Virus record (IMG/VR): IMGVR_UViG_3300005253_000028
Coordinates: 1-43,972 of that record
Source: a virus
Reading direction: 5' to 3' (one strand)
Length of the DNA stretch: 43,972 nucleotides
The translations under genes were made by a program, and so were the position numbers. The notes below the pieces were generated by a model that saw nothing but the letters and a program-made list of their open reading frames with translations, had not been told where the DNA came from and did no database searches. The stretch's first letter is position 1. Each line of letters starts with the position of its first letter. Shown here piece by piece: positions 1 to 43,972 of the stretch.

Positions 1-384
1 GAGCAACGGGCCGAGTTTGTCTACAATGCTGCAAGGCTGGCGGCGATAGGGGCCAAGGCTCCGATTGTGCCGGTCGAGTGGTCAGAACGTGAGGATGATT
101 TCAAGCAACAGTTCCTTGCCGTGATTGAGCGGCAGTGTGGCCCTCAAAGGTCAACGTCCCCGGAGGAGTTGCACGGTAGCTGGATGCAATCCTACCTGGC
201 CATGGGCTGGGTGTACGGTGAGCCATACGACAGGGAAAAGCGTATCCACCCCGATTTGGTGCCGTATGCGATGCTCGGGCAGTTGGAGCGTGATAAAGAC
301 GCTGTATTCGTGGCCCTTTGTGAGATCGCCCGGCAGTGGATTTATGAGCCAACAGAATCGTTGGAGGCCAGCGATTGCCTTTGA
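1..384 (+). CDS. RyR-domain protein, 5'-truncated copy at window edge
   Basis: This is the 3' part (residues 6-132) of the gene that is complete at 43559-43957; the reading frame is open from base 1. See that entry for function. The end of the gene carries a very strong ribosome binding site (AAGGAGGTGAT, about 384-394) that serves the next downstream reading frame. Confidence 0.8.
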   Translation, partial: EQRAEFVYNAARLAAIGAKAPIVPVEWSEREDDFKQQFLAVIERQCGPQRSTSPEELHGSWMQSYLAMGWVYGEPYDREKRIHPDLVPYAMLGQLERDKDAVFVALCEIARQWIYEPTESLEASDCL

Positions 385-399
385 AGGAGGTGATGCCCA
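1..399. repeat. Terminal direct repeat (left copy) showing circularity
   Basis: Bases 1-399 are identical to 43574-43972. The RyR-domain gene runs uninterrupted through the join, so the repeat most simply marks a circular assembly of 43,573 unique bases. A physical terminal repeat of a linear virion genome is the alternative. Sequence alone cannot separate these, but a physical end inside a gene would be unusual. Confidence 0.93.
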
Positions 400-441
400 G
401 TGAACACGAATGAGATTCAGCACTTCCCATCTGGGCAATAG
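400..441 (+). CDS. Possible 13-residue leader peptide
   Basis: A GTG at 400 follows the near-perfect ribosome binding site AAGGAGGTGAT with good spacing and opens a 13-codon frame ending in TAG at 439-441. No other start fits this binding site well. An alternative ATG at 410 opens a longer frame that continues into the membrane protein at 509. The peptide has no recognisable function. A leader peptide is a guess based on the ribosome binding site and the hairpin that follows. Confidence 0.25.
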   Translation: MNTNEIQHFPSGQ

Positions 442-447
442 CAGGGG

Positions 448-480
448 GTCCTTCCGAGCCTGCCGGGTAACGAGAAGGAC
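448..480 (+). other. Hairpin in the 5' leader of the small membrane protein gene
   Basis: GTCCTTC at 448-454 is perfectly complementary to GAAGGAC at 474-480, giving a 7-bp stem with a 19-base loop. It lies between the possible leader peptide (400-441) and the membrane-protein start at 509. There is no T-run, so it is not an obvious terminator. It may modulate translation or mRNA stability. Confidence 0.4.
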
Positions 481-508
481 GATTAACGAGCCCGCATTAA
501 GGGGGGAT

Positions 509-619
509 ATGAAAATGCCCTGGGTTGTGACCCTCATCTACATCGGCTGCATCGCCTTTCTCGTCCTTTTCCTCGCCCTGTGCGTCGCGATTGTTGTCAT
601 GCTGGCGAGGTTGCTTTGA
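509..619 (+). CDS. Small single-pass membrane protein (36 aa)
   Basis: The start at 509 is chosen because AAGGGGGGAT lies just upstream. The product begins MKMPWVV and is almost entirely one hydrophobic helix, followed by a short basic tail (ARLL). This predicts a single transmembrane segment in the inner membrane. Its stop overlaps the TTG start of the HNH gene (616). The size and the position beside packaging genes would fit a small holin- or lysis-accessory protein, but nothing specific supports that. Longer in-frame starts at 410 lack a good ribosome binding site. Confidence 0.6.
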   Translation: MKMPWVVTLIYIGCIAFLVLFLALCVAIVVMLARLL

Positions 620-1047
620 CCACAGCCACCGACCTGAGGAAAGGGCAAGTACCCTGGAACAAGGGGACGGGTGGGTGCAAACGGGGCCATGACCCAGCAG
701 AGTATCGGCCCAGCCCTTCGGGGATAGGTATTTGCTATGAATGCAAGCGGGAGAACGGGGCAAGATATAGAGAGGAGAATCGCTACAACCTTCGTTTGAC
801 TAACAGGGTCAAGAGATATTCTCTGACCAAACCGGAATTACAAGAGATGCTGGTTAAGCAGCAGGGATGTTGTGCGATCTGTGACTCTCCGTTCTTCTCT
901 GATAAGTTTCGGATTGACCACGACCATCAGACGGGGCAGGTGAGGGGCCTACTGTGCGTAGCTTGCAACACAGCTTTAGGGCTTTTGGATGATAATCCTG
1001 GCACAGCGAAACGGGCTATGGAGTATTTGAGTGACCACAAGCACTGA
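616..1047 (+). CDS. HNH/recombination endonuclease VII-like nuclease
   Basis: The C-terminal half holds paired cysteines (CAIC), then IDHDHxTGxVRGLLCxxCN, the signature of the endonuclease VII (T4 gp49-like) zinc/HNH fold. The DHDH histidines would bind metal and activate water. The N-terminal half has another Cys pair and many basic residues. TTG 616 is chosen because GAGG sits five bases upstream; GTG 580 is an alternative. The gene lies directly before the large terminase and overlaps it by 17 bases. HNH proteins next to terminases can be required for DNA packaging, and Holliday-junction resolution is the other family role. Either is plausible here. Confidence 0.8.
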   Translation: MTTATDLRKGQVPWNKGTGGCKRGHDPAEYRPSPSGIGICYECKRENGARYREENRYNLRLTNRVKRYSLTKPELQEMLVKQQGCCAICDSPFFSDKFRIDHDHQTGQVRGLLCVACNTALGLLDDNPGTAKRAMEYLSDHKH

Positions 1048-2359
1048 ATATGACGTTCACCTCCGGAACTCCAATCGGCATCCAGCCCAGGCCACCTTCG
1101 TAAACTCAGAGTATAAGAGAATCATAGTCCGGGCTGGTAGGCGCGGGGGTAAAACCGTGGGCGCTGCGACAATGGCTGTGGATAGGTTCCTAAAGGGCCA
1201 CAGAGTTCTCTATGCCACGCCCACCTCAGAGCAGATGGGGAAGTTCTGGTTCGAGGTCAACCGAGCGTTGATGGAGCCTATCAGGGGCGGTGTGTTCAAG
1301 AAAAATGAGTCTGAGCACTACATCGAGGAACCTGGGACGGAACGGCGGATCAAGGCCAAGACTGCATTTAACCCAGATATGTTGCGGGGAGACTACGCTG
1401 ACTTGCTTATCTTGGATGAGTGGCAGCTTATGAACGAGGACACATGGGAAGACGTGGGAGCCCCCATGCTGGCCGACCACAATGGGGATGCAGTCTTCAT
1501 CTATACGCCTCCGTCATTGAGAAGTGCTGGTATATCCAAGGCCAAAGACCCGAGGCATGCGGCCAAGATGTTTAAGGTGGCCCAACTCGATACCACGGGC
1601 AAGTGGCTGGCTATCCACTTCACATCCCATGAGAACCCCTTCATCAGCACTGAGGCCCTTGACGGGCTCATCCAGGACATGTCGGCAGAATCCTACAGGA
1701 AAGAGATACTGGCCGAGGATGATGAGTTGGAGTTGTCATGGCTGGTTTATCGGGCTTTCAAAGAAGATTTGTGCAAGATAGAACGGTTCTCTATACCTGA
1801 GACTTGGCCCCGGTATGCGGGGCATGACTTTGGTGGAGCTAATCCAGCGGCTTTATTCTTTGCCCAGGTCAAGCTACCCCTGCCCCCGGAGGCTCCGTCA
1901 TATTTGAGGCCCAATGACCTGGTGGCCTACTCGGAATATCTTCCGGGTGCCGGCCGTTCTATTCCCCAGCATGTCGATGAGTTCCAGCGTTTGACCCGTG
2001 AGGTTGACGTACTCAAACGGGTTGGGGGTTCACACCAAGAGGATGAGATACGGCAGGGGTATGCGGCCCATGGCTGGCCCATCTCCGAGCCCTTGATAAG
2101 GCTGGTGAACGCGCAGATTGATAGAGTCATAGGCATGATGGAACTGAACAAGATTTGGATATTCACTGATCTTGTACGGTATATTGAGGAGTTAATGAAC
2201 TGCCTTTGGGAGCCGGATGAGTATGGCAGGCCCACGAATGAGATAAAGGATAAGGCCAAATGGCATCTCTGCTCGGCGGCCAGGTATTTACTTTCTGATT
2301 TCACTCCGGAGACGGTGGGGGGCAGCAAGCCCAAGTCTAAACGGGGAGGGTCTTGGTGA
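1031..2359 (+). CDS. terL: Terminase large subunit
   Basis: This is the packaging motor ATPase and headful or end-cutting nuclease. Walker A is GRRGGKT at residues 36-42 and Walker B is LLILDE at 125-130 with the catalytic Glu. A C-terminal RNase H-like nuclease domain begins near GHDFGG (Asp266). The 442-residue length is normal for the family. The GTG start overlaps the end of the HNH gene, with GGAG eight bases upstream. The stop overlaps the GTG start of the next gene (GTGA). The small subunit lies at 42204, separated by five small genes, the RyR gene, a membrane protein and the HNH gene across the circular junction. Confidence 0.93.
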   Translation: MTTSTEYDVHLRNSNRHPAQATFVNSEYKRIIVRAGRRGGKTVGAATMAVDRFLKGHRVLYATPTSEQMGKFWFEVNRALMEPIRGGVFKKNESEHYIEEPGTERRIKAKTAFNPDMLRGDYADLLILDEWQLMNEDTWEDVGAPMLADHNGDAVFIYTPPSLRSAGISKAKDPRHAAKMFKVAQLDTTGKWLAIHFTSHENPFISTEALDGLIQDMSAESYRKEILAEDDELELSWLVYRAFKEDLCKIERFSIPETWPRYAGHDFGGANPAALFFAQVKLPLPPEAPSYLRPNDLVAYSEYLPGAGRSIPQHVDEFQRLTREVDVLKRVGGSHQEDEIRQGYAAHGWPISEPLIRLVNAQIDRVIGMMELNKIWIFTDLVRYIEELMNCLWEPDEYGRPTNEIKDKAKWHLCSAARYLLSDFTPETVGGSKPKSKRGGSW

Positions 2360-2532
2360 AGACTCGCACCGCCCCGGACAGAATCTTAAAGGGAGTTCAC
2401 TGCCCGAAGTGTGGGCAATTTGCCATATTGAAGTTTCACGAGTACACTGGTACGTATCAGTATTCATCCTATCGTTGCCGTACCTGTGAAACCTTTACGC
2501 ATATACTGGAGACCTGGATAAAGGGGGGCTGA
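2356..2532 (+). CDS. Small zinc-ribbon protein (58 aa)
   Basis: GTG 2356 overlaps the terminase stop (GTGA), and the gene ends one base before the portal start, so translation of the three is probably coupled. The product has two Cys pairs, CPKCG and CRTC, about 25 residues apart, typical of a zinc ribbon, and is basic at the N-terminus. Its position between terminase and portal suggests a role in packaging or head completion, but this is inferred from neighbours only. Confidence 0.7.
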   Translation: MKTRTAPDRILKGVHCPKCGQFAILKFHEYTGTYQYSSYRCRTCETFTHILETWIKGG

Positions 2533-2533
2533 T

Positions 2534-4204
2534 ATGGCAGATGCATTAAAGCTGGTTAAAGAAAAAGAAAAGGTCTTTAAGGCCCTCTACCAACGCATGG
2601 ACGATGACCGGGACCTCCGGCGTCTGAAAAAGTACGTGATGAAGGATCGGAAGAACAAGATTGTCTCGGGTATTCTTAACGTCACGCTCAATGATCCTGC
2701 CGTGTTTGCCGCTTATGTCATCTCGGCCCTCAGCTCCACCTCCCAGCAAACCGTGGTCCAGTCCGATATTGAGGACTTCGACACAGCCAAGATCGAGGAT
2801 TTTCAGAAGGCGGCTCTCAATGGTGCCAATGCAAGACTGAGGAAGATGGGCCGCCCCGAACTTAACGCCTTTTTCGATGAGCAGTTGGCCATGCGGGGCA
2901 GGGCTGCGGGTCGGTGTATCTTCCGGGAGGAAAACAAGGTACTTATCCCCGATATCACGCCCTGGGACACTCGCTATGTGACCTACCATTTGGGTCCGGA
3001 GGGCCTGGAGTGGGCGGCATTCAAGGGCAACAGGACAAAAGATGAGATTATGGCCGAGTGGGGCAAGGAGCTAGAGGGCAAGGATATAAGCCTGAAAGAG
3101 GATAAGAATCAAGTTCTGGACATGTGGAACACGAAGGGCAATGAACTCTTTATAGGTGGGAAGAAGGCACATGAGCAGGAGCATAAGTTTGGCTTCTGCC
3201 CCGTGGCTATTCAGGTTGTGCCTTTGGGCTCGATGTTTGCCGATGAGGATAATGAGGCCTATTATGGGGAATCCATCTACTTTATGATTCGATACATCAT
3301 TGAGGAGCTTAACCGGCTGGCCAGCATGGCGCAGACGGCAAACTTCCTCGCGTTGCGTGGCCCGAAGGAGTATGCCAGCAAAGAGGGGGCGGGTGCCACG
3401 CCCCCGGATTATGCGGAAGTCACGGACCCCGAATCCATTACCTCAGTGGACATTGGCGGGGGTACAAAGAATATTCCTATCCAAGACCTGTTGAGAGCCT
3501 TCGACCGGATGAACACCATATTGGAGAGCCGGATGCAGAGGGGTTCATTGACCTCCATAGACCTTGGAAACCTTCAGTTCCCCCTCTCCGGGACAGCCCT
3601 TGTCGAGATAGGAGAGGGTCGGGACCAGGTGCTACTCCCCAGGTTGATGGCAAAGGCATCGCTCAATCAGGAGTTGGCTGAGATGTTCACCGCCCAGGTT
3701 ATTCAGATAGGCGGGAGCGTCGAGTTGGGCACCAAGGGGCATAAGCAGAGCTTCAATACCTCAGATTTGGAGGGTGAATACGAGACCAACTACCGCTATT
3801 CCACGAAGTCGCCCACCGTGGATGCGGGCCGTTATTCCCTGGCGGCAGGGGTTGGTGATATGCTCTCTGAAAAGTTCAAGATGGAGAACATCTTGCAGGT
3901 TGATGACCCAGCCGGTGAGGACCGGCAGAAGCGAGTTGAAGAGGCCGAGCGCCTGAGTCCAGGTATCAAGATGGAAAGGACTATAGTTGCTCTTGTAGAG
4001 ATGGATACCGAACAGGCTCTATTTGAGGCCAAGATACTTGCTGCCGAGATGGACATAAACATTGAGGCGATGATGGCAGGGGAGCTCCAACAGCAACCCA
4101 AGCCAGAGAAAAGGGATGAGCCAACACAGGTGTTACCGTTAACGCCGGGGCCAAGGCCCGCGGCTCCAGCACTGCTGGCAGAAGGAGGAAATGATGCCGC
4201 ATGA
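2534..4204 (+). CDS. Portal (head-tail connector) protein
   Basis: This 556-residue protein follows the large terminase and precedes the large virion, scaffold and capsid genes, the classic portal position. The mixed helical sequence, with an N-terminal stretch rich in Lys/Glu, a central region and a long helical segment (about 320-400), fits podovirus portals. The C-terminus is Pro/Ala-rich and probably disordered. The dodecameric portal would sit at one capsid vertex, bind terminase during packaging and later the tail. No diagnostic short motif exists, so the call rests on size, order and overall resemblance. AAGGGGGGCTG precedes the ATG. Confidence 0.8.
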   Translation: MADALKLVKEKEKVFKALYQRMDDDRDLRRLKKYVMKDRKNKIVSGILNVTLNDPAVFAAYVISALSSTSQQTVVQSDIEDFDTAKIEDFQKAALNGANARLRKMGRPELNAFFDEQLAMRGRAAGRCIFREENKVLIPDITPWDTRYVTYHLGPEGLEWAAFKGNRTKDEIMAEWGKELEGKDISLKEDKNQVLDMWNTKGNELFIGGKKAHEQEHKFGFCPVAIQVVPLGSMFADEDNEAYYGESIYFMIRYIIEELNRLASMAQTANFLALRGPKEYASKEGAGATPPDYAEVTDPESITSVDIGGGTKNIPIQDLLRAFDRMNTILESRMQRGSLTSIDLGNLQFPLSGTALVEIGEGRDQVLLPRLMAKASLNQELAEMFTAQVIQIGGSVELGTKGHKQSFNTSDLEGEYETNYRYSTKSPTVDAGRYSLAAGVGDMLSEKFKMENILQVDDPAGEDRQKRVEEAERLSPGIKMERTIVALVEMDTEQALFEAKILAAEMDINIEAMMAGELQQQPKPEKRDEPTQVLPLTPGPRPAAPALLAEGGNDAA

Positions 4205-4340
4205 TAATAAGTTCCTCGAGGAACACAGGAAAAGGATTTTGGAGATAATAGGTAGGGGGACTACACCACAGCCCCGTTTCCGTCTTCCGCGTCTGAGGAA
4301 TCCCTTTGCACGGAGAGGTGATGGTACAGCGAAACGTTAG
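4194..4340 (+). CDS. Small highly basic protein (48 aa)
   Basis: A strong ribosome binding site (GAAGGAGGAA) lies inside the end of the portal gene, upstream of two ATGs at 4191 and 4194; spacing favours 4194. The product has a charged N-terminal helix and an Arg/Pro-rich C-terminal half (repeated PRFRLPRLR-like content). It overlaps the portal stop and the start of the giant gene, so it is translated between them. Such a basic mini-protein could bind DNA or the acidic virion protein. I recognise no family. Confidence 0.55.
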   Translation: MPHDNKFLEEHRKRILEIIGRGTTPQPRFRLPRLRNPFARRGDGTAKR

Positions 4341-7300
4341 GCCGGGCATCAGGCCGGGTGGCCAACCTCCCCCACCCCCTTCCCCTGAAGACGTTCAAGA
4401 TATACTTGACTCGGTAATTGCGGATGCCCGAGTGCGAGGCATCGAAATCACGCCTGATGTTATGCGCCAAGCCGAGAAAATAGCTGTTGCCCATCTACAG
4501 GGCTTGCCCGCCCCACCAACTATAGAGGAAATAACACAAGAAGAAGCCCGTGCCCGCGAGATTGAAGATGTCCAACGAGCATCAGGTAGTCTATTCCCCG
4601 AACTGGAGGCTCAACTCACGGGCGAGATGAGCATAGGGGAAAGGGTCTTTGAGTCTGCCAAGGCCGACCCACAGGGATTTGTCCAAGGACTGGTGGACAA
4701 GGGGCGGACCGAGGAAACAGATGTCCTTCTCAAGACCATGTTCGAGTTCACCGATGAGGGCATTGATGCACTCTTTGCTGGAGTGCCGGAAGTATCCCCA
4801 ACCGAGCAATTAAAGGCCTTCCTGGGTGAAGAGTCCCGAAAGGATTTCCCCTCTCCAGAGTTCCAGGAACTAGGCAGGGTGGTGGATTTGGTGTTCACAA
4901 TCGATGACCTCACCCCCCAGGGGGTCAGCAAGGCCATATTAGAAGCCTATGAGTTTGCCATAGAAGACCCAGAGGGGTTCGCAGAAGACCTCCGGGCAAA
5001 GGGCATGACCGAAGATACTCAGGCCCTACTCAAAGAGTTCTTCCCGGGTATGACAGAACAAGAGATAACGCACTTTTTCTTCCCGGACGTCATTACCTCC
5101 GCTGGGGTTGAGGGGACTCTTGCACCTGTTTTAGATATCCCTCCAGAGGGTGCCACATTCTTCATGGATGTCCAGGATGGCAAGACCATCGTTAGAAAGC
5201 CCGCTCTGGTCATGCCCGATCTCACAGTCTGGGTGGATGATGCTCGTACAGGTTCGATCGACCCATTGACGGGTGAGTTCAATCCGCTGGGAACGCTGGA
5301 GTCGGCCAAATCAAACCTTGAGAAAGCCTGGGACGACTATCTGGAGAGCTCTGGGAAGGGGCCTTTGGGCTTTGACTTGCGAACGGTTCCGAAAGCAGCC
5401 CTTGGTGCTGTGGGCGTAGGTGGGGCATGGATGGAGAAGTATCTTGGGCGCCCATTTAAGACTGCCGTGATGGAGGTCAACGCCCGCTCCTACGCCAAGA
5501 CCACGCTCCCCGGTAGCGAAAGGGATAGGTTTGCCATTCGGGTTATTGACGAGGCCCGAAGGAAATACGGCTGGGGCGGTGTCTTTTCAGAGGAAACGGA
5601 TCAGGCATGGGAGGGGTGGGTGCATGAACAACCAGGGCTATCCCGTGTATCTCTCAAGGTAAGCGAGTGGCTGAATCCGGTCTATTTCATTCCCATCGGC
5701 GGCACCTTTGGCCTAGCTGCTAGGCTTACCTCCAAGGTGCCACTCCTGGGCAAAGCAACACGCCTCACGGCGGTTGGGGTCAATGCCGTCGAGAAGGGGA
5801 TTGCGGCCCCGATTACCAAGCCGCTTGAGTTTGGTGCAAAGGGGCTCGAAAGGGTTGGGCAGTCCATCGGGAAACGTGTGGGCGACAAGATTATAAAGGA
5901 TGCAGAGCACCTTCTGTTGGAAATACCCGATACCGATAGCCTCATCAACGGCGCCCTCCAGGATAACTGGCAGAAGTCCGCTCTGAAGATTGCAAGCAAG
6001 GTACCCCCGGTTAAGTTCGGCATCGAGAAGGGCTTGGGCTGGCGGATACTCACCAGGAGAGAGGGAGGGGTGCTGGAGGATATCGTAGGCCGTGGCGCTG
6101 TTGCCCATGCCGAAGTAAGCCGGATGGGTATTAACGCCAAGGCTACCAAAATATGGGAGCTCCGGGCTGTAGACCAGAACCCGATCAACCTCTTCGGTTT
6201 CAACGAGAATGCGTTCTCTCCGAAGATGGTCCAGCGTTTACTCCCCGAGTTCAAGGGGGTTGCTGAGGCCGGCACCCTGGAGCATATCTTCACCCGCCCT
6301 GAGATGTATAGCTGGGAAGGGCTGGATAAGGGCCTGCAATATGTTACCAAGGTTCATGAGGTCAATACCGAAGTGCTCAATCTGCTCAAGGCGGAGGGCG
6401 TACCCCCATCGAGTCTGACTGAGGACTGGTGGGTACACCGGGTTGTTGAGGGAAAGTTCAGTGCTGAGGATGAACTAATCAAACTCAGGGGTCGCCCGGG
6501 TGTCCGGGGCAAGGCGATAGGGGCTAAACCGGCCTATGAGATGCACCGTAAGGCCCCATCGATGGCTGAAGGGATCGCCTGGGGTATCCGGTATAATCGA
6601 AACCCCGAGGTGGCTGTCGGGACATACATAGAGGGGGCATTCAAGAAGATAGCCGATGCCCGCTTTGTGAAATATGTCGAGCAAAATGCCGCCGAGTTCG
6701 GCATAACGCCGGCCGAGAGACTGGCCGAGAGGTTCCCCGAGGTTGTGGAAAAGGCGACACTTACCAAGATTGAACTGGCAGATGCGGCCAACTTCGAATC
6801 TAACATCAACCGTGCCATAAGGGGGGAGAAACTAGCCCCAGGCACCCTGAAGGCCATGGAGAGAAGATTCCCCGAGTTGGGGGTCAGGCTGAAGGCGTTG
6901 GTTCAAGAGCCTATCGTTGCCGAGAAAGGTTTGATGGATGCCCTGGCCCAGAACCAGAGGACCATCCAGAACCTCACCAAGCAACTTGAGAAGATCAAGG
7001 GCATCGATGTCGAGGCGGTTAAGGCCGAGACTAGGGCTGAAACAATCAGGTCGATCGAGGCTGAGGGCAGGCTTGCGATACCGGATGATGTGAAGTTGGA
7101 GGATGCCTTCCGGCTTATGGAATATGAGGACCGGCTGGCCTTCAGGTCAACGATGGACACCCAGTTGGAGGATATCGGCAGGATAGTGTCCGAGGAGCAG
7201 GCGATACTGGAGGGTACGCGGGAGTTTCTGGCGAATGACCCCGTTGCCCTATTCCGCGGCAAGATGGGGGATCGCACACAATCGCTCATGGGCCTGCTCA

Positions 7301-10300
7301 AGAGAGGCCAGTGGCCTGAAACCCTGACCCAGAAAGAGGCCCAGGTGCTCCTTATGGGGAGACAACTCAGGGCCAATGTAATCAACAAAGAGGGCAGAGT
7401 CCGTTGGGAATACATCATTGACGAGCTTGCCGAGCACTTCAACATGGAGGAGCAGGCATTTATCAACCATATCGAGGGTATTGCGAGGCAGAGGGTATTG
7501 GCTGATGATCTCAAGGTGCTGGTTAAAATGGCCAATGACCGCACCAAGGGAATCAACCGGATGCTGGGTGTGCTCGATAACGTGGATGCTAACCCATCCT
7601 TTGTGCCCAGGGCTGAGGTGGTGCCTCCGAAGGTTCCCCCGACAGCAGAGGCGGTTTCTAGGGTGGGGGAGATAAAGCCTGCATCCTCTGTAACGAGAGA
7701 TACCGAGATAGCGGGTTCGTATGATAGAGTAACCAGTGCCCTTCCCGAAGATATTGCTGCTGATATTGATAATGTAACTAGTATACGCTTTGGTAATCTT
7801 GAGGCGGGGCAGGGGGGGAGTACTTTTATAGGAAAGGGGAGAAATGTTGATATTCTCTTGGAGAGGGGTCAGAGCCCAGCTGAACTAGAAAAGAGTTTAA
7901 GGCATGAACTTTTGCACGCATATCTGATAAAACACCCAGAGATACAGATAGGGCGGCAAGGGTTTTTCGGTGAGGAGAATGCCATACGAGCATTAGAAAA
8001 ACGAATCAAAGAAGGGGTGCCCACCGCCCCACTCACCGAGCGAATCATCCCCAGGGCTGAGGTGGTGCCTCCGACAGCAGAGGCGGCTCCTGCGGTGGCT
8101 GAGGTAGGGAACACTATACAAAAAGATGTACGCAACAAACTAGCTCGTGCCACACCTGATACTGAGTTATTGGGCAAGCATACATCTGGAGACTTGGGTG
8201 GCGGGGGCAGTCAAATAGATCGCGATAATCTTGCCCGTAGCTTTCAGGAAAGTCCGGAACTCCAACAAGATATGAGAACCGCTTTAAAGGAACAGTTCGG
8301 TGATGAGTTTAATGTTTTTGTTGGTATCACAACTGAAGGACCAAGGGTTACTGGGGTAACTTCTGTATCTACTAGTAGGGATGTTGCTGAAAGCATAGCG
8401 GAGCAACGGGTAGCAGCCGAAGGCGGCACTGCATCTGTCAGGAGTTTCAGGGTTCAGACAGATGATGTTATTGGTTTTGGTAATCTCGATGAAGCCGAAC
8501 TCTTGGTAGAATCAGGGAAACTGCGGGCCACCCCCACCGCCCCAGTAGCCCCTATCATCCCCAGGGCCGAGCCAGGTATGCCGGAAGCCGGGCTCCAGAA
8601 GGATATGTTTGGCTACGACAAGCCCTATGTGCCAGCAGGCAAAGGGCAAGTTACTCAGATGTCCATGGATGAGTATGCAAAACTGGGAGAGTGGAAAAAG
8701 ACTATGGGCCAACCCCCTCCCGATGTCGCTATCAAGCCCCAGATAGAGGGCGTGAAGGGGCTGGAGGCTGAGACCACTATCAATAAAGTAACCTTTGAGG
8801 CACCTCCAGGAAAGACACCCGCCCAGCGCAAAGCCGATCTTACCGCTCTGCGTGATGAGGTGAAGGCCCTTAAAGAGGGCAGAAAAGACCCGTTCTTTGC
8901 GGCCAGGGCAGAGAGGCGCTGGCGCATGGAGCAGGTCAGACAGGCCGAAATAGGCGAGGGCTATATCATGCAGCCCTTCGCGGGTGGCAGGATATGGGAC
9001 CAGGAGTTCATTGACTCATTCAACAAGTTCTTTGGGCATGACCCCGGTTCAAAGGTTCTCAGTGTGACATCCGATGTAGCCGGCATCCTGAGAATCACAA
9101 AGGCGGCGCTGGATCTGTCCGTGATGGCTATTCAGGGGCTTCCCGCCTTTGGCCTAGCACATTCCTATGTGCTCCAGAATCCAAGGGTGGGTGCCAAACT
9201 CATGGGGTCATGGTGGAAAGCCTGGGGGCTGTCCACGGCAGCATTCTTCAAACCCGATATCATGGCGGGATATGTCGCCAAGAACAGGGCTGTCGCTCTG
9301 CAAAGAGCATCTTTTGGTGGTAGCTCCAGGGCGGTTGACTACTTCGCCACCCTTGAGGCCAGGACGGGCATAGCGGGTATTACCGAAAAGGCCTTTGCCA
9401 AGATACCCCTCAAGCCGTATCACCGGGCTGAGACGGCCTTCTTTGGCGGTGGTGAAGTTGTGAGGGACGAGTTCTGGAAGATACTCGGGCCCAAGGCCAT
9501 CGCAAAGGGCGAACAGTTTGAACTTGCCCGGTTCCTTGACCGCATAACAGGCCTTACGGATTCAGCTACGCTGGGCGTTCCCATGACCGTGAGACAACTC
9601 GAACAGACCTTTGCGTGGTTCGCGCCCAACTATACCAGGGCCTCTCTCACTGTACTGGCTGACGTCTTCAGGGGTGGAATGACTGGCGCTGAAGCCCGGA
9701 AAGCCCTGGGCGGCTTGCTGGCTGCTGGCTCGGCATACTACAGCGGGGTCCAATATGCCATCGCTACCACTGAGGGGAAATCGGACGAAGAGGCATGGAG
9801 GACAGTTAGAGAGGGTTTGGGGGTCATGGAGGACCCGATAACCGGCGAGGTGGAGTGGAGGCCCACGGGCCGCCTGATGACCATTAAGGTGGGCAACTAC
9901 AATATGGGCTTTGGCGGCTTCTGGTATGGCATGACCCGACTGGCCGGCAACATCATGGCCACCATAAATGAGACTGGGGAAAGGGATCGGATCGATTTAG
10001 TCCGCATAATGAAAAACGGCAGCTTCAATAGGAGGGATAACCCCTTCATCCAGTGGTGGTTTAATAGGGCATCCCCGCTCTTTGGCACAGGATTTGCACT
10101 TGCCACTGGCAAGGACTTCATGGGGTACCCGATTGAGGGGCCTGGTGAATATGCTGCGTATATCGCTACCCGCTTCGAGCCCATCTGGATGGAGCAGGGG
10201 TTAAACTGGATGGTGCCCGGACTGGCACGAGACAATGAGGCCCCAGAGGGTTTGGCGCGGCAGGCATTGATACCTGCTGAGGTATTTGGCCTCCGATCCT

Positions 10301-13161
10301 TTCCCGAGAGCTCATGGACTGATTTCTATGATGTGGTCAATGAGCGCATCAGCCAGATGCCAGAGGAAGAACTGGACGAGAAGCAGAAACAGGCCTGGAG
10401 AGATGGCACCTTGACGTGGAAGCACCTTACCGATCAGCAAAAGATTATGCTGAGAAGTCGCTATGATGACGTGCAGGAACTTTACGAAGCAGCTCAGGGC
10501 GATAGCGCGGTGAGGGATTCGGATAACTGGAAACAGTGGAAGGGCAGGACGGACGAGGAAAAGGATATCTATTATGGGAGGGGCGGCAACCTCCTAGAGC
10601 GGGTGAAGGCTGGCGACCTGGATACCAGGGAACTCCGGGAGATGTGGAGCGATGCCGGCCAGAACTATGGCGTTTCCCTTGACACCATCGAGAAGGAACC
10701 CACCTACGAGTCCATTTATGATTTCTTCGATAGCAAGGAAACGAGGGGTGAGCAATATGGATTCAGAGACTCCCTGGCCCTAGGCGAGTACCAGAAGGTT
10801 TTGTTTGCCGAGTACACGGATGCCAAGGGCGATTTTGACTGGGATGCCAAGGATAGGGCCGTTGATGCTTTCATAGAGAAGTGGGGCGAGGATACCTACG
10901 ATCGCATCCGCACTATGTACGCTGATAAGAAACTACTTGCTGGCCTGGACCCGGTGCTCATCCGCCTCTCAGACGATAAGAACGAGTTGGGGCGTGATTA
11001 CTGGCAGCTACCCTATAAACCGTTCAGGGATATGGATGAGGATGACCTGGCTGAGGGGAACATACCTGATGAACACCTTGCCCTTTGGAAACAGTATCAA
11101 GCCCTGGAGACCGAGGCTGAGAGGGATGCCTTTGAAGAGGCAAACTCAATCATAAAGACAGACTGGAGGGCGGACTTCCGGCGAGAGAACCCGGAGGATG
11201 ATGCTCGACTGGCCCTGTGGGGCTATGGTGGGAAGCTACAGAGCAGGGAGGCCTACGAGCTGGTAAGGCAATGGGGCAAAGAGCTGGGTATCCCTCTGGA
11301 GCAGATGGGGTTGGGCTTACCCCCGTCCACACTGATTGACTCCTACTTTGAACTGAACAAGATAGTTTCTGAGACAAGCGGGAATAGCGCGGAGGCCAAA
11401 CTGTTTAAGTTGGAGAATATACCCTATCTGGAATGGGGCCTTGAGCAGGGGATATGGATGAACAACCTCTCGGAAGAGAGTGTCCCCCTCCTAACTATCA
11501 TAGCTAACAACCGCGAGGTGGACGAGCTCTATGAGGCCGTGGACAAAGACGATCAGGACGCCGTGGATGCCTTCAGAACGGAGCATCCCGACTGGGTGGA
11601 TGACGGTAGGCGCAAGGAAGCCCTTGGCTGGGACAAAGACCTTGATACAGAACTTGTCGAGGCCCACGTAGCCTACGGGAACCTTGCTGACCAGTTCAGC
11701 CCTAACAGCGCTGAGGTCATGCTGGCTCGGTTCGATGATACGAGCGGCCTCGAGAAGTTCCTCACCGATACAGCTAATATAGATAAGGATTTCTTCCGCA
11801 AGCCCGTGGATTCAAGTAAGGTTCCTATTTGGAAGATAGATGTTGCTCACCGAGAGGATGATGAAAAGTATGATAATCTCAAGACTGAAGATGAGCGTGA
11901 AGCCTTCCTGCTTGATTCTGAGGGCAATCCTACTGATTATGCCAGAGCCCGTCGTGAGCGCCAGGCTTACAAACTTGGTTTTAGCCCAATAACTCAAGCT
12001 GATTTGAAAGCAACGGCAAAGGAATTTATGAATGTGGTTAGGCCTTCACCTGATCTAACCTATACAATTCCTGTTGATGGTGTTCCTACAGTATTCAAAG
12101 GCAAAGACCTTCACGAAATATATGCTGATTTAGGTATTGATGTGGAGTGGAACCGAACGTGGACTGATAACTATAAAAAGATGGCTTCTGCCTTGGACTC
12201 TATAATAGAGGGGAGCCCAGATTTCAGTAAAATCGTAGAAGCAAGAGTTATAATGTTGGAGGATATCAGGCTGGACACTGCTGCAAGGGAAACAGCACGG
12301 GCAAAAGGCGATAAACAACTCGTGCAATTTTATGACAAGGTTCTTGACGGGTTTGCGGAAGTTGAGCATATATATAGGGTTGCTCTAACTGGTGGTTACT
12401 TCGAGCAATATGTTGAGTACTATACGTTGCCTGTTAAGGGTGCAAGGCAGGAATTATACCTGAAAGATCACCGTGACTTTGCCAAGGAACTCGGTTTGGC
12501 CCAATCTGAGAGGCCAGAAGAATCCCTTGAATTGCTAGTTGATTGGGAGTTCCATCAGGACATTTATGATGGCTACTCTGATTTTAATGATCGTCATTAC
12601 ATAGCCGATCCCGATAAGAGGGCTAAAGCCCGCTATGAGTTCCTATACGTAACTGATCGCAAATATGGTCGAGCCCGTAGGGAGATAGATGCCTGGGATG
12701 AAGGGGTTCCGGCTGAATTTGTGCAACGGTATGCTGACTACTACATGATAATCGGGGCTGGCAAGCCCGAGGTTTCGGGAAACAAAGTGGACACCATCTT
12801 CAAAATAGATGATAGATATCTCCAGGAACACCCAGCTTATTATGAAAATGTTTACCTGGGAATACTGCATCGAGATCCCAAGGATTTCAGCAAAGTGCCC
12901 ACCATAGACTTCGAGACAAAATTCAACAATACTTATGCCTTTCTCGATGAGGATGAGCGATATGCTTATCGGGGTAGGCACTCCAGCTTTGATGCTGAGG
13001 GACTGAGGACGGGAGAGTGGAGTGCTCGTTGGAAAGCACCAAAGACCAAGACCACTCCCAAGCCATCAGGCGGTACAACCAAGAAAAGGCCGCCATCTAA
13101 AGGAACGGGGCTCCCAACCTTTGAGCGCCCGCCTGCTAGGTTGGGGTCGGTGCCGAAATGA
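4321..13161 (+). CDS. Giant multidomain virion protein (2946 aa)
   Basis: One uninterrupted frame covers a fifth of the genome. ATG 4321 is preceded by GGAG at five bases; TTG 4306 is an in-frame alternative. Its place between portal and scaffold, and its length, fit the large polyvalent/internal virion proteins of podoviruses, which are ejected with DNA. Residues about 1110-1235 contain HELLH (1195-1199), the zinc-metallopeptidase signature. Residues about 1258-1400 contain an STS motif (near 1348) and an E-x-E pair (1391-1393) in an arrangement resembling ADP-ribosyltransferases. Repeated Pro-rich linkers separate these modules. The second half is mostly charged helices with recurring Tyr/Asp/Arg-rich motifs, and the tail is Lys/Pro/Thr-rich. 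I see no peptidoglycan hydrolase motif, though one could be hidden. Confidence 0.85.
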   Translation: MVQRNVRPGIRPGGQPPPPPSPEDVQDILDSVIADARVRGIEITPDVMRQAEKIAVAHLQGLPAPPTIEEITQEEARAREIEDVQRASGSLFPELEAQLTGEMSIGERVFESAKADPQGFVQGLVDKGRTEETDVLLKTMFEFTDEGIDALFAGVPEVSPTEQLKAFLGEESRKDFPSPEFQELGRVVDLVFTIDDLTPQGVSKAILEAYEFAIEDPEGFAEDLRAKGMTEDTQALLKEFFPGMTEQEITHFFFPDVITSAGVEGTLAPVLDIPPEGATFFMDVQDGKTIVRKPALVMPDLTVWVDDARTGSIDPLTGEFNPLGTLESAKSNLEKAWDDYLESSGKGPLGFDLRTVPKAALGAVGVGGAWMEKYLGRPFKTAVMEVNARSYAKTTLPGSERDRFAIRVIDEARRKYGWGGVFSEETDQAWEGWVHEQPGLSRVSLKVSEWLNPVYFIPIGGTFGLAARLTSKVPLLGKATRLTAVGVNAVEKGIAAPITKPLEFGAKGLERVGQSIGKRVGDKIIKDAEHLLLEIPDTDSLINGALQDNWQKSALKIASKVPPVKFGIEKGLGWRILTRREGGVLEDIVGRGAVAHAEVSRMGINAKATKIWELRAVDQNPINLFGFNENAFSPKMVQRLLPEFKGVAEAGTLEHIFTRPEMYSWEGLDKGLQYVTKVHEVNTEVLNLLKAEGVPPSSLTEDWWVHRVVEGKFSAEDELIKLRGRPGVRGKAIGAKPAYEMHRKAPSMAEGIAWGIRYNRNPEVAVGTYIEGAFKKIADARFVKYVEQNAAEFGITPAERLAERFPEVVEKATLTKIELADAANFESNINRAIRGEKLAPGTLKAMERRFPELGVRLKALVQEPIVAEKGLMDALAQNQRTIQNLTKQLEKIKGIDVEAVKAETRAETIRSIEAEGRLAIPDDVKLEDAFRLMEYEDRLAFRSTMDTQLEDIGRIVSEEQAILEGTREFLANDPVALFRGKMGDRTQSLMGLLKRGQWPETLTQKEAQVLLMGRQLRANVINKEGRVRWEYIIDELAEHFNMEEQAFINHIEGIARQRVLADDLKVLVKMANDRTKGINRMLGVLDNVDANPSFVPRAEVVPPKVPPTAEAVSRVGEIKPASSVTRDTEIAGSYDRVTSALPEDIAADIDNVTSIRFGNLEAGQGGSTFIGKGRNVDILLERGQSPAELEKSLRHELLHAYLIKHPEIQIGRQGFFGEENAIRALEKRIKEGVPTAPLTERIIPRAEVVPPTAEAAPAVAEVGNTIQKDVRNKLARATPDTELLGKHTSGDLGGGGSQIDRDNLARSFQESPELQQDMRTALKEQFGDEFNVFVGITTEGPRVTGVTSVSTSRDVAESIAEQRVAAEGGTASVRSFRVQTDDVIGFGNLDEAELLVESGKLRATPTAPVAPIIPRAEPGMPEAGLQKDMFGYDKPYVPAGKGQVTQMSMDEYAKLGEWKKTMGQPPPDVAIKPQIEGVKGLEAETTINKVTFEAPPGKTPAQRKADLTALRDEVKALKEGRKDPFFAARAERRWRMEQVRQAEIGEGYIMQPFAGGRIWDQEFIDSFNKFFGHDPGSKVLSVTSDVAGILRITKAALDLSVMAIQGLPAFGLAHSYVLQNPRVGAKLMGSWWKAWGLSTAAFFKPDIMAGYVAKNRAVALQRASFGGSSRAVDYFATLEARTGIAGITEKAFAKIPLKPYHRAETAFFGGGEVVRDEFWKILGPKAIAKGEQFELARFLDRITGLTDSATLGVPMTVRQLEQTFAWFAPNYTRASLTVLADVFRGGMTGAEARKALGGLLAAGSAYYSGVQYAIATTEGKSDEEAWRTVREGLGVMEDPITGEVEWRPTGRLMTIKVGNYNMGFGGFWYGMTRLAGNIMATINETGERDRIDLVRIMKNGSFNRRDNPFIQWWFNRASPLFGTGFALATGKDFMGYPIEGPGEYAAYIATRFEPIWMEQGLNWMVPGLARDNEAPEGLARQALIPAEVFGLRSFPESSWTDFYDVVNERISQMPEEELDEKQKQAWRDGTLTWKHLTDQQKIMLRSRYDDVQELYEAAQGDSAVRDSDNWKQWKGRTDEEKDIYYGRGGNLLERVKAGDLDTRELREMWSDAGQNYGVSLDTIEKEPTYESIYDFFDSKETRGEQYGFRDSLALGEYQKVLFAEYTDAKGDFDWDAKDRAVDAFIEKWGEDTYDRIRTMYADKKLLAGLDPVLIRLSDDKNELGRDYWQLPYKPFRDMDEDDLAEGNIPDEHLALWKQYQALETEAERDAFEEANSIIKTDWRADFRRENPEDDARLALWGYGGKLQSREAYELVRQWGKELGIPLEQMGLGLPPSTLIDSYFELNKIVSETSGNSAEAKLFKLENIPYLEWGLEQGIWMNNLSEESVPLLTIIANNREVDELYEAVDKDDQDAVDAFRTEHPDWVDDGRRKEALGWDKDLDTELVEAHVAYGNLADQFSPNSAEVMLARFDDTSGLEKFLTDTANIDKDFFRKPVDSSKVPIWKIDVAHREDDEKYDNLKTEDEREAFLLDSEGNPTDYARARRERQAYKLGFSPITQADLKATAKEFMNVVRPSPDLTYTIPVDGVPTVFKGKDLHEIYADLGIDVEWNRTWTDNYKKMASALDSIIEGSPDFSKIVEARVIMLEDIRLDTAARETARAKGDKQLVQFYDKVLDGFAEVEHIYRVALTGGYFEQYVEYYTLPVKGARQELYLKDHRDFAKELGLAQSERPEESLELLVDWEFHQDIYDGYSDFNDRHYIADPDKRAKARYEFLYVTDRKYGRARREIDAWDEGVPAEFVQRYADYYMIIGAGKPEVSGNKVDTIFKIDDRYLQEHPAYYENVYLGILHRDPKDFSKVPTIDFETKFNNTYAFLDEDERYAYRGRHSSFDAEGLRTGEWSARWKAPKTKTTPKPSGGTTKKRPPSKGTGLPTFERPPARLGSVPK
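7606..8575 (+). repeat. Three Pro-rich linker repeats inside the giant virion gene
   Basis: A PRAEVVPP-coding segment occurs at about 7606-7630 and 8049-8073, nearly identical in DNA, and a third form (IIPRAEPG) occurs at 8554-8575. The second and third copies are each preceded by a similar run coding for TAP..PIIPRAE (about 8024 and 8527). The linkers bound two modules, 7652-8020 (HELLH) and 8092-8520 (ADP-ribosyltransferase-like). This suggests duplication of a linker during module insertion, or hot spots for module exchange. Confidence 0.75.
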
Positions 13162-13376
13162 TAGGCCGGATAGACAATACTGGCAAGGTCCGATGTGGGA
13201 AATGCGACCATGTGCTCGGGGCAGACTTGAATGGCTCCATCAACATCGTGTGCCACCATCACGGTTGCGAGACCTACAACACGTTCAATACATTGGGCAG
13301 TTCCCTACTGAAGCACAGAGTTGACAAAACGGAATATAAGGAATACCCTGTAGGTATTGAGGCCAAAGGGTCTTAA
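13158..13376 (+). CDS. Com-like zinc-finger protein (72 aa)
   Basis: The ATG overlaps the stop of the giant gene (ATGA), so translation is coupled. The sequence has a CGKC pair followed after 20 residues by CHHHGC, with a hydrophobic strand between. This spacing resembles the small Com proteins of Mu-like phages, which bind RNA or DNA to control translation. The C-terminal 25 residues are polar. No target is known here, and a structural zinc ribbon is the alternative. A strong terminator follows 40 bases downstream. Confidence 0.6.
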   Translation: MIGRIDNTGKVRCGKCDHVLGADLNGSINIVCHHHGCETYNTFNTLGSSLLKHRVDKTEYKEYPVGIEAKGS

Positions 13377-13416
13377 CCACTGGCACTTTACTAACTGAAT
13401 ATTGATGCTGCAAGAC

Positions 13417-13460
13417 AGCCCCTTTTGAGTTCCCACGAGGAACCGGAGGGGCTTTTTTTA
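13417..13460 (+). terminator. Intrinsic terminator before the scaffold gene
   Basis: AGCCCC (13417-13422) pairs with GGGGCT (13448-13453). An inner GTTCC/GGAAC stem (13429-13433 with 13439-13443) caps it, and a run of seven T follows. This should separate the portal/giant-protein transcript from the scaffold/capsid transcript, or attenuate read-through into it. I did not find a clear promoter between here and 13489, so partial read-through is likely. Confidence 0.85.
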
Positions 13461-13488
13461 TTGGGAAAAAACAAGGAGGTAACACCTA

Positions 13489-14103
13489 ATGGACGGACCG
13501 AAACAGGGCCAGGACTCTTCCTCTGGGGACTCTTCTGGTGATGGAGCGGGAACTTCAGCGATCCAAGAACAGATAGACAAGGCGGTGAACGACGCCCGTT
13601 CTGCGGACGGGAGAACAACCAAGGACTTTGAGGTTCGTGAGCAACGAATCAAGGACAACGAGGCAATTCTCACTGAGGAAAGGGTCAAGTGGCGCAGGGA
13701 GCGGGATGAGGCAGACATCGAATCTGTCAGGGATGACCCGGAGGCACTCACCGCACTCCAGAAGAAGCAGAAGGCTGCGACCAGAGATGCCGAATCTGCC
13801 GATGAGAGGCGAAAACTGGAGGAGGACCAGGCGAAGCACAAAGCCGGTGTCCAGAGCGACCTTGAGGAGATAAAGGTTTTCAATAGAACCAAACTGGCTT
13901 CTGAGGTGGCTGTGGCAAAGGGTGTCAGTATGGACTCTATCCTGAAACACGCCAAGGATGATACCCGAGAGGCGATGGAGGCCGTGGCCGAAGACCTACC
14001 CAAGAACAAGGAACCTTTGAAAGTTGATTCGAGCCGCTCCTCTGGGACTGGAGAGAAGTCGGAGGAGCAGAGGCTCAAGACCCGGTATCCAACTATGACG
14101 TAA
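13489..14103 (+). CDS. Capsid scaffolding protein
   Basis: The gene sits directly upstream of the major capsid gene with an AAGGAGGTAA ribosome binding site. The 204-residue product is highly charged. It has a Ser/Gly-rich disordered N-terminus, a long Arg/Glu/Lys/Gln coiled-coil (about 25-130) and a small C-terminal domain ending in a polar tail. This composition and position are typical of internal scaffolds that direct procapsid assembly and are lost before DNA packaging. No protease motif is visible. The assignment is by composition and neighbours. Confidence 0.8.
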   Translation: MDGPKQGQDSSSGDSSGDGAGTSAIQEQIDKAVNDARSADGRTTKDFEVREQRIKDNEAILTEERVKWRRERDEADIESVRDDPEALTALQKKQKAATRDAESADERRKLEEDQAKHKAGVQSDLEEIKVFNRTKLASEVAVAKGVSMDSILKHAKDDTREAMEAVAEDLPKNKEPLKVDSSRSSGTGEKSEEQRLKTRYPTMT

Positions 14104-14119
14104 ACCGAAGGAGGGCACA

Positions 14120-15133
14120 ATGGCTGCAACTTCTACAGGAAGCCAATTTCTTAGCCTGATGGACTATGCAAAACGAGAAGATCCGGGCGGGGCAATAGCC
14201 GAAATAATTGAGGTATTGGCTGCTTCAAATCCCATTATAGCTGATGCCAATGTTATGGAGGGGAACCTCCCGACCGGCCACCGGAGCACCCAGCGGACAA
14301 CCGAACCCACCGGAACGTGGAGGCTGCTCAACAAGGGTGTCGCCCCCGAGAGGAGCACCACCAAGCAGGTGGATGACACCGTGGGTATGCTGGAGGCCTA
14401 CAGCAAGGTGGATGTGGACCTGGCTTCACTGGGCGGCAATGAGGCCGCCTTCCGAAGCTCAGAGGATGACGCCTTCATATCCGGCATGAACAGCACCGTG
14501 GCAACCGCCCTGTTCTACGGGAACCAGAAGGTCAACCCGGAGCAGATGCACGGCTTGGCCCCGCGCTACGGCAGTCTGGCCACCACGCACGAATACGCAA
14601 GCCAGATCATAGATGGGGGCGGTAGCGGCTCAGATAACACCTCCATGTGGATCATCACCTGGGGTCCCCAGACCGTCAGTCTGATGTTCCCGAAGGGGAG
14701 CATGGCTGGCCTGATGGCGGAGGACATGGGCAAACAGCTCGTTACGGATTCCAACGGGCTTATGTACACGGCCTGGGTCACCAAGTTCCAGTGGAAGCTC
14801 GGTCTCGTGCTGAGGGATTTCAGGTATGTGATCCGCATTGCCAACATCGATGACAGCGAACTGACCGCCTCTGGAGCTACCGGCGCCGACCTGCTGGACA
14901 AGCTGATTGACGGCTACTACGCCCGCCCCACTGTTGACCTGGGGAACATGGCGAAGACCTTCATCTACTGCAACAAGACCATCGCCAAGTTCCTGCACAA
15001 GCAGGCGCAGAACAAGTCCAATGTCAATCTGTCCATCGACAACCCGGCCGGCGAGCCGGTGGTTCGATTCCTCGACGCGCCAATTCGGGTCTGCGATAAC
15101 TTAGTGGTTAGCGAAGCGGCTATTACCACTTAG
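14120..15133 (+). CDS. Major capsid protein (HK97-fold, podovirus type)
   Basis: This 337-residue protein follows the scaffold and is followed by a Bbp16-like cement protein. The N-terminal portion (EIIEVLAASNPIIADANVME, then NLPTGHRST and GTWRLLNKG) matches the conserved start of podovirus major capsid proteins of the GP7/BPP-1 (Bbp17) group, which have the HK97 fold. It would form the icosahedral shell. Ribosome binding site GAAGGAGGG precedes the ATG. Codon use is more GC-rich than in the neighbouring HNH insert, as expected for a highly expressed gene. Confidence 0.88.
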   Translation: MAATSTGSQFLSLMDYAKREDPGGAIAEIIEVLAASNPIIADANVMEGNLPTGHRSTQRTTEPTGTWRLLNKGVAPERSTTKQVDDTVGMLEAYSKVDVDLASLGGNEAAFRSSEDDAFISGMNSTVATALFYGNQKVNPEQMHGLAPRYGSLATTHEYASQIIDGGGSGSDNTSMWIITWGPQTVSLMFPKGSMAGLMAEDMGKQLVTDSNGLMYTAWVTKFQWKLGLVLRDFRYVIRIANIDDSELTASGATGADLLDKLIDGYYARPTVDLGNMAKTFIYCNKTIAKFLHKQAQNKSNVNLSIDNPAGEPVVRFLDAPIRVCDNLVVSEAAITT

Positions 15134-15142
15134 GTGAAAGAT

Positions 15143-15703
15143 ATGCCACGAATAGGTGAAATCCGTAGAGCTAAAGAGGTTAACTGCCAGGGTAGAGGCA
15201 GATACATTTGGTCTGCCTGTGAGATCTGTGGTAAAGAGAGATGGGTTCATCTTACGAAAGGTGCCCCAGAATTCAAACACTGCGTGTCGTGCTCTCGTAA
15301 ACTACAGTTCCGTGTGAGGTCAAGTCATCCTAGCTGGAAAGGTGGTCGGTTCTATAGTGCTGATGGCTATGTTTTCATCAGGTTACAAGCCGATGACCCC
15401 TTCTTCGGGATGGCTGATAGCCACAATGCTGTTCGGGAACATCGCCTAGTGATGGCGAGGCACTTAAACCGTTGCCTCTTGCCTTGGGAAATTGTCCACC
15501 ATCTGAATGGGATTAGGGATGATAACCGACCAGAAAACCTTGAGGTGCTACCTACTTCTGGATACCATATATCCGATACAATTCTTAAGAGTCGTGTCGG
15601 ACGACTAGAAGTTCTCGTAGAAAAGCAGTCTCAACGGATTAAGCTTCTGGAATGGCATATCAGGGAGATAAACACAACTAAAATCAAAGGGGGAATCAGA
15701 TGA
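15143..15703 (+). CDS. Free-standing HNH homing-type endonuclease
   Basis: The protein (186 aa from ATG 15143; GTG 15134 is an alternative) has an N-terminal Cys cluster (CEICG ... CVSC) and a C-terminal HNH core. The core runs EHRLVMARHL, IVHHLNG and NRPENLEVL, which supplies the metal-binding and catalytic His/Asn residues of the HNH_3 group. It interrupts the capsid/cement gene pair, is AT-richer than both, and overlaps the cement start (ATGA-type). This is the usual footprint of a mobile endonuclease inserted next to a conserved capsid gene. It ends with a basic coiled region that may bind DNA. Confidence 0.85.
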   Translation: MPRIGEIRRAKEVNCQGRGRYIWSACEICGKERWVHLTKGAPEFKHCVSCSRKLQFRVRSSHPSWKGGRFYSADGYVFIRLQADDPFFGMADSHNAVREHRLVMARHLNRCLLPWEIVHHLNGIRDDNRPENLEVLPTSGYHISDTILKSRVGRLEVLVEKQSQRIKLLEWHIREINTTKIKGGIR

Positions 15704-16116
15704 TAATTGACAAGCAACTCCTGCTGGATGATGAACTGGATATCGGCGCAGGTGGCGGAAGCCAGGCATCCACCTTTTCCGTTGACCTGGGAGTGGCAAA
15801 GAACATCGCTGCGGGACGACCGATGTACGTGGTGGTGGTGATTGACGAGACCTTCGACGGGGGCACGAGCCTCAAGATCGACATCGTCACTGACACCGTG
15901 GCCACCCTGGCCTCGCCTACTACCCATGTGGGGACGATGGCCATTCTCCAGACCGACCTTGCGGCCGGCCGGGAGCCGATCGTCATACCAATCGGGCAGA
16001 TCGACTCCGACCGGGAGCGATACCTGGGCCTGTATTACACGGACGTAGGCACGTTCAGCGCCGGCAAGGTGACCGCGTTCATCACCATGGACCCACAATC
16101 CAACTTTGGGGGGTAA
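15700..16116 (+). CDS. Bbp16-like capsid cement protein
   Basis: The 138-residue sequence begins MIIDKQLLLDDELDI and contains a central VVVIDETFDGGTSL strand pair and a late ERYLGLYY..GTFSAGKVTAF segment. These match the pattern of Bbp16, the jelly-roll cement protein of phage BPP-1. It would trimerise on the outside of the capsid and stabilise it after expansion. Ribosome binding site AAAGGGGGAAT lies inside the HNH gene. The gene is separated from the capsid gene only by the HNH insertion. Confidence 0.82.
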   Translation: MIIDKQLLLDDELDIGAGGGSQASTFSVDLGVAKNIAAGRPMYVVVVIDETFDGGTSLKIDIVTDTVATLASPTTHVGTMAILQTDLAAGREPIVIPIGQIDSDRERYLGLYYTDVGTFSAGKVTAFITMDPQSNFGG

Positions 16117-16123
16117 GCGTAAC

Positions 16124-16151
16124 GGGGGGAGGGGGCCGAATCCCTCCCCCC
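16124..16151 (+). other. Ten-bp perfect G/C hairpin between structural genes
   Basis: GGGGGGAGGG (16124-16133) is perfectly complementary to CCCTCCCCCC (16142-16151), with an 8-base loop. There is no T-run, so it is unlikely to be an efficient terminator. Placed just after the cement gene, it may block 3' exonucleases and stabilise the abundant capsid/cement mRNA, or cause a transcription pause. Confidence 0.7.
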
Positions 16152-16173
16152 AGTAACTAAGGAGGTTACTGTT

Positions 16174-17145
16174 ATGAATGGAATACTCTGGAGAGGGATG
16201 CAAAAGTTCAAGAACATCGAGATCGTCCAGGGCGGTGTTCACATCGGTTTGCCGGGTGGCCCAGCTCCACCGACCACTGACTACTTCGTGGATACCACTC
16301 TCGGAAAAAGCGGTAACTCCGGCCTTGGCTGGGGTACGGGCCATGCTCTGGCAACCATAAGCCAGGCTATGACCAAGGCCAACGCCCTGGCGACGCGGGG
16401 CAGGTTCCGCATCTTCGCGGCTCCTGGTGGATACACCGAGGACATCGAGACCCCTATCAATGCCAACGCGCCGTTCGGTCAACTGATCGCCGTGAACCCA
16501 ACGCCCGGTCATTCCTTCGGTGCCGCATATCTCCTAGCTTCCACGGCACTAGCTCCGACACTGAGTGTCCGTGCCCGTGGATGGTTGATTGAGGGGTTCG
16601 AGATTGAGGCCCTGGCCGACGCCGTGGCTCTCGACCTGGACGGGAGTGTGTCAGCCCGGAACGCAGGCGGCACCTTGATCCAGGACTGCCTATTTGTGGG
16701 CCTGAATCAGGGGCTTGCGGGCGTTGACTTCAAGAGTAACTCCAACGGCAATCCTCACGTAACGATCCTGAGCTGTGGAATGTACGGCTTCACATCTGGA
16801 AGCACGGCGGGCCGGTGCATCACCTGCACCAACTCTAGCCTCGACCAGCCAAGGTTCCTGATCGTGAGGGGCTGCTGGTTCGCGGACAGCGACAACCTCA
16901 TCGACTTCAACGGGAAGGGTTCCAAGGAGTCCGTCTTCGAGCACAACAGCTTCCAAGACAACGGTGCCAATCAGAACCCGGCTCAGCTACTCGACCTTGG
17001 CACTGGTAACGACAACATGGTCACCCAGAACAAGCTCGGTGGCACCTACAGCAAAGCTGGGGGTTACGAGCCAGGCACAAACGACGACTGGGGTGGGAAC
17101 TTCAACGTCCTATCCGGTGGCGTCACGGCTGCGTTGCCAGGATAA
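16174..17145 (+). CDS. Right-handed beta-helix virion protein (tailspike or decoration-like)
   Basis: The 323-residue protein has a 35-residue N-terminal anchor. It then shows the DYFVDTTLGKSGNSGLGWGT start common in pectate-lyase-like spikes, followed by repeating short strands with regularly spaced Gly/Asn turns. These include IEGFEIEA, TLIQDCLFVG, HVTILSCGMYG and LIVRGCWFADS, typical of parallel beta-helix rungs. Such proteins bind or cut surface polysaccharide. The position straight after capsid and cement genes also allows a capsid decoration role. Ribosome binding site TAAGGAGG is excellent. No catalytic residues can be assigned by eye. Confidence 0.72.
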   Translation: MNGILWRGMQKFKNIEIVQGGVHIGLPGGPAPPTTDYFVDTTLGKSGNSGLGWGTGHALATISQAMTKANALATRGRFRIFAAPGGYTEDIETPINANAPFGQLIAVNPTPGHSFGAAYLLASTALAPTLSVRARGWLIEGFEIEALADAVALDLDGSVSARNAGGTLIQDCLFVGLNQGLAGVDFKSNSNGNPHVTILSCGMYGFTSGSTAGRCITCTNSSLDQPRFLIVRGCWFADSDNLIDFNGKGSKESVFEHNSFQDNGANQNPAQLLDLGTGNDNMVTQNKLGGTYSKAGGYEPGTNDDWGGNFNVLSGGVTAALPG

Positions 17146-17153
17146 GGAGTCGC

Positions 17154-17462
17154 GTGCCAATCTACTCGTACAAATGTAGCTCTTGTGGGCTGGGGGCTGA
17201 TATCCTCCAGCCCATGGGCACCGCCGAACACGATTGCTTGGAGTGTGGGAAACCTACGGTGAAGAAGCCCACCTGCCAAAGCCTGGTGTTTATGGGAGGG
17301 TCTCCAACCTTCAGGCGGCAGCACCTTGGGACCGCACCATTTACCCCGAGAGGGACTGCCTACGCCGAGAGGCACGAAAACGGTATGCCAAAAGGCGGCG
17401 GGGGTAGCCGTAGACCCGAGGGGATACGCCAAGGTAAAGCCTGGCTCGAAAGCCTAGCGTAA
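17154..17462 (+). CDS. FmdB-type zinc-ribbon protein (102 aa)
   Basis: The N-terminus MPIYSYKCSSCG, with a second pair CLECG about 20 residues on, is the FmdB/zinc-ribbon signature. The C-terminal half is Gly/Arg-rich and probably disordered. GTG 17154 is chosen because AAGGAG lies seven bases upstream. Such proteins are common next to phage structural genes, but their role is unknown; nucleic-acid or protein binding is likely. Confidence 0.75.
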   Translation: MPIYSYKCSSCGLGADILQPMGTAEHDCLECGKPTVKKPTCQSLVFMGGSPTFRRQHLGTAPFTPRGTAYAERHENGMPKGGGGSRRPEGIRQGKAWLESLA

Positions 17463-17473
17463 AAGGGGGTTAA

Positions 17474-17716
17474 ATGACTTCTTTCTTGGTTCTGAGAGAT
17501 TGCTACGTTGGCGAGGTGTTCCGGAGACAGGGGGATACGGTAGAACTAATTGATGATCTCCCCAAGTCCGAAAAGAACTTCAAGCTGATAGGTGGTGAGC
17601 CTGGGGATCTGAGAGAGCCATCCTCAACTGAGTACCGTTGCCCCAAGTGCTCCAGCAACCACAAGGAGTCTTCCAAGCTAGGTAAAAGGCACCTGAAATA
17701 CAGGCAGGCTGGGTAA
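17474..17716 (+). CDS. Small structural-region protein with C-terminal CxxC (80 aa)
   Basis: The first 45 residues (FLVLRDCYVGEVFRRQGDTVEL) resemble the short beta-rich proteins often found beside capsid genes. A CPKC motif occurs near residue 56, and the tail is basic. Only one Cys pair is visible, so zinc binding would need dimerisation or the N-terminal Cys. Ribosome binding site AAAGGGGG. No family is assigned with confidence. Confidence 0.6.
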   Translation: MTSFLVLRDCYVGEVFRRQGDTVELIDDLPKSEKNFKLIGGEPGDLREPSSTEYRCPKCSSNHKESSKLGKRHLKYRQAG

Positions 17717-17881
17717 ATGAGTCCCGCAACGAGCTCTGAACAAAAGACCGCAGCTTGCATGGCATTAGCTCAAAAGCGCGGGGAACTTGATAGGACTCCA
17801 GGGACTCCCGCTGGGGATATGGCGGAAAGTATGTCAGAGGAACAGTTAGTCGAACTCTGCGGAAGTAAGGTGGTGAGATGA
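17717..17881 (+). CDS. DUF3008-like small protein (54 aa)
   Basis: The ATG directly follows the upstream stop. The sequence contains ACMALAQKRGEL and MAESMSEEQLVELC, the pattern of the short DUF3008-like phage proteins whose repeating motif is K-S-M-S-x-x-Q-L. The function is unknown. The stop overlaps the next start (ATGA). Confidence 0.55.
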   Translation: MSPATSSEQKTAACMALAQKRGELDRTPGTPAGDMAESMSEEQLVELCGSKVVR

Positions 17882-18000
17882 AACCAATTTGCGAAGAGTG
17901 CGGAAAAGAGTGCGTAGGCTGGGAAGATATACCAGAGGGTGATGAGATACCTATTGCCTTTTGTTCCCGGAAATGTACGCTCACCCATGTAAATGACTGA
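17878..18000 (+). CDS. Cys-rich mini-protein (40 aa)
   Basis: ATG 17878 overlaps the preceding stop. CEECGKEC at the N-terminus and CSRKC near the C-terminus could bind one zinc ion in a treble-clef-like or MYM-like fold. Between them is an acidic loop. The function is unknown. It closes a run of four small genes between the beta-helix protein and the next large structural gene. Confidence 0.6.
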   Translation: MKPICEECGKECVGWEDIPEGDEIPIAFCSRKCTLTHVND

Positions 18001-18085
18001 ATAGAATAGCTTTCTTTACCTCGGTTTGTTGTGGAGTGTAAAAACTTCGGGGCTTCCGGGCCAATAAATTTAGAGGAGGTACAAA

Positions 18086-19045
18086 ATGAGTGTACCATCC
18101 AGGGTAATCTTGAGGGGGGTATTTAGCGAACCCACCTTATTCTCCACACTGAACTCCGATGCCGTCTGGTCAAGGGGTTCCTTATCACCGTACTTCCAGA
18201 AGAGCACTACGGGCTGGTTAGCCAACCTTTACGGTGGCGTTCAAACCGGCGATGACTTCGCCTCAATTCCCATCGAAGTCAACGAGCTCCGAATACCCGA
18301 TTTCAAGGCTGCCCAGTGGACTTACAACCTGACCAATGCCGAGGTCTACGGCATAAACATGGTTATCTGGGCCCATGACCCTAACGATCCCAGCAAGCGG
18401 ATAGAGATAACCCAGGCCCCCAGCCACGCGGATTTGGCCAAGGCTGCCGGTTGGAACAAGCACATCCTCGATACATCGGTCACCCAGTTCTTCTTCTATG
18501 GGGAAAACACGACTGGGACAGACCTAACCGCTGGCACTCAGTACACATGGGATCAGTTCCAAGCCGATGTCCTGTTCTCCAACTGGACCATCTACCGAAT
18601 ATCCCTTGAGTACGGGTGGTATTCGACCGGAACCTTTGAGGATGCCTGGGTAGCTGATATCAAGCTAAATGGTCAGGTGATACCGCTGAAGCCCGATAGT
18701 GGCGGCACAGGGCGAATAGGAAGGCGCTGGGTAACAGGATCGTCAGCGATTGCCCACGCTTTAGCTCCCAAGACCCCTTTCGAGCTACTCAGTGTTGTCC
18801 TCCACCTCAATGCGGCAGCTACCCAGGAGACCTTTACCGTTACGGTAGACGCTGGCAGAGCGGCCAGTGTTTATGACACCCTGCTATACAGCAAGGCAAT
18901 GGCTGGTGTGGCCGATATTGTCCGGGAGTGGACCGGGGGCCTAGCCCTCAAGGAAGACGATGAGGTGGATTCCGCCTGGACAAACACAGACGGAAAGACC
19001 TATGGCCTGACGGTAACCTACCGGACGGTGTTTGAGGGGGCATGA
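18086..19045 (+). CDS. Structural virion protein, unknown (319 aa)
   Basis: Ribosome binding site TAGAGGAGGT precedes the ATG. The protein is rich in Ser/Thr/Asn/Trp and beta-strand-like segments (TFTVTVDAGRAASVYDTLLY, TYGLTVTYRTVFEG), as in tail or fibre proteins, and has no signal peptide or membrane segment. Its position between decoration and tail-hub genes supports a tail or appendage component. No family is recognised. Confidence 0.6.
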   Translation: MSVPSRVILRGVFSEPTLFSTLNSDAVWSRGSLSPYFQKSTTGWLANLYGGVQTGDDFASIPIEVNELRIPDFKAAQWTYNLTNAEVYGINMVIWAHDPNDPSKRIEITQAPSHADLAKAAGWNKHILDTSVTQFFFYGENTTGTDLTAGTQYTWDQFQADVLFSNWTIYRISLEYGWYSTGTFEDAWVADIKLNGQVIPLKPDSGGTGRIGRRWVTGSSAIAHALAPKTPFELLSVVLHLNAAATQETFTVTVDAGRAASVYDTLLYSKAMAGVADIVREWTGGLALKEDDEVDSAWTNTDGKTYGLTVTYRTVFEGA

Positions 19046-19046
19046 T

Positions 19047-20021
19047 ATGCCTGAAACGATAAATGGCGTAGAAGTAATAGGGGTATCCGAACTTACAGCA
19101 GATGCCAAGGCTCAACTGGCCGGTTTGTTCCGGGTTGGCAAGGTAACAACGGCCACCTCCGTAACGGTATTTGCATCAACCGATCTTATAGGTCAGGACA
19201 ACGATGCCTTCCCTGGCTGGTATGTTTATGTCCTCCAGGCCGATAATGGGGCCCCGGAGAACGAAACCCAGCCCATGTCCGACTATATAAGCTCAACTGG
19301 AGCAATCACACACACAGCCTTTACGGTACAGTTAGCCGTGGGCGACTGGGTTGTGCTCCTCCATCCATCGATTGCCATGCTGGGGGCAGTAGATACCTCT
19401 GCGGCTACAGGGGCCGTCACTTCTACCGATTTGCTGATGGCCTACGTCAAGCAGCTCGTGACCAACACCTATCGCTTGGGTGAGACCGCCATAGCGGACA
19501 CCTCTGACCCCGTGGACATGACCACAGAGGTTGCTGACGATACCATCCTTGCCAACATGCTCACCAACGATGGCGATACCTCTACCTACGACCGGCGCAC
19601 AGACTCCCAGGAAGCTATAAGCGACGAGGTCGCAGCAGTCCTTGCTGCCGAGTCAGTCCTCCACACGGTGTTCAGGACAGAGGACGAGTTTGCCCTGAAG
19701 AACACGAACCTCGATGTCTTTGGCCTGGATGCCATAGGGGGCACCTGCCGAAACGTGGTCTTTGAGCTTTACCTGGAGAAGGGCGGTGGTGGACATACGT
19801 TCACAATCACGATTAGCAAGACCGATGTGCTAAGGCCGACAACCTACACCAGCCAACTGCTTCCGTCCATATCCACGATTGCCACTCCTGCAACGGATGG
19901 GGTATATCGCTATGAGGCAGGAGATTTGGCTGAGGGGAATCAGGTGAAGTTCAATATTGCCCAGGATAATAACGGCGACGCCAACCTGGACCTGGTAGGC
20001 GTAATGACCTACGAACAGTAA
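19047..20021 (+). CDS. Structural virion protein with ETING N-terminus (324 aa)
   Basis: ATG 19047 is chosen over 19032 because GAGGGGG lies at the correct distance. The product begins MPETINGVEVIGVSEL and continues as beta-rich sequence with many Asp/Thr residues (TDLIGQDNDAFPGWYVYVLQ, HTFTITISKTD). The ETINGxE start is shared with the protein at 24703, hinting at a common attachment peptide or domain. Probably a tail or decoration protein. Confidence 0.58.
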   Translation: MPETINGVEVIGVSELTADAKAQLAGLFRVGKVTTATSVTVFASTDLIGQDNDAFPGWYVYVLQADNGAPENETQPMSDYISSTGAITHTAFTVQLAVGDWVVLLHPSIAMLGAVDTSAATGAVTSTDLLMAYVKQLVTNTYRLGETAIADTSDPVDMTTEVADDTILANMLTNDGDTSTYDRRTDSQEAISDEVAAVLAAESVLHTVFRTEDEFALKNTNLDVFGLDAIGGTCRNVVFELYLEKGGGGHTFTITISKTDVLRPTTYTSQLLPSISTIATPATDGVYRYEAGDLAEGNQVKFNIAQDNNGDANLDLVGVMTYEQ

Positions 20022-20031
20022 GGAGAAGATG

Positions 20032-20220
20032 ATGCCGAGCATGAACGCAAGCCAAAAAGCACTCGTTAAAGACATGAGGCGAGATGCCAGGGATACCATA
20101 GCGTACTGCGACCGCAAGATCGCAGAGCTACAGGAGAGGCGGGACAAGGCCCAGGAGACCCTGGACACGTTCCTGGTGGGCTTTGGCCCCGAGCCCAAGC
20201 CTGAGCCGATAGAGGAATAG
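20032..20220 (+). CDS. Small coiled-coil protein (62 aa)
   Basis: AAGGAGA precedes two ATGs (20029, 20032). The sequence is a single amphipathic helix (SQKALVKDMRRDARDTIAYC, then KIAELQERRDKAQETL) with a Pro/Glu-rich tail. Such short helical proteins between structural genes often act as chaperones or linkers, but no family is recognised. Confidence 0.55.
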   Translation: MPSMNASQKALVKDMRRDARDTIAYCDRKIAELQERRDKAQETLDTFLVGFGPEPKPEPIEE

Positions 20221-20221
20221 C

Positions 20222-21601
20222 ATGACCACAAAATTAGAGCAAGTTCTAAGCGTGATAGCACCGGGCAAGTCCTTCCGGGAATTGTGGAAAGCAAAGAACA
20301 TTATAGGAACCGCATGGCTTTCCTCTGTGCCTGGCGGACAGCCCGTAACCCTGACCAATGAGGCAGCCAAGAGGACAACGGCTGACGGCCTGCTTTTCCA
20401 CGGGGCAGCCACCGACAACGTGGTGATATCCAATGATGCCGGTCAGAACGCCAAGGCTGCTGCCCACTTTACCTTTGAGTTCACGCCTACCCAGCTCTTT
20501 TCCAGCGCCAGTTCAGCCGATGAAATCCTTTTTAGAAAAGAGGCTGACGGCACGCACTACATGACCATCTACCTGAACGCAACTGATGGTAAATTAACCT
20601 GGAAGTTTGTGAGTGCGGGTACAGACTTCACCCTGACCTCAACAACTGCATCCTGGACAGCGGGTGTCAAGTATATCATTACCGTCACTCTCAACGATGC
20701 TCCGGTACAAAGGCTACTGGTCAACGGAACTCTTGAGGATTCGGATACGGCAACCGCAGCCCTAACGCCTAATGGTGGGGACATAATTATCGGCTCATCC
20801 TCCGATGGTGGTACAGACGGAGTAAAAGCTCTCATCAGTCGCTTCGTGATGGGAATTGGGGCTACTGCCACCATTGGCCTGACCACCACCGCTGATACTG
20901 GCGAGGAAGCTCTGTTGAATAAGGGTTTTCCTCCTGCCACTGCAAAGGTTCAGTACCTTCTTACCTTAGATGAAGGCAGGGGCCTGACAGCAAATAACCG
21001 GGGCTCTGGGGTAGGTAATGGCACCATAGATACTGGTCCTGCTTGGGTTTACAGTGGCCCTAAACAAGCCGTGATGTCCCTGGATGGAATAAATGACTAT
21101 GCTGTTGGTCCGGCATTATCAGACATAAGCGGTGATATTAGCTTTGTCTGGGTTGGCAAAATGATGTCTACCTATAATACAGCGGTCTCCCGATACCTTG
21201 CCCATGTGAAGATAAGCACCAATGATGAGTTTGCATTGTTTTACTCTTCGGGAGATGATGCTATCCAGTGGTACGCCAAGGGGGCTGGAGGCTCTGCCCT
21301 TACGGTAAATTACACAACAAAACCTGCCATAGGCGATTACTGGATTATAATTGCTACATATACAGTCGCCGGGGCTCTCGAACTCATGGTCAATGGGCCA
21401 TCAAGGGGGACTAGCTCGGGCGGTGGTGCAATGTCAGGGGCGGTGGCTACCATCTACTTAGGGTCGAAGAATACTGCAGTTCTCCAAGATGTTTCATCCC
21501 CTATCCTTTTCGGTACTGTTAATGGAGCCCTGTCAGCCCAAGAAGGCCTAAACCTCTCCCGCTACCTCAACAACTGGCTGGGCCTGGGGCTGACGATTTA
21601 G
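20222..21601 (+). CDS. Tail/adsorption protein with two LamG-like lectin domains (459 aa)
   Basis: Two concanavalin-A/LamG-like jelly rolls are visible. The first (about 60-215) has FTFEFTPTQLF, DGTHYMTIYLN and WTAGVKYIITVTLNDAPVQRL followed by NGGDIIIGSSSDGG. The second (about 285-455) has VMSLDGINDYAVG, DISFVWVGKM and a late IYLGSKNTA strand. These domains bind glycans and are common in receptor-binding tail proteins. The N-terminal 50 residues may anchor it to the virion. It lies just before the adaptor and hub genes. Confidence 0.72.
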   Translation: MTTKLEQVLSVIAPGKSFRELWKAKNIIGTAWLSSVPGGQPVTLTNEAAKRTTADGLLFHGAATDNVVISNDAGQNAKAAAHFTFEFTPTQLFSSASSADEILFRKEADGTHYMTIYLNATDGKLTWKFVSAGTDFTLTSTTASWTAGVKYIITVTLNDAPVQRLLVNGTLEDSDTATAALTPNGGDIIIGSSSDGGTDGVKALISRFVMGIGATATIGLTTTADTGEEALLNKGFPPATAKVQYLLTLDEGRGLTANNRGSGVGNGTIDTGPAWVYSGPKQAVMSLDGINDYAVGPALSDISGDISFVWVGKMMSTYNTAVSRYLAHVKISTNDEFALFYSSGDDAIQWYAKGAGGSALTVNYTTKPAIGDYWIIIATYTVAGALELMVNGPSRGTSSGGGAMSGAVATIYLGSKNTAVLQDVSSPILFGTVNGALSAQEGLNLSRYLNNWLGLGLTI

Positions 21602-21622
21602 AATTTCTATGGAGTATAGCTT

Positions 21623-22699
21623 ATGGCAAAAACTTTTGCTACCATTGTTGACGACATTCAATCGAAGCTACAAGATGATGGGACACTCTTTACCGATGCA
21701 AAGGTTGCTGAGGAGATTGAGCGTGTCTTTCGGGAAATCTCCCAGCCGAGTCACATCGATCCCTATATCCGTAGGGAGTCCTTCAAGCTAGAGACCAGGA
21801 CAGGCGAAGCGACCTCGGACACAGCCAATGCCCTGGTGGATGCTACCAACGCACAATTCCTTTCTACAGATGTAGACAAGGTTATCTACAACACCGATGA
21901 TAGGACATGGGCCATTGTCACCGCATACGTCAGTGCCTCCCAGCTTACGTTGGACAGGGACGCCTTCCCTGACGGCAACGAGAACTACGAGATGTTCAAC
22001 AAGGGCTGCATTAACAACCTGCAAATCAATATCGAGGATGTCACTGACTACATAGGTGCTGACCATGGGGTATTACAGGATGCCGAGCATTCGCCCGAGT
22101 TTCCTTTGGGGACAAAAAGGAATGTTAAGGTTGCAGGGGACATTCTTACCGTGGGCATTGATTTCGCCCCCGATGATTCCGCCGACAGCGATGCCGATAT
22201 CGAGGTCTTTGTGTGGTTCATGGTGAGGCACCGGGTCTCCCAACTGACCGATCTTGCCGGGGCAACCACTTCAGCTATTAGTGCCGCTGCTACATCTGTG
22301 CCCGTGGATGGATTCAGTGGCACCGAGATAGTGGCTGAGGGCACGGAGTTCAAGATAGCCGGGGTGCGTGGCCAATACCGGGTGACCGCTGCCGTAACCC
22401 TTTCTAGTGGCGCCGGCACACTGGTTGTATCGCCCCCGCTGGAAGCCGCTGCCGCCGAAAACGATGTGGTCACTGTCATAGGTTCAACCCTCACTCCCAA
22501 GTTGGAGCAGATAGTGGTGGATTTGACGGCTGGTCGGACTGGGCGAAGCAAGGCCGGGAACTTCATCAACACGGTCAACGTGGGCGGTATTGGCCTCTTT
22601 GATAGGTATCGAAGCCTTGGTAATGAGATACCAGCAATCATGGCCGCATTGACTAAGGGGGTTAAGCCGAGGTCTAAAAGAAACTGGTCGAAGGACTAG
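21623..22699 (+). CDS. Head-tail adaptor-like protein (358 aa)
   Basis: The N-terminus (FATIVDDIQSKLQDD, then LFTDAKVAEEIERVFREIS) is the helical start typical of phage head-tail adaptor and tail-tubular A-like proteins, which dock under the portal. A long beta-rich region follows, with an Ig-like stretch near residues 210-290 (TSVPVDGFSG, FKIAGVRGQYRV). The basic C-terminus could contact DNA or the portal. Position before the hub supports the call, but a structural comparison would be needed to prove it. Confidence 0.6.
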   Translation: MAKTFATIVDDIQSKLQDDGTLFTDAKVAEEIERVFREISQPSHIDPYIRRESFKLETRTGEATSDTANALVDATNAQFLSTDVDKVIYNTDDRTWAIVTAYVSASQLTLDRDAFPDGNENYEMFNKGCINNLQINIEDVTDYIGADHGVLQDAEHSPEFPLGTKRNVKVAGDILTVGIDFAPDDSADSDADIEVFVWFMVRHRVSQLTDLAGATTSAISAAATSVPVDGFSGTEIVAEGTEFKIAGVRGQYRVTAAVTLSSGAGTLVVSPPLEAAAAENDVVTVIGSTLTPKLEQIVVDLTAGRTGRSKAGNFINTVNVGGIGLFDRYRSLGNEIPAIMAALTKGVKPRSKRNWSKD

Positions 22700-22702
22700 A
22701 AG

Positions 22703-24703
22703 ATGGCCAGGTCAATACACGCCGATCTCCTTAGTGCCCAGAAGGATTCCTCTTTCAACGTCAAAGTCAAGATAGTCCTTACCTACAGCGCCATCACTCA
22801 CACCTACGAAGAGGACCGCATCCTGTCCATCAATCACCAGGAGTCCCCGGAAAGCCAGACGGCTGAGGTTGTCCTGGACGACTCCGACAATGTGCTCTCC
22901 GCCCTAGACCTGAAGGGCTACAAAGGCGTTATTTCCTACGGACTCACCGATGCCAACGGGACGAACAGGTACTCGGCTGCTGCCCCTCTTTTAGTCAAGG
23001 GGCAACTCGGCCACTCCTCCCAGGGGGTGCTTGCCTCTACACTGAGCCTCCACGGTTTACCGGATCGGTTGGCTAATGATAAGGCCAGTGAGGCGTTCAC
23101 CATGGAGGCCGATGATACCAGGACCGTCAAGGACCTCATAACGGCTGTGCTCAATGCCACCCTGACTGCTTATAGCCACACTGTAAATATCACGGCTACC
23201 TTTGACAGCGAGGACGATCTGATAGACTCCGTAACGCCAAGGGACTCCTTCAGGGTAAACTTCAATGAGAGTAGGCTGGAGGCCCTCAAGCGGCTCCTGG
23301 AATACACCAAGTGCGTTATGCGGGCGGAGGACGATGGCGAGGTTCACATATTCGTGCCCACCACCAGCGGAACCGAGTGGGTTGCATCCACGGCCTACAC
23401 GGTGAACGATTATGTCCAGCCCACCACGCCCAATAACAACTTCACCTATAAATGCACCGTGGCCGGCACATCGCACTCCTCAGAACCCACCTGGCCTACT
23501 ACTGCCGGGGGAACCGTGGTTGATAATACCGTTACGTGGACGGCGGTAGCCCACGACTATACCTATGAACTTGCTGCTTCCGGGGAGCACACCTTTTTCT
23601 CCAAGGTACACCGGAAGCGGTTGGTCCTTCCTAACTACGTATCCATAAAGTCCCATCCCGACCATCCGGATTCCTATGCTGGGACGGCTGAGGACACAGC
23701 CAGTAGCGACCTCACCCCACCCACGCCATTTTCCAGCGCCGAGATCCGGGACCACCAATATATGCGTCTTGACAGTAACGCACAGGCAACCGCTATTGCT
23801 GAAGCCCAACTCACCAAGCACCAGCAGGATGCAGAGGCGGGCTCTGGCCTGGTGCCCATGAACGTGGGAACAGAGGCATATGATTACGTCAAGATCACGG
23901 ACTCCAGACAGAATGATGACATCCGCATTGCCAACATCGGATACCTGGAGCGTATCTATATGCCGGGGACCTATGAGCTCAGGTTCGGCTTCGGAACGAT
24001 CAGGGCTGGCGGCTACGAGGGGTTGTTGCCACCTGCGGTAGTGGGGTTAATGGGAGCAACGGGGGCAACGGGAAGGGGAGGGGCAACGGGCATAGTATCC
24101 GTCACGGGCGGCGTAACCATGGAAATATTGAGGAAGCTCGCAATGGATATCGAGGCGGCCCTGAATACAGCCGCCCGTGAACGGGACTGGCTGGCCAACG
24201 CAGTACGCCTTAACTCCTTCCTCATAAATCAGATGTCTGTGGTTTCGTCACCGGGTCCCTTGGGGCGGGTCATGCAAGCCGTTTCCGATTTTAATGATTT
24301 GAAGGACCAACTGTTAGAATTTGATAACTGGAAGTGCTTTATCTACTTCCTCAGAAATACAGCATCCGGTGCCTGGTCCACTCCAACCAATGCTGTTTAC
24401 ACAGTGCCCACAGGCAAGAAACTGGTCTGCGTGTTTCTCTGGCCGTACCATGGTCTCATTGATGACCCAACCAATCGCCAAGCTCGGTTTCGGAATACCA
24501 CAGATAGCACCGATGTCTTTGCCCCAGCATCTTTCCAATCAGAGGGTTTTGTTCTGACATGGGCACTCGTAGGGGATCTCGCCGGACCCGCAACATTTAC
24601 CGAGGTGGTCGCCGGTAAAACAGTGAAATTGGAACTCTGGAATAACACCGGGGGCAACCGCGCCATGGGGGTCGTGATGATATGCAAGGAGATGGAGGCC
24701 TAG
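22703..24703 (+). CDS. Tail hub-like protein with carbohydrate-binding insert (666 aa)
   Basis: Residues 1-220 (SIHADLLSAQKDSSFNVKVK, HSSQGVLASTLSLHGLPDRL) resemble the beta-barrel part of phage tail hub/baseplate proteins. Residues about 223-280 form a Trp/Pro-rich module (STAYTVNDYVQPTTPNN, EPTWPTTAGG), a frequent phage carbohydrate-binding insert. A short collagen-like run (GATGATGRGGATG) lies near 450-463, then a helical linker and a C-terminal beta domain. This suggests a hub carrying a receptor-binding head. The stop overlaps the next start. Confidence 0.65.
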   Translation: MARSIHADLLSAQKDSSFNVKVKIVLTYSAITHTYEEDRILSINHQESPESQTAEVVLDDSDNVLSALDLKGYKGVISYGLTDANGTNRYSAAAPLLVKGQLGHSSQGVLASTLSLHGLPDRLANDKASEAFTMEADDTRTVKDLITAVLNATLTAYSHTVNITATFDSEDDLIDSVTPRDSFRVNFNESRLEALKRLLEYTKCVMRAEDDGEVHIFVPTTSGTEWVASTAYTVNDYVQPTTPNNNFTYKCTVAGTSHSSEPTWPTTAGGTVVDNTVTWTAVAHDYTYELAASGEHTFFSKVHRKRLVLPNYVSIKSHPDHPDSYAGTAEDTASSDLTPPTPFSSAEIRDHQYMRLDSNAQATAIAEAQLTKHQQDAEAGSGLVPMNVGTEAYDYVKITDSRQNDDIRIANIGYLERIYMPGTYELRFGFGTIRAGGYEGLLPPAVVGLMGATGATGRGGATGIVSVTGGVTMEILRKLAMDIEAALNTAARERDWLANAVRLNSFLINQMSVVSSPGPLGRVMQAVSDFNDLKDQLLEFDNWKCFIYFLRNTASGAWSTPTNAVYTVPTGKKLVCVFLWPYHGLIDDPTNRQARFRNTTDSTDVFAPASFQSEGFVLTWALVGDLAGPATFTEVVAGKTVKLELWNNTGGNRAMGVVMICKEMEA

Positions 24704-25197
24704 TGGCCGAAACTATAAATGGACTTGAGGGCAGGTCAGTTGGTGTTGTCTATCCCCTAGTCAATACCTTTGTCAGTGGAACGGGAGCAGCAGGATCGGA
24801 TAACACGGCTCAGGATGTCAAGACCGTGGTTGTCCCAGCCGGCACCCTTACTCAAGTCAACGACAGGCTCAGGATAAGGATTTACTGGACGGGGGATACG
24901 GGTGCTGCGGTGACAGCTACAACTAAGCTGAACGGGGTTACCGTGGCCGCCTCGGTAGATGTGGGGGCAGCGGCTCTGTTCATTAATGAGTGCTGGATAC
25001 ACTACATTGACAACACCCATGCCAATATTATAGAGCACGGGACTTTTCCTGCAACGGGAGCCTCCTCAGCTATCAATTCAGCCGGGTTCGATTGGTCTTC
25101 TGACCAGAATGTTGTGGTCTCGCAAGACCAGATTGCTAATAACCATATCATAGTTTATGGGATATTTCTTGATGTTCACCCATTGGGTATACCGTAA
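24703..25197 (+). CDS. Tail/appendage protein with ETING N-terminus (164 aa)
   Basis: GTG 24703 overlaps the hub stop (TAGTG) and follows GGAGATGGAGG. The N-terminus VAETINGLEGRSVG matches the start of the 19047 protein. The rest is a compact beta-rich domain (TLTQVNDRLRIRIYWTGD, HANIIEHGTFP, HIIVYGIFLDVHP), as in small fibre head or capping proteins. The role is inferred from neighbours. Confidence 0.58.
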   Translation: MAETINGLEGRSVGVVYPLVNTFVSGTGAAGSDNTAQDVKTVVVPAGTLTQVNDRLRIRIYWTGDTGAAVTATTKLNGVTVAASVDVGAAALFINECWIHYIDNTHANIIEHGTFPATGASSAINSAGFDWSSDQNVVVSQDQIANNHIIVYGIFLDVHPLGIP

Positions 25198-25208
25198 GGG
25201 GGAGTGAT

Positions 25209-25505
25209 ATGACAGCTCCAAAATACAGCAAGGATATCGCTGAGGTTAGGGACGGCATCAGGGACTTGGTGGCCGGTCAGCAAGCCACGAATACCAACCT
25301 CACTGGACTCAATACGAAGGTGGATACCCTCATTGCCCACGATTATGACCACGAAGGCAGGCTATCCAAGGTGGAAGATAGGACATCCAATGGCCGATTC
25401 ACCACGGGCGAGAAGATGGTCGGTTACGGCGGTGGCACGGGCGTTGTGGGCCTGATAGCCTACGCCATACTCCAGCAGCTCGGATGGCTGCCAGTGGGGG
25501 GCTAG
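25209..25505 (+). CDS. Holin-like protein with N-terminal coiled coil and C-terminal membrane helix
   Basis: The 98-residue product has a coiled-coil (IAEVRDGIRDLVAGQQA, then LNTKVDTLIAHDYD), a polar hinge and a C-terminal hydrophobic Gly/Ala-rich helix (GGGTGVVGLIAYAILQQL). This layout matches XhlA-type and other phage holin-like proteins that sit in the host membrane at the end of the structural operon. No endolysin gene is recognised beside it. A membrane anchor of a tail protein is an alternative. Confidence 0.62.
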   Translation: MTAPKYSKDIAEVRDGIRDLVAGQQATNTNLTGLNTKVDTLIAHDYDHEGRLSKVEDRTSNGRFTTGEKMVGYGGGTGVVGLIAYAILQQLGWLPVGG

Positions 25506-25523
25506 GGGCCTCTGAAGCTAAAA

Positions 25524-25645
25524 CGAAGAACCCCCCGTCCGAGACTCTCCCGTGGCCGACAGGAGACCTATAGGAAGGGGGGCCTTCGTCTCATCAGCCG
25601 CCCGTCGGCGGTTCCCCAGGGGAATGTGGAGCCCTTATTCAGGGC
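25524..25645 (+). ncRNA. Candidate structured RNA, multi-hairpin region
   Basis: Nothing here codes convincingly, but the region folds densely. CGAAG and CCCCCC (25524-25536) pair with GGGGGG and CTTCG (25577-25588), enclosing a TCTCC/GGAGA hairpin (25546-25550 with 25562-25566). Then come CCGCC/GGCGG with a CGTC tetraloop (25598-25611), TTCCC/GGGAA with a 3-base loop (25612-25624) and GCCCT/AGGGC (25631-25645). A terminator follows at 25684. It lies at the end of the late transcript. It could be a processed small RNA, a 3' stability element or an antitermination target. I recognise no known family. Confidence 0.55.
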
Positions 25646-25683
25646 ACTAATAGCATAAGCCCAAACACCCTCTTTGTCAACAT

Positions 25684-25710
25684 ACCGCCTATTCCTGGGC
25701 GGTTTTTTCT
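25684..25710 (+). terminator. Strong intrinsic terminator of the late operon
   Basis: ACCGCC (25684-25689) pairs with GGCGGT (25698-25703) and a run of six T follows. It ends the rightward virion-gene transcript and, with the promoter 30 bases on, separates late from early transcription. Confidence 0.88.
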
Positions 25711-25739
25711 ATTGGTGATAAAATGACCACTCAGGGTGG

Positions 25740-25768
25740 TTGACAAGACTTGATTATAGGTATATACT
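25740..25768 (+). promoter_or_regulatory. Near-consensus sigma70 promoter for the early block
   Basis: TTGACA (25740-25745), a 17-base spacer and TATACT (25763-25768). The expected start of transcription (about 25775) coincides with three successive ATGs beginning at 25776, so the mRNA would be leaderless or nearly so. It drives the rightward small-gene and replication block. Confidence 0.85.
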
Positions 25769-25775
25769 ATGGGGT

Positions 25776-25913
25776 ATGATGATGAAAACGAGTTTACCCC
25801 GATATCATTGTAACCGCTGCCCTCATTCCTGGCATCCCCGGACAGAGAAGTATCCACGGGTATGCCCCAAATGTAAGAGTCCCTACTGGGACGTGCCCAA
25901 GGTCGCAAAATGA
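25776..25913 (+). CDS. Zinc-ribbon mini-protein, paralogue 1 (45 aa)
   Basis: Three ATGs (25776, 25779, 25782) lie at the predicted transcription start, with no ribosome binding site. The product has CNRCPHSWHP, then CPKCKSPYWD. The same motif set (C-x2-C-x2-W-x-P ... CPxC-x-S-x-YWD) occurs in the two leftward genes at 39611 and 40962. The fold is a zinc ribbon. The conserved YWD suggests a specific partner rather than generic zinc binding. Its stop overlaps the next start (ATGA). A role as a host-takeover or DNA-binding factor is possible but unsupported. Confidence 0.72.
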   Translation: MMMKTSLPRYHCNRCPHSWHPRTEKYPRVCPKCKSPYWDVPKVAK

Positions 25914-26359
25914 ACGCCACAGAAACTAAGGCCCTCAAATGGCTATGCTTGGCTTATGGCATCAAGGAAAAGGATATTACCTTCCGGAGCCATTCCAGCC
26001 CAGACTTCCTTCTTTCTTCCGGAGCTGGCATAGAAGTCAAGAAGCTCCAAAGCAAATCATGTCGCACGATTACATTTGGCCTTAAGCAATGGCAAATCCT
26101 ACATAAGCAAAAAGACATCTTCATTTTGGTATTTAGTATCTACGATGAGCCAGATATAACTATACCGTTTGATCGAATAAACGATGAGTCAAGTATTTGG
26201 TGTGGCTATCGCTCAAAAGTATATGATTATCCGCGCTGGCAATACAAAGACACAGCGAACCCAAGATTCGTGACTTGCCGGTGTGGGCACAGATGGCCCT
26301 CCAAGCTAAAGAAACCTCGTTGCCCCAAGTGCCATACCCGGAACCCTAAAGGAAACTGA
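25910..26359 (+). CDS. PD-(D/E)XK-like nuclease with C-terminal zinc ribbon (149 aa)
   Basis: SPDFLLSSGAGIEVKKL provides Asp32, Glu42 and Lys44 in the spacing of the PD-(D/E)XK nuclease core, followed by a helix. Residues about 120-145 (CRCGHRW ... CPKCH) form a zinc ribbon like that of the preceding mini-protein, suggesting the ribbon moved between genes. It may cut host or foreign DNA early in infection. The fold is inferred from a short motif. Start overlaps the preceding stop. Confidence 0.6.
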   Translation: MNATETKALKWLCLAYGIKEKDITFRSHSSPDFLLSSGAGIEVKKLQSKSCRTITFGLKQWQILHKQKDIFILVFSIYDEPDITIPFDRINDESSIWCGYRSKVYDYPRWQYKDTANPRFVTCRCGHRWPSKLKKPRCPKCHTRNPKGN

Positions 26360-26763
26360 TGAACAAGGTTAAATTCTTGGCCTGGGACAAAAAGCAAAAT
26401 CAAATGTGCCAAGTCCTTATCTTAGATATGGTTGATGGAGAAAACTCCCTCATTCAACCACTAAGGCCTGATCCGAATTACTCTACTGATTTTTCAATGG
26501 AACCTTATTGGGAATCAAAGGAATTCCTTGAACTCAGGCAATACATAGGGCTCAAGAGCAAGCACGAGGTGGATATTTATGAGGGAGACATGGTTCTGCA
26601 TCCAGCTTACCCAGACCCGTTTACTATCAAGTTCATCAATGCCAGCTTTGGTGCTTGTGAAAAGGGAGAGAACTTCATCTTAGATACCATAGCTCCCCAG
26701 ATATGTGAAATCATCGGCAATATATATGAAGACCCAGAGTTGCTGGGGGAAAAGGAGTCTTAG
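26359..26763 (+). CDS. YopX family protein (134 aa)
   Basis: The N-terminal FLAWDKKQNQM and the central RQYIGLKSKHEVDIYEGDMV are the hallmark of YopX proteins found in many phages, with an SH3-like barrel around IYEGD. The function is unknown; some are small regulators. The ATG overlaps the preceding stop. Confidence 0.85.
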   Translation: MNKVKFLAWDKKQNQMCQVLILDMVDGENSLIQPLRPDPNYSTDFSMEPYWESKEFLELRQYIGLKSKHEVDIYEGDMVLHPAYPDPFTIKFINASFGACEKGENFILDTIAPQICEIIGNIYEDPELLGEKES

Positions 26764-26764
26764 G

Positions 26765-27040
26765 ATGAATGATAAAGTAACAATTGTTTTTGAGGATGAT
26801 GGTCAAGACTTTCTTGAATGGGATTTGGAGCGTAATCCACAGAGGCCGTTTGACTACTTAGTTATTGGCTGCCGACCTTTTCAAGATTGGTTATGGAAGG
26901 GGACGATAGTACACACTGAAAATCAAAGCCTAGGTCCCATTCTTGAGGTAACTACCCCAGCAGGTAGAAGGACTCGCGTGGTGCATCGCGTCAAGATGGT
27001 AAAGGAAACACAGAGAAAGGGGACTGATGAGCGACAATAA
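26765..27040 (+). CDS. Hypothetical protein (91 aa)
   Basis: AAAGGAGTCTTAGG precedes ATG 26765. The sequence is acidic at the N-terminus and basic at the C-terminus, with an internal beta-rich part (DYLVIGCRPFQDWLWKGTIV, ILEVTTPAGRRTRVVHRVKM) that could be a small barrel. No family is recognised. It overlaps the next gene by 14 bases. Confidence 0.6.
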   Translation: MNDKVTIVFEDDGQDFLEWDLERNPQRPFDYLVIGCRPFQDWLWKGTIVHTENQSLGPILEVTTPAGRRTRVVHRVKMVKETQRKGTDERQ

Positions 27041-27251
27041 GTTTTGCCCCATACTACTTGCAGGGCTCTATGCTGGAAACAATGAAGGGCAGTATTCCGA
27101 GAGTGCCCCTCTTTGCCACCACGACTGTGCCCTAATACTAGAGGGGAACCAAGGTGGCCTCGACTGCTGCTCAATCAAGGCGGTGCCGAAGATTCTGGAG
27201 GAGGTATTCGGGGCCCTGGAAAGACTGGCCGGGGTGCTAAGGAACCGATGA
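27027..27251 (+). CDS. Cys-rich small phage protein (74 aa)
   Basis: It begins MSDNKFCPILLAGLYAGN and has CHHDC and CC further on. Short proteins starting F/YCPILLAG with a few later Cys are common phage hypotheticals and probably bind zinc. The C-terminal half is an amphipathic helix. It overlaps both neighbours (GATGAG-type junctions), so it is part of one translation-coupled chain. Confidence 0.6.
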   Translation: MSDNKFCPILLAGLYAGNNEGQYSESAPLCHHDCALILEGNQGGLDCCSIKAVPKILEEVFGALERLAGVLRNR

Positions 27252-27517
27252 GTACCAATAAAGGCAACCCCTGTGTCTATAGCGCCGGTCCGATCCTGTG
27301 CCAGGAGGGGGTTTGCGCTAGTTGCGAGGTACATCACAAAAACCTACCCCTTTGCCAAAACAATACCCTGATCGTATGCACCAACGAACATCAAGAGTGC
27401 TCAAGGTGCCAAGTGGGGCTTGAGTGGGCCGGGAAGATGGCACTGATGCAAGATGCCTGGGTACTAAAGCGGGAGGGGCCTTTTACACCCCTATCAGAAG
27501 CGGAGGACATAGAATGA
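27248..27517 (+). CDS. Cys-rich small protein (89 aa)
   Basis: ATG 27248 overlaps the preceding stop. Eight Cys residues occur in the first 60 positions (CQEGVCASCEV, CQNN, CTNEHQECSRC), enough for two zinc sites. A helical C-terminus follows. No family is recognised. The stop overlaps the next start. Confidence 0.58.
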   Translation: MSTNKGNPCVYSAGPILCQEGVCASCEVHHKNLPLCQNNTLIVCTNEHQECSRCQVGLEWAGKMALMQDAWVLKREGPFTPLSEAEDIE

Positions 27518-28146
27518 AAGAGCGCCCGATCCTCTTTAGCGGCCCGATGGTGAGAGCCCTACTCCGGGAAGTTGACCCAAAGACCATGACTCGGCGCGTG
27601 GTTAAACTGCCTGATGCCCCGAATCATCTAGGGGATTGGGAGCCTACTTTTCTTGGCGGTGATGGCACAACCACAGATTCAAGAGGGGTGTTAGTGCCGA
27701 GAATAGAGGGTATTTGGCATACGAGAACTGGTAAGTTTATCAAGTGCCCCTACGGTCAGCCCGGCGACCGGCTCTGGGTGAAGGAGACATGGCGTGAACC
27801 TGTCAGTGAAGGCTCAGGATATATAGACTATCTTGCGGACCACATCACTAAGCCGAGCTTTATCATATGGCGCCCGTCTATCTTCATGCCCCGAAAATTC
27901 AGTCGCATACTCCTGGAGATAACGGCGGTGCGGGTCGAGCGGTTGCAGGAGATATCAGAGGAAGATGCCAAAGCGGAAGGTTGGCCTGTGCCTGAGTTGG
28001 GTACGGAGATAAGTATACGCAAAGCAGTGCCGGTTATTTGGTTTTGTGACCTCTGGGACAGCATCAACGCCAAGCGGGGATATTCCTGGAAGTCGAACCC
28101 ATTCTGCTGGGTGGTGGAGTTCAAAAGGATAACTACAAGAGAGTAG
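27514..28146 (+). CDS. ASCH-domain phage protein (210 aa)
   Basis: It starts MKERPILFSGPMVRALL and continues with MTRRVVK. CPYGQPGDRLWVKETW follows, and after it RILLEITAVRVERLQEISEEDAKAEGW: the standard phage ASCH signature. ASCH folds resemble PUA domains and bind RNA or modified nucleosides; some cut or modify nucleic acids. The C-terminus has the usual late W/P/F pattern (NPFCWVVEFKRI). The stop codon lies inside a possible copy of the junction element (28136-28180). Confidence 0.8.
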   Translation: MKERPILFSGPMVRALLREVDPKTMTRRVVKLPDAPNHLGDWEPTFLGGDGTTTDSRGVLVPRIEGIWHTRTGKFIKCPYGQPGDRLWVKETWREPVSEGSGYIDYLADHITKPSFIIWRPSIFMPRKFSRILLEITAVRVERLQEISEEDAKAEGWPVPELGTEISIRKAVPVIWFCDLWDSINAKRGYSWKSNPFCWVVEFKRITTRE

Positions 28147-28180
28147 GGAGGCACTTTCATGGAACGTCAAGCACCAGAAA
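28136..28180 (+). repeat. Possible junction element, copy 0
   Basis: CAAGAGAGTAGGGAGGCACTT followed 15-17 bases later by GCACCAGAAAAAC closely resembles the 34168 copy in both end boxes and spacing. It spans the stop of the ASCH gene and the ATG (28159) of the next gene, so the right box is translated (APEK). It stands alone, 4.8 kb from the other copies, so chance similarity remains possible. Confidence 0.35.
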
Positions 28181-28749
28181 AACCCCCGGAGAACAAACAT
28201 TCCCCAACGCCGTGGAAAGCCGAAGACCGCACCCAAACATATCTCCTCGATGCTGGAGATAAAAGGGTTGCCTTTACCATGTTGAACTCCGAATTTGACC
28301 TTGAAAGAGCCCAGGCCAACCGCGACCTTATCCTTGATGCTGTCAACGGGCAGAAGGCGTTGGAGGAAGAGCTGGCAGAGATAAAAGACCAGATAAGGGA
28401 AAAGCTATTTATCAACAGGGGGCTTGCGGAGACGGTGAAGGCATTGCAAACGGCCCTCGACTCGAATGAGCAGATATTAACCCGAGTCAGTAGTTCGCGC
28501 GAACGCCTTAAAGAGGAACTCTCCAAGGTCAAGGCACAGAGGGATGAACTGGTAGCGGCTTGTGAGGTAATAAGCGACGTGTTTCCCGAGATAACAGAGA
28601 GTCCCATAGGGTCAGGGCTAGAAGGCACGTACCTTTCACCGGCAGGGACGATGATGCCCTCACAGCATATCGTGGCCTTACGGCAAGCCCTCGACAAAAT
28701 CAAAGAGGGACTGGACACGGAAACCATCTACAAAACCAAGGGAGGATGA
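28159..28749 (+). CDS. Ead/Ea22-like coiled-coil protein (196 aa)
   Basis: HSPTPWKAEDR near the N-terminus, then ANRDLILDAVNGQKALEEEL and a long coiled-coil (about 65-135), is the pattern of accessory phage proteins of the Ead/Ea22 kind, which carry an N-terminal beta domain and a leucine/charged helix. The function is unknown. Ribosome binding site GGGAGG lies eight bases from the ATG. Confidence 0.62.
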   Translation: MERQAPEKPPENKHSPTPWKAEDRTQTYLLDAGDKRVAFTMLNSEFDLERAQANRDLILDAVNGQKALEEELAEIKDQIREKLFINRGLAETVKALQTALDSNEQILTRVSSSRERLKEELSKVKAQRDELVAACEVISDVFPEITESPIGSGLEGTYLSPAGTMMPSQHIVALRQALDKIKEGLDTETIYKTKGG

Positions 28750-29018
28750 TGGAAAGTAAGTATTTCTTAACCGTTGACTGGTGCAGTGAGGGAAAGCGGG
28801 GTATCTTTTCCTCCGCGAGTGGTGATGTGTTCGGCTCAGATACCCAGCACACAGAGGACGAGATGGGCGAAATCTTAGGGGTCTTCTCCATGATCCTTAA
28901 CCCGCAATCCCTGGTATTCACGGAGGCCGAAGTCGCCAACTACACGGCTTTCTACCCACTGGCTGAGTATACGAACCATTATGGGGTTGTTCTACCGAAA
29001 GGGGAATCAGATGGATAA
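28749..29018 (+). CDS. Hypothetical protein (89 aa)
   Basis: GGGAGG precedes paired ATGs (28746, 28749) that overlap the preceding stop. The sequence is a mix of strands and helices (YFLTVDWCSEGKRGIFSSA, ESDG tail) with no motif. It overlaps the next gene by eight bases. No family recognised. Confidence 0.55.
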   Translation: MESKYFLTVDWCSEGKRGIFSSASGDVFGSDTQHTEDEMGEILGVFSMILNPQSLVFTEAEVANYTAFYPLAEYTNHYGVVLPKGESDG

Positions 29019-29169
29019 GGACCTCAAGCAATGGATCGGAGCCAGGGTAGAAGATGACACCCGCCTCGGGACAGTGGTGAATGTAATCACCCCAACGTGG
29101 TGGTGGGTGAGGTGGGATGATGATGAAGTTGACCGGGATGTCCATCCGGATGATGTCAAGGTTCTATAG
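29011..29169 (+). CDS. Small SH3-like protein (52 aa)
   Basis: AAGGGGAATC precedes the ATG. WIGARVEDDTRLGTVVNVI then WWWVRWDDDEVDRDVHPDDV has the strand pattern of a short SH3/KOW-like barrel, as in many phage mini-proteins. Probably a nucleic-acid or protein-binding module. A 6-bp hairpin (ATAGCC/GGCTAT, 29165-29184) covers its stop codon. Confidence 0.55.
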   Translation: MDKDLKQWIGARVEDDTRLGTVVNVITPTWWWVRWDDDEVDRDVHPDDVKVL

Positions 29170-29272
29170 CCAGCTTACCGGCTATGGCAACCGGGCCTTC
29201 GGTGAACCCGAGGGCGATGCCGAGCCGAACTGGGGCCTGGGGGTGGATACAGTGTTGCCACCGCTGTCCTGA
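29117..29272 (+). CDS. Doubtful overlapping frame; remainder to 29372 without a gene
   Basis: Three ATGs from 29117 open a 51-codon frame that overlaps the preceding gene by 53 bases and runs on to TGA 29272. Its C-terminal part (AFGEPEGDAEPNWGLGVD) looks protein-like, and GAGGTGGG lies upstream. Bases 29273-29372 hold only short inverted repeats and the ribosome binding site of the next gene. Alternatively the whole 29170-29372 stretch is non-coding. Confidence 0.3.
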   Translation: MMMKLTGMSIRMMSRFYSQLTGYGNRAFGEPEGDAEPNWGLGVDTVLPPLS

Positions 29273-29372
29273 AAGTCCTGCCAGGTGAACGGGGCACCGG
29301 ACACCAAGGCGTAACTGAAAGACATGTCGCAGGGACACGAAGCCCCCAGGTCAATATTAACGAAGGAGAATC

Positions 29373-29513
29373 ATGGACGAAACCAAACAGACCATAACCT
29401 ACGCCGAACCCTTCAGCGAAGGCAAAGATAACACCCTCCTCAACGGAGCCAAGCTATCTGAGGAAGATGCAAAGCACTTCTTTCCCGATATAGAACTGCC
29501 ATACAGACACTAA
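29373..29513 (+). CDS. Hypothetical protein (46 aa)
   Basis: CGAAGGAGAA precedes the ATG at a good distance. The product is acidic and polar (SEEDAKHFFPDIELPY) with no motif. It is followed after 14 bases by another mini-gene with TAAGGAGG, so both are clearly translated units. No function assigned. Confidence 0.6.
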   Translation: MDETKQTITYAEPFSEGKDNTLLNGAKLSEEDAKHFFPDIELPYRH

Positions 29514-29527
29514 GGAGGTACAAAACT

Positions 29528-29635
29528 ATGTGCTTTCCGCACGAAGATGGATGCTGTGGTATAGATGAAGGAGCTCCATGCCTACAGGAACCGCCACCAA
29601 AGGATGAGGATATTAACAAGGAGGTGACATTCTAA
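29528..29635 (+). CDS. Cys/Pro-rich mini-protein (35 aa)
   Basis: TAAGGAGGTACAAAACT precedes the ATG. The product has four Cys (MCFPHEDGCC ... CLQEP) plus His, enough for one zinc site, then a Pro-rich acidic tail. Its own end contains the ribosome binding site AAGGAGGTGACA for the RecB-like gene, with stop and start overlapping (TAATG). No family known. Confidence 0.55.
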   Translation: MCFPHEDGCCGIDEGAPCLQEPPPKDEDINKEVTF

Positions 29636-30288
29636 TGCCAGAGGAAACTAAGCAGAAGACCAAGATACACACGGTTTACAAGGTGGATGATAAGAGGGTT
29701 CCCAGTGTTACAACGATTCTGGGTGTCCTCGGGAAGCCCGCCCTGATTCACTGGGCGTGGCAATGTGGGGTTGACGGTTTGGACTACCGGAATGTCCGTG
29801 ACGAAGCTGCGGACATAGGCACCTTGGCCCACTATCTTATCATGTGCCACCTCAAAAATGAAAAGCCTAACACTTCGGAATACTCCCAAGAGAATATAGG
29901 GTTGGCTGAGAACTCGTTTCTTTCCTACCTTAACTGGGAGAAACAGCACACCCTCGTTCCGTTGATGGTGGAAACGCCTTTGACGCATGGGAAATATAAG
30001 TTTGGCGGGACCATTGATTGCTTTGCCATACTAGATGGCGAAACCGCCTTGATAGACTTCAAGACCGGCAAGGCTATCTATTCCGATATGTTCTATCAAC
30101 TTGCGGCCTACGTTGCCCTTATAGAGGCCGACCAACATGAGGTTAAGACATCCCGGATTCTCCGCATTGGGCGGACAGAGGACGAGGGTTTTGATGAGGT
30201 GGTGAGGGATGCTCTACCCCAAGAGTGGCAGTTGTTTCTTCATTGCCTTGGGGTCTACGATCTTCAAAAGGAAATAAAAAGGAGATAA
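29635..30288 (+). CDS. RecB-like PD-(D/E)XK exonuclease
   Basis: GTLAH (His66), GGTIDCFAILDG (Asp128), ALIDFKTGK (Asp141, Lys143) and YQLAAY (Gln155) are the ordered RecB/Cas4/YqaJ nuclease motifs, all intact in a 217-residue protein. It would be a metal-dependent DNA exonuclease acting in recombination or replication, probably paired with the OB-like protein encoded immediately downstream. It has no iron-sulphur Cys cluster, so it is not a Cas4. Strong ribosome binding site. Confidence 0.85.
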   Translation: MPEETKQKTKIHTVYKVDDKRVPSVTTILGVLGKPALIHWAWQCGVDGLDYRNVRDEAADIGTLAHYLIMCHLKNEKPNTSEYSQENIGLAENSFLSYLNWEKQHTLVPLMVETPLTHGKYKFGGTIDCFAILDGETALIDFKTGKAIYSDMFYQLAAYVALIEADQHEVKTSRILRIGRTEDEGFDEVVRDALPQEWQLFLHCLGVYDLQKEIKRR

Positions 30289-30290
30289 CA

Positions 30291-30734
30291 ATGCGAGAGA
30301 TTAGCGGAGTAGTCAAAAGCCGGGAGGAGAAGCAGGGGGCCAAGGGGCCATACTGTAAGATATCGGTACAGGGAGAGCTCTTCAATGTGTTCCCTCGCCA
30401 TGACTTCTATGAAATACCCCAGGTCGGCAAGTCCGTAAAGGTCATGCTGGAGCCCCAGGAAGGGACGAACTACTGGAACGTTGCCGGGATTAAACTTATG
30501 ACCCCCGAGGAAGCTGCCACAACCCCACCAGCGGCCACAGGAGCCCCGTCAGGGGGCCTTGACATACAACAGAGTATCCAACGTGGGGGATTCACCCATG
30601 ACGCCGCTGCGGTGGTTGCGGCACAGATAATAGCCGGGGAGTTGAAGACCATGTCAACGGACGAGATGGTGGCCAAAGTCCTGGAGGTAGAGGATGGGCT
30701 GTTCCAGGGTGTACGGAAACAGATGGGTCTCTAG
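30291..30734 (+). CDS. OB-fold ssDNA-binding-like protein (147 aa)
   Basis: Residues 1-70 (EISGVVKSREEKQGAKGPYC, VGKSVKVMLEPQ, NYWNVAGIKL) have the five-strand pattern of an OB fold. An Ala/Pro/Gly linker and a helical C-terminal domain follow (FTHDAAAVVAAQIIAGEL). Paired with a RecB-like nuclease, this suggests a single-strand-binding or annealing accessory protein. ATG 30291 follows AAGGAGATAAC. The call is by pattern and context. Confidence 0.6.
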   Translation: MREISGVVKSREEKQGAKGPYCKISVQGELFNVFPRHDFYEIPQVGKSVKVMLEPQEGTNYWNVAGIKLMTPEEAATTPPAATGAPSGGLDIQQSIQRGGFTHDAAAVVAAQIIAGELKTMSTDEMVAKVLEVEDGLFQGVRKQMGL

Positions 30735-30749
30735 GCCCCACCATTTTTT
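30724..30749 (+). terminator. Probable weak terminator after the OB-like gene
   Basis: TGGG (30724-30727) can pair with CCCA (30737-30740) over the stop codon, followed within three bases by a run of six T. The stem is short, so termination is likely partial. The promoter at 30762 restarts transcription. Confidence 0.45.
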
Positions 30750-30761
30750 ATAGCGTAAAAC

Positions 30762-30791
30762 TTGACTTATCCCTGTGAGTAATGATACAAT
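30762..30791 (+). promoter_or_regulatory. Sigma70-like promoter for the replication genes
   Basis: TTGACT (30762-30767), an 18-base spacer and TACAAT (30786-30791). The first downstream gene with a good ribosome binding site starts at 30813. It would drive the small protein, the DnaG-like zinc-finger gene, the iteron region and the ATPase. Confidence 0.7.
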
Positions 30792-30812
30792 AACGGTAAG
30801 GTGGTGGTATGT

Positions 30813-30998
30813 ATGGCTTACGACATAAACGATCTCGAAAAGTACGTCGACGAACAAAAAGAGAAGCTAAATCGTCGGCTCCGGGAGAGGTACAAACTCG
30901 CCAAAGACCTGGGGTTTAACTCGGCAGAATGTACGGCCCTCAAGCTCAAGAGCGTAGACACGATAAATAGATTGGCGAAGGAAAAAGGTTTGATTTAA
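30813..30998 (+). CDS. Small basic helical protein (61 aa)
   Basis: ATG 30813 is preferred over GTG 30801 because TAAGGTGGTGG then lies at the right distance. The product is a charged helix pair (DLEKYVDEQKEKLNRRLRER, then DTINRLAKEKGL) and may bind DNA or the primase-like protein encoded two bases downstream. No family recognised. Confidence 0.65.
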   Translation: MAYDINDLEKYVDEQKEKLNRRLRERYKLAKDLGFNSAECTALKLKSVDTINRLAKEKGLI

Positions 30999-30999
30999 G

Positions 31000-31593
31000 A
31001 TGGATTTTGACCGCGCATCCCTAAAGTACATGGCCCAGGCCAACCTACGGGGTAAGCCTACGGAGTGGCTGGTGTTCCACTTCCAGCACCTACAGGACGA
31101 ACTACAAAAGGTCAAAGACTACGAACACCTCACACCGGACGACCCCTACGTCTACTATGGCCTGTGTAGCCTGGATGCGCTGGTAAACGAGGTACAGAGA
31201 CGGCGCAGACTGTCCTATGCGGGGATCACAAACACCAACCGGGAGACCATTGAGGCCATCAAATCATCCTTGAAGATAGAGGATATCCTGGAGTGGTACA
31301 CAGAAGTATTCCTACACCAAAGGAACTGGACCTACAGGTGTACCCTCCACGGCCCTGACAACCACCCCTCCGGCTCCATAAAGGACAACAGGGCTCACTG
31401 TTTTGTTTGTGACCAGGGTGGGGATGTGTTCGATGTGGTCCAACTGTTTGAGCGAGTGAGCTTGCCCCAAGCGATGGCGAAACTCGCTCGTCATATAGGA
31501 ATTAACCTTGGTCCTATAAAGGGGGGTGGGGAGGGGTATAAGGGGAATTTCACAAAATCACAATACAATCGCAAAGCTACAGGGTGGTACTAG
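31000..31593 (+). CDS. DnaG-type CHC2 zinc-finger protein without TOPRIM
   Basis: Residues 114-150 contain C114-x2-H117 and C134-x2-C137 followed by GGDVFDVVQLFERVSLPQAM, the CHC2 zinc domain of bacterial DnaG primases, preceded by the IKSSLKIEDILEWY helix typical of its start. The N-terminal 80 residues are unrelated helices. The catalytic TOPRIM domain is absent and the protein ends 45 residues later. It may recognise single-stranded origin DNA and recruit host primase, or work with the ATPase. The iteron array follows at once. Confidence 0.82.
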   Translation: MDFDRASLKYMAQANLRGKPTEWLVFHFQHLQDELQKVKDYEHLTPDDPYVYYGLCSLDALVNEVQRRRRLSYAGITNTNRETIEAIKSSLKIEDILEWYTEVFLHQRNWTYRCTLHGPDNHPSGSIKDNRAHCFVCDQGGDVFDVVQLFERVSLPQAMAKLARHIGINLGPIKGGGEGYKGNFTKSQYNRKATGWY

Positions 31594-31605
31594 CGAACGT
31601 GGGGA

Positions 31606-31717
31606 GTGTGACAAGCAGTGTGACAAGAGTGTGACAGAATCGGCAAAAGCGTGACGAGTATGACCGCGTGTGACAAGTTGAAGCTAAGGTGTGACGGGTG
31701 TGACCACTGTGACAAAG
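31606..31717 (+). repeat. Nine-copy iteron array, probable replication origin
   Basis: Direct repeats of GTGTGACAAG or close variants begin near 31606, 31618, 31629, 31649, 31658, 31668, 31689, 31698 and 31708. The invariant core is TGAC, mostly GTGTGAC. Spacings are about 10-12 or 20-21 bases, one or two helical turns, placing all copies on one DNA face. An AT-rich stretch (AATAATATTTAG) follows at 31718. The position between the primase-like and ATPase genes fits iteron-controlled initiation, with the winged-helix ATPase as a candidate binder. Fixed spacers and long repeats are absent, so it is not a CRISPR. Confidence 0.8.
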
Positions 31718-31729
31718 GAATAATATTTA

Positions 31730-32614
31730 GTGTATCAAGAATTTAACGAACCCGAGGTACTCACCAAGGAAGCGGTTTTGGAATGGATAGGCGATGCGGA
31801 GGGGTGGTTTTCGGCAGATCAGTTAGACCGTGACCTGATAATTGTAGAGAGGGCGGGTAAGGCCAGCCGGAGGAAGATACTATCCAGGCTGGTTGAGGAA
31901 GGGCTTTTAGAACGCAAGGGTGGTAGGCATGGTTCATATAGACAAGTGGATGGGGAGGCCCACGAGATTGATTGGCAAGCGGCTAACCCCAATGCGGTTT
32001 TGGATTTGGAGTTTGCCTTCAACATCCATCATCATGTCAAACTGTTTCCCAAGAGCGTCATTATGATAGCCGGGGAAACCAACTCGGGAAAGACCGCCTT
32101 CATGTACGATTTCATCATAAGGAATATGCACAAGGAAATGCCCATCAACCTTTTTAATTCAGAGACCTCCGGGGAACAGATGCGGGAACGCTTTAATAAT
32201 TTTGGCATCGAGATACCCAACCCGGCTCCATTTAAAACCTATGAGCGTTACGATAACTTTGCCGATGTCATTCACCCGGACAAGATTTCTGTCATAGATT
32301 ATCTCGATCTAAATTCTGAGGTCTACATGATAGGTGAGGAAATAGAGCGCATCCGGCGCAAGCTCAAGAAGGGTGTAGCCGTGATAGCGATACAGAAAAA
32401 GTCGAAGCAAGAGCTGGGCCAGGGTGGAGTGTTCTCCATCAAGGCCTCGGCGTTGTACCTCTCGATGACCACGGGCGGCATCCTCACGCTGGTAAAAGGG
32501 AAGTCATGGCTGGACCCCAAAGACAATCCTAACGGGAAAAGCTGGAAATTTAAGTTGGTTGGGGGAGCGAAATTCGTGAACATTACTGAGATATTACCGG
32601 ATTGGCCGGAGTAA
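31730..32614 (+). CDS. Winged-helix/RecA-like replication ATPase (294 aa)
   Basis: Residues 10-75 form a winged helix-turn-helix (WFSADQLDRDL, SRRKILSRLVEEGLLERKGG). A RecA-like ATPase follows, with Walker A GETNSGKT (115-122), a second conserved segment NLFNSETSGEQMRERF and Walker B ISVIDYLD (Asp190). This is the architecture of phage origin-binding/DnaB-like or RepA-like helicase ATPases. GTG 31730 lies just right of the iterons and AT-rich DNA, so the protein may bind its own upstream region and control its expression. A weak AAAGGA ribosome binding site suggests low expression. Confidence 0.8.
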   Translation: MYQEFNEPEVLTKEAVLEWIGDAEGWFSADQLDRDLIIVERAGKASRRKILSRLVEEGLLERKGGRHGSYRQVDGEAHEIDWQAANPNAVLDLEFAFNIHHHVKLFPKSVIMIAGETNSGKTAFMYDFIIRNMHKEMPINLFNSETSGEQMRERFNNFGIEIPNPAPFKTYERYDNFADVIHPDKISVIDYLDLNSEVYMIGEEIERIRRKLKKGVAVIAIQKKSKQELGQGGVFSIKASALYLSMTTGGILTLVKGKSWLDPKDNPNGKSWKFKLVGGAKFVNITEILPDWPE

Positions 32615-32623
32615 AGGAGACAC

Positions 32624-32713
32624 ATGAGGCTGACGAATTGGGGTAACGCTCCTGATAAAAGCGGGAAAATGACCCACGCCAGCGCCTTCCTGGAGCAACT
32701 GAGGCAGTTATGA
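32624..32713 (+). CDS. Mini-protein (29 aa)
   Basis: AAAGGAGACAC precedes the ATG and the stop overlaps the next start (TTATGA), so it behaves as a coupled gene. The sequence is polar with a short C-terminal helix (ASAFLEQLRQL). Too short to classify. Confidence 0.5.
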   Translation: MRLTNWGNAPDKSGKMTHASAFLEQLRQL

Positions 32714-33003
32714 CAGACTGGAAAGATACCGTGATGAAAGCAAATGATCTGTGCCTCAAGGTATGCCAGGACCATCGCACTCGCACACTTGAAGGAAAGA
32801 ACTGCGACGGCCTAGACTGTGAGGAGTGCCAACTAAAAGCCCAAGCCGGGATATCCTTTAAGGCTGGAGGGCAAGGGGTAGTGGATTGGGTAGTAAAGAA
32901 AATGCATCTCAACTTTGGGGACTGGTGGGAGTGGGAAAAGCAGATCAAAGCCTGGGGGCTGGTGGGCGATGGTGATAAAGAACCAACCGATTCAAGAGAT
33001 TAG
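32710..33003 (+). CDS. Hypothetical protein with four-Cys cluster (97 aa)
   Basis: The ATG overlaps the preceding stop. Cys residues at CLKVC, CDGLDCEEC could hold a zinc ion; the C-terminal half is Trp-rich (FGDWWEWEKQIKAWGL). The last five codons (DSRD plus stop) are supplied by the left box of the junction element at 32991. No family recognised. Confidence 0.55.
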   Translation: MTDWKDTVMKANDLCLKVCQDHRTRTLEGKNCDGLDCEECQLKAQAGISFKAGGQGVVDWVVKKMHLNFGDWWEWEKQIKAWGLVGDGDKEPTDSRD

Positions 33004-33035
33004 GGTTTTAACATCTGAGAGATATTCACCAGGAG
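32991..33035 (+). repeat. Junction element, copy 1
   Basis: TTCAAGAGATTAGGG at the left end and TATTCACCAGGAGG at the right, 34 bases from CAAGAG to CACCAG. The left box encodes the end of the upstream gene, and the right box runs straight into the ribosome binding site (AGGAGG) of the zinc-ribbon/HTH gene at 33043. AGAT (32996-32999) can pair with ATCT (about 33012-33015). Confidence 0.75.
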
Positions 33036-33042
33036 GTAACCC

Positions 33043-33315
33043 ATGACAACGTCAACCCTAGCGCGGTGTGAAAGGTGTGGAGGCAATCTATACCCTTATG
33101 AAGGAGGGATGAAGTGTCTCCAGTGTTCGAGGAGCTTTGGAGGGAAAGAGCCGGAGTCAAGGGTAGCGCCGAAGCATTACACCCGTGGGTTCAAGGAGAT
33201 GGTGGTAAAGCAGGCCTTGAGGGTAGGGAACTATGCGCTGGTGGGCAGGCAGTTGGGGGTAAGCGACAAGTTGGTACAGCACTGGGTAGCGGGGAGGCAT
33301 GATGGAAAACGATAG
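33043..33315 (+). CDS. Zinc-ribbon plus helix-turn-helix DNA-binding protein (90 aa)
   Basis: CERCGG and CLQCSRSF form a zinc ribbon at residues 9-30. The C-terminal half (YTRGFKEMVVKQALRVGNYA, LVGRQLGVSDKLVQHWVAG) is a transposase/Tc3-type helix-turn-helix. Likely a sequence-specific DNA binder and possible regulator, with no catalytic domain. It overlaps the next gene. It lies directly behind a junction element and could be tested as its binder. Confidence 0.75.
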   Translation: MTTSTLARCERCGGNLYPYEGGMKCLQCSRSFGGKEPESRVAPKHYTRGFKEMVVKQALRVGNYALVGRQLGVSDKLVQHWVAGRHDGKR

Positions 33316-33583
33316 ATTACTGAGTGATGAGGAGATGTGGGTTAAGGCCATTGTGAACCTTGATGAGCATCCCACTCTCGAAGACGAAAACCTGTATCCG
33401 GTTTATGGTTTCAGAGCTATCCGTGATGCCCAGGACGCCAAGAGCTTTCCGCTTGGGGTGCGTGAGGGAATCGAGGAAGTGTTCGATGCGCTAAAAGAAA
33501 TACTAGGAGAGGCCGAGGGTGAGGAACTGACAAAGAGGATCACAGATGGTATCGTAAAACAGCACAAGGAGCCAACGGAATGA
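33302..33583 (+). CDS. Hypothetical protein sharing the AQDxKSxPLG motif (93 aa)
   Basis: GGGGAGG precedes paired ATGs (33299, 33302). The centre reads IRDAQDAKSFPLGVREGIEE, matching ICQAQDTKSYPLGEEAGIAK in the protein at 37989, so the two are paralogues. The rest is acidic and helical. The function is unknown. The stop overlaps the methyltransferase-like start (ATGA). Confidence 0.62.
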   Translation: MENDRLLSDEEMWVKAIVNLDEHPTLEDENLYPVYGFRAIRDAQDAKSFPLGVREGIEEVFDALKEILGEAEGEELTKRITDGIVKQHKEPTE

Positions 33584-34161
33584 AGGTTCTTGTGGCCTGT
33601 GAGTTCTCCGGCGTGGTGCGTGACGCCTTTGCCCGTAGGGGCCATGATGCCTGGAGTTGTGACCTAGAGCCCTCTGAGGCGGGTGGCAGCCACCTCCAGT
33701 TCGATGTTAGAGATGCAATACTGGATTGGGATTGGGACTTGATGATAGCACACCCGCCATGCCCCTACCTGTCGCGGTCCGGTGTACGTTGGCTTTATGA
33801 GCAACCGGGCAGGTGGGAGTTGATGCGAGAAGCTGCCCAATTCTTTAAGGCTCTGTGGGAGGCGAACATCCCCAAGATAGCTATTGAGAATCCAATCCCT
33901 CACCGCTATGGGATAGAGCCCCTGGCCGGCAGATATTCTCAGATTATTCAACCCTGGCAGTTCGGGCATGGCGAGGTCAAGGCGACCTGTCTGTGGCTCA
34001 AGGGGTTGCCCTTGCTGGAGCCGACAAACGTGGTGGATGGCCGGGTGCCAAGGGTTCACTACGAGGGGCCGGGTAAGGACCGCTGGAAGAACCGGAGCCG
34101 AACCTACTACGGGATAGCCGAGGCGATGGCGGAGCAGTGGGGTGGGCCGGTAACAACGTAA
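33580..34161 (+). CDS. DNA cytosine methyltransferase-like protein (193 aa)
   Basis: MKVLVACEFSGVVRDAF with a following DLEP acidic turn resembles the SAM-binding strand-loop of class I methyltransferases. HPPCPYLS (58-65) supplies the Pro-Cys catalytic motif of C5-cytosine enzymes, and ENP at 103-105 the second catalytic motif. The protein is short and lacks a separate target-recognition domain, as in many phage homologues. It may modify phage DNA against restriction or act on a nucleotide substrate. Activity is not assured. Confidence 0.72.
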   Translation: MKVLVACEFSGVVRDAFARRGHDAWSCDLEPSEAGGSHLQFDVRDAILDWDWDLMIAHPPCPYLSRSGVRWLYEQPGRWELMREAAQFFKALWEANIPKIAIENPIPHRYGIEPLAGRYSQIIQPWQFGHGEVKATCLWLKGLPLLEPTNVVDGRVPRVHYEGPGKDRWKNRSRTYYGIAEAMAEQWGGPVTT

Positions 34162-34241
34162 TGGAAACTTTAAGAGCTACAGGAAGCACTTTGAGCAGTG
34201 GTAAGCACCAGAAATCCATGGTCATAGGGGTGATAAGGTGA
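34161..34241 (+). CDS. Possible 26-codon frame spanning junction element copy 2
   Basis: ATG 34161 overlaps the upstream TAA, and the frame ends in TGA overlapping the GTG start at 34238 (GTGA). The frame contains the whole junction element. An equivalent 26-codon frame occurs at the 34547 element. It could couple translation across the junction. The peptide sequences are unrelated in frame, so the peptide itself is unlikely to matter. Confidence 0.3.
   Translation: METLRATGSTLSSGKHQKSMVIGVIR
34168..34214 (+). repeat. Junction element, copy 2
   Basis: Left box CTTTAAGAGCTAC, right box TAAGCACCAGAAAT. GAGCT can pair with AGCAC (one A-A mismatch), then CACT with AGTG around a 6-base loop. It lies between the methyltransferase-like gene and DUF1064. 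Confidence 0.75.
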
Positions 34242-34546
34242 ACAAATACGGGGCGGTTAGAACATGGTCGCAACTCTGTGGTCGCACCTTTGACTCAAAG
34301 ACTGAGATGAGACGTGGCGAGGAGTTAGCATTGCTTGAAATAGCTGGGGAGATAAAAGACCTAGTTTACCAATATCGGGTTGCCTTATGTAAGAAGCCGA
34401 GGGTGACAATCACGATTGACTTCATGTATCGCGAAAAAGGCAAATATGTCTACGAGGATACAAAGGGCGTACTTACCCGCGAGTTTCGGGTGAAGATGGC
34501 TTGGCTTAAAGAGAAGTGGGGCGTGGAGGTGGTGCTAACGAAATGA
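34238..34546 (+). CDS. DUF1064 PD-(D/E)XK nuclease-like protein (102 aa)
   Basis: It begins MNKYGAVRT and continues with RTFDSKTEMRRGEELALLEI, then EIKDLVYQ and ITIDFMYREKGKYVYEDTKG: the DUF1064 order, with Glu, Asp and E-D-x-K residues of a PD-(D/E)XK core. Such phage proteins are thought to be small endonucleases, sometimes substituting for junction resolvases. GTG 34238 has ATAGGGGTGATAAG upstream. Confidence 0.82.
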   Translation: MNKYGAVRTWSQLCGRTFDSKTEMRRGEELALLEIAGEIKDLVYQYRVALCKKPRVTITIDFMYREKGKYVYEDTKGVLTREFRVKMAWLKEKWGVEVVLTK

Positions 34547-34627
34547 ATGCTTCAAGTGATAAGGGCATCACCTCATAGCAGGTATAGCACCAGAAAAACT
34601 CTGGATATAGAGGGGGGTATTACGTGA
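34547..34627 (+). CDS. Possible 26-codon frame spanning junction element copy 3
   Basis: ATG 34547 directly follows the DUF1064 stop and the frame ends in TGA overlapping GTG 34624. Same length and same GTGA junction as the frame at 34161, but a different reading frame relative to the conserved boxes. Probably a translational bridge if translated at all. Confidence 0.3.
   Translation: MLQVIRASPHSRYSTRKTLDIEGGIT
34549..34600 (+). repeat. Junction element, copy 3
   Basis: Left box GCTTCAAGTGATAAGG, right box TATAGCACCAGAAAAACTCT. GTGAT pairs perfectly with ATCAC, and ACCT with AGGT around a 6-base loop. The right flank AAAAACTCT is shared with copy 4 (36534). Confidence 0.78.
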
Positions 34628-34794
34628 GGACCATAGAATTAACCGAAAAAGAATGCCGATACCTGAACAGGCTATTAAGTTCATGGCTGGGCCTTTCATC
34701 GAAGTGGACACCGAAGCCGCTGGCGAGGTTTAGGCTCTACGAGGTCAAACACAAGTTGGAGTGGGCTAAGAAACACGGGGTATTACGTGGATAG
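34624..34794 (+). CDS. Small basic protein (56 aa)
   Basis: GAGGGGGGT lies upstream of GTG 34624. The product (RTIELTEKECRYLNRLLSSW, LYEVKHKLEWAKKHG) is basic and helical and may bind nucleic acid. No family recognised. It overlaps the next gene by eight bases. Confidence 0.58.
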   Translation: MRTIELTEKECRYLNRLLSSWLGLSSKWTPKPLARFRLYEVKHKLEWAKKHGVLRG

Positions 34795-35017
34795 GGAATG
34801 TTATGACGAAATCCAGCATGAGATCGACGGGCTCAATCATGTCTGCGAGGTTTGCGGGAGTCACGGGGACTTTCGAGGGATTCAACGGCATCACAAAATC
34901 TTGAAGAAAATGGGCGGGCGCAAGGGCAGGGCTAAGGAGTTGATTGAAGACCCATCTAACATCGAGTGGCTTTGCGGGTTTCATCATTCTCAAAGGCATG
35001 GAATTCGTGAGCGATGA
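34787..35017 (+). CDS. Small HNH endonuclease (76 aa)
   Basis: CEVCGSHG, then QRHHKILKKMGG, NIEWLCGFHHSQRH forms a compact HNH fold: Cys pair, HH, Asn and the C-x2-HH zinc knuckle. The acidic N-terminus is short. It could nick DNA or act as a free-standing mobile nuclease. GTG 34787 overlaps the preceding gene. Confidence 0.75.
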   Translation: MDRECYDEIQHEIDGLNHVCEVCGSHGDFRGIQRHHKILKKMGGRKGRAKELIEDPSNIEWLCGFHHSQRHGIRER

Positions 35018-35050
35018 GAGGATTGTGGGCACAGGGTTCATGGCTGAAAC

Positions 35051-35079
35051 TTGCAATCTACCACCACATAGAGTATACT
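35051..35079 (+). promoter_or_regulatory. Promoter upstream of the HTH-HNH gene
   Basis: TTGCAA (35051-35056), 17-base spacer, TATACT (35074-35079). A start near 35086 leaves a short leader containing TAGGGGG before ATG 35099. Having its own promoter fits a mobile endonuclease gene. Confidence 0.7.
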
Positions 35080-35098
35080 CTTTGGTAGGGGGTAGAAG

Positions 35099-35659
35099 AT
35101 GCAAGGTAGAAAAGCGATATACACAGCAGACCAGTTAAGGGAAATGTATTGGGAACAAAACATGACGACCACTGAAATATCCAAGCTCTTTGGTGTGGGG
35201 ATGAGTGCAGTTGCTCACGCTATGAACCGCCTGGGTGTCCCGAAGCGCTCTCATGGGGAGCAATTAAGGAAACAATATGAGCTGGGCAAGATAACGGCAC
35301 CGCTTACTGGCCGAGCCATGGTGAATTGGCGTGGTGGCCGGATGACTAAAGCGGGGTATATCTACGAGAAGCTACATGAGAGTCATCGCTTCTGGTGTAT
35401 GGCCCGAAAGGGTGGCGGACATCAACACGGATATGCCGCGCAGCATCGCCTCGTTATGGCGGAACATCTGGGCCGGCCATTGGTTACTGAGGATATTGTG
35501 CATCACCTCAACGGGCAAAGGGCCGACAATAGGTTGGAAAACTTGTCGCTGGTAGATCGCAGAACACATCCGACATGGGCTTTCCAACACGCTATGCAAG
35601 AGAGGATACGGACGCTGGAGGCCCACATTGCCAATATTGCACAACTCAAGATGGTATAG
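35099..35659 (+). CDS. HTH plus HNH endonuclease (186 aa)
   Basis: Residues 20-50 (TTTEISKLFGVGMSAVAHAM) form a helix-turn-helix that would select the DNA target. Residues about 115-165 (QHRLVMAEHLGR, IVHHLNGQRADNRLENLSLV) are an HNH_3 nuclease core closely similar to the gene at 15143. The C-terminus is a coiled-coil. Likely a free-standing homing endonuclease. Confidence 0.85.
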   Translation: MQGRKAIYTADQLREMYWEQNMTTTEISKLFGVGMSAVAHAMNRLGVPKRSHGEQLRKQYELGKITAPLTGRAMVNWRGGRMTKAGYIYEKLHESHRFWCMARKGGGHQHGYAAQHRLVMAEHLGRPLVTEDIVHHLNGQRADNRLENLSLVDRRTHPTWAFQHAMQERIRTLEAHIANIAQLKMV

Positions 35660-35718
35660 TGCTGGCGGTGCCTATACCGGCATCATTTTGCTCAGGAATT
35701 GAAGGGATAAGGAGAGCA

Positions 35719-36546
35719 ATGCAAAAGACTGATATCGAATACTTGGATATGACTTGGAATCCCATGACCGGCTGTAATCACTGGAAGTATGGTGGGCCTT
35801 GCGGTGGGGGCGGCAGGGACTTCCGGTGCTGGGCCATGGGCATCGCCAACAGGTTCAAGAAAAACTACCCCAAGGGCTTTGAGCCGGACTTACGCCTGGA
35901 CCGCATCATGGAACCAACTTTGTATAGCCCACCCCTACGGATCGGTGTCAGCTTTATGGGCGACCTATTCTGCGATTGGGGGAAGGAGCCATCGGAGGCA
36001 ATTGTTGGCACCTTAGCCGAAGAAGCCCGGATGCTCATAAAGAGCACGATCAGCGATTGCCCCCAGCACACCTTCCTGTTTCTGACGAAGGCCCCGTGGA
36101 ATCTTCACAAGTGGTCCCCCTGGCCGGCCAATGCCTGGGTAGGTGCCACTGCAACAAGTTATCGGGCATTTGTTCATGCGTGTGGTGATCTGGGGGCATT
36201 GCATCATAGGGATGGGGCCATGACCTACATATCCTTTGAGCCCTTGTTATCTTGGGATAGTAACCCAGGATTTACACTGCCTTGGCTGAATGGCAATATT
36301 GGATGGGTCATTATCGGGGCAGCCCGAGGCAAGATGCCGAAACTGGAGTGGGTGAAGAATATCGTGAATGCTGCGGATGAAGCTGATATCCCCGTGTTCC
36401 TTAAGGACAATCTCAAGCCGCTGTTCGCCAACATCGAGGAACCGGCCTGGATGGTGGGCTGGAAGAATGTGCCGGGGGAGATGCGGCAGGAATACCCGCG
36501 GGTGGGGGGCGACGGTGACCAACCAAAGGCTAATTCAAGAGCTTAG
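35719..36546 (+). CDS. DUF5131 (phage Gp37/Gp68-like) protein (275 aa)
   Basis: It begins DIEYLDMTWNPMTGCNHWKYGG, followed by spaced Cys residues (PCGG ... FRCWA). After this come RIGVSFMGDLFCDW, HTFLFLTKAP, TYISFEPLLS and WVIIGAARG: the DUF5131 TIM-barrel signature related to radical-SAM enzymes. Three N-terminal Cys could hold an Fe-S cluster. The substrate is unknown. ATAAGGAGAGC precedes ATG 35719. Its last codons are supplied by the left box of a junction element. Confidence 0.82.
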   Translation: MQKTDIEYLDMTWNPMTGCNHWKYGGPCGGGGRDFRCWAMGIANRFKKNYPKGFEPDLRLDRIMEPTLYSPPLRIGVSFMGDLFCDWGKEPSEAIVGTLAEEARMLIKSTISDCPQHTFLFLTKAPWNLHKWSPWPANAWVGATATSYRAFVHACGDLGALHHRDGAMTYISFEPLLSWDSNPGFTLPWLNGNIGWVIIGAARGKMPKLEWVKNIVNAADEADIPVFLKDNLKPLFANIEEPAWMVGWKNVPGEMRQEYPRVGGDGDQPKANSRA

Positions 36547-36584
36547 GGTGGTAAGAGCGCACGGCTATTCACCAGAAAAACTCT
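36534..36584 (+). repeat. Junction element, copy 4
   Basis: Left box TTCAAGAGCTTAGGGTGG encodes the end of the DUF5131 gene; right box CTATTCACCAGAAAAACTCT. GAGCT pairs with AGCGC apart from one mismatch. CAAGAG-to-CACCAG spacing is 34 bases, as in copy 1. Confidence 0.77.
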
Positions 36585-36611
36585 AGGAAAAGAGCTAAAG
36601 GGATAAGGGAG

Positions 36612-36640
36612 TTGAAAGGTGAAGCCGTGTGTGGTATAAT
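36612..36640 (+). promoter_or_regulatory. Near-consensus sigma70 promoter for the HNH gene
   Basis: TTGAAA (36612-36617), 17-base spacer, TATAAT (36635-36640). Transcription should start near 36647, at the 5' edge of the folded leader. Confidence 0.85.
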
Positions 36641-36645
36641 AAGAT

Positions 36646-36714
36646 ATGCCCTTCGGGATGAGCGGAGGCCTGGATACTCATCCTATCTGGGCCAACGTTA
36701 AACCTGGAGGGCAT
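36646..36714 (+). ncRNA. Structured 5' leader that can mask the ribosome binding site
   Basis: ATGCCC (36646-36651) pairs with GGGCAT (36709-36714), which overlaps the ribosome binding site GGAGGG (36706-36711) of the gene at 36720. GGATGAG (36656-36662) pairs with CTCATCC (36677-36683). GGCC in that hairpin loop (36667-36670) can pair with GGCC at 36690-36693, making a pseudoknot. This is a riboswitch- or thermosensor-like layout controlling translation. I cannot match it to a known family; association with an HNH gene recalls HEARO RNAs, but the length is too small. Confidence 0.6.
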
Positions 36715-36719
36715 TTATT

Positions 36720-37151
36720 ATGGATAATTTCTGGTCACGAGTGCTGAAAACGGACACCTGTTGGCTGTGGCGGGGGGTGACATCGCAGGGTTATGGCAGG
36801 AGCCCGATTAGGTGTGATGGCAAATACATTTATGCGCTAGCTCACAGGGTTGCCTACGAGGAATTGGTTGGCCCTATTCCAGAAGGTTTGCAACTAGATC
36901 ATCTCTGCCGGGTGAGGAACTGTGTGAACCCAGCGCATCTTGAGGCTGTTACGTCAGGGGAAAACACTCGGAGGGGGGACACAGGAAAGAATAATGCTAT
37001 CAAGACTCATTGCCCTAAAGGGCATCCCTACGATGAGGAGAATACCCGCATCCTCCCGAATGGTTGGAGGGTGTGCAAAGAATGTGCACACATCCACCAC
37101 AACAACCATTACTGGCGTAAGAAGTTATCCCGAAACTTGTGGGAGGCGTGA
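36720..37151 (+). CDS. HNH endonuclease with its own promoter and leader (143 aa)
   Basis: Residues 40-80 (LAHRVAYEELVG, LQLDHLCRVRNCVNPAHLEA) hold the HNH catalytic set (His42, Asp60-His61, Asn70, His73), typical of phage homing endonucleases. A C-terminal zinc-knuckle (HCPKGHPYD, CKECAH) follows. A strong promoter and folded leader precede it, similar in logic to the delayed expression control of T4 homing endonucleases. The stop lies by the next start. Confidence 0.86.
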   Translation: MDNFWSRVLKTDTCWLWRGVTSQGYGRSPIRCDGKYIYALAHRVAYEELVGPIPEGLQLDHLCRVRNCVNPAHLEAVTSGENTRRGDTGKNNAIKTHCPKGHPYDEENTRILPNGWRVCKECAHIHHNNHYWRKKLSRNLWEA

Positions 37152-37606
37152 TGGAAAGGATTTACAAAACTACAGAGTCTCAGAGGGCGGCATCTTTACG
37201 CTACTTTGGAACTCCGGCAGGGAAAGAGGCCCAAAGGAGGTACTATACATCAGAAAAGGGGAGGGCGGCTAGGAACCAGCGTCGGAACTCAATCGCGGGG
37301 AAAGCGAATGAGAAGCGGTATCGGGATTCTGATAAGGGTAGGGAAACTAGGCGCAATTATGAGCTTGCTCATCCCTACTCGTATCGGAGGCACACATCTC
37401 GCAAGGTACGGTTTACATTGGAGGTGCCCCTTGATGTGGAGAAGGATAATGGCATTGTTCGTGTTAGTTCGTCGATGTTTCCTGAATTGCAGGTATCGGC
37501 TAATTCAATCATCCACGCCTTGGCTTTAGCAAAGTTAGCTTCAGAGACGCATATTAAGGCCTTGTTTATGGGTGAGGGGCCGGGTAACACCGTAGCGACC
37601 GTCTAA
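37151..37606 (+). CDS. Basic repeat protein with Gly-Lys/Gly-Arg motifs (151 aa)
   Basis: Residues 8-75 repeat a short unit rich in S-x-KGR/AGK-x-x-RRRY (TPAGKEAQRRYYTSEKGRAA, SDKGRETRRNYE), a DNA-binding repeat often seen beside or inside phage HNH proteins. The C-terminal half is a compact alpha/beta domain (FTLEVPLDVEKDNGIVRVSS). It may be the targeting partner of the HNH protein, whose stop it overlaps. No catalytic motif seen. Confidence 0.65.
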   Translation: MERIYKTTESQRAASLRYFGTPAGKEAQRRYYTSEKGRAARNQRRNSIAGKANEKRYRDSDKGRETRRNYELAHPYSYRRHTSRKVRFTLEVPLDVEKDNGIVRVSSSMFPELQVSANSIIHALALAKLASETHIKALFMGEGPGNTVATV

Positions 37607-37646
37607 GAGCTACAGATAATGAGCTCGTACAGGTAAGCACCAGAGC
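37602..37646 (+). repeat. Junction element, copy 5
   Basis: Left box TCTAAGAGCTAC contains the stop codon of the upstream gene; right box GGTAAGCACCAGAG. GAGCT pairs perfectly with AGCTC (37622-37626), but the second hairpin is not clear in this copy. Confidence 0.72.
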
Positions 37647-37673
37647 TATTGGGAAAGGATAAGGGGGTGAGTG

Positions 37674-37922
37674 ATGTGTAGGCAACCAGCAGAAGTATTC
37701 CATCCAGGCGTATATATCAAAGAGGAATTGGAGGCAAGGGGATGGTCGCCGTCTGTGTTGGCGATGGTGATGGGCTACCCGCTCGATAAGCTGACAGCGA
37801 TCCTTGAGGGCAAGCGGCGGGTCACGGTATCTGTGGTTGCGGGTCTGACACGGGCCTTTGGGACTAGCGAGATGTTCTGGCTGAACCTCCAGCGTATCTA
37901 TGATGGCGGGGGGCGGCGGTAA
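37674..37922 (+). CDS. higA: HigA-like XRE helix-turn-helix protein, orphan (82 aa)
   Basis: FHPGVYIKEELEARGWSPSV, then ILEGKRRVTVSVVAGLTRAFGTSEMFWLNLQ matches HigA/VapI antitoxins closely over its full length. No HigB toxin is encoded next to it, so it is an orphan. It may be a repressor of phage genes or an antitoxin against a host toxin. ATG 37674 with AAGGGGGTGAGTG upstream. Confidence 0.82.
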   Translation: MCRQPAEVFHPGVYIKEELEARGWSPSVLAMVMGYPLDKLTAILEGKRRVTVSVVAGLTRAFGTSEMFWLNLQRIYDGGGRR

Positions 37923-37924
37923 CA

Positions 37925-37980
37925 TCTAAAGCTCATTCACGGGATTAAGGCCCTGCACACGTAGAGATATTCACCAGAGA
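37925..37980 (+). repeat. Junction element, copy 6 (long form)
   Basis: Left box TCTAAAGCTCATTC, right box GAGATATTCACCAGAG. The middle is about 10 bases longer than in other copies and contains GGG/CCC. The right box merges into the ribosome binding site GAGAGGAGAG of the gene at 37989. Confidence 0.65.
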
Positions 37981-37988
37981 GGAGAGCG

Positions 37989-38318
37989 ATGGTAGGAGGA
38001 AGAAGGCGGGCTGAAAGTAACCTATATGGAGGGCCAAACTGGGATTTTCACGATAATAGCTCTATCCGTGAGGCTCGGGCAAAGGAGAGCGAAAACTTTG
38101 AAAGGGGAAACAGCATGAGCGACAGGCTATTAACCTGGAAGGAACTTGTTAAACTAGATAGTGATAAAGCTATTTGCCAAGCCCAGGACACCAAGAGCTA
38201 TCCACTAGGGGAGGAAGCCGGTATTGCAAAGGGAAGGGCTGAGGTAGTGGCTTTCATAGACAAAGAATACAGCTGGATTATACCTCGGGAACAGCTCAAG
38301 GAATGGGGGCTGGGGTGA
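37989..38318 (+). CDS. Hypothetical protein with AQDxKSxPLG motif (109 aa)
   Basis: The C-terminal part (ICQAQDTKSYPLGEEAGIAK, then a helix) is paralogous to the protein at 33302. The N-terminal 42 residues are Arg/Asn-rich and low in structure. ATG 38115 with GAAAGGGGAAAC upstream is a good alternative start giving a 67-residue protein that aligns with its paralogue. Last gene of the rightward block. Confidence 0.58.
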   Translation: MVGGRRRAESNLYGGPNWDFHDNSSIREARAKESENFERGNSMSDRLLTWKELVKLDSDKAICQAQDTKSYPLGEEAGIAKGRAEVVAFIDKEYSWIIPREQLKEWGLG

Positions 38319-38330
38319 CAAAGTAGGATA

Positions 38331-38379
38331 GCTTTAAGAGCAACGGGAGTCACTTGCCCAAAGGTTACGCACCAGAAAT
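38331..38379 (+). repeat. Junction element, copy 7
   Basis: Left box GCTTTAAGAGCAACGGG, right box TTACGCACCAGAAAT. ACTT pairs with AGGT (one G-T pair) around GCCCAA. This copy sits between convergent genes and is the only full copy not upstream of a start codon. A small GAGA-loop hairpin follows at about 38388-38402. Confidence 0.7.
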
Positions 38380-38418
38380 AACCCCTGAGAGATCAAGGAC
38401 CGGGGCTTTCGTTAGAGG

Positions 38419-38580
38419 TTAGTCACCGTAGCAGTCATTCCGAAAGCTATTGATATCGAAGTGGTCAACGTTATCTTGCAGCATCTTCCCGAAGTCCTCA
38501 ACTAAGCCACTGAATCCGTCCATGCCACTACCATACGAGCACAAGATTTTGGCTATTCTGATGCAATCCAATACATCCAT
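38419..38580 (-). CDS. Hypothetical protein (53 aa)
   Basis: GGAAGGAGGGGAATAAG precedes the ATG at 38580, so the longer upstream frame is rejected. The product is acidic and helical (DVLDCIRIAKILCSYGSG, VEDFGKMLQDNVDHFD). Last gene of the leftward operon. No family recognised. Confidence 0.6.
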   Translation of the reverse strand: MDVLDCIRIAKILCSYGSGMDGFSGLVEDFGKMLQDNVDHFDINSFRNDCYGD

Positions 38581-38581
38581 C

Positions 38582-38641
38582 TTATTCCCCTCCTTCCAGC
38601 CAATGTCCGCACGTACCACAGTCGGGGCAGGTTATTTTCAT
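38582..38641 (-). CDS. Cys-rich mini-peptide (19 aa)
   Basis: The ATG overlaps the upstream stop (ATGA) and GGAGGCC lies before it. The peptide (KITCPDCGTCGHWLEGG) has three Cys and a His, enough for one zinc site. Its 3' end contains the ribosome binding site of the next gene. It may be a true micro-protein or only a coupling device. Confidence 0.45.
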   Translation of the reverse strand: MKITCPDCGTCGHWLEGGE

Positions 38642-38784
38642 TGGGCCTCCTTGTTGGTCTTTTCATCCTCCAGTTGTTGCCGTCTTTCCTCAATGACCAA
38701 TCGCCCCCAGGCCACAGGGTCACCAGCAGTTAGCCTATCTAAGAGGGTGAGCCTTTCTTCTTCTGTCACTCGTATGTTGGCCAT
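38638..38784 (-). CDS. Small helical protein (48 aa)
   Basis: GAAAGGAAAC precedes ATG 38784. The sequence is a charged amphipathic helix (VTEEERLTLLDRLTAGD, VIEERRQQLEDEKTN). No family recognised. Coupled to the next gene. Confidence 0.58.
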   Translation of the reverse strand: MANIRVTEEERLTLLDRLTAGDPVAWGRLVIEERRQQLEDEKTNKEAQ

Positions 38785-38822
38785 TATGTTTCCTTTCTGG
38801 TTCTCACCGTTTCATCGAGGTG

Positions 38823-39143
38823 TTAACTGTCGCTCTTAGAGTGATCTTCAAAGTGCTCCTTAGCATGGAAGGCGCACCAATACTCCCCGCAGTAGAGACA
38901 TCGGTAGCCATTCTCGGTGAGATTGATGGTTTCCCTGCAACCCACTTGATGGCAACGTGGGTTATGGAGCTTTAACCTTTCGGTGTACTCGTTGACCTTG
39001 AGGGCTATCTTTAGTAGATTGCTTTGAAGTTCCATCTCACGAGCCTCCAGCCGCTCGACCTCAGACAGCAAATGCTCCATTGCCTCGACAAGCGGATGTC
39101 CTTTGAACGCCTGAAGCCTTGCCCGTATTTCTCGCTTGTCCAT
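38823..39143 (-). CDS. Coiled-coil protein with C-terminal zinc fingers (106 aa)
   Basis: Residues 1-60 form a coiled-coil (ALQAFKGHP-like start, HLLSEVERLEAREMELQSNL). Residues 64-100 contain CHQVGC, CLYCGEYWC and two His, resembling a B-box or treble-clef zinc site. TAGGAGGAACGTC precedes the ATG and comes from the leader repeat joined to junction element copy 8. The function is unknown. Confidence 0.65.
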   Translation of the reverse strand: MDKREIRARLQAFKGHPLVEAMEHLLSEVERLEAREMELQSNLLKIALKVNEYTERLKLHNPRCHQVGCRETINLTENGYRCLYCGEYWCAFHAKEHFEDHSKSDS

Positions 39144-39152
39144 GACGTTCCT

Positions 39153-39216
39153 CCTAACAAAGTTAAACTAGCTTCAAGAGATTGTGGTATCACTTGCCGT
39201 ATAGTCTGCACCAGGA
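39153..39216 (+). repeat. Junction element, copy 8, in the 5' leader of a leftward gene
   Basis: Plus-strand left box CTAGCTTCAAGAGATTG and right box TCTGCACCAGGA, with GAGAT/ATCAC and ACT/AGT helices. Bases 39153-39173 (TAACAAAGTTAAACTAG) are an extension shared with copy 9 and, reversed, copy 11. It precedes the minus-strand start at 39143, so it is antisense to the mRNA. Confidence 0.75.
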
Positions 39217-39219
39217 CTC

Positions 39220-39393
39220 CTACGCTTCCCGGCAATGGTCATTAGTCAGGGCAATACAATGCACATCTTTCAGATGCGGCCCGATATGAGCGCCACAAAA
39301 GGACTTCCCGCAATCCAGGCATTTGGCGTCGGGGTTCCTTGGGCAGAATATCTTATCATCCGCGAGGCAATCTGGGCAATGTATTATATTCAT
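39220..39393 (-). CDS. Zinc-finger protein (57 aa)
   Basis: GGGGAGGGAAATCAC precedes the ATG. IIHCPDCLADDKIFC, CLDCGKSFCGAHIG and HLKDVHC give eight Cys/His ligands, probably two zinc sites of treble-clef or B-box kind, akin to the C-terminus of the protein at 38823. Probably a protein- or nucleic-acid-binding factor. Confidence 0.65.
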   Translation of the reverse strand: MNIIHCPDCLADDKIFCPRNPDAKCLDCGKSFCGAHIGPHLKDVHCIALTNDHCREA

Positions 39394-39435
39394 TGTGATT
39401 TCCCTCCCCTTTATGTTTATCCCAAGGGCCTACGC

Positions 39436-39609
39436 TTACGGCTTATCCTTTAGTACGATATTGTATATACTTTCCTTGTAATAGTTGCCTTCATCGTCTT
39501 GGTGGCTTGTTTCCTCTTGAACGTCAAAGTCCCGAATGATAACGCTCACACCTTGAGGAAGTTGGAGGACTTCGGCCATTCCGTCTCGAACCTCGATTAT
39601 AACGTCCAT
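39436..39609 (-). CDS. Small acidic beta-rich protein (57 aa)
   Basis: Starts MDVIIEVRDGMAEVLQLPQG, then SVIIRDFDVQEE: alternating strands with an acidic loop, as in short phage proteins that begin with an I/V-rich strand and a D-F-D turn. The ATG follows GGGGAATAG. Downstream of its stop is a 16-base fragment (39420-39435) identical to the 3' end of the zinc-ribbon gene at 40962. Confidence 0.6.
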   Translation of the reverse strand: MDVIIEVRDGMAEVLQLPQGVSVIIRDFDVQEETSHQDDEGNYYKESIYNIVLKDKP

Positions 39610-39610
39610 T

Positions 39611-39766
39611 CTATTCCCCTTTCTTATCCAGCGGCCTACGTATTCGTTCCTGGTCCCAGTAATAGGAGTTGCATTTTGGGCACCGGCCCCCTGTTTTGGC
39701 AGGGTTTCGCGGGTACCATTCGTGGAAACAGCGTTTACAATGTCTCTGCTTTATGATCTTGACCAT
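39611..39766 (-). CDS. Zinc-ribbon mini-protein, paralogue 2 (51 aa)
   Basis: VKIIKQRHCKRCFHEWYPR, then CPKCNSYYWDQERIRRPL. It is closely similar to the gene at 40962 in protein and DNA, and more distantly to 25776. The ATG overlaps the upstream stop (TAATG), as in the paralogue. Zinc ribbon with a conserved YWDQER tail, probably a DNA- or RNA-polymerase-binding or other host-directed factor, but unproven. Confidence 0.7.
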   Translation of the reverse strand: MVKIIKQRHCKRCFHEWYPRNPAKTGGRCPKCNSYYWDQERIRRPLDKKGE

Positions 39767-39993
39767 TAGTTGCCCTCCGTGAACTCAGCGACAAGCTCAG
39801 ACCTACCACCGCCGCTGCTGCCGCTTGTCCGGTAAACTTGCACCTCATCTTTTCCGGTTGTCTCGTTGTGGGTGAGGTAGACATGAGCCCCCACATGCCA
39901 GCCTCGTAGGTGACCGCTAATGCCGGTCCTCTTGCCGCCCAACCTTGAAACTGGCCCCCTGCTTCCCTGTATGTCTGCTCTGAAGTGTGCCAT
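39766..39993 (-). CDS. Conserved small phage protein (75 aa)
   Basis: AAAGGAGAATC precedes ATG 39993. The sequence (MAHFRADIQGSRGPVSRLGG, SGHLRGWHVGAHVYL, DEVQVYRTSGSSGG) belongs to a widespread group of short phage proteins with the same HFR-x-IQG-x-RG and GW-x-x-G motifs. The role is unknown; beta-rich, basic, possibly nucleic-acid binding. Confidence 0.72.
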   Translation of the reverse strand: MAHFRADIQGSRGPVSRLGGKRTGISGHLRGWHVGAHVYLTHNETTGKDEVQVYRTSGSSGGGRSELVAEFTEGN

Positions 39994-40000
39994 GATTCTC

Positions 40001-40028
40001 CTTTCGTTTTTCCCGTTCCCCATGTTAG
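40001..40028 (-). repeat. Leader repeat B, copy 1
   Basis: This 28-base sequence is identical to 40472-40499. On the minus strand it reads from CTAACATGGGGAACGGG to AAACGAAAG and runs into the ribosome binding site of the gene starting at 39993. It contains an ATG that opens a frame joined to the gene, but the real start has a better ribosome binding site. Confidence 0.85.
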
Positions 40029-40035
40029 GGGAAAG

Positions 40036-40278
40036 TTAGCCCCTCGGGTTTTGTCCGACAGATTCGCAAAACTCAGCCCATGATGGGAAATCATGGCCAG
40101 TCTCGATCTCCTCCGGCCAAGCGGCTATCTTCCCGCCATCCTCAAGTTGGATATGGTACATTGGGCCCACTTCGGGGTCACGCTCCGCATCCGTCAGTTC
40201 TCCTAGGACCGTGAACCCCAGGCCCTCCAGGTGAGCGTACTGCTCGTATGGCGTGGTAAAGGTTTTTCTAAACTCCAT
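40036..40278 (-). CDS. Hypothetical protein (80 aa)
   Basis: TTAGGAGGAAAATC precedes the ATG. The product is acidic, with aromatic and Pro-rich segments (YEQYAHLEGLGFTVLGELTD, MYHIQLEDGGKIAAWPEEI) that suggest a small alpha/beta domain. No family recognised. Confidence 0.62.
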   Translation of the reverse strand: MEFRKTFTTPYEQYAHLEGLGFTVLGELTDAERDPEVGPMYHIQLEDGGKIAAWPEEIETGHDFPSWAEFCESVGQNPRG

Positions 40279-40304
40279 GATTTTCCTCCTAATAAAGCTT
40301 GTTT

Positions 40305-40466
40305 CTAGCCCTCTGATCCTTCGACATCTTCTGGGTGGCCGGTTACTCGTTTTATGATTGGACCGCGGGGATCACAGTGGTTACAAAGGACTCGGTAATC
40401 ATCGGGGTCGCCAGTGACAGTTGCCATCCCACCGCAGTCTGTGCATATAATAATCTGTTTCATCAT
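40305..40466 (-). CDS. Zinc-ribbon protein (53 aa)
   Basis: AAAGGGGGG precedes two ATGs (40466, 40463). CTDCGG and CNHCDP about 24 residues apart form a zinc ribbon; the tail is acidic. Unlike the YWD family it lacks the Tyr-Trp-Asp tail. Confidence 0.62.
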   Translation of the reverse strand: MMKQIIICTDCGGMATVTGDPDDYRVLCNHCDPRGPIIKRVTGHPEDVEGSEG

Positions 40467-40471
40467 CCCCC

Positions 40472-40499
40472 CTTTCGTTTTTCCCGTTCCCCATGTTAG
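40472..40499 (-). repeat. Leader repeat B, copy 2
   Basis: Identical over 28 bases to 40001-40028 and likewise placed directly upstream of a leftward start (40463/40466). The coding sequences that follow are unrelated, so the leader itself was duplicated. Confidence 0.85.
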
Positions 40500-40511
40500 A
40501 GAGTTCTGGTT

Positions 40512-40706
40512 CTAGCCCTCAATGGGGGTGTTTCCTGAATCTCTTAGAGCGGCTTGGTAGCCGATTTCATAACCGACCTGTATCCACTGGTCTTCGATGA
40601 GCTCCTGTAAATAATGTGGGCTTAGGGAACTGATGCGTGCCCTCAGGACTTTTATACGATTTTCCCAATACGTTGTTGTTTTGCGTTCCACTTTCTTGGT
40701 CCTCAT
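40512..40706 (-). CDS. Small basic protein (64 aa)
   Basis: ATG 40706 overlaps the upstream stop and follows GGTTAGGGCGACC. The N-terminal region is Lys/Arg/Thr-rich, the middle a helix (NRIKVLRARISSLSPHYLQE), the end Gly/Tyr/Ile-rich (WIQVGYEIGYQAAL). Possibly nucleic-acid binding. No family recognised. Confidence 0.58.
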   Translation of the reverse strand: MRTKKVERKTTTYWENRIKVLRARISSLSPHYLQELIEDQWIQVGYEIGYQAALRDSGNTPIEG

Positions 40707-40882
40707 GGTCGCCCTAACCGCAACGCATCTTCCGGGGTGTAACCGGCTTGCAGTAGTCTGCGCCATGCCTGGTGGTAGTCCTGCTCACGGATGTGCCTGA
40801 GATCGTTGGAGGTATCAATTCCGCTCTTGAATAACTCATCACAGGCTCGCCAGTATTGTCGGATTTCATAGGTATCGTTCAT
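40703..40882 (-). CDS. Small helical protein (59 aa)
   Basis: TAGGAGGAACGTTG precedes ATG 40882, and this leader belongs to junction element copy 9. The product is helical and basic (EIRQYWRACDELFKSGID, YHQAWRRLLQAGYTPEDAL). No family recognised. It overlaps the next gene by four bases. Confidence 0.6.
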   Translation of the reverse strand: MNDTYEIRQYWRACDELFKSGIDTSNDLRHIREQDYHQAWRRLLQAGYTPEDALRLGRP

Positions 40883-40892
40883 CAACGTTCCT

Positions 40893-40959
40893 CCTAACTA
40901 AGTTAAACTAGCTTCAAGTGATAAGGGCTGCACCTCATTGCAGGTTTAGCACCAGAAAC
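40893..40959 (+). repeat. Junction element, copy 9, in the 5' leader of a leftward gene
   Basis: Plus-strand left box GCTTCAAGTGATAAGGG and right box TTTAGCACCAGAAAC; ACCT/AGGT pair around CATTGC as in copy 3. Bases 40893-40913 are the same extension as in copy 8. It separates the zinc-ribbon gene 40962 from the start at 40882. Confidence 0.78.
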
Positions 40960-40961
40960 CT

Positions 40962-41102
40962 TCATCCCAAGGGCCTACGCCTACGCTCCTGGTCCCAGTA
41001 GTACGAGTTGCAACGGGGGCACCTGACAGGCCTCCCAGGCTGCTTAGGATACCATTCGTGGGGGCATCTGAGGCAATGGCGTTTCTTTATGATCTTGACC
41101 AT
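40962..41102 (-). CDS. Zinc-ribbon mini-protein, paralogue 3 (46 aa)
   Basis: VKIIKKRHCLRCPHEWYPK, then CPRCNSYYWDQERRRRPLG. Paralogue of 39611 (about two thirds identical by eye) and of 25776. Its ATG overlaps the preceding stop (TAATG). The conserved YWDQER tail marks one phage-specific family with three members in this genome. Confidence 0.72.
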   Translation of the reverse strand: MVKIIKKRHCLRCPHEWYPKQPGRPVRCPRCNSYYWDQERRRRPLG

Positions 41103-41584
41103 TAGGCGATCTCCTCCATCGCCTCAAGCTCGGCATCCGAGAATAGCCGGCAGAGGTTAGCGTACTCGTCCTTAGTGGCATTGTAAGCCCTCTCAGCCCG
41201 CCTGCTGTCCGTGTCCTCGCCGGACTCGGCGCAGAAGTCTTCAAAGGTGCCCTGGTCGTGCTTAGTGAGGCACGAGAGTACATCGTAGGCGGTGGGCTTC
41301 GCATATTTAGGGTTATGCTCCCAGTCCTGGGTTGCCTTGCCTCGCGAGACGCCCTTCGTGGGGTCACCGTAGAGGCAGAATGGTCCGGACCGCTCGACCG
41401 ACTGGCCGAAGTTGAAGCAATAGGAGCGCCAACGGTTTGGGGCGTAGTTTCTGACCAGTGTTATGGTGTAGATATCGCGGTCCATCGTGTCCTCGGGGAA
41501 GTGGAGCCCTTGGCCTGCATACTCCACCCGCAGCTCAGTGTTTGTACTCTCCAGAAAGTCCGTTCCCTGCTTCTCGTAGTCCAT
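41102..41584 (-). CDS. Conserved phage protein (160 aa)
   Basis: DFLESTNTELRVEY, RDIYTITLVRN, SYCFNFGQSV, PTAYDVLSCLTKHDQGTFED, FCAESGEDTDSRRAERAY and RLFSDAELEAMEEI are the ordered motifs of a very widespread group of phage proteins of unknown function. Length is normal. GGAGAATC precedes the ATG. It is probably an early accessory protein; its stop overlaps the zinc-ribbon start. Confidence 0.8.
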   Translation of the reverse strand: MDYEKQGTDFLESTNTELRVEYAGQGLHFPEDTMDRDIYTITLVRNYAPNRWRSYCFNFGQSVERSGPFCLYGDPTKGVSRGKATQDWEHNPKYAKPTAYDVLSCLTKHDQGTFEDFCAESGEDTDSRRAERAYNATKDEYANLCRLFSDAELEAMEEIA

Positions 41585-41599
41585 GATTCTCCTTCCGGC

Positions 41600-41893
41600 C
41601 TATCTCATCAGTACCGAGTGGCCAACCCCGGCAGAGCCCCGGATGGGGCTTTCGGCTAGTTTCTCCTGCATCGCTCTATATATTGCCTGGAGTGCTGCTA
41701 GGGCTGCTGCCTTCGTATAGAACGGGTCGAGGTAGGTATAGCGGTCCCAGCCCTCATATCGGGCTTGCCAGAGAGTAGCCCCCACCTTTTCATCTCCGTT
41801 ATCATCCTCCACCTTATAGGAGTAAACAACCCATTGCTCATCTTCACTCCTGTACAATCCTGGGAAGATTCTTTTGAGTTTGAGTTGTTTCAT
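41600..41893 (-). CDS. Hypothetical protein, first gene of the leftward operon (97 aa)
   Basis: AAGGGAGGGGAC precedes the ATG, 26 bases after the predicted transcription start. The N-terminal 60 residues (LKLKRIFPGLYRSEDEQWVV, TLWQARYEGWDRY) resemble a small beta-barrel; a helix follows. No family recognised. Confidence 0.65.
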   Translation of the reverse strand: MKQLKLKRIFPGLYRSEDEQWVVYSYKVEDDNGDEKVGATLWQARYEGWDRYTYLDPFYTKAAALAALQAIYRAMQEKLAESPIRGSAGVGHSVLMR

Positions 41894-41925
41894 GTCCCCT
41901 CCCTTATTTATTCCCTGTGCGTACT

Positions 41926-41954
41926 ACATTAACCTATGTTGGAGGGTTTGTCAA
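41926..41954 (-). promoter_or_regulatory. Near-consensus leftward promoter
   Basis: On the minus strand TTGACA (41949-41954), 17-base spacer, TAATGT (41926-41931). Transcription should start near 41919 and run through all leftward genes to 38419. It faces away from the terminase operon. Confidence 0.82.
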
Positions 41955-42076
41955 GGGGTTTGGGGACCATTTTGCCGGGCCTGCCCAAAATGGCAATATC
42001 GAAGCTAAAACGGTATAACCTGGAGGTGTCTATCACCCCCGGGGGGTGGGGGGTGTCGGTGCCCATTGGAGGGATA

Positions 42077-42120
42077 TTCAAGAGATTCAGGCGGTAACAA
42101 TGTGGGCTATTCACCAGAAA
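42077..42120 (+). repeat. Junction element, copy 10
   Basis: Left box TTCAAGAGATTCAGGCGG, right box GGCTATTCACCAGAAAC; one base shorter than copies 1 and 4. The helix is poor in this copy (ATT/AAT only). It lies between the divergent leftward promoter and the small-terminase gene. Confidence 0.72.
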
Positions 42121-42126
42121 CACAAC

Positions 42127-42155
42127 TTGACATCCTCCTCTATAGGGTCTACCGT
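42127..42155 (+). promoter_or_regulatory. Possible rightward promoter for the packaging operon
   Basis: Perfect TTGACA (42127-42132) with a weak TACCGT (42150-42155) after 17 bases, immediately right of junction element copy 10. A weak -10 would fit a promoter needing an activator. Another candidate, TGGCAA-17-TATAAC, lies at about 41991-42019. Confidence 0.38.
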
Positions 42156-42203
42156 AAAGTATCCCCCGTCACGCCCAAGGGGTGGGGGGGATCAGGGAGG
42201 CCA

Positions 42204-42566
42204 ATGGTACAGCTCCTACAGAAACAGGAAACCTTTTGTCTCGAATACTTCCGCACAGGCAATGCCACACAGTCGGCCATCACGGCCGGCTACTCTCAGC
42301 ACACGGCCGAAGTCATAGCTTATGAGAACCTTAGAAAACCTCGGATAATCGAGCGAATGGCCGAGCTAAACGAAGCTATAGCAACTCCATTGATAGCTGA
42401 TGTCCGGGAGCGCAAAGAGATTCTTTCCACGATAGCGCGAGACAAGAACACCGAACGCACCCGGGCCATTGACTTGTTGAACAAGATGGAGGGGGCATAC
42501 CCACCGCAGCAGGTTTTGGCCCTTGGGGACGTTACCCTTCATATCAAGTTTGACAAGGAGGGCTGA
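42204..42566 (+). CDS. terS: Terminase small subunit
   Basis: ATG 42204 follows AGGGAGG. LLQKQETFCLEYFRTGNATQ, SAITAGYSQHTAEVIAYENL then a long helix is the Terminase_2 signature: N-terminal helix-turn-helix for packaging-site recognition, then an oligomerisation helix. The upstream in-frame extension (from 42066) runs through the junction element and is not supported by a ribosome binding site. The large subunit starts 2.4 kb downstream across the circular junction. Confidence 0.88.
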   Translation: MVQLLQKQETFCLEYFRTGNATQSAITAGYSQHTAEVIAYENLRKPRIIERMAELNEAIATPLIADVRERKEILSTIARDKNTERTRAIDLLNKMEGAYPPQQVLALGDVTLHIKFDKEG

Positions 42567-42973
42567 TGCCGTACAAAGACCCAGCGAAGCAACGTGAGGC
42601 CGTGTGCCAGGCGGTGGCGAAGCACCGGGGCAAAGGTATTACAGAGGCACCGCAAGGTATTACACAGACCGGCAAGGATGTAATACCCGATGTAATACCC
42701 GTTAGACCCGCCAATCAGATAATCCACCATAACCCGCCCCTGGCCGCTGATGTGGTGGCAAACTTCAAGCCTGAGCCCCGGACCAGTGGTTATGCCCGGT
42801 TTGGCCCCCAGCGGCCGCTCAAGGCCTCAGAGACCGCCCTGGTGTCCCCATCCATCCCAGAGCACAAGCGCCGGCGTGGAGGGCTTAAAATGGGCTTTGA
42901 ACCGTGGAGGGTGCATGAAGGCCCAACGCCCGAGCTGGACGCTGATGGTAATGTGATACCAGAGGGCGACTGA
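42566..42973 (+). CDS. Hypothetical basic protein (135 aa)
   Basis: The TGATG junction couples it to the small terminase. The first 20 residues (YKDPAKQREAVCQAVAKHRG) resemble the short basic motif that begins many phage DNA-associated proteins. The middle contains two GIT and two VIP repeats encoded by the inverted DNA repeats at 42635-42699. The rest is Pro-rich and probably disordered. Confidence 0.6.
   Translation: MPYKDPAKQREAVCQAVAKHRGKGITEAPQGITQTGKDVIPDVIPVRPANQIIHHNPPLAADVVANFKPEPRTSGYARFGPQRPLKASETALVSPSIPEHKRRRGGLKMGFEPWRVHEGPTPELDADGNVIPEGD
42635..42699 (+). repeat. Inverted pairs of GGTATTACA within coding sequence
   Basis: GGTATTACA occurs at 42635-42643 and 42656-42664; its exact reverse complement TGTAATACC occurs at 42679-42687 and 42691-42699. 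The four sites could form one or two hairpins or bind a dimeric protein. Because they keep the frame (GIT, GIT, VIP, VIP), duplication within the gene is also possible. The position next to the small terminase makes a packaging or regulatory site worth testing. Confidence 0.8.
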
Positions 42974-43116
42974 TGGACAAAGAGGAGACCGCGCTGACCC
43001 CGGAGCTTATTGAGGAGGCGAAACAGGCGGCGCTTGTGGCCTTCAAGGTGCTCACTGCTAAGCAAAGGCCGCAGGCAAAGGCAGTCCCGTGGGGGCGGAG
43101 GGGGGTACCCTTTTAG
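42973..43116 (+). CDS. Small basic protein (47 aa)
   Basis: TGATG-coupled to the preceding gene. An acidic N-terminal helix (KEETALTPELIEEAKQAALV) is followed by a Lys/Arg/Pro tail. No family recognised. Bases 43117-43190 downstream contain only the ribosome binding site of the next gene. Confidence 0.6.
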   Translation: MDKEETALTPELIEEAKQAALVAFKVLTAKQRPQAKAVPWGRRGVPF

Positions 43117-43190
43117 AGGGACTCGCATACAACTCGGTCCAGTTTCCCAGATTTTTCCCCAACTATTTTCAGGGTAATGGAGGGTTAATT

Positions 43191-43418
43191 ATGGCTTGGG
43201 ATGATGCGTTGGTTTTTAGTGACGGAACCTTTAGGGCGAAGACTCGGAGGGAGAAGTTGTGCGAACTGTTCCACCTGAGCCCCGAGGAGGTTGATGTGCA
43301 GGAGGCGAAGATCAAATCCGAGGTTATGCTGGACTACGTCCGGAGAAGCGATGCCTATGTCCAGTTCATCGAAGAAGCCCACGAGAAAGCGGCCACTAGC
43401 ACCTTATTCTTTGGCTGA
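43191..43418 (+). CDS. Small helical protein (75 aa)
   Basis: ATG 43191 follows GGAGGG. The product is helical and charged (TRREKLCELFHLSPEEVDVQ, VRRSDAYVQFIEEAHEKA), probably a small packaging-region accessory. The longer frame upstream lacks a ribosome binding site. TGATG-coupled to the next gene. Confidence 0.6.
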   Translation: MAWDDALVFSDGTFRAKTRREKLCELFHLSPEEVDVQEAKIKSEVMLDYVRRSDAYVQFIEEAHEKAATSTLFFG

Positions 43419-43501
43419 TGAAAACCTACTGGACACATACGGGAATCTTTTTATTGGTCTTCGGGCTGGTGATCTGGATAGGGAGCTGTTTCTCTGAGTG
43501 A
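43418..43501 (+). CDS. Single-pass membrane micro-protein (27 aa)
   Basis: MKTYWTHTG, then a hydrophobic helix (IFLLVFGLVIWIGS) ending CFSE. The IGSC sequence could be a lipobox, but the peptide would be nearly all signal, so a simple membrane peptide is likelier. A second tiny membrane protein lies at 509. Together they may be lysis-related. Confidence 0.5.
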   Translation: MKTYWTHTGIFLLVFGLVIWIGSCFSE

Positions 43502-43507
43502 TATAAT
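43499..43507 (+). promoter_or_regulatory. Extended -10 promoter before the RyR gene
   Basis: TG-A-TATAAT (43499-43507) matches an extended -10 perfectly, but no -35 box is visible. Transcription would begin near 43514, just before the reversed junction-element leader and the gene at 43559. Confidence 0.55.
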
Positions 43508-43516
43508 GAGGTGAAA

Positions 43517-43552
43517 CCCTTATCACTTGAAGCTAGTTTAACTTTGTTAGGG
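43517..43552 (-). repeat. Junction element, copy 11 (partial, reversed)
   Basis: The plus strand reads CCCTTATCACTTGAAGC, then TAGTTTAACTTTGTTAGG: the reverse complement of the left box and extension of copies 8 and 9. The CACCAG end is missing. As with copies 8 and 9, the extension runs into the ribosome binding site of the adjacent gene (43559). Confidence 0.72.
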
Positions 43553-43558
43553 GGACCG

Positions 43559-43957
43559 ATGGGAACACTTATCGAGCAACGGGCCGAGTTTGTCTACAAT
43601 GCTGCAAGGCTGGCGGCGATAGGGGCCAAGGCTCCGATTGTGCCGGTCGAGTGGTCAGAACGTGAGGATGATTTCAAGCAACAGTTCCTTGCCGTGATTG
43701 AGCGGCAGTGTGGCCCTCAAAGGTCAACGTCCCCGGAGGAGTTGCACGGTAGCTGGATGCAATCCTACCTGGCCATGGGCTGGGTGTACGGTGAGCCATA
43801 CGACAGGGAAAAGCGTATCCACCCCGATTTGGTGCCGTATGCGATGCTCGGGCAGTTGGAGCGTGATAAAGACGCTGTATTCGTGGCCCTTTGTGAGATC
43901 GCCCGGCAGTGGATTTATGAGCCAACAGAATCGTTGGAGGCCAGCGATTGCCTTTGA
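43559..43957 (+). CDS. RyR-domain protein (132 aa)
   Basis: ATG 43559 with TTAGGGGGACCG upstream is chosen over GTG 43511, which would translate the repeat. The C-terminal half (AMGWVYGEPYDREKRIHPDL, VPYAMLGQLERDKDAVFVAL) is the RyR domain first seen in ryanodine receptors: W-x-YG, D-x-x-K, HPDL-x-PY and E-x-x-KD all present. In bacteria and phages RyR domains occur in ligand-binding or signalling proteins, some tied to nucleotide-based defence. The N-terminal half is helical. The gene continues through the circular join. Confidence 0.82.
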   Translation: MGTLIEQRAEFVYNAARLAAIGAKAPIVPVEWSEREDDFKQQFLAVIERQCGPQRSTSPEELHGSWMQSYLAMGWVYGEPYDREKRIHPDLVPYAMLGQLERDKDAVFVALCEIARQWIYEPTESLEASDCL

Positions 43958-43972
43958 AGGAGGTGATGCCCA
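43574..43972. repeat. Terminal direct repeat (right copy)
   Basis: Exact repeat of 1-399. See the left copy. The gene at 43559-43957 is therefore also read from base 1. Confidence 0.93.

Follow-up and report, generated by a model that had tools for sequence, protein, structure and literature searches.

Several described kinds of repeated site bear comparison with the elements reported here. Cluster A stoperators are short (13 bp), asymmetric sites that are oriented with transcription and bound by the phage repressor, and the attC sites of integrons lie at the 3' end of a gene, with conserved boxes flanking a variable middle and with complementary R and L boxes that give a hairpin. In cluster K mycobacteriophages, SAS/ESAS are present in many copies at gene junctions of the non-structural part of the genome and are phage-group-specific; the ESAS, about 46-47 bp long, has two conserved 17-bp inverted-repeat arms around a variable spacer and stands before a start codon (PMC3203893, PMC11373665), and the ESAS of Adephagia contains a putative SigA-like promoter (PMC11373665). 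Microbacterium phages of clusters EC, EF, EG, and EI carry motifs of 13 to 30 bp in small gaps, mostly among non-structural genes, whose function is unknown and whose sequence is cluster-specific; the EC and EG motifs are placed 14-30 bp before start codons, and the EC copies all have one orientation (PMC7302621). The 17-bp dispersed repeats of cluster O are inverted-repeat sites, about a third of which are inside genes, and deletions have been attributed to recombination between their copies (PMC4351075). The PeSL cassettes of T4-type phages combine a promoter with a stem-loop and have proposed roles in expression and genome shuffling; a motif of the haloarchaeal HGTV-1 is described as their analogue (PMC3950731). 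Phage accessory genes turn over fast, and how new ones are joined without damage to their neighbours is an open question. In the phage described here, the seams are a recognisable repeated sequence, some copies of which are mosaic and some of which encode the ends of unrelated proteins.

The window considered throughout is the whole of one IMG/VR virus record (IMGVR_UViG_3300005253_000028, positions 1 to 43,972, i.e., 43,972 nucleotides). Its first 399 bases recur at the end of the record (1-399 = 43574-43972), so the unit is about 43.6 kb long and looks circular. Over 43% of its length, the TerL is 59% like its counterpart in Methanosarcina virus MetMV, and the helicase-like protein matches that virus at 38%; the major head protein is nearest to those of bacterial phages, e.g., phiV10 and Tyrion. 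The virion block runs from 1 to about 27.4 kb and includes a single ORF of 2951 codons (4306-13161, + strand) without a Pfam match. For 27424-43573 the gene set was chosen by hand. This part of the window also holds a type II hammerhead ribozyme (41594-41657, - strand), which scores 40.2 bits against Rfam RF02276 (gathering score 37) and sits at the 3' end of leftward gene 41600-41893. A small leftward gene for a zinc-ribbon-like protein is present in duplicate (39633-39769 and 40961-41105; 74-79% DNA identity over two stretches). A further small protein with a zinc ribbon and a helix-turn-helix-like part, a candidate DNA binder, is encoded at 33043-33315 (+ strand) beside the element copy e1; its weak match to IS1 transposase (E 0.0094) is far below the curated cut-off.

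At least 14 copies of an element of about 70 bases are present in the window, at accessory-gene junctions. All eleven copies listed in the first-pass annotation are there; three of the listed starts (39153, 40893, and 37925) belong to the same copies but mark the left part, the cores being at 39173, 40913, and 37935. A profile HMM, built from the listed window copies and two copies in a second IMG/VR record, L082 (the full contig of one first met as L075), added three copies in the window (28132-28176, + strand; 38794-38840 and 40503-40548, - strand) and one in L082. With three copies in L082 (x1, x2, and x3), there are 17 copies in all, plus a fragment in L082 (x4). When each was held out in turn, 16 of the 17 were recovered at E <= 0.0065 in 1.5 Mb; e6 (37935) was missed in this search, so that its assignment depends chiefly on the right box and on where it lies. 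The reversed-sequence control of the profile gave no match better than E 0.5. A strict pattern for the pair of boxes described below matched the window nine times, a count that simulated sequences did not approach (mean 0.077, maximum 2, in 300 first-order Markov sequences matched for dinucleotide content). As had been claimed from the first look at the sequence, the virion block is free of the elements (0 copies in 1 to about 27.4 kb). The window copies are given below with span, strand, and core (box B to box C).

e14 (new): 28120..28181, + strand; core 28132-28176; overlaps the stop of the 27424-28146 gene and the start of the next gene; held-out E 1.6e-4
e1: 32968..33034, + strand; core at 32991; box B holds the stop codon of the 32710-33003 gene
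e2: 34145..34216, + strand; core at 34169; 3' of a methyltransferase-like gene (33580-34161)
e3: 34529..34597, + strand; core at 34551; right half like that of e9
e4: 36512..36579, + strand; core at 36534; supplies the last ~12 codons of a DUF5131 protein
e5: 37580..37646, + strand; core at 37602; stop of the 37139-37606 gene in box B; held-out E 0.0065
e6 (weakest): 37918..37980, + strand; core at 37935; 3' of a HigA-like gene
e7: 38312..38379, + strand; core at 38333; convergent junction
e13 (new): 38794..38858, - strand; core 38794-38840; 3' end of the leftward gene 38823-39143
e8: 39151..39218, + strand; core at 39173; antisense, 5' end of the leftward gene 38823-39143
e12 (new): 40502..40558, - strand; core 40503-40548; in the final codons of the leftward 40512 gene
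e9: 40891..40958, + strand; core at 40913; antisense, 5' end of leftward genes; a mosaic, left as in e8/e11 and right as in e3
e10: 42056..42121, + strand; core at 42077; a 35-codon ORF (41990-42097) ends within it; the terminase small subunit follows
e11: 43494..43555, - strand; core at 43531; antisense; left as in e8/e9, right side matching L082 x1; right box degenerate

Most of the conservation in the element, which is about 65-75 bp long, lies in box B (TTYAAGAGnT..GG) and box C (GCACCAGAAA); a third part, to their left, is weak. In the alignment, the left part is often G/C-rich and then TAAC, (GG/CC)TAACAAAG; the TAAC-like left part falls in differing frames of these genes, so its conservation is not due to the stop codon. 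Boxes B and C stand at a nearly fixed 37-38 bp from each other; the gap stays within 36-39 in 15 of the 17 copies, the outliers being e11 (35) and x2 (32). The middle, first described as variable, does vary in sequence (only about 50% alike between copies, recent duplicates aside) but hardly in length. The elements had also been called structured, which did not hold up: RNAalifold found no consensus structure on either strand, the single-strand DNA folds of most copies resemble those of shuffles, boxes B and C are neither complementary nor inverted repeats and give no attC-like hairpin, and no family in Rfam 15 reached its gathering score at any element. A lysine riboswitch match abutting e5 (15.6 bits, E 2.8, gathering score 30) was taken as chance. 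The base before box B covaries with the base before box C, which we considered as pairing and rejected, as it follows two subfamilies instead. A reverse-strand intrinsic terminator beside box C was also rejected, the stem being found only at e3, e4, and e14, and weakly at e7. Sigma-70 sites show no excess (14 in the region vs. 13.6 expected), and none is within a core. The region's only near-perfect sigma-70-like site (TTGAAA, 17, TATAAT, with TG before it; 11/12) lies at 36612-36640 on the + strand, about 34 bases past e4.

The elements respect gene boundaries. None of the 14 cores is inside a gene, whereas a mean of 9.24 is expected under random placement (0 was never seen in 20000 trials), and the cores are 24% coding as against 85% for the stretch 27424-43573. 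Gaps of at least 40 bases number 24, and half of them (12) carry an element. The first-pass annotation had the copies directly upstream of accessory genes; the junctions stand, but a more exact description puts the copies at the 3' terminus of the gene upstream, often in its last codons. Eleven copies (e1-e7, e10, and e12-e14) touch the 3' end of a gene and share its strand, with the stop codon in box B (e1, e4, and e14), at its start (e5), just before it (e2, e3, e6, and e7), or near box C (e12). The exceptions, e8, e9, and e11, point the other way: they are antisense to the gene that follows, and their left part touches its ribosome-binding site. Two blocks are bracketed by inverted pairs with their left parts inward, 38794-39218 (e13/e8, enclosing one gene, 38823-39143) and 40502-40958 (e12/e9, enclosing two genes); no clear target duplication was seen at these blocks by eye. 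L082 has a gene X likewise within an inverted pair (x1/x2) and a 151-codon gene partly so (x3/partial x4).

Comparison of the copies with each other and with one relative suggests that genes have been swapped at element seams. The left halves of e8, e9, and e11 are 92-96% identical and their right halves 47-63% (all-pair mean 50%), while e3 and e9 are 87% alike in their right halves and 29% in their left halves (all-pair mean 34%). The copy e9 thus consists of a left half of one kind and a right half of another, with the switch near box B. The right side of e11 runs into sequence homologous to x1 of L082 and to the small ORF beyond it. The series small ORF, x1 (reversed), gene X, x2, gene Y of L082 corresponds to small ORF, e11 (reversed), gene Y in the window, which implies that gene X was gained or lost exactly between elements. 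Gene gain or loss at the elements, which the first-pass annotation proposed to look for, is seen between relatives in one case; with one other record carrying elements, it is a single event. The homology to the small ORF in L082 starts right after box C of the partial copy x4, and the window counterpart of that place has a different gene and no element.

Identity between the window and L082 terminases is only 33%, which points to exchange between well-separated genomes or to long divergence since. Window and L082 are 95.7% identical over 623 nt overall, including a 100% identical stretch that is coextensive with the window's 399-nt terminal overlap. A stretch common to two viruses is an assembly branch point, and closure of the circle there is therefore uncertain; we would like to note that the circular closure may rest on this shared repeat. 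The left contexts of e11 and x2 are both within contigs irrespective of closure, and the assignment of the right sides is less sure.

Protein ends provide a second line of comparison. Homologues of the DUF5131 protein from three lineages (L089, L117, and L013/L014, the last two looking alike) align only to around RQEYPR, 11-14 residues short of the end of the window protein, whose tail (VGGDGDQPKANSRA) is encoded by e4. The unrelated 32710-33003 protein has a similar tail (VGDGDKEPTDSRD), encoded by e1. With element-encoded tails on two unrelated proteins, the elements seem to have been joined onto pre-existing genes.

In searches for further carriers, a scan of IMG/VR with four element patterns gave L082 as the sole true match, the patterns being exact, so that diverged copies elsewhere in the collections scanned would be missed. 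Alignment-based searches yielded 66 terminase relatives and 48 loci, none of which carries the elements besides L082. The helicase-like protein alone and TerL alone as queries found no relatives, a blastn query with one copy (e9) had no match among phages and plasmids, and a TerL scan of bacterial and archaeal genomes led to a Methanoperedens contig without the elements. Repeats in the other relatives are mostly coding; the exception is a junction motif in L119 (TTTTAGTTTGGA..TTG), which is SAS-like in lying just before four putative start codons (3722, 3992, 5315, and 5528). Since this motif is a different one, junction repeats differ even among relatives.

We think that the copies are best read as cis-acting sites at gene seams that a protein would recognise as duplex DNA and that would double as recombination points for accessory genes, with a probability of about 0.5. 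Two boxes at a near-fixed distance, together with the lack of structure, suggest recognition of the element as double-stranded DNA by a phage or host protein, presumably in a regulatory role. As the same site is found at many accessory seams, joining, exchange, and loss of genes may take place at the elements as well, by what would be homologous or annealing recombination; the lambda-exonuclease-like gene at 29635-30288 is a candidate part of such machinery. Against this reading, middles that are about 50% alike are a poor substrate for homologous recombination. The first-pass annotation had offered cassette boundaries, binding sites, or RNA control elements as possible roles. Binding sites are likely in view of the boxes and their spacing. 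Cassette boundaries gain from the mosaic copies, the L082 gene bracketed by elements, and the tails on unrelated proteins, with a single element-bearing relative in the collections searched. RNA control finds no support, there being neither a consensus fold nor an Rfam match and 3 of the 14 copies being antisense.

The nearly fixed box spacing, and the limitation of the copies to junctions in the non-virion part, would also be expected of purely regulatory sites, such as operators of a stoperator-like or ESAS-like type at which a phage repressor or activator acts; the mosaics would then be products of ordinary phage recombination unrelated to that role. Helix-turn-helix genes are nearby (HigA-like, 37671-37922, and the zinc-ribbon/HTH-like 33043-33315). 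We regard this explanation as possible but rather unlikely, given that sigma-70 sites are not in excess, that orientation to genes is mixed, and that copies are found at a convergent junction (e7) and within last codons. It is improbable that the elements are instead linear motifs bound in the transcript, for processing, antitermination, or translation control. Most copies are indeed sense and lie between the 3' end of one gene and the next gene, and in e2 and e7 box B, read as its reverse complement (GCTCTTAAAG), resembles boxA of lambdoid nut sites. However, e8, e9, e11, and L082 x1 and x3 run antisense to the gene after them, the folding and Rfam searches speak against a transcript motif, and in most copies it is the antisense strand that reads like boxA; since the boxA-like reading fits well in e2 and e7 only, we rejected it as a general account of box B and kept it as a lead.

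A dedicated cassette system, in which the elements are sites of a site-specific recombinase (cf. attC) or terminal repeats of small mobile cassettes, would account for their position at the 3' ends of genes and for the inverted copies that bracket e13-gene-e8, e12-genes-e9, x1-X-x2, and x3-gene-partial x4. Yet the scans, which covered part of the window proteins, gave no firm integrase, recombinase, or transposase, the boxes lack complementarity and a hairpin, and target duplications were not clear by eye, which leaves such a system quite doubtful. The variant of integron-like phage cassettes, where each accessory gene or small block would move with its element by an enzyme that is unrecognised or acts in trans, is just as doubtful.

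Returning from the reading as protein-recognised sites at recombination seams to the described systems, the elements are unlike cluster A stoperators in their length (65-75 bp) and mixed orientation. They are like attC in being at gene 3' ends with two boxes around a variable middle, and unlike it in having no complementary boxes and no hairpin; no integrase was found in the scanned part of the genes, and one could act in trans. Of the terminal inverted repeats and target duplications of transposons or MITEs, the window shows inverted pairs around two blocks and, by eye, no duplication. Cluster O repeats are likewise dispersed, but the cores here are never inside genes and are not inverted repeats, and the Microbacterium motifs share the intergenic, non-structural placement but are shorter.

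As with SAS/ESAS, the copies are limited to non-structural genes (0 in 1-27.4 kb, 14 beyond). In contrast to SAS/ESAS, which are imperfect inverted repeats with a 4-14 bp spacer, the boxes here are non-complementary and 37-38 bp apart, without a consensus fold; there is no sigma-70 excess in the region and no such site within the cores; and instead of a sense position before the start codon, e8, e9, and e11 are antisense, e7 is at a convergent junction, and most copies reach into the end of the gene upstream. PeSL are repeated junction elements, as here, but the early promoter and stem-loop of PeSL were not found in the window elements; of shuffling of the PeSL type, the window shows mosaic copies and one gained or lost gene, from a single relative. 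If the elements are indeed seams, gene exchange in this phage group would be readable from element sequences; if they are regulatory only, they would add a larger two-box junction repeat from an uncultivated group beyond the actinobacterial phages, to which most of the cited repeats belong. Although they miss at least one testable defining feature of each, the elements resemble SAS/ESAS and PeSL in place and perhaps in function.

Follow-up and report, generated by a model that had tools for sequence, protein, structure and literature searches.

A two-box element repeated at gene junctions in a phage accessory region: a possible module-border cassette whose proposed fold has weak support, for one of two stems

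The window, a stretch of 43,972 nucleotides (positions 1 to 43,972 of IMG/VR record IMGVR_UViG_3300005253_000028), is a single phage record with a terminase, an HK97-type capsid and end repeats of 399 bp. Its accessory/early region (28.1-43.5 kb) carries a two-box element of about 46 bp, TTYAAGAG … CACCAGAAA, in 13 full copies and one half copy, all at gene junctions. The left and right boxes are near-invariant and stand at a near-fixed spacing of 35-38 nt; the middles between them are strongly diverged. Two-box matches in the early region number 10 on the + strand and 2 on the - strand, against about 0.2 per strand expected under an order-1 Markov model, and the 25.9-kb structural region has none. 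Sequence-only models place all 13 full copies in the window at E <= 6e-6, values that include the copies from which the models were built; the first detection of both minus-strand copies came from a model that did not include them (E 2e-5 and 0.008). Sequence, spacing and place are the solid part of the element.

The + strand full copies are numbered 1 to 11; copies 3, 4, 5, 6, 8, 9 and 10 correspond to copies 2, 3, 4, 5, 7, 8 and 9 of an earlier sequence-only reading, which left both minus-strand copies unnamed. Copy 1 (28135..28180; 32.0 bits) takes in the stop of gene 27424-28146 as well as the ATG and initial codons of gene 28159-28749. Copy 2 (32991..33034; type B, TATTCACCAG; 30.6 bits) covers the stop of gene 32710-33003, and its right box continues into the Shine-Dalgarno sequence of the gene at 33043. 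Copy 3 (34169..34214; 35.5 bits) precedes a Holliday-junction-resolvase-like gene (34238-34546), which lies among the copies together with HNH-endonuclease genes. Copy 4 (34551..34596; 30.5 bits) has perfectly matching arms, GTGAT/ATCAC, as does copy 6 (37602..37645; 25.2 bits; GAGCT/AGCTC), which overlaps a stop at 37606. Copy 5 (36534..36578; type B; 30.8 bits) overlaps the stop of a DUF5131 gene (36546), and copy 7 (37936..37979; type B; 22.6 bits) has a diverged left box. Copy 8 (38333..38378; 31.3 bits) lies 3' of the + gene that ends at 38318, at a convergent junction, and copy 11 (42077..42120; type B; 27.9 bits) at a divergent one, before the terminase small-subunit gene, whose start was taken by eye as 42204. 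Two copies, 9 (39173..39216; 26.5 bits) and 10 (40913..40958; 33.0 bits; family D1), are antisense, with minus-strand genes on both sides.

Both copies on the minus strand are sense to minus-strand genes. The one at 38794..38840 (24.3 bits) holds the stop of gene 39143-38823, the next gene beginning at 38784, and the one at 40504..40548 (29.5 bits; family D5) spans the 3' end of gene 40766-40512 and adjoins a 29-bp leader. The half copy, a left half on the minus strand (43507..43531; 14.2 bits), lies antisense ahead of the + gene at 43556.

The midpoints of 12 of the 13 full copies fall outside genes, in a region that is 17% intergenic. Nine full copies are sense within tandem gene pairs, two antisense, one convergent and one divergent, according to a hand-made gene table of 42 rows, 9 of which are a few bases off with the junction types unaffected.

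Several copies have flanking leaders or gene ends in common with other junctions. A leader containing GTTAAACTAGC adjoins the left box ahead of three different genes. At 39145..39182 (minus strand, family D10) a shared leader with its ribosome-binding site joins the left box of copy 9; it has 95% identity with 40885-40922, and a leader resembling it adjoins the half copy at 43.5 kb. The 29-bp leader occurs exactly at 40000-40028 and 40471-40499, the second next to the minus-strand copy. Beside copy 10 lies the end of a zinc-ribbon paralogue (41102-40962); 25 bp of this gene's 3' end are found again at 39416-39440, there without the element. Of the paralogous pair 37989-38318 and 33299-33583, one gene is flanked by copies on both sides. 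These common flanks give the look of modules having been swapped or copied at the junctions. They would also be expected of functionless recombination debris, intergenic sequence duplicated and dispersed as modules were copied and alike through recent origin, and copies 4 and 10 are indeed sisters with 92% identity. Near-invariant boxes around strongly diverged middles, however, are not given by recent origin alone, and debris is a highly improbable account of the element.

The reading preferred here, with a probability of roughly 0.45, is of a short, mobile two-box cassette of about 46 bp that occupies the gene junctions bordering exchangeable modules. Such a cassette would travel with the accessory modules it borders, its repeated sequence providing homology for recombination between modules. 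Recognition of the boxes would depend on their sequence and, since most copies are sense to the neighbouring gene, would probably take place in the transcript; it might set how the inserted module is expressed. A small hairpin next to the left box could take part, without being the main conserved feature. The two antisense full copies and the antisense half copy are unexplained by a purely transcript-level role.

Occupation of every junction type, antisense positions included, would suit a different explanation, in which the copies are dispersed double-stranded DNA sites of a phage regulator, with half-sites about 35-38 bp apart and loosely constrained orientation. Conserved boxes spaced 35-38 nt around a variable middle fit such sites, the type B boxes resemble direct repeats (ATTCAAGAG / ATTCACCAG), and an HTH regulator gene (37671-37922) lies between copies. 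Type A half-sites, however, are only weakly alike, and copies overlap coding ends and, in one case, a start codon. The model for this arrangement would be the stoperators of Cluster A mycobacteriophages, which the cited passages describe as many asymmetric, repressor-bound sites of 13 bp across the genome (PMC9283540, PMC3203893). The phage element shares the many asymmetric sites, but it is longer than 13 bp, and its binding protein is hypothetical, with the HTH regulator as a candidate. Regulator sites of this kind are unlikely.

Several known identities were considered and rejected. Integron attC sites have inverted outer boxes and are served by an integron-type tyrosine recombinase. Here the two boxes show no complementarity to each other, and 38 different proteins (a subset of the genes) scanned against Pfam and/or PHROGs included no tyrosine or serine recombinase. 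Sigma-70-like promoters never coincide with copies and number 14 against 13.8 expected by shuffling; the best of them is some 35 nt downstream of copy 5. No Rfam covariance model matches any copy at E <= 3, and for a tRNA-derived element (T-arm plus acceptor fold) ARAGORN finds 0 tRNA or tmRNA genes. By eye, the GGA-in-loop motif of a CsrA site fits only a few copies, and the boxA of a boxA/nut-type site is present only in reverse. Copies also have no common frame, again by eye, for a leader peptide from the right box.

On the best reading, the closest kind is the mobile intergenic junction or regulatory cassette of the PeSL or SAS/ESAS type. The cited parts of one study describe SAS/ESAS of Cluster K mycobacteriophages as asymmetric repeats, 11-19 in number, that occur only among the non-structural genes, mostly in a single orientation, in wide intergenic gaps, and that at times contain the upstream stop codon; inverted repeats occur in about half, and the authors found little support for mRNA hairpins (PMC3203893). 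The phage element is alike in its many asymmetric copies, its non-structural region, its mostly single orientation and its intergenic place, with an upstream stop in some copies. SAS itself, in the same parts of that study, is 13 bp long, includes the Shine-Dalgarno sequence and lies 3-7 bp from start codons (PMC3203893). Unlike SAS, the phage element has 46 bp and two boxes, a variable distance to the start and an antisense position in some cases, and copies 8 and 11 sit at convergent and divergent junctions, against SAS placement. Copy 2 at most comes near an included Shine-Dalgarno sequence 3-7 bp before a start.

PeSLs of T4-type phages are described, in the passages cited, as repeated intergenic cassettes composed of an early promoter and a stem-loop, found with intense gene shuffling and proposed to serve module exchange; the haloarchaeal virus HGTV-1 carries a similar motif (PMC3950731, PMC4503421). 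Repetition at the gene junctions of a hypervariable region is common to PeSLs so described and the phage element. The phage element differs in having no recognisable sigma-70-like promoter, by a consensus that would miss phage-specific promoters, and no stable stem-loop, its folding energies equalling those of shuffled sequences and its only helix being short and sliding.

The sequence-only reading had proposed that compensatory base changes in two hairpins support selection on a folded form, in RNA or in extruded single-stranded DNA. All the letter strings it quoted are present in the sequence. For helix 1, formed by the left arm GAGNN beside the left box, it stated that AT/AT and CT/AG change together. 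Three of its five examples (34169, 34551 and 39173) share one register with a 6-nt loop; AGCGC of the 36534 copy lies 6 nt further on and AGCTC of the 37602 copy 4 nt further on, so these occupy different alignment columns. Loops in the quoted copies thus measure 6, 10 and 12 nt, in differing registers. The second pair is an A·A mismatch in two of the three in-register examples and A·G in the 36534 copy, and a mismatch at this pair is common to many copies; in copy 11 only 3 of 5 positions match. Within a fixed register, 55.4% of cells in 13 copies are standard pairs, against 56.4% with the 3' letters shuffled. In-register compensatory changes above chance, the mark of a structured RNA family with covariation, are not seen.

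Released from a fixed register, helix 1 behaves differently. The summed best match over 14 sequences is 53, against 43.1 +/- 2.2 in mononucleotide shuffles, none of 5000 reaching it. In a register-free permutation test, the left arm fits the middle of its own copy better than middles taken from the others (z 3.7), with family-wise p of 0.0013 (Watson-Crick), 0.0036 (contiguous) and 0.028 (with G-U). This main test used 12 copies, the 13 full ones minus sister 40913 and with the half copy excluded, and was also run on 14, 13 and 10 sequences; with G-U allowed, family-wise p varies from 0.03 to 0.10 with the copies included. All 12 leave-one-out runs hold (p 0.0001-0.0034), removal of the two or three best copies still gives p 0.005-0.018, and the direct-repeat and mirror controls are flat (|z| <= 1.4), with a parallel-complement control going no higher than 1.7. 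Copy-specific complementarity in any register accordingly spans p 0.0001-0.10 across scorings and copy sets, in an exploratory test on a small sample of about 12 copies with the arm chosen from the same data. The stems have 3-5 bp and are rarely the minimum-energy fold. In the half copy, the left arm pairs with sequence beyond it (AGTGATA/TATCACT). The result is suggestive, and a short hairpin beside the left box, its 3' arm movable, is a live but thin hypothesis; that the element represents a family of phage junction cassettes whose fixed left arm pairs at a sliding position in the variable middle, keeping structure but not register, is unlikely.

The second hairpin shows no excess over chance (right-anchored test, family-wise p > 0.4). 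Its 4-bp stem and 6-nt loop occur in 4 of 13 copies, those named by the sequence-only reading, in two registers, and two of the four are the near-identical sisters. In-register pairing over 13 copies is 48.1% against 49.8% shuffled, or 38.5% against 41.1%, for the two registers. Over 14 sequences, the best local stems of the middle score 116 against 119.9 +/- 9.3 shuffled, and folding energy is -94.8 against -89.5 +/- 8.0 (p 0.25). RNAalifold at the tool's settings finds 0 pairs on alignments of 11 copies (A1) and 13 copies (A3), both leaving out the partial copy at 43.5 kb; Ribosum scoring yields weak structures no better than those of column-shuffled alignments (p 0.41-0.65). The joint changes of the sequence-only reading are thus partly real for helix 1, in free register, and unsupported for helix 2, and column-based covariation and energies give nothing beyond chance, leaving a folded shape weakly supported for one of two stems.

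A weak RNA or single-stranded DNA hairpin is possible. That the element as a whole is a structured RNA or extruded single-stranded DNA, with a GAGNN-loop-NNCNC hairpin (loop of 6-12 nt, usually with GG or GGG) whose 3' arm can slide and which either a protein reads or ribosome access depends on, would account for the permutation result and for the sense orientation of 9 of 13 full copies. It is nevertheless rather unlikely, given the empty RNAalifold output, ordinary energies, in-register counts and local stems at shuffled levels, the pair-2 mismatches and the G-U scoring.

Module exchange by the preferred junction cassette would have to be read within one genome, because the element turned up in no second genome. 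IMG/VR pattern scans returned 25, 22, 2 and 0 stretches with no related copies; the first two scans held one locus (L029) with a second relaxed match, unlike the element, and the two stretches of the third resemble tRNA 3' halves by eye, as chance matches to the pattern. IMG/VR protein queries with the terminase, a cassette gene and the helicase gave no relatives, and a capsid query gave 17 loci, 0 with the element. MetMV and vir555, two methanogen viruses distantly related through terminase or helicase, are without it, as are all 147 genomes of one family around the sole genome match. That match is one short contig in a metagenome bin, and the host link drawn from it may reflect a binning error. 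These negatives are bounded by the patterns and models used, and near records were possibly omitted.

The structural part is of lesser importance. Its main lesson is that base changes judged compensatory by eye, in registers chosen by hand, require a permutation control, which here removed helix 2 and left for helix 1 a hint that can be tested. If true, the sliding arm would be a form of covariation invisible to alignment-based tools such as R-scape, in an element marking exchangeable gene modules. If the element marks exchange points, it would show how accessory genes are assembled in an uncultured phage and would offer a handle for detecting such modules in other genomes.

The conserved feature at these gene junctions is a two-box sequence of about 46 bp, with the consensus TTYAAGAG-N(~5)-GG-N(~20)-CACCAGAAA, in which N marks variable positions; the starts of the two boxes lie 35-38 nt apart. 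A search anchored on CACCAG yielded 11 plus-strand copies, and a sequence-only profile built from these added two copies and one half copy (43507-43531) on the minus strand. A second profile, built on the 13 full copies, which thus match by construction, recovers each of them with E <= 6e-6, and the half copy with E 0.003, with no further match at E <= 2 in the window. Type A copies carry a CACYT-like motif 3' of GG, and GCACCAG, replaced by GAACCAG in the two minus-strand copies. Type B copies end in TATTCACCAG, and the copy at 37602 falls between the types. When relaxed, a two-box pattern gives 10 + 2 matches in the early region and none in the structural region, against an expected 0.2 per strand.

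The sequence-only reading had proposed compensatory changes in two hairpins: helix 1, pairing a left arm beside the left box with the middle of the element, and helix 2, a 4-bp stem with a 6-nt loop. The strings it cited are present in the sequence; their alignment was made by eye, in different registers. Because the right arms slide, helix 1 was examined by a register-free test asking whether the left arm (positions 6-10, GAGNN) is better complemented by its own middle than by the middles of other copies. In 12 copies, with one of two near-identical sisters removed (40913-40958, sister of 34551-34596), 46 of 60 possible pairs match the own middle, against 40.1 expected. After correction for all 12 arm positions scanned, p is 0.0013 for Watson-Crick pairs, 0.0036 for contiguous stems and 0.028 with G-U pairs; the corresponding values are 0.0001, 0.0013 and 0.074 for 10 copies, and 0.0043, 0.016 and 0.10 for 13. 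The signal is highest at arm offsets 5-6 (arm start at element position 6 or 7), persists in every leave-one-out (p 0.0001-0.0034) and weakens when two or three of the best copies are dropped (p 0.005-0.018). Direct-repeat and mirror controls are flat; a parallel-complement control reaches z up to 1.7. With sisters included, AGC lies downstream of CT arms in 3/3 copies vs 3/11 others (p 0.055), and ATC downstream of AT arms in 4/7 vs 0/7 (p 0.035).

Column-based and energy tests give no such signal. RNAalifold predicts 0 base pairs on the 11-copy and 13-copy alignments, and Ribosum scoring, applied to 8 copies of type A, 4 of type B or the full 13, returns only weak structures, not above column-shuffled alignments (p 0.41-0.65). 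In-register pair counts for helix 1 and both helix 2 registers do not exceed shuffles; the 14 sequences have ordinary minimum free energies (p 0.25), and the best local stem per middle is likewise ordinary (p 0.68). The right-box-anchored version of the register-free test finds nothing (p > 0.4), so helix 2 is unsupported and stands at chance level. The complementarity of helix 1, whose arm was proposed from the very sequences tested in a small sample, is suggestive, and a small sliding hairpin at the left end is possible. The earlier observation is partly confirmed, and its interpretation as selection on a folded form partly supported, for helix 1.

The record (43,972 bp, exact 399-bp terminal repeat) encodes large and small terminase subunits, a major head protein, a RecB-type exonuclease, and primase-like and helicase-like proteins; no tRNA was found in the window. 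A structural half (~1-25 kb) precedes an early/accessory half (~26-42 kb), oriented rightward first and then leftward (38.4-41.9 kb). In a phage collection, the terminase gene (1031-2359) best matches methanogen virus MetMV (59% identity, part of the query), and the helicase gene (31730-32614) likewise has methanogen viruses as its best matches, MetMV (38%, part of the query) and vir555, whereas promoter-like sites look bacterial. Upstream of the helicase gene, intergenic 31590-31735 holds many GTGAC motifs, iteron-like by eye, and is a candidate replication origin. A strong sigma-70-like promoter (36612-36640; 11/12, TG before the second hexamer) lies between the element copy at 36534-36578 and an HNH gene at 36720; the 5' leader after it is possibly structured and has no Rfam match. 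A type II hammerhead ribozyme on the minus strand (41594-41657), scoring 40.2 bits against Rfam RF02276 and exceeding its gathering cutoff, occupies the 3' end of the gene at 41893-41600, shortly upstream of where gene 41584-41102 begins.

IMG/VR contains 17 relatives of the capsid gene (42-77% identity). The element occurs in none of these records, several of them short fragments, and IMG/VR pattern scans gave chance matches only. The two long records among the nine closest relatives (G006 and G007) have structural genes in common with the window, and no early genes. A narrow search of the literature on repeated intergenic phage elements found no description of this element. The nearest known kinds are the start-associated sequences (SAS/ESAS) of Cluster K mycobacteriophages, repeated and with a start-codon geometry of their own, and the promoter early stem-loops (PeSLs) of T4-type phages, repeated and promoter-bearing. 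The element resembles both in place and repetition, but lacks the start-codon geometry of the former (PMC3203893) and a recognisable promoter such as the latter carry (PMC3950731, PMC4503421).

Within the accessory region, an exact 29-bp repeat (40000-40028 and 40471-40499) serves as leader for two distinct genes on the minus strand, and small paralogous gene pairs occur at 33299-33583/37989-38318 and 39766-39611/41102-40962. Element copies flank, on both sides, the gene at 34238-34546, whose DUF1064 product matches Holliday junction resolvases of PHROG. By a hand-made gene table, with coordinates partly corrected on re-reading, 9 of the 13 full copies lie in sense between tandem genes, two are antisense, one convergent and one divergent; were both orientations equally likely, the one-sided probability of nine sense among 11 would be 0.033. 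Of the nine in sense, six reach into the end of the gene before them. One leader is common to the two antisense copies and to the half copy, likewise antisense, so the three may represent a single lineage. The presence beside the boxes of leaders in common, gene-end scars and paralogues suggests past copying or exchange of modules, with breakpoints in the element or close to it.
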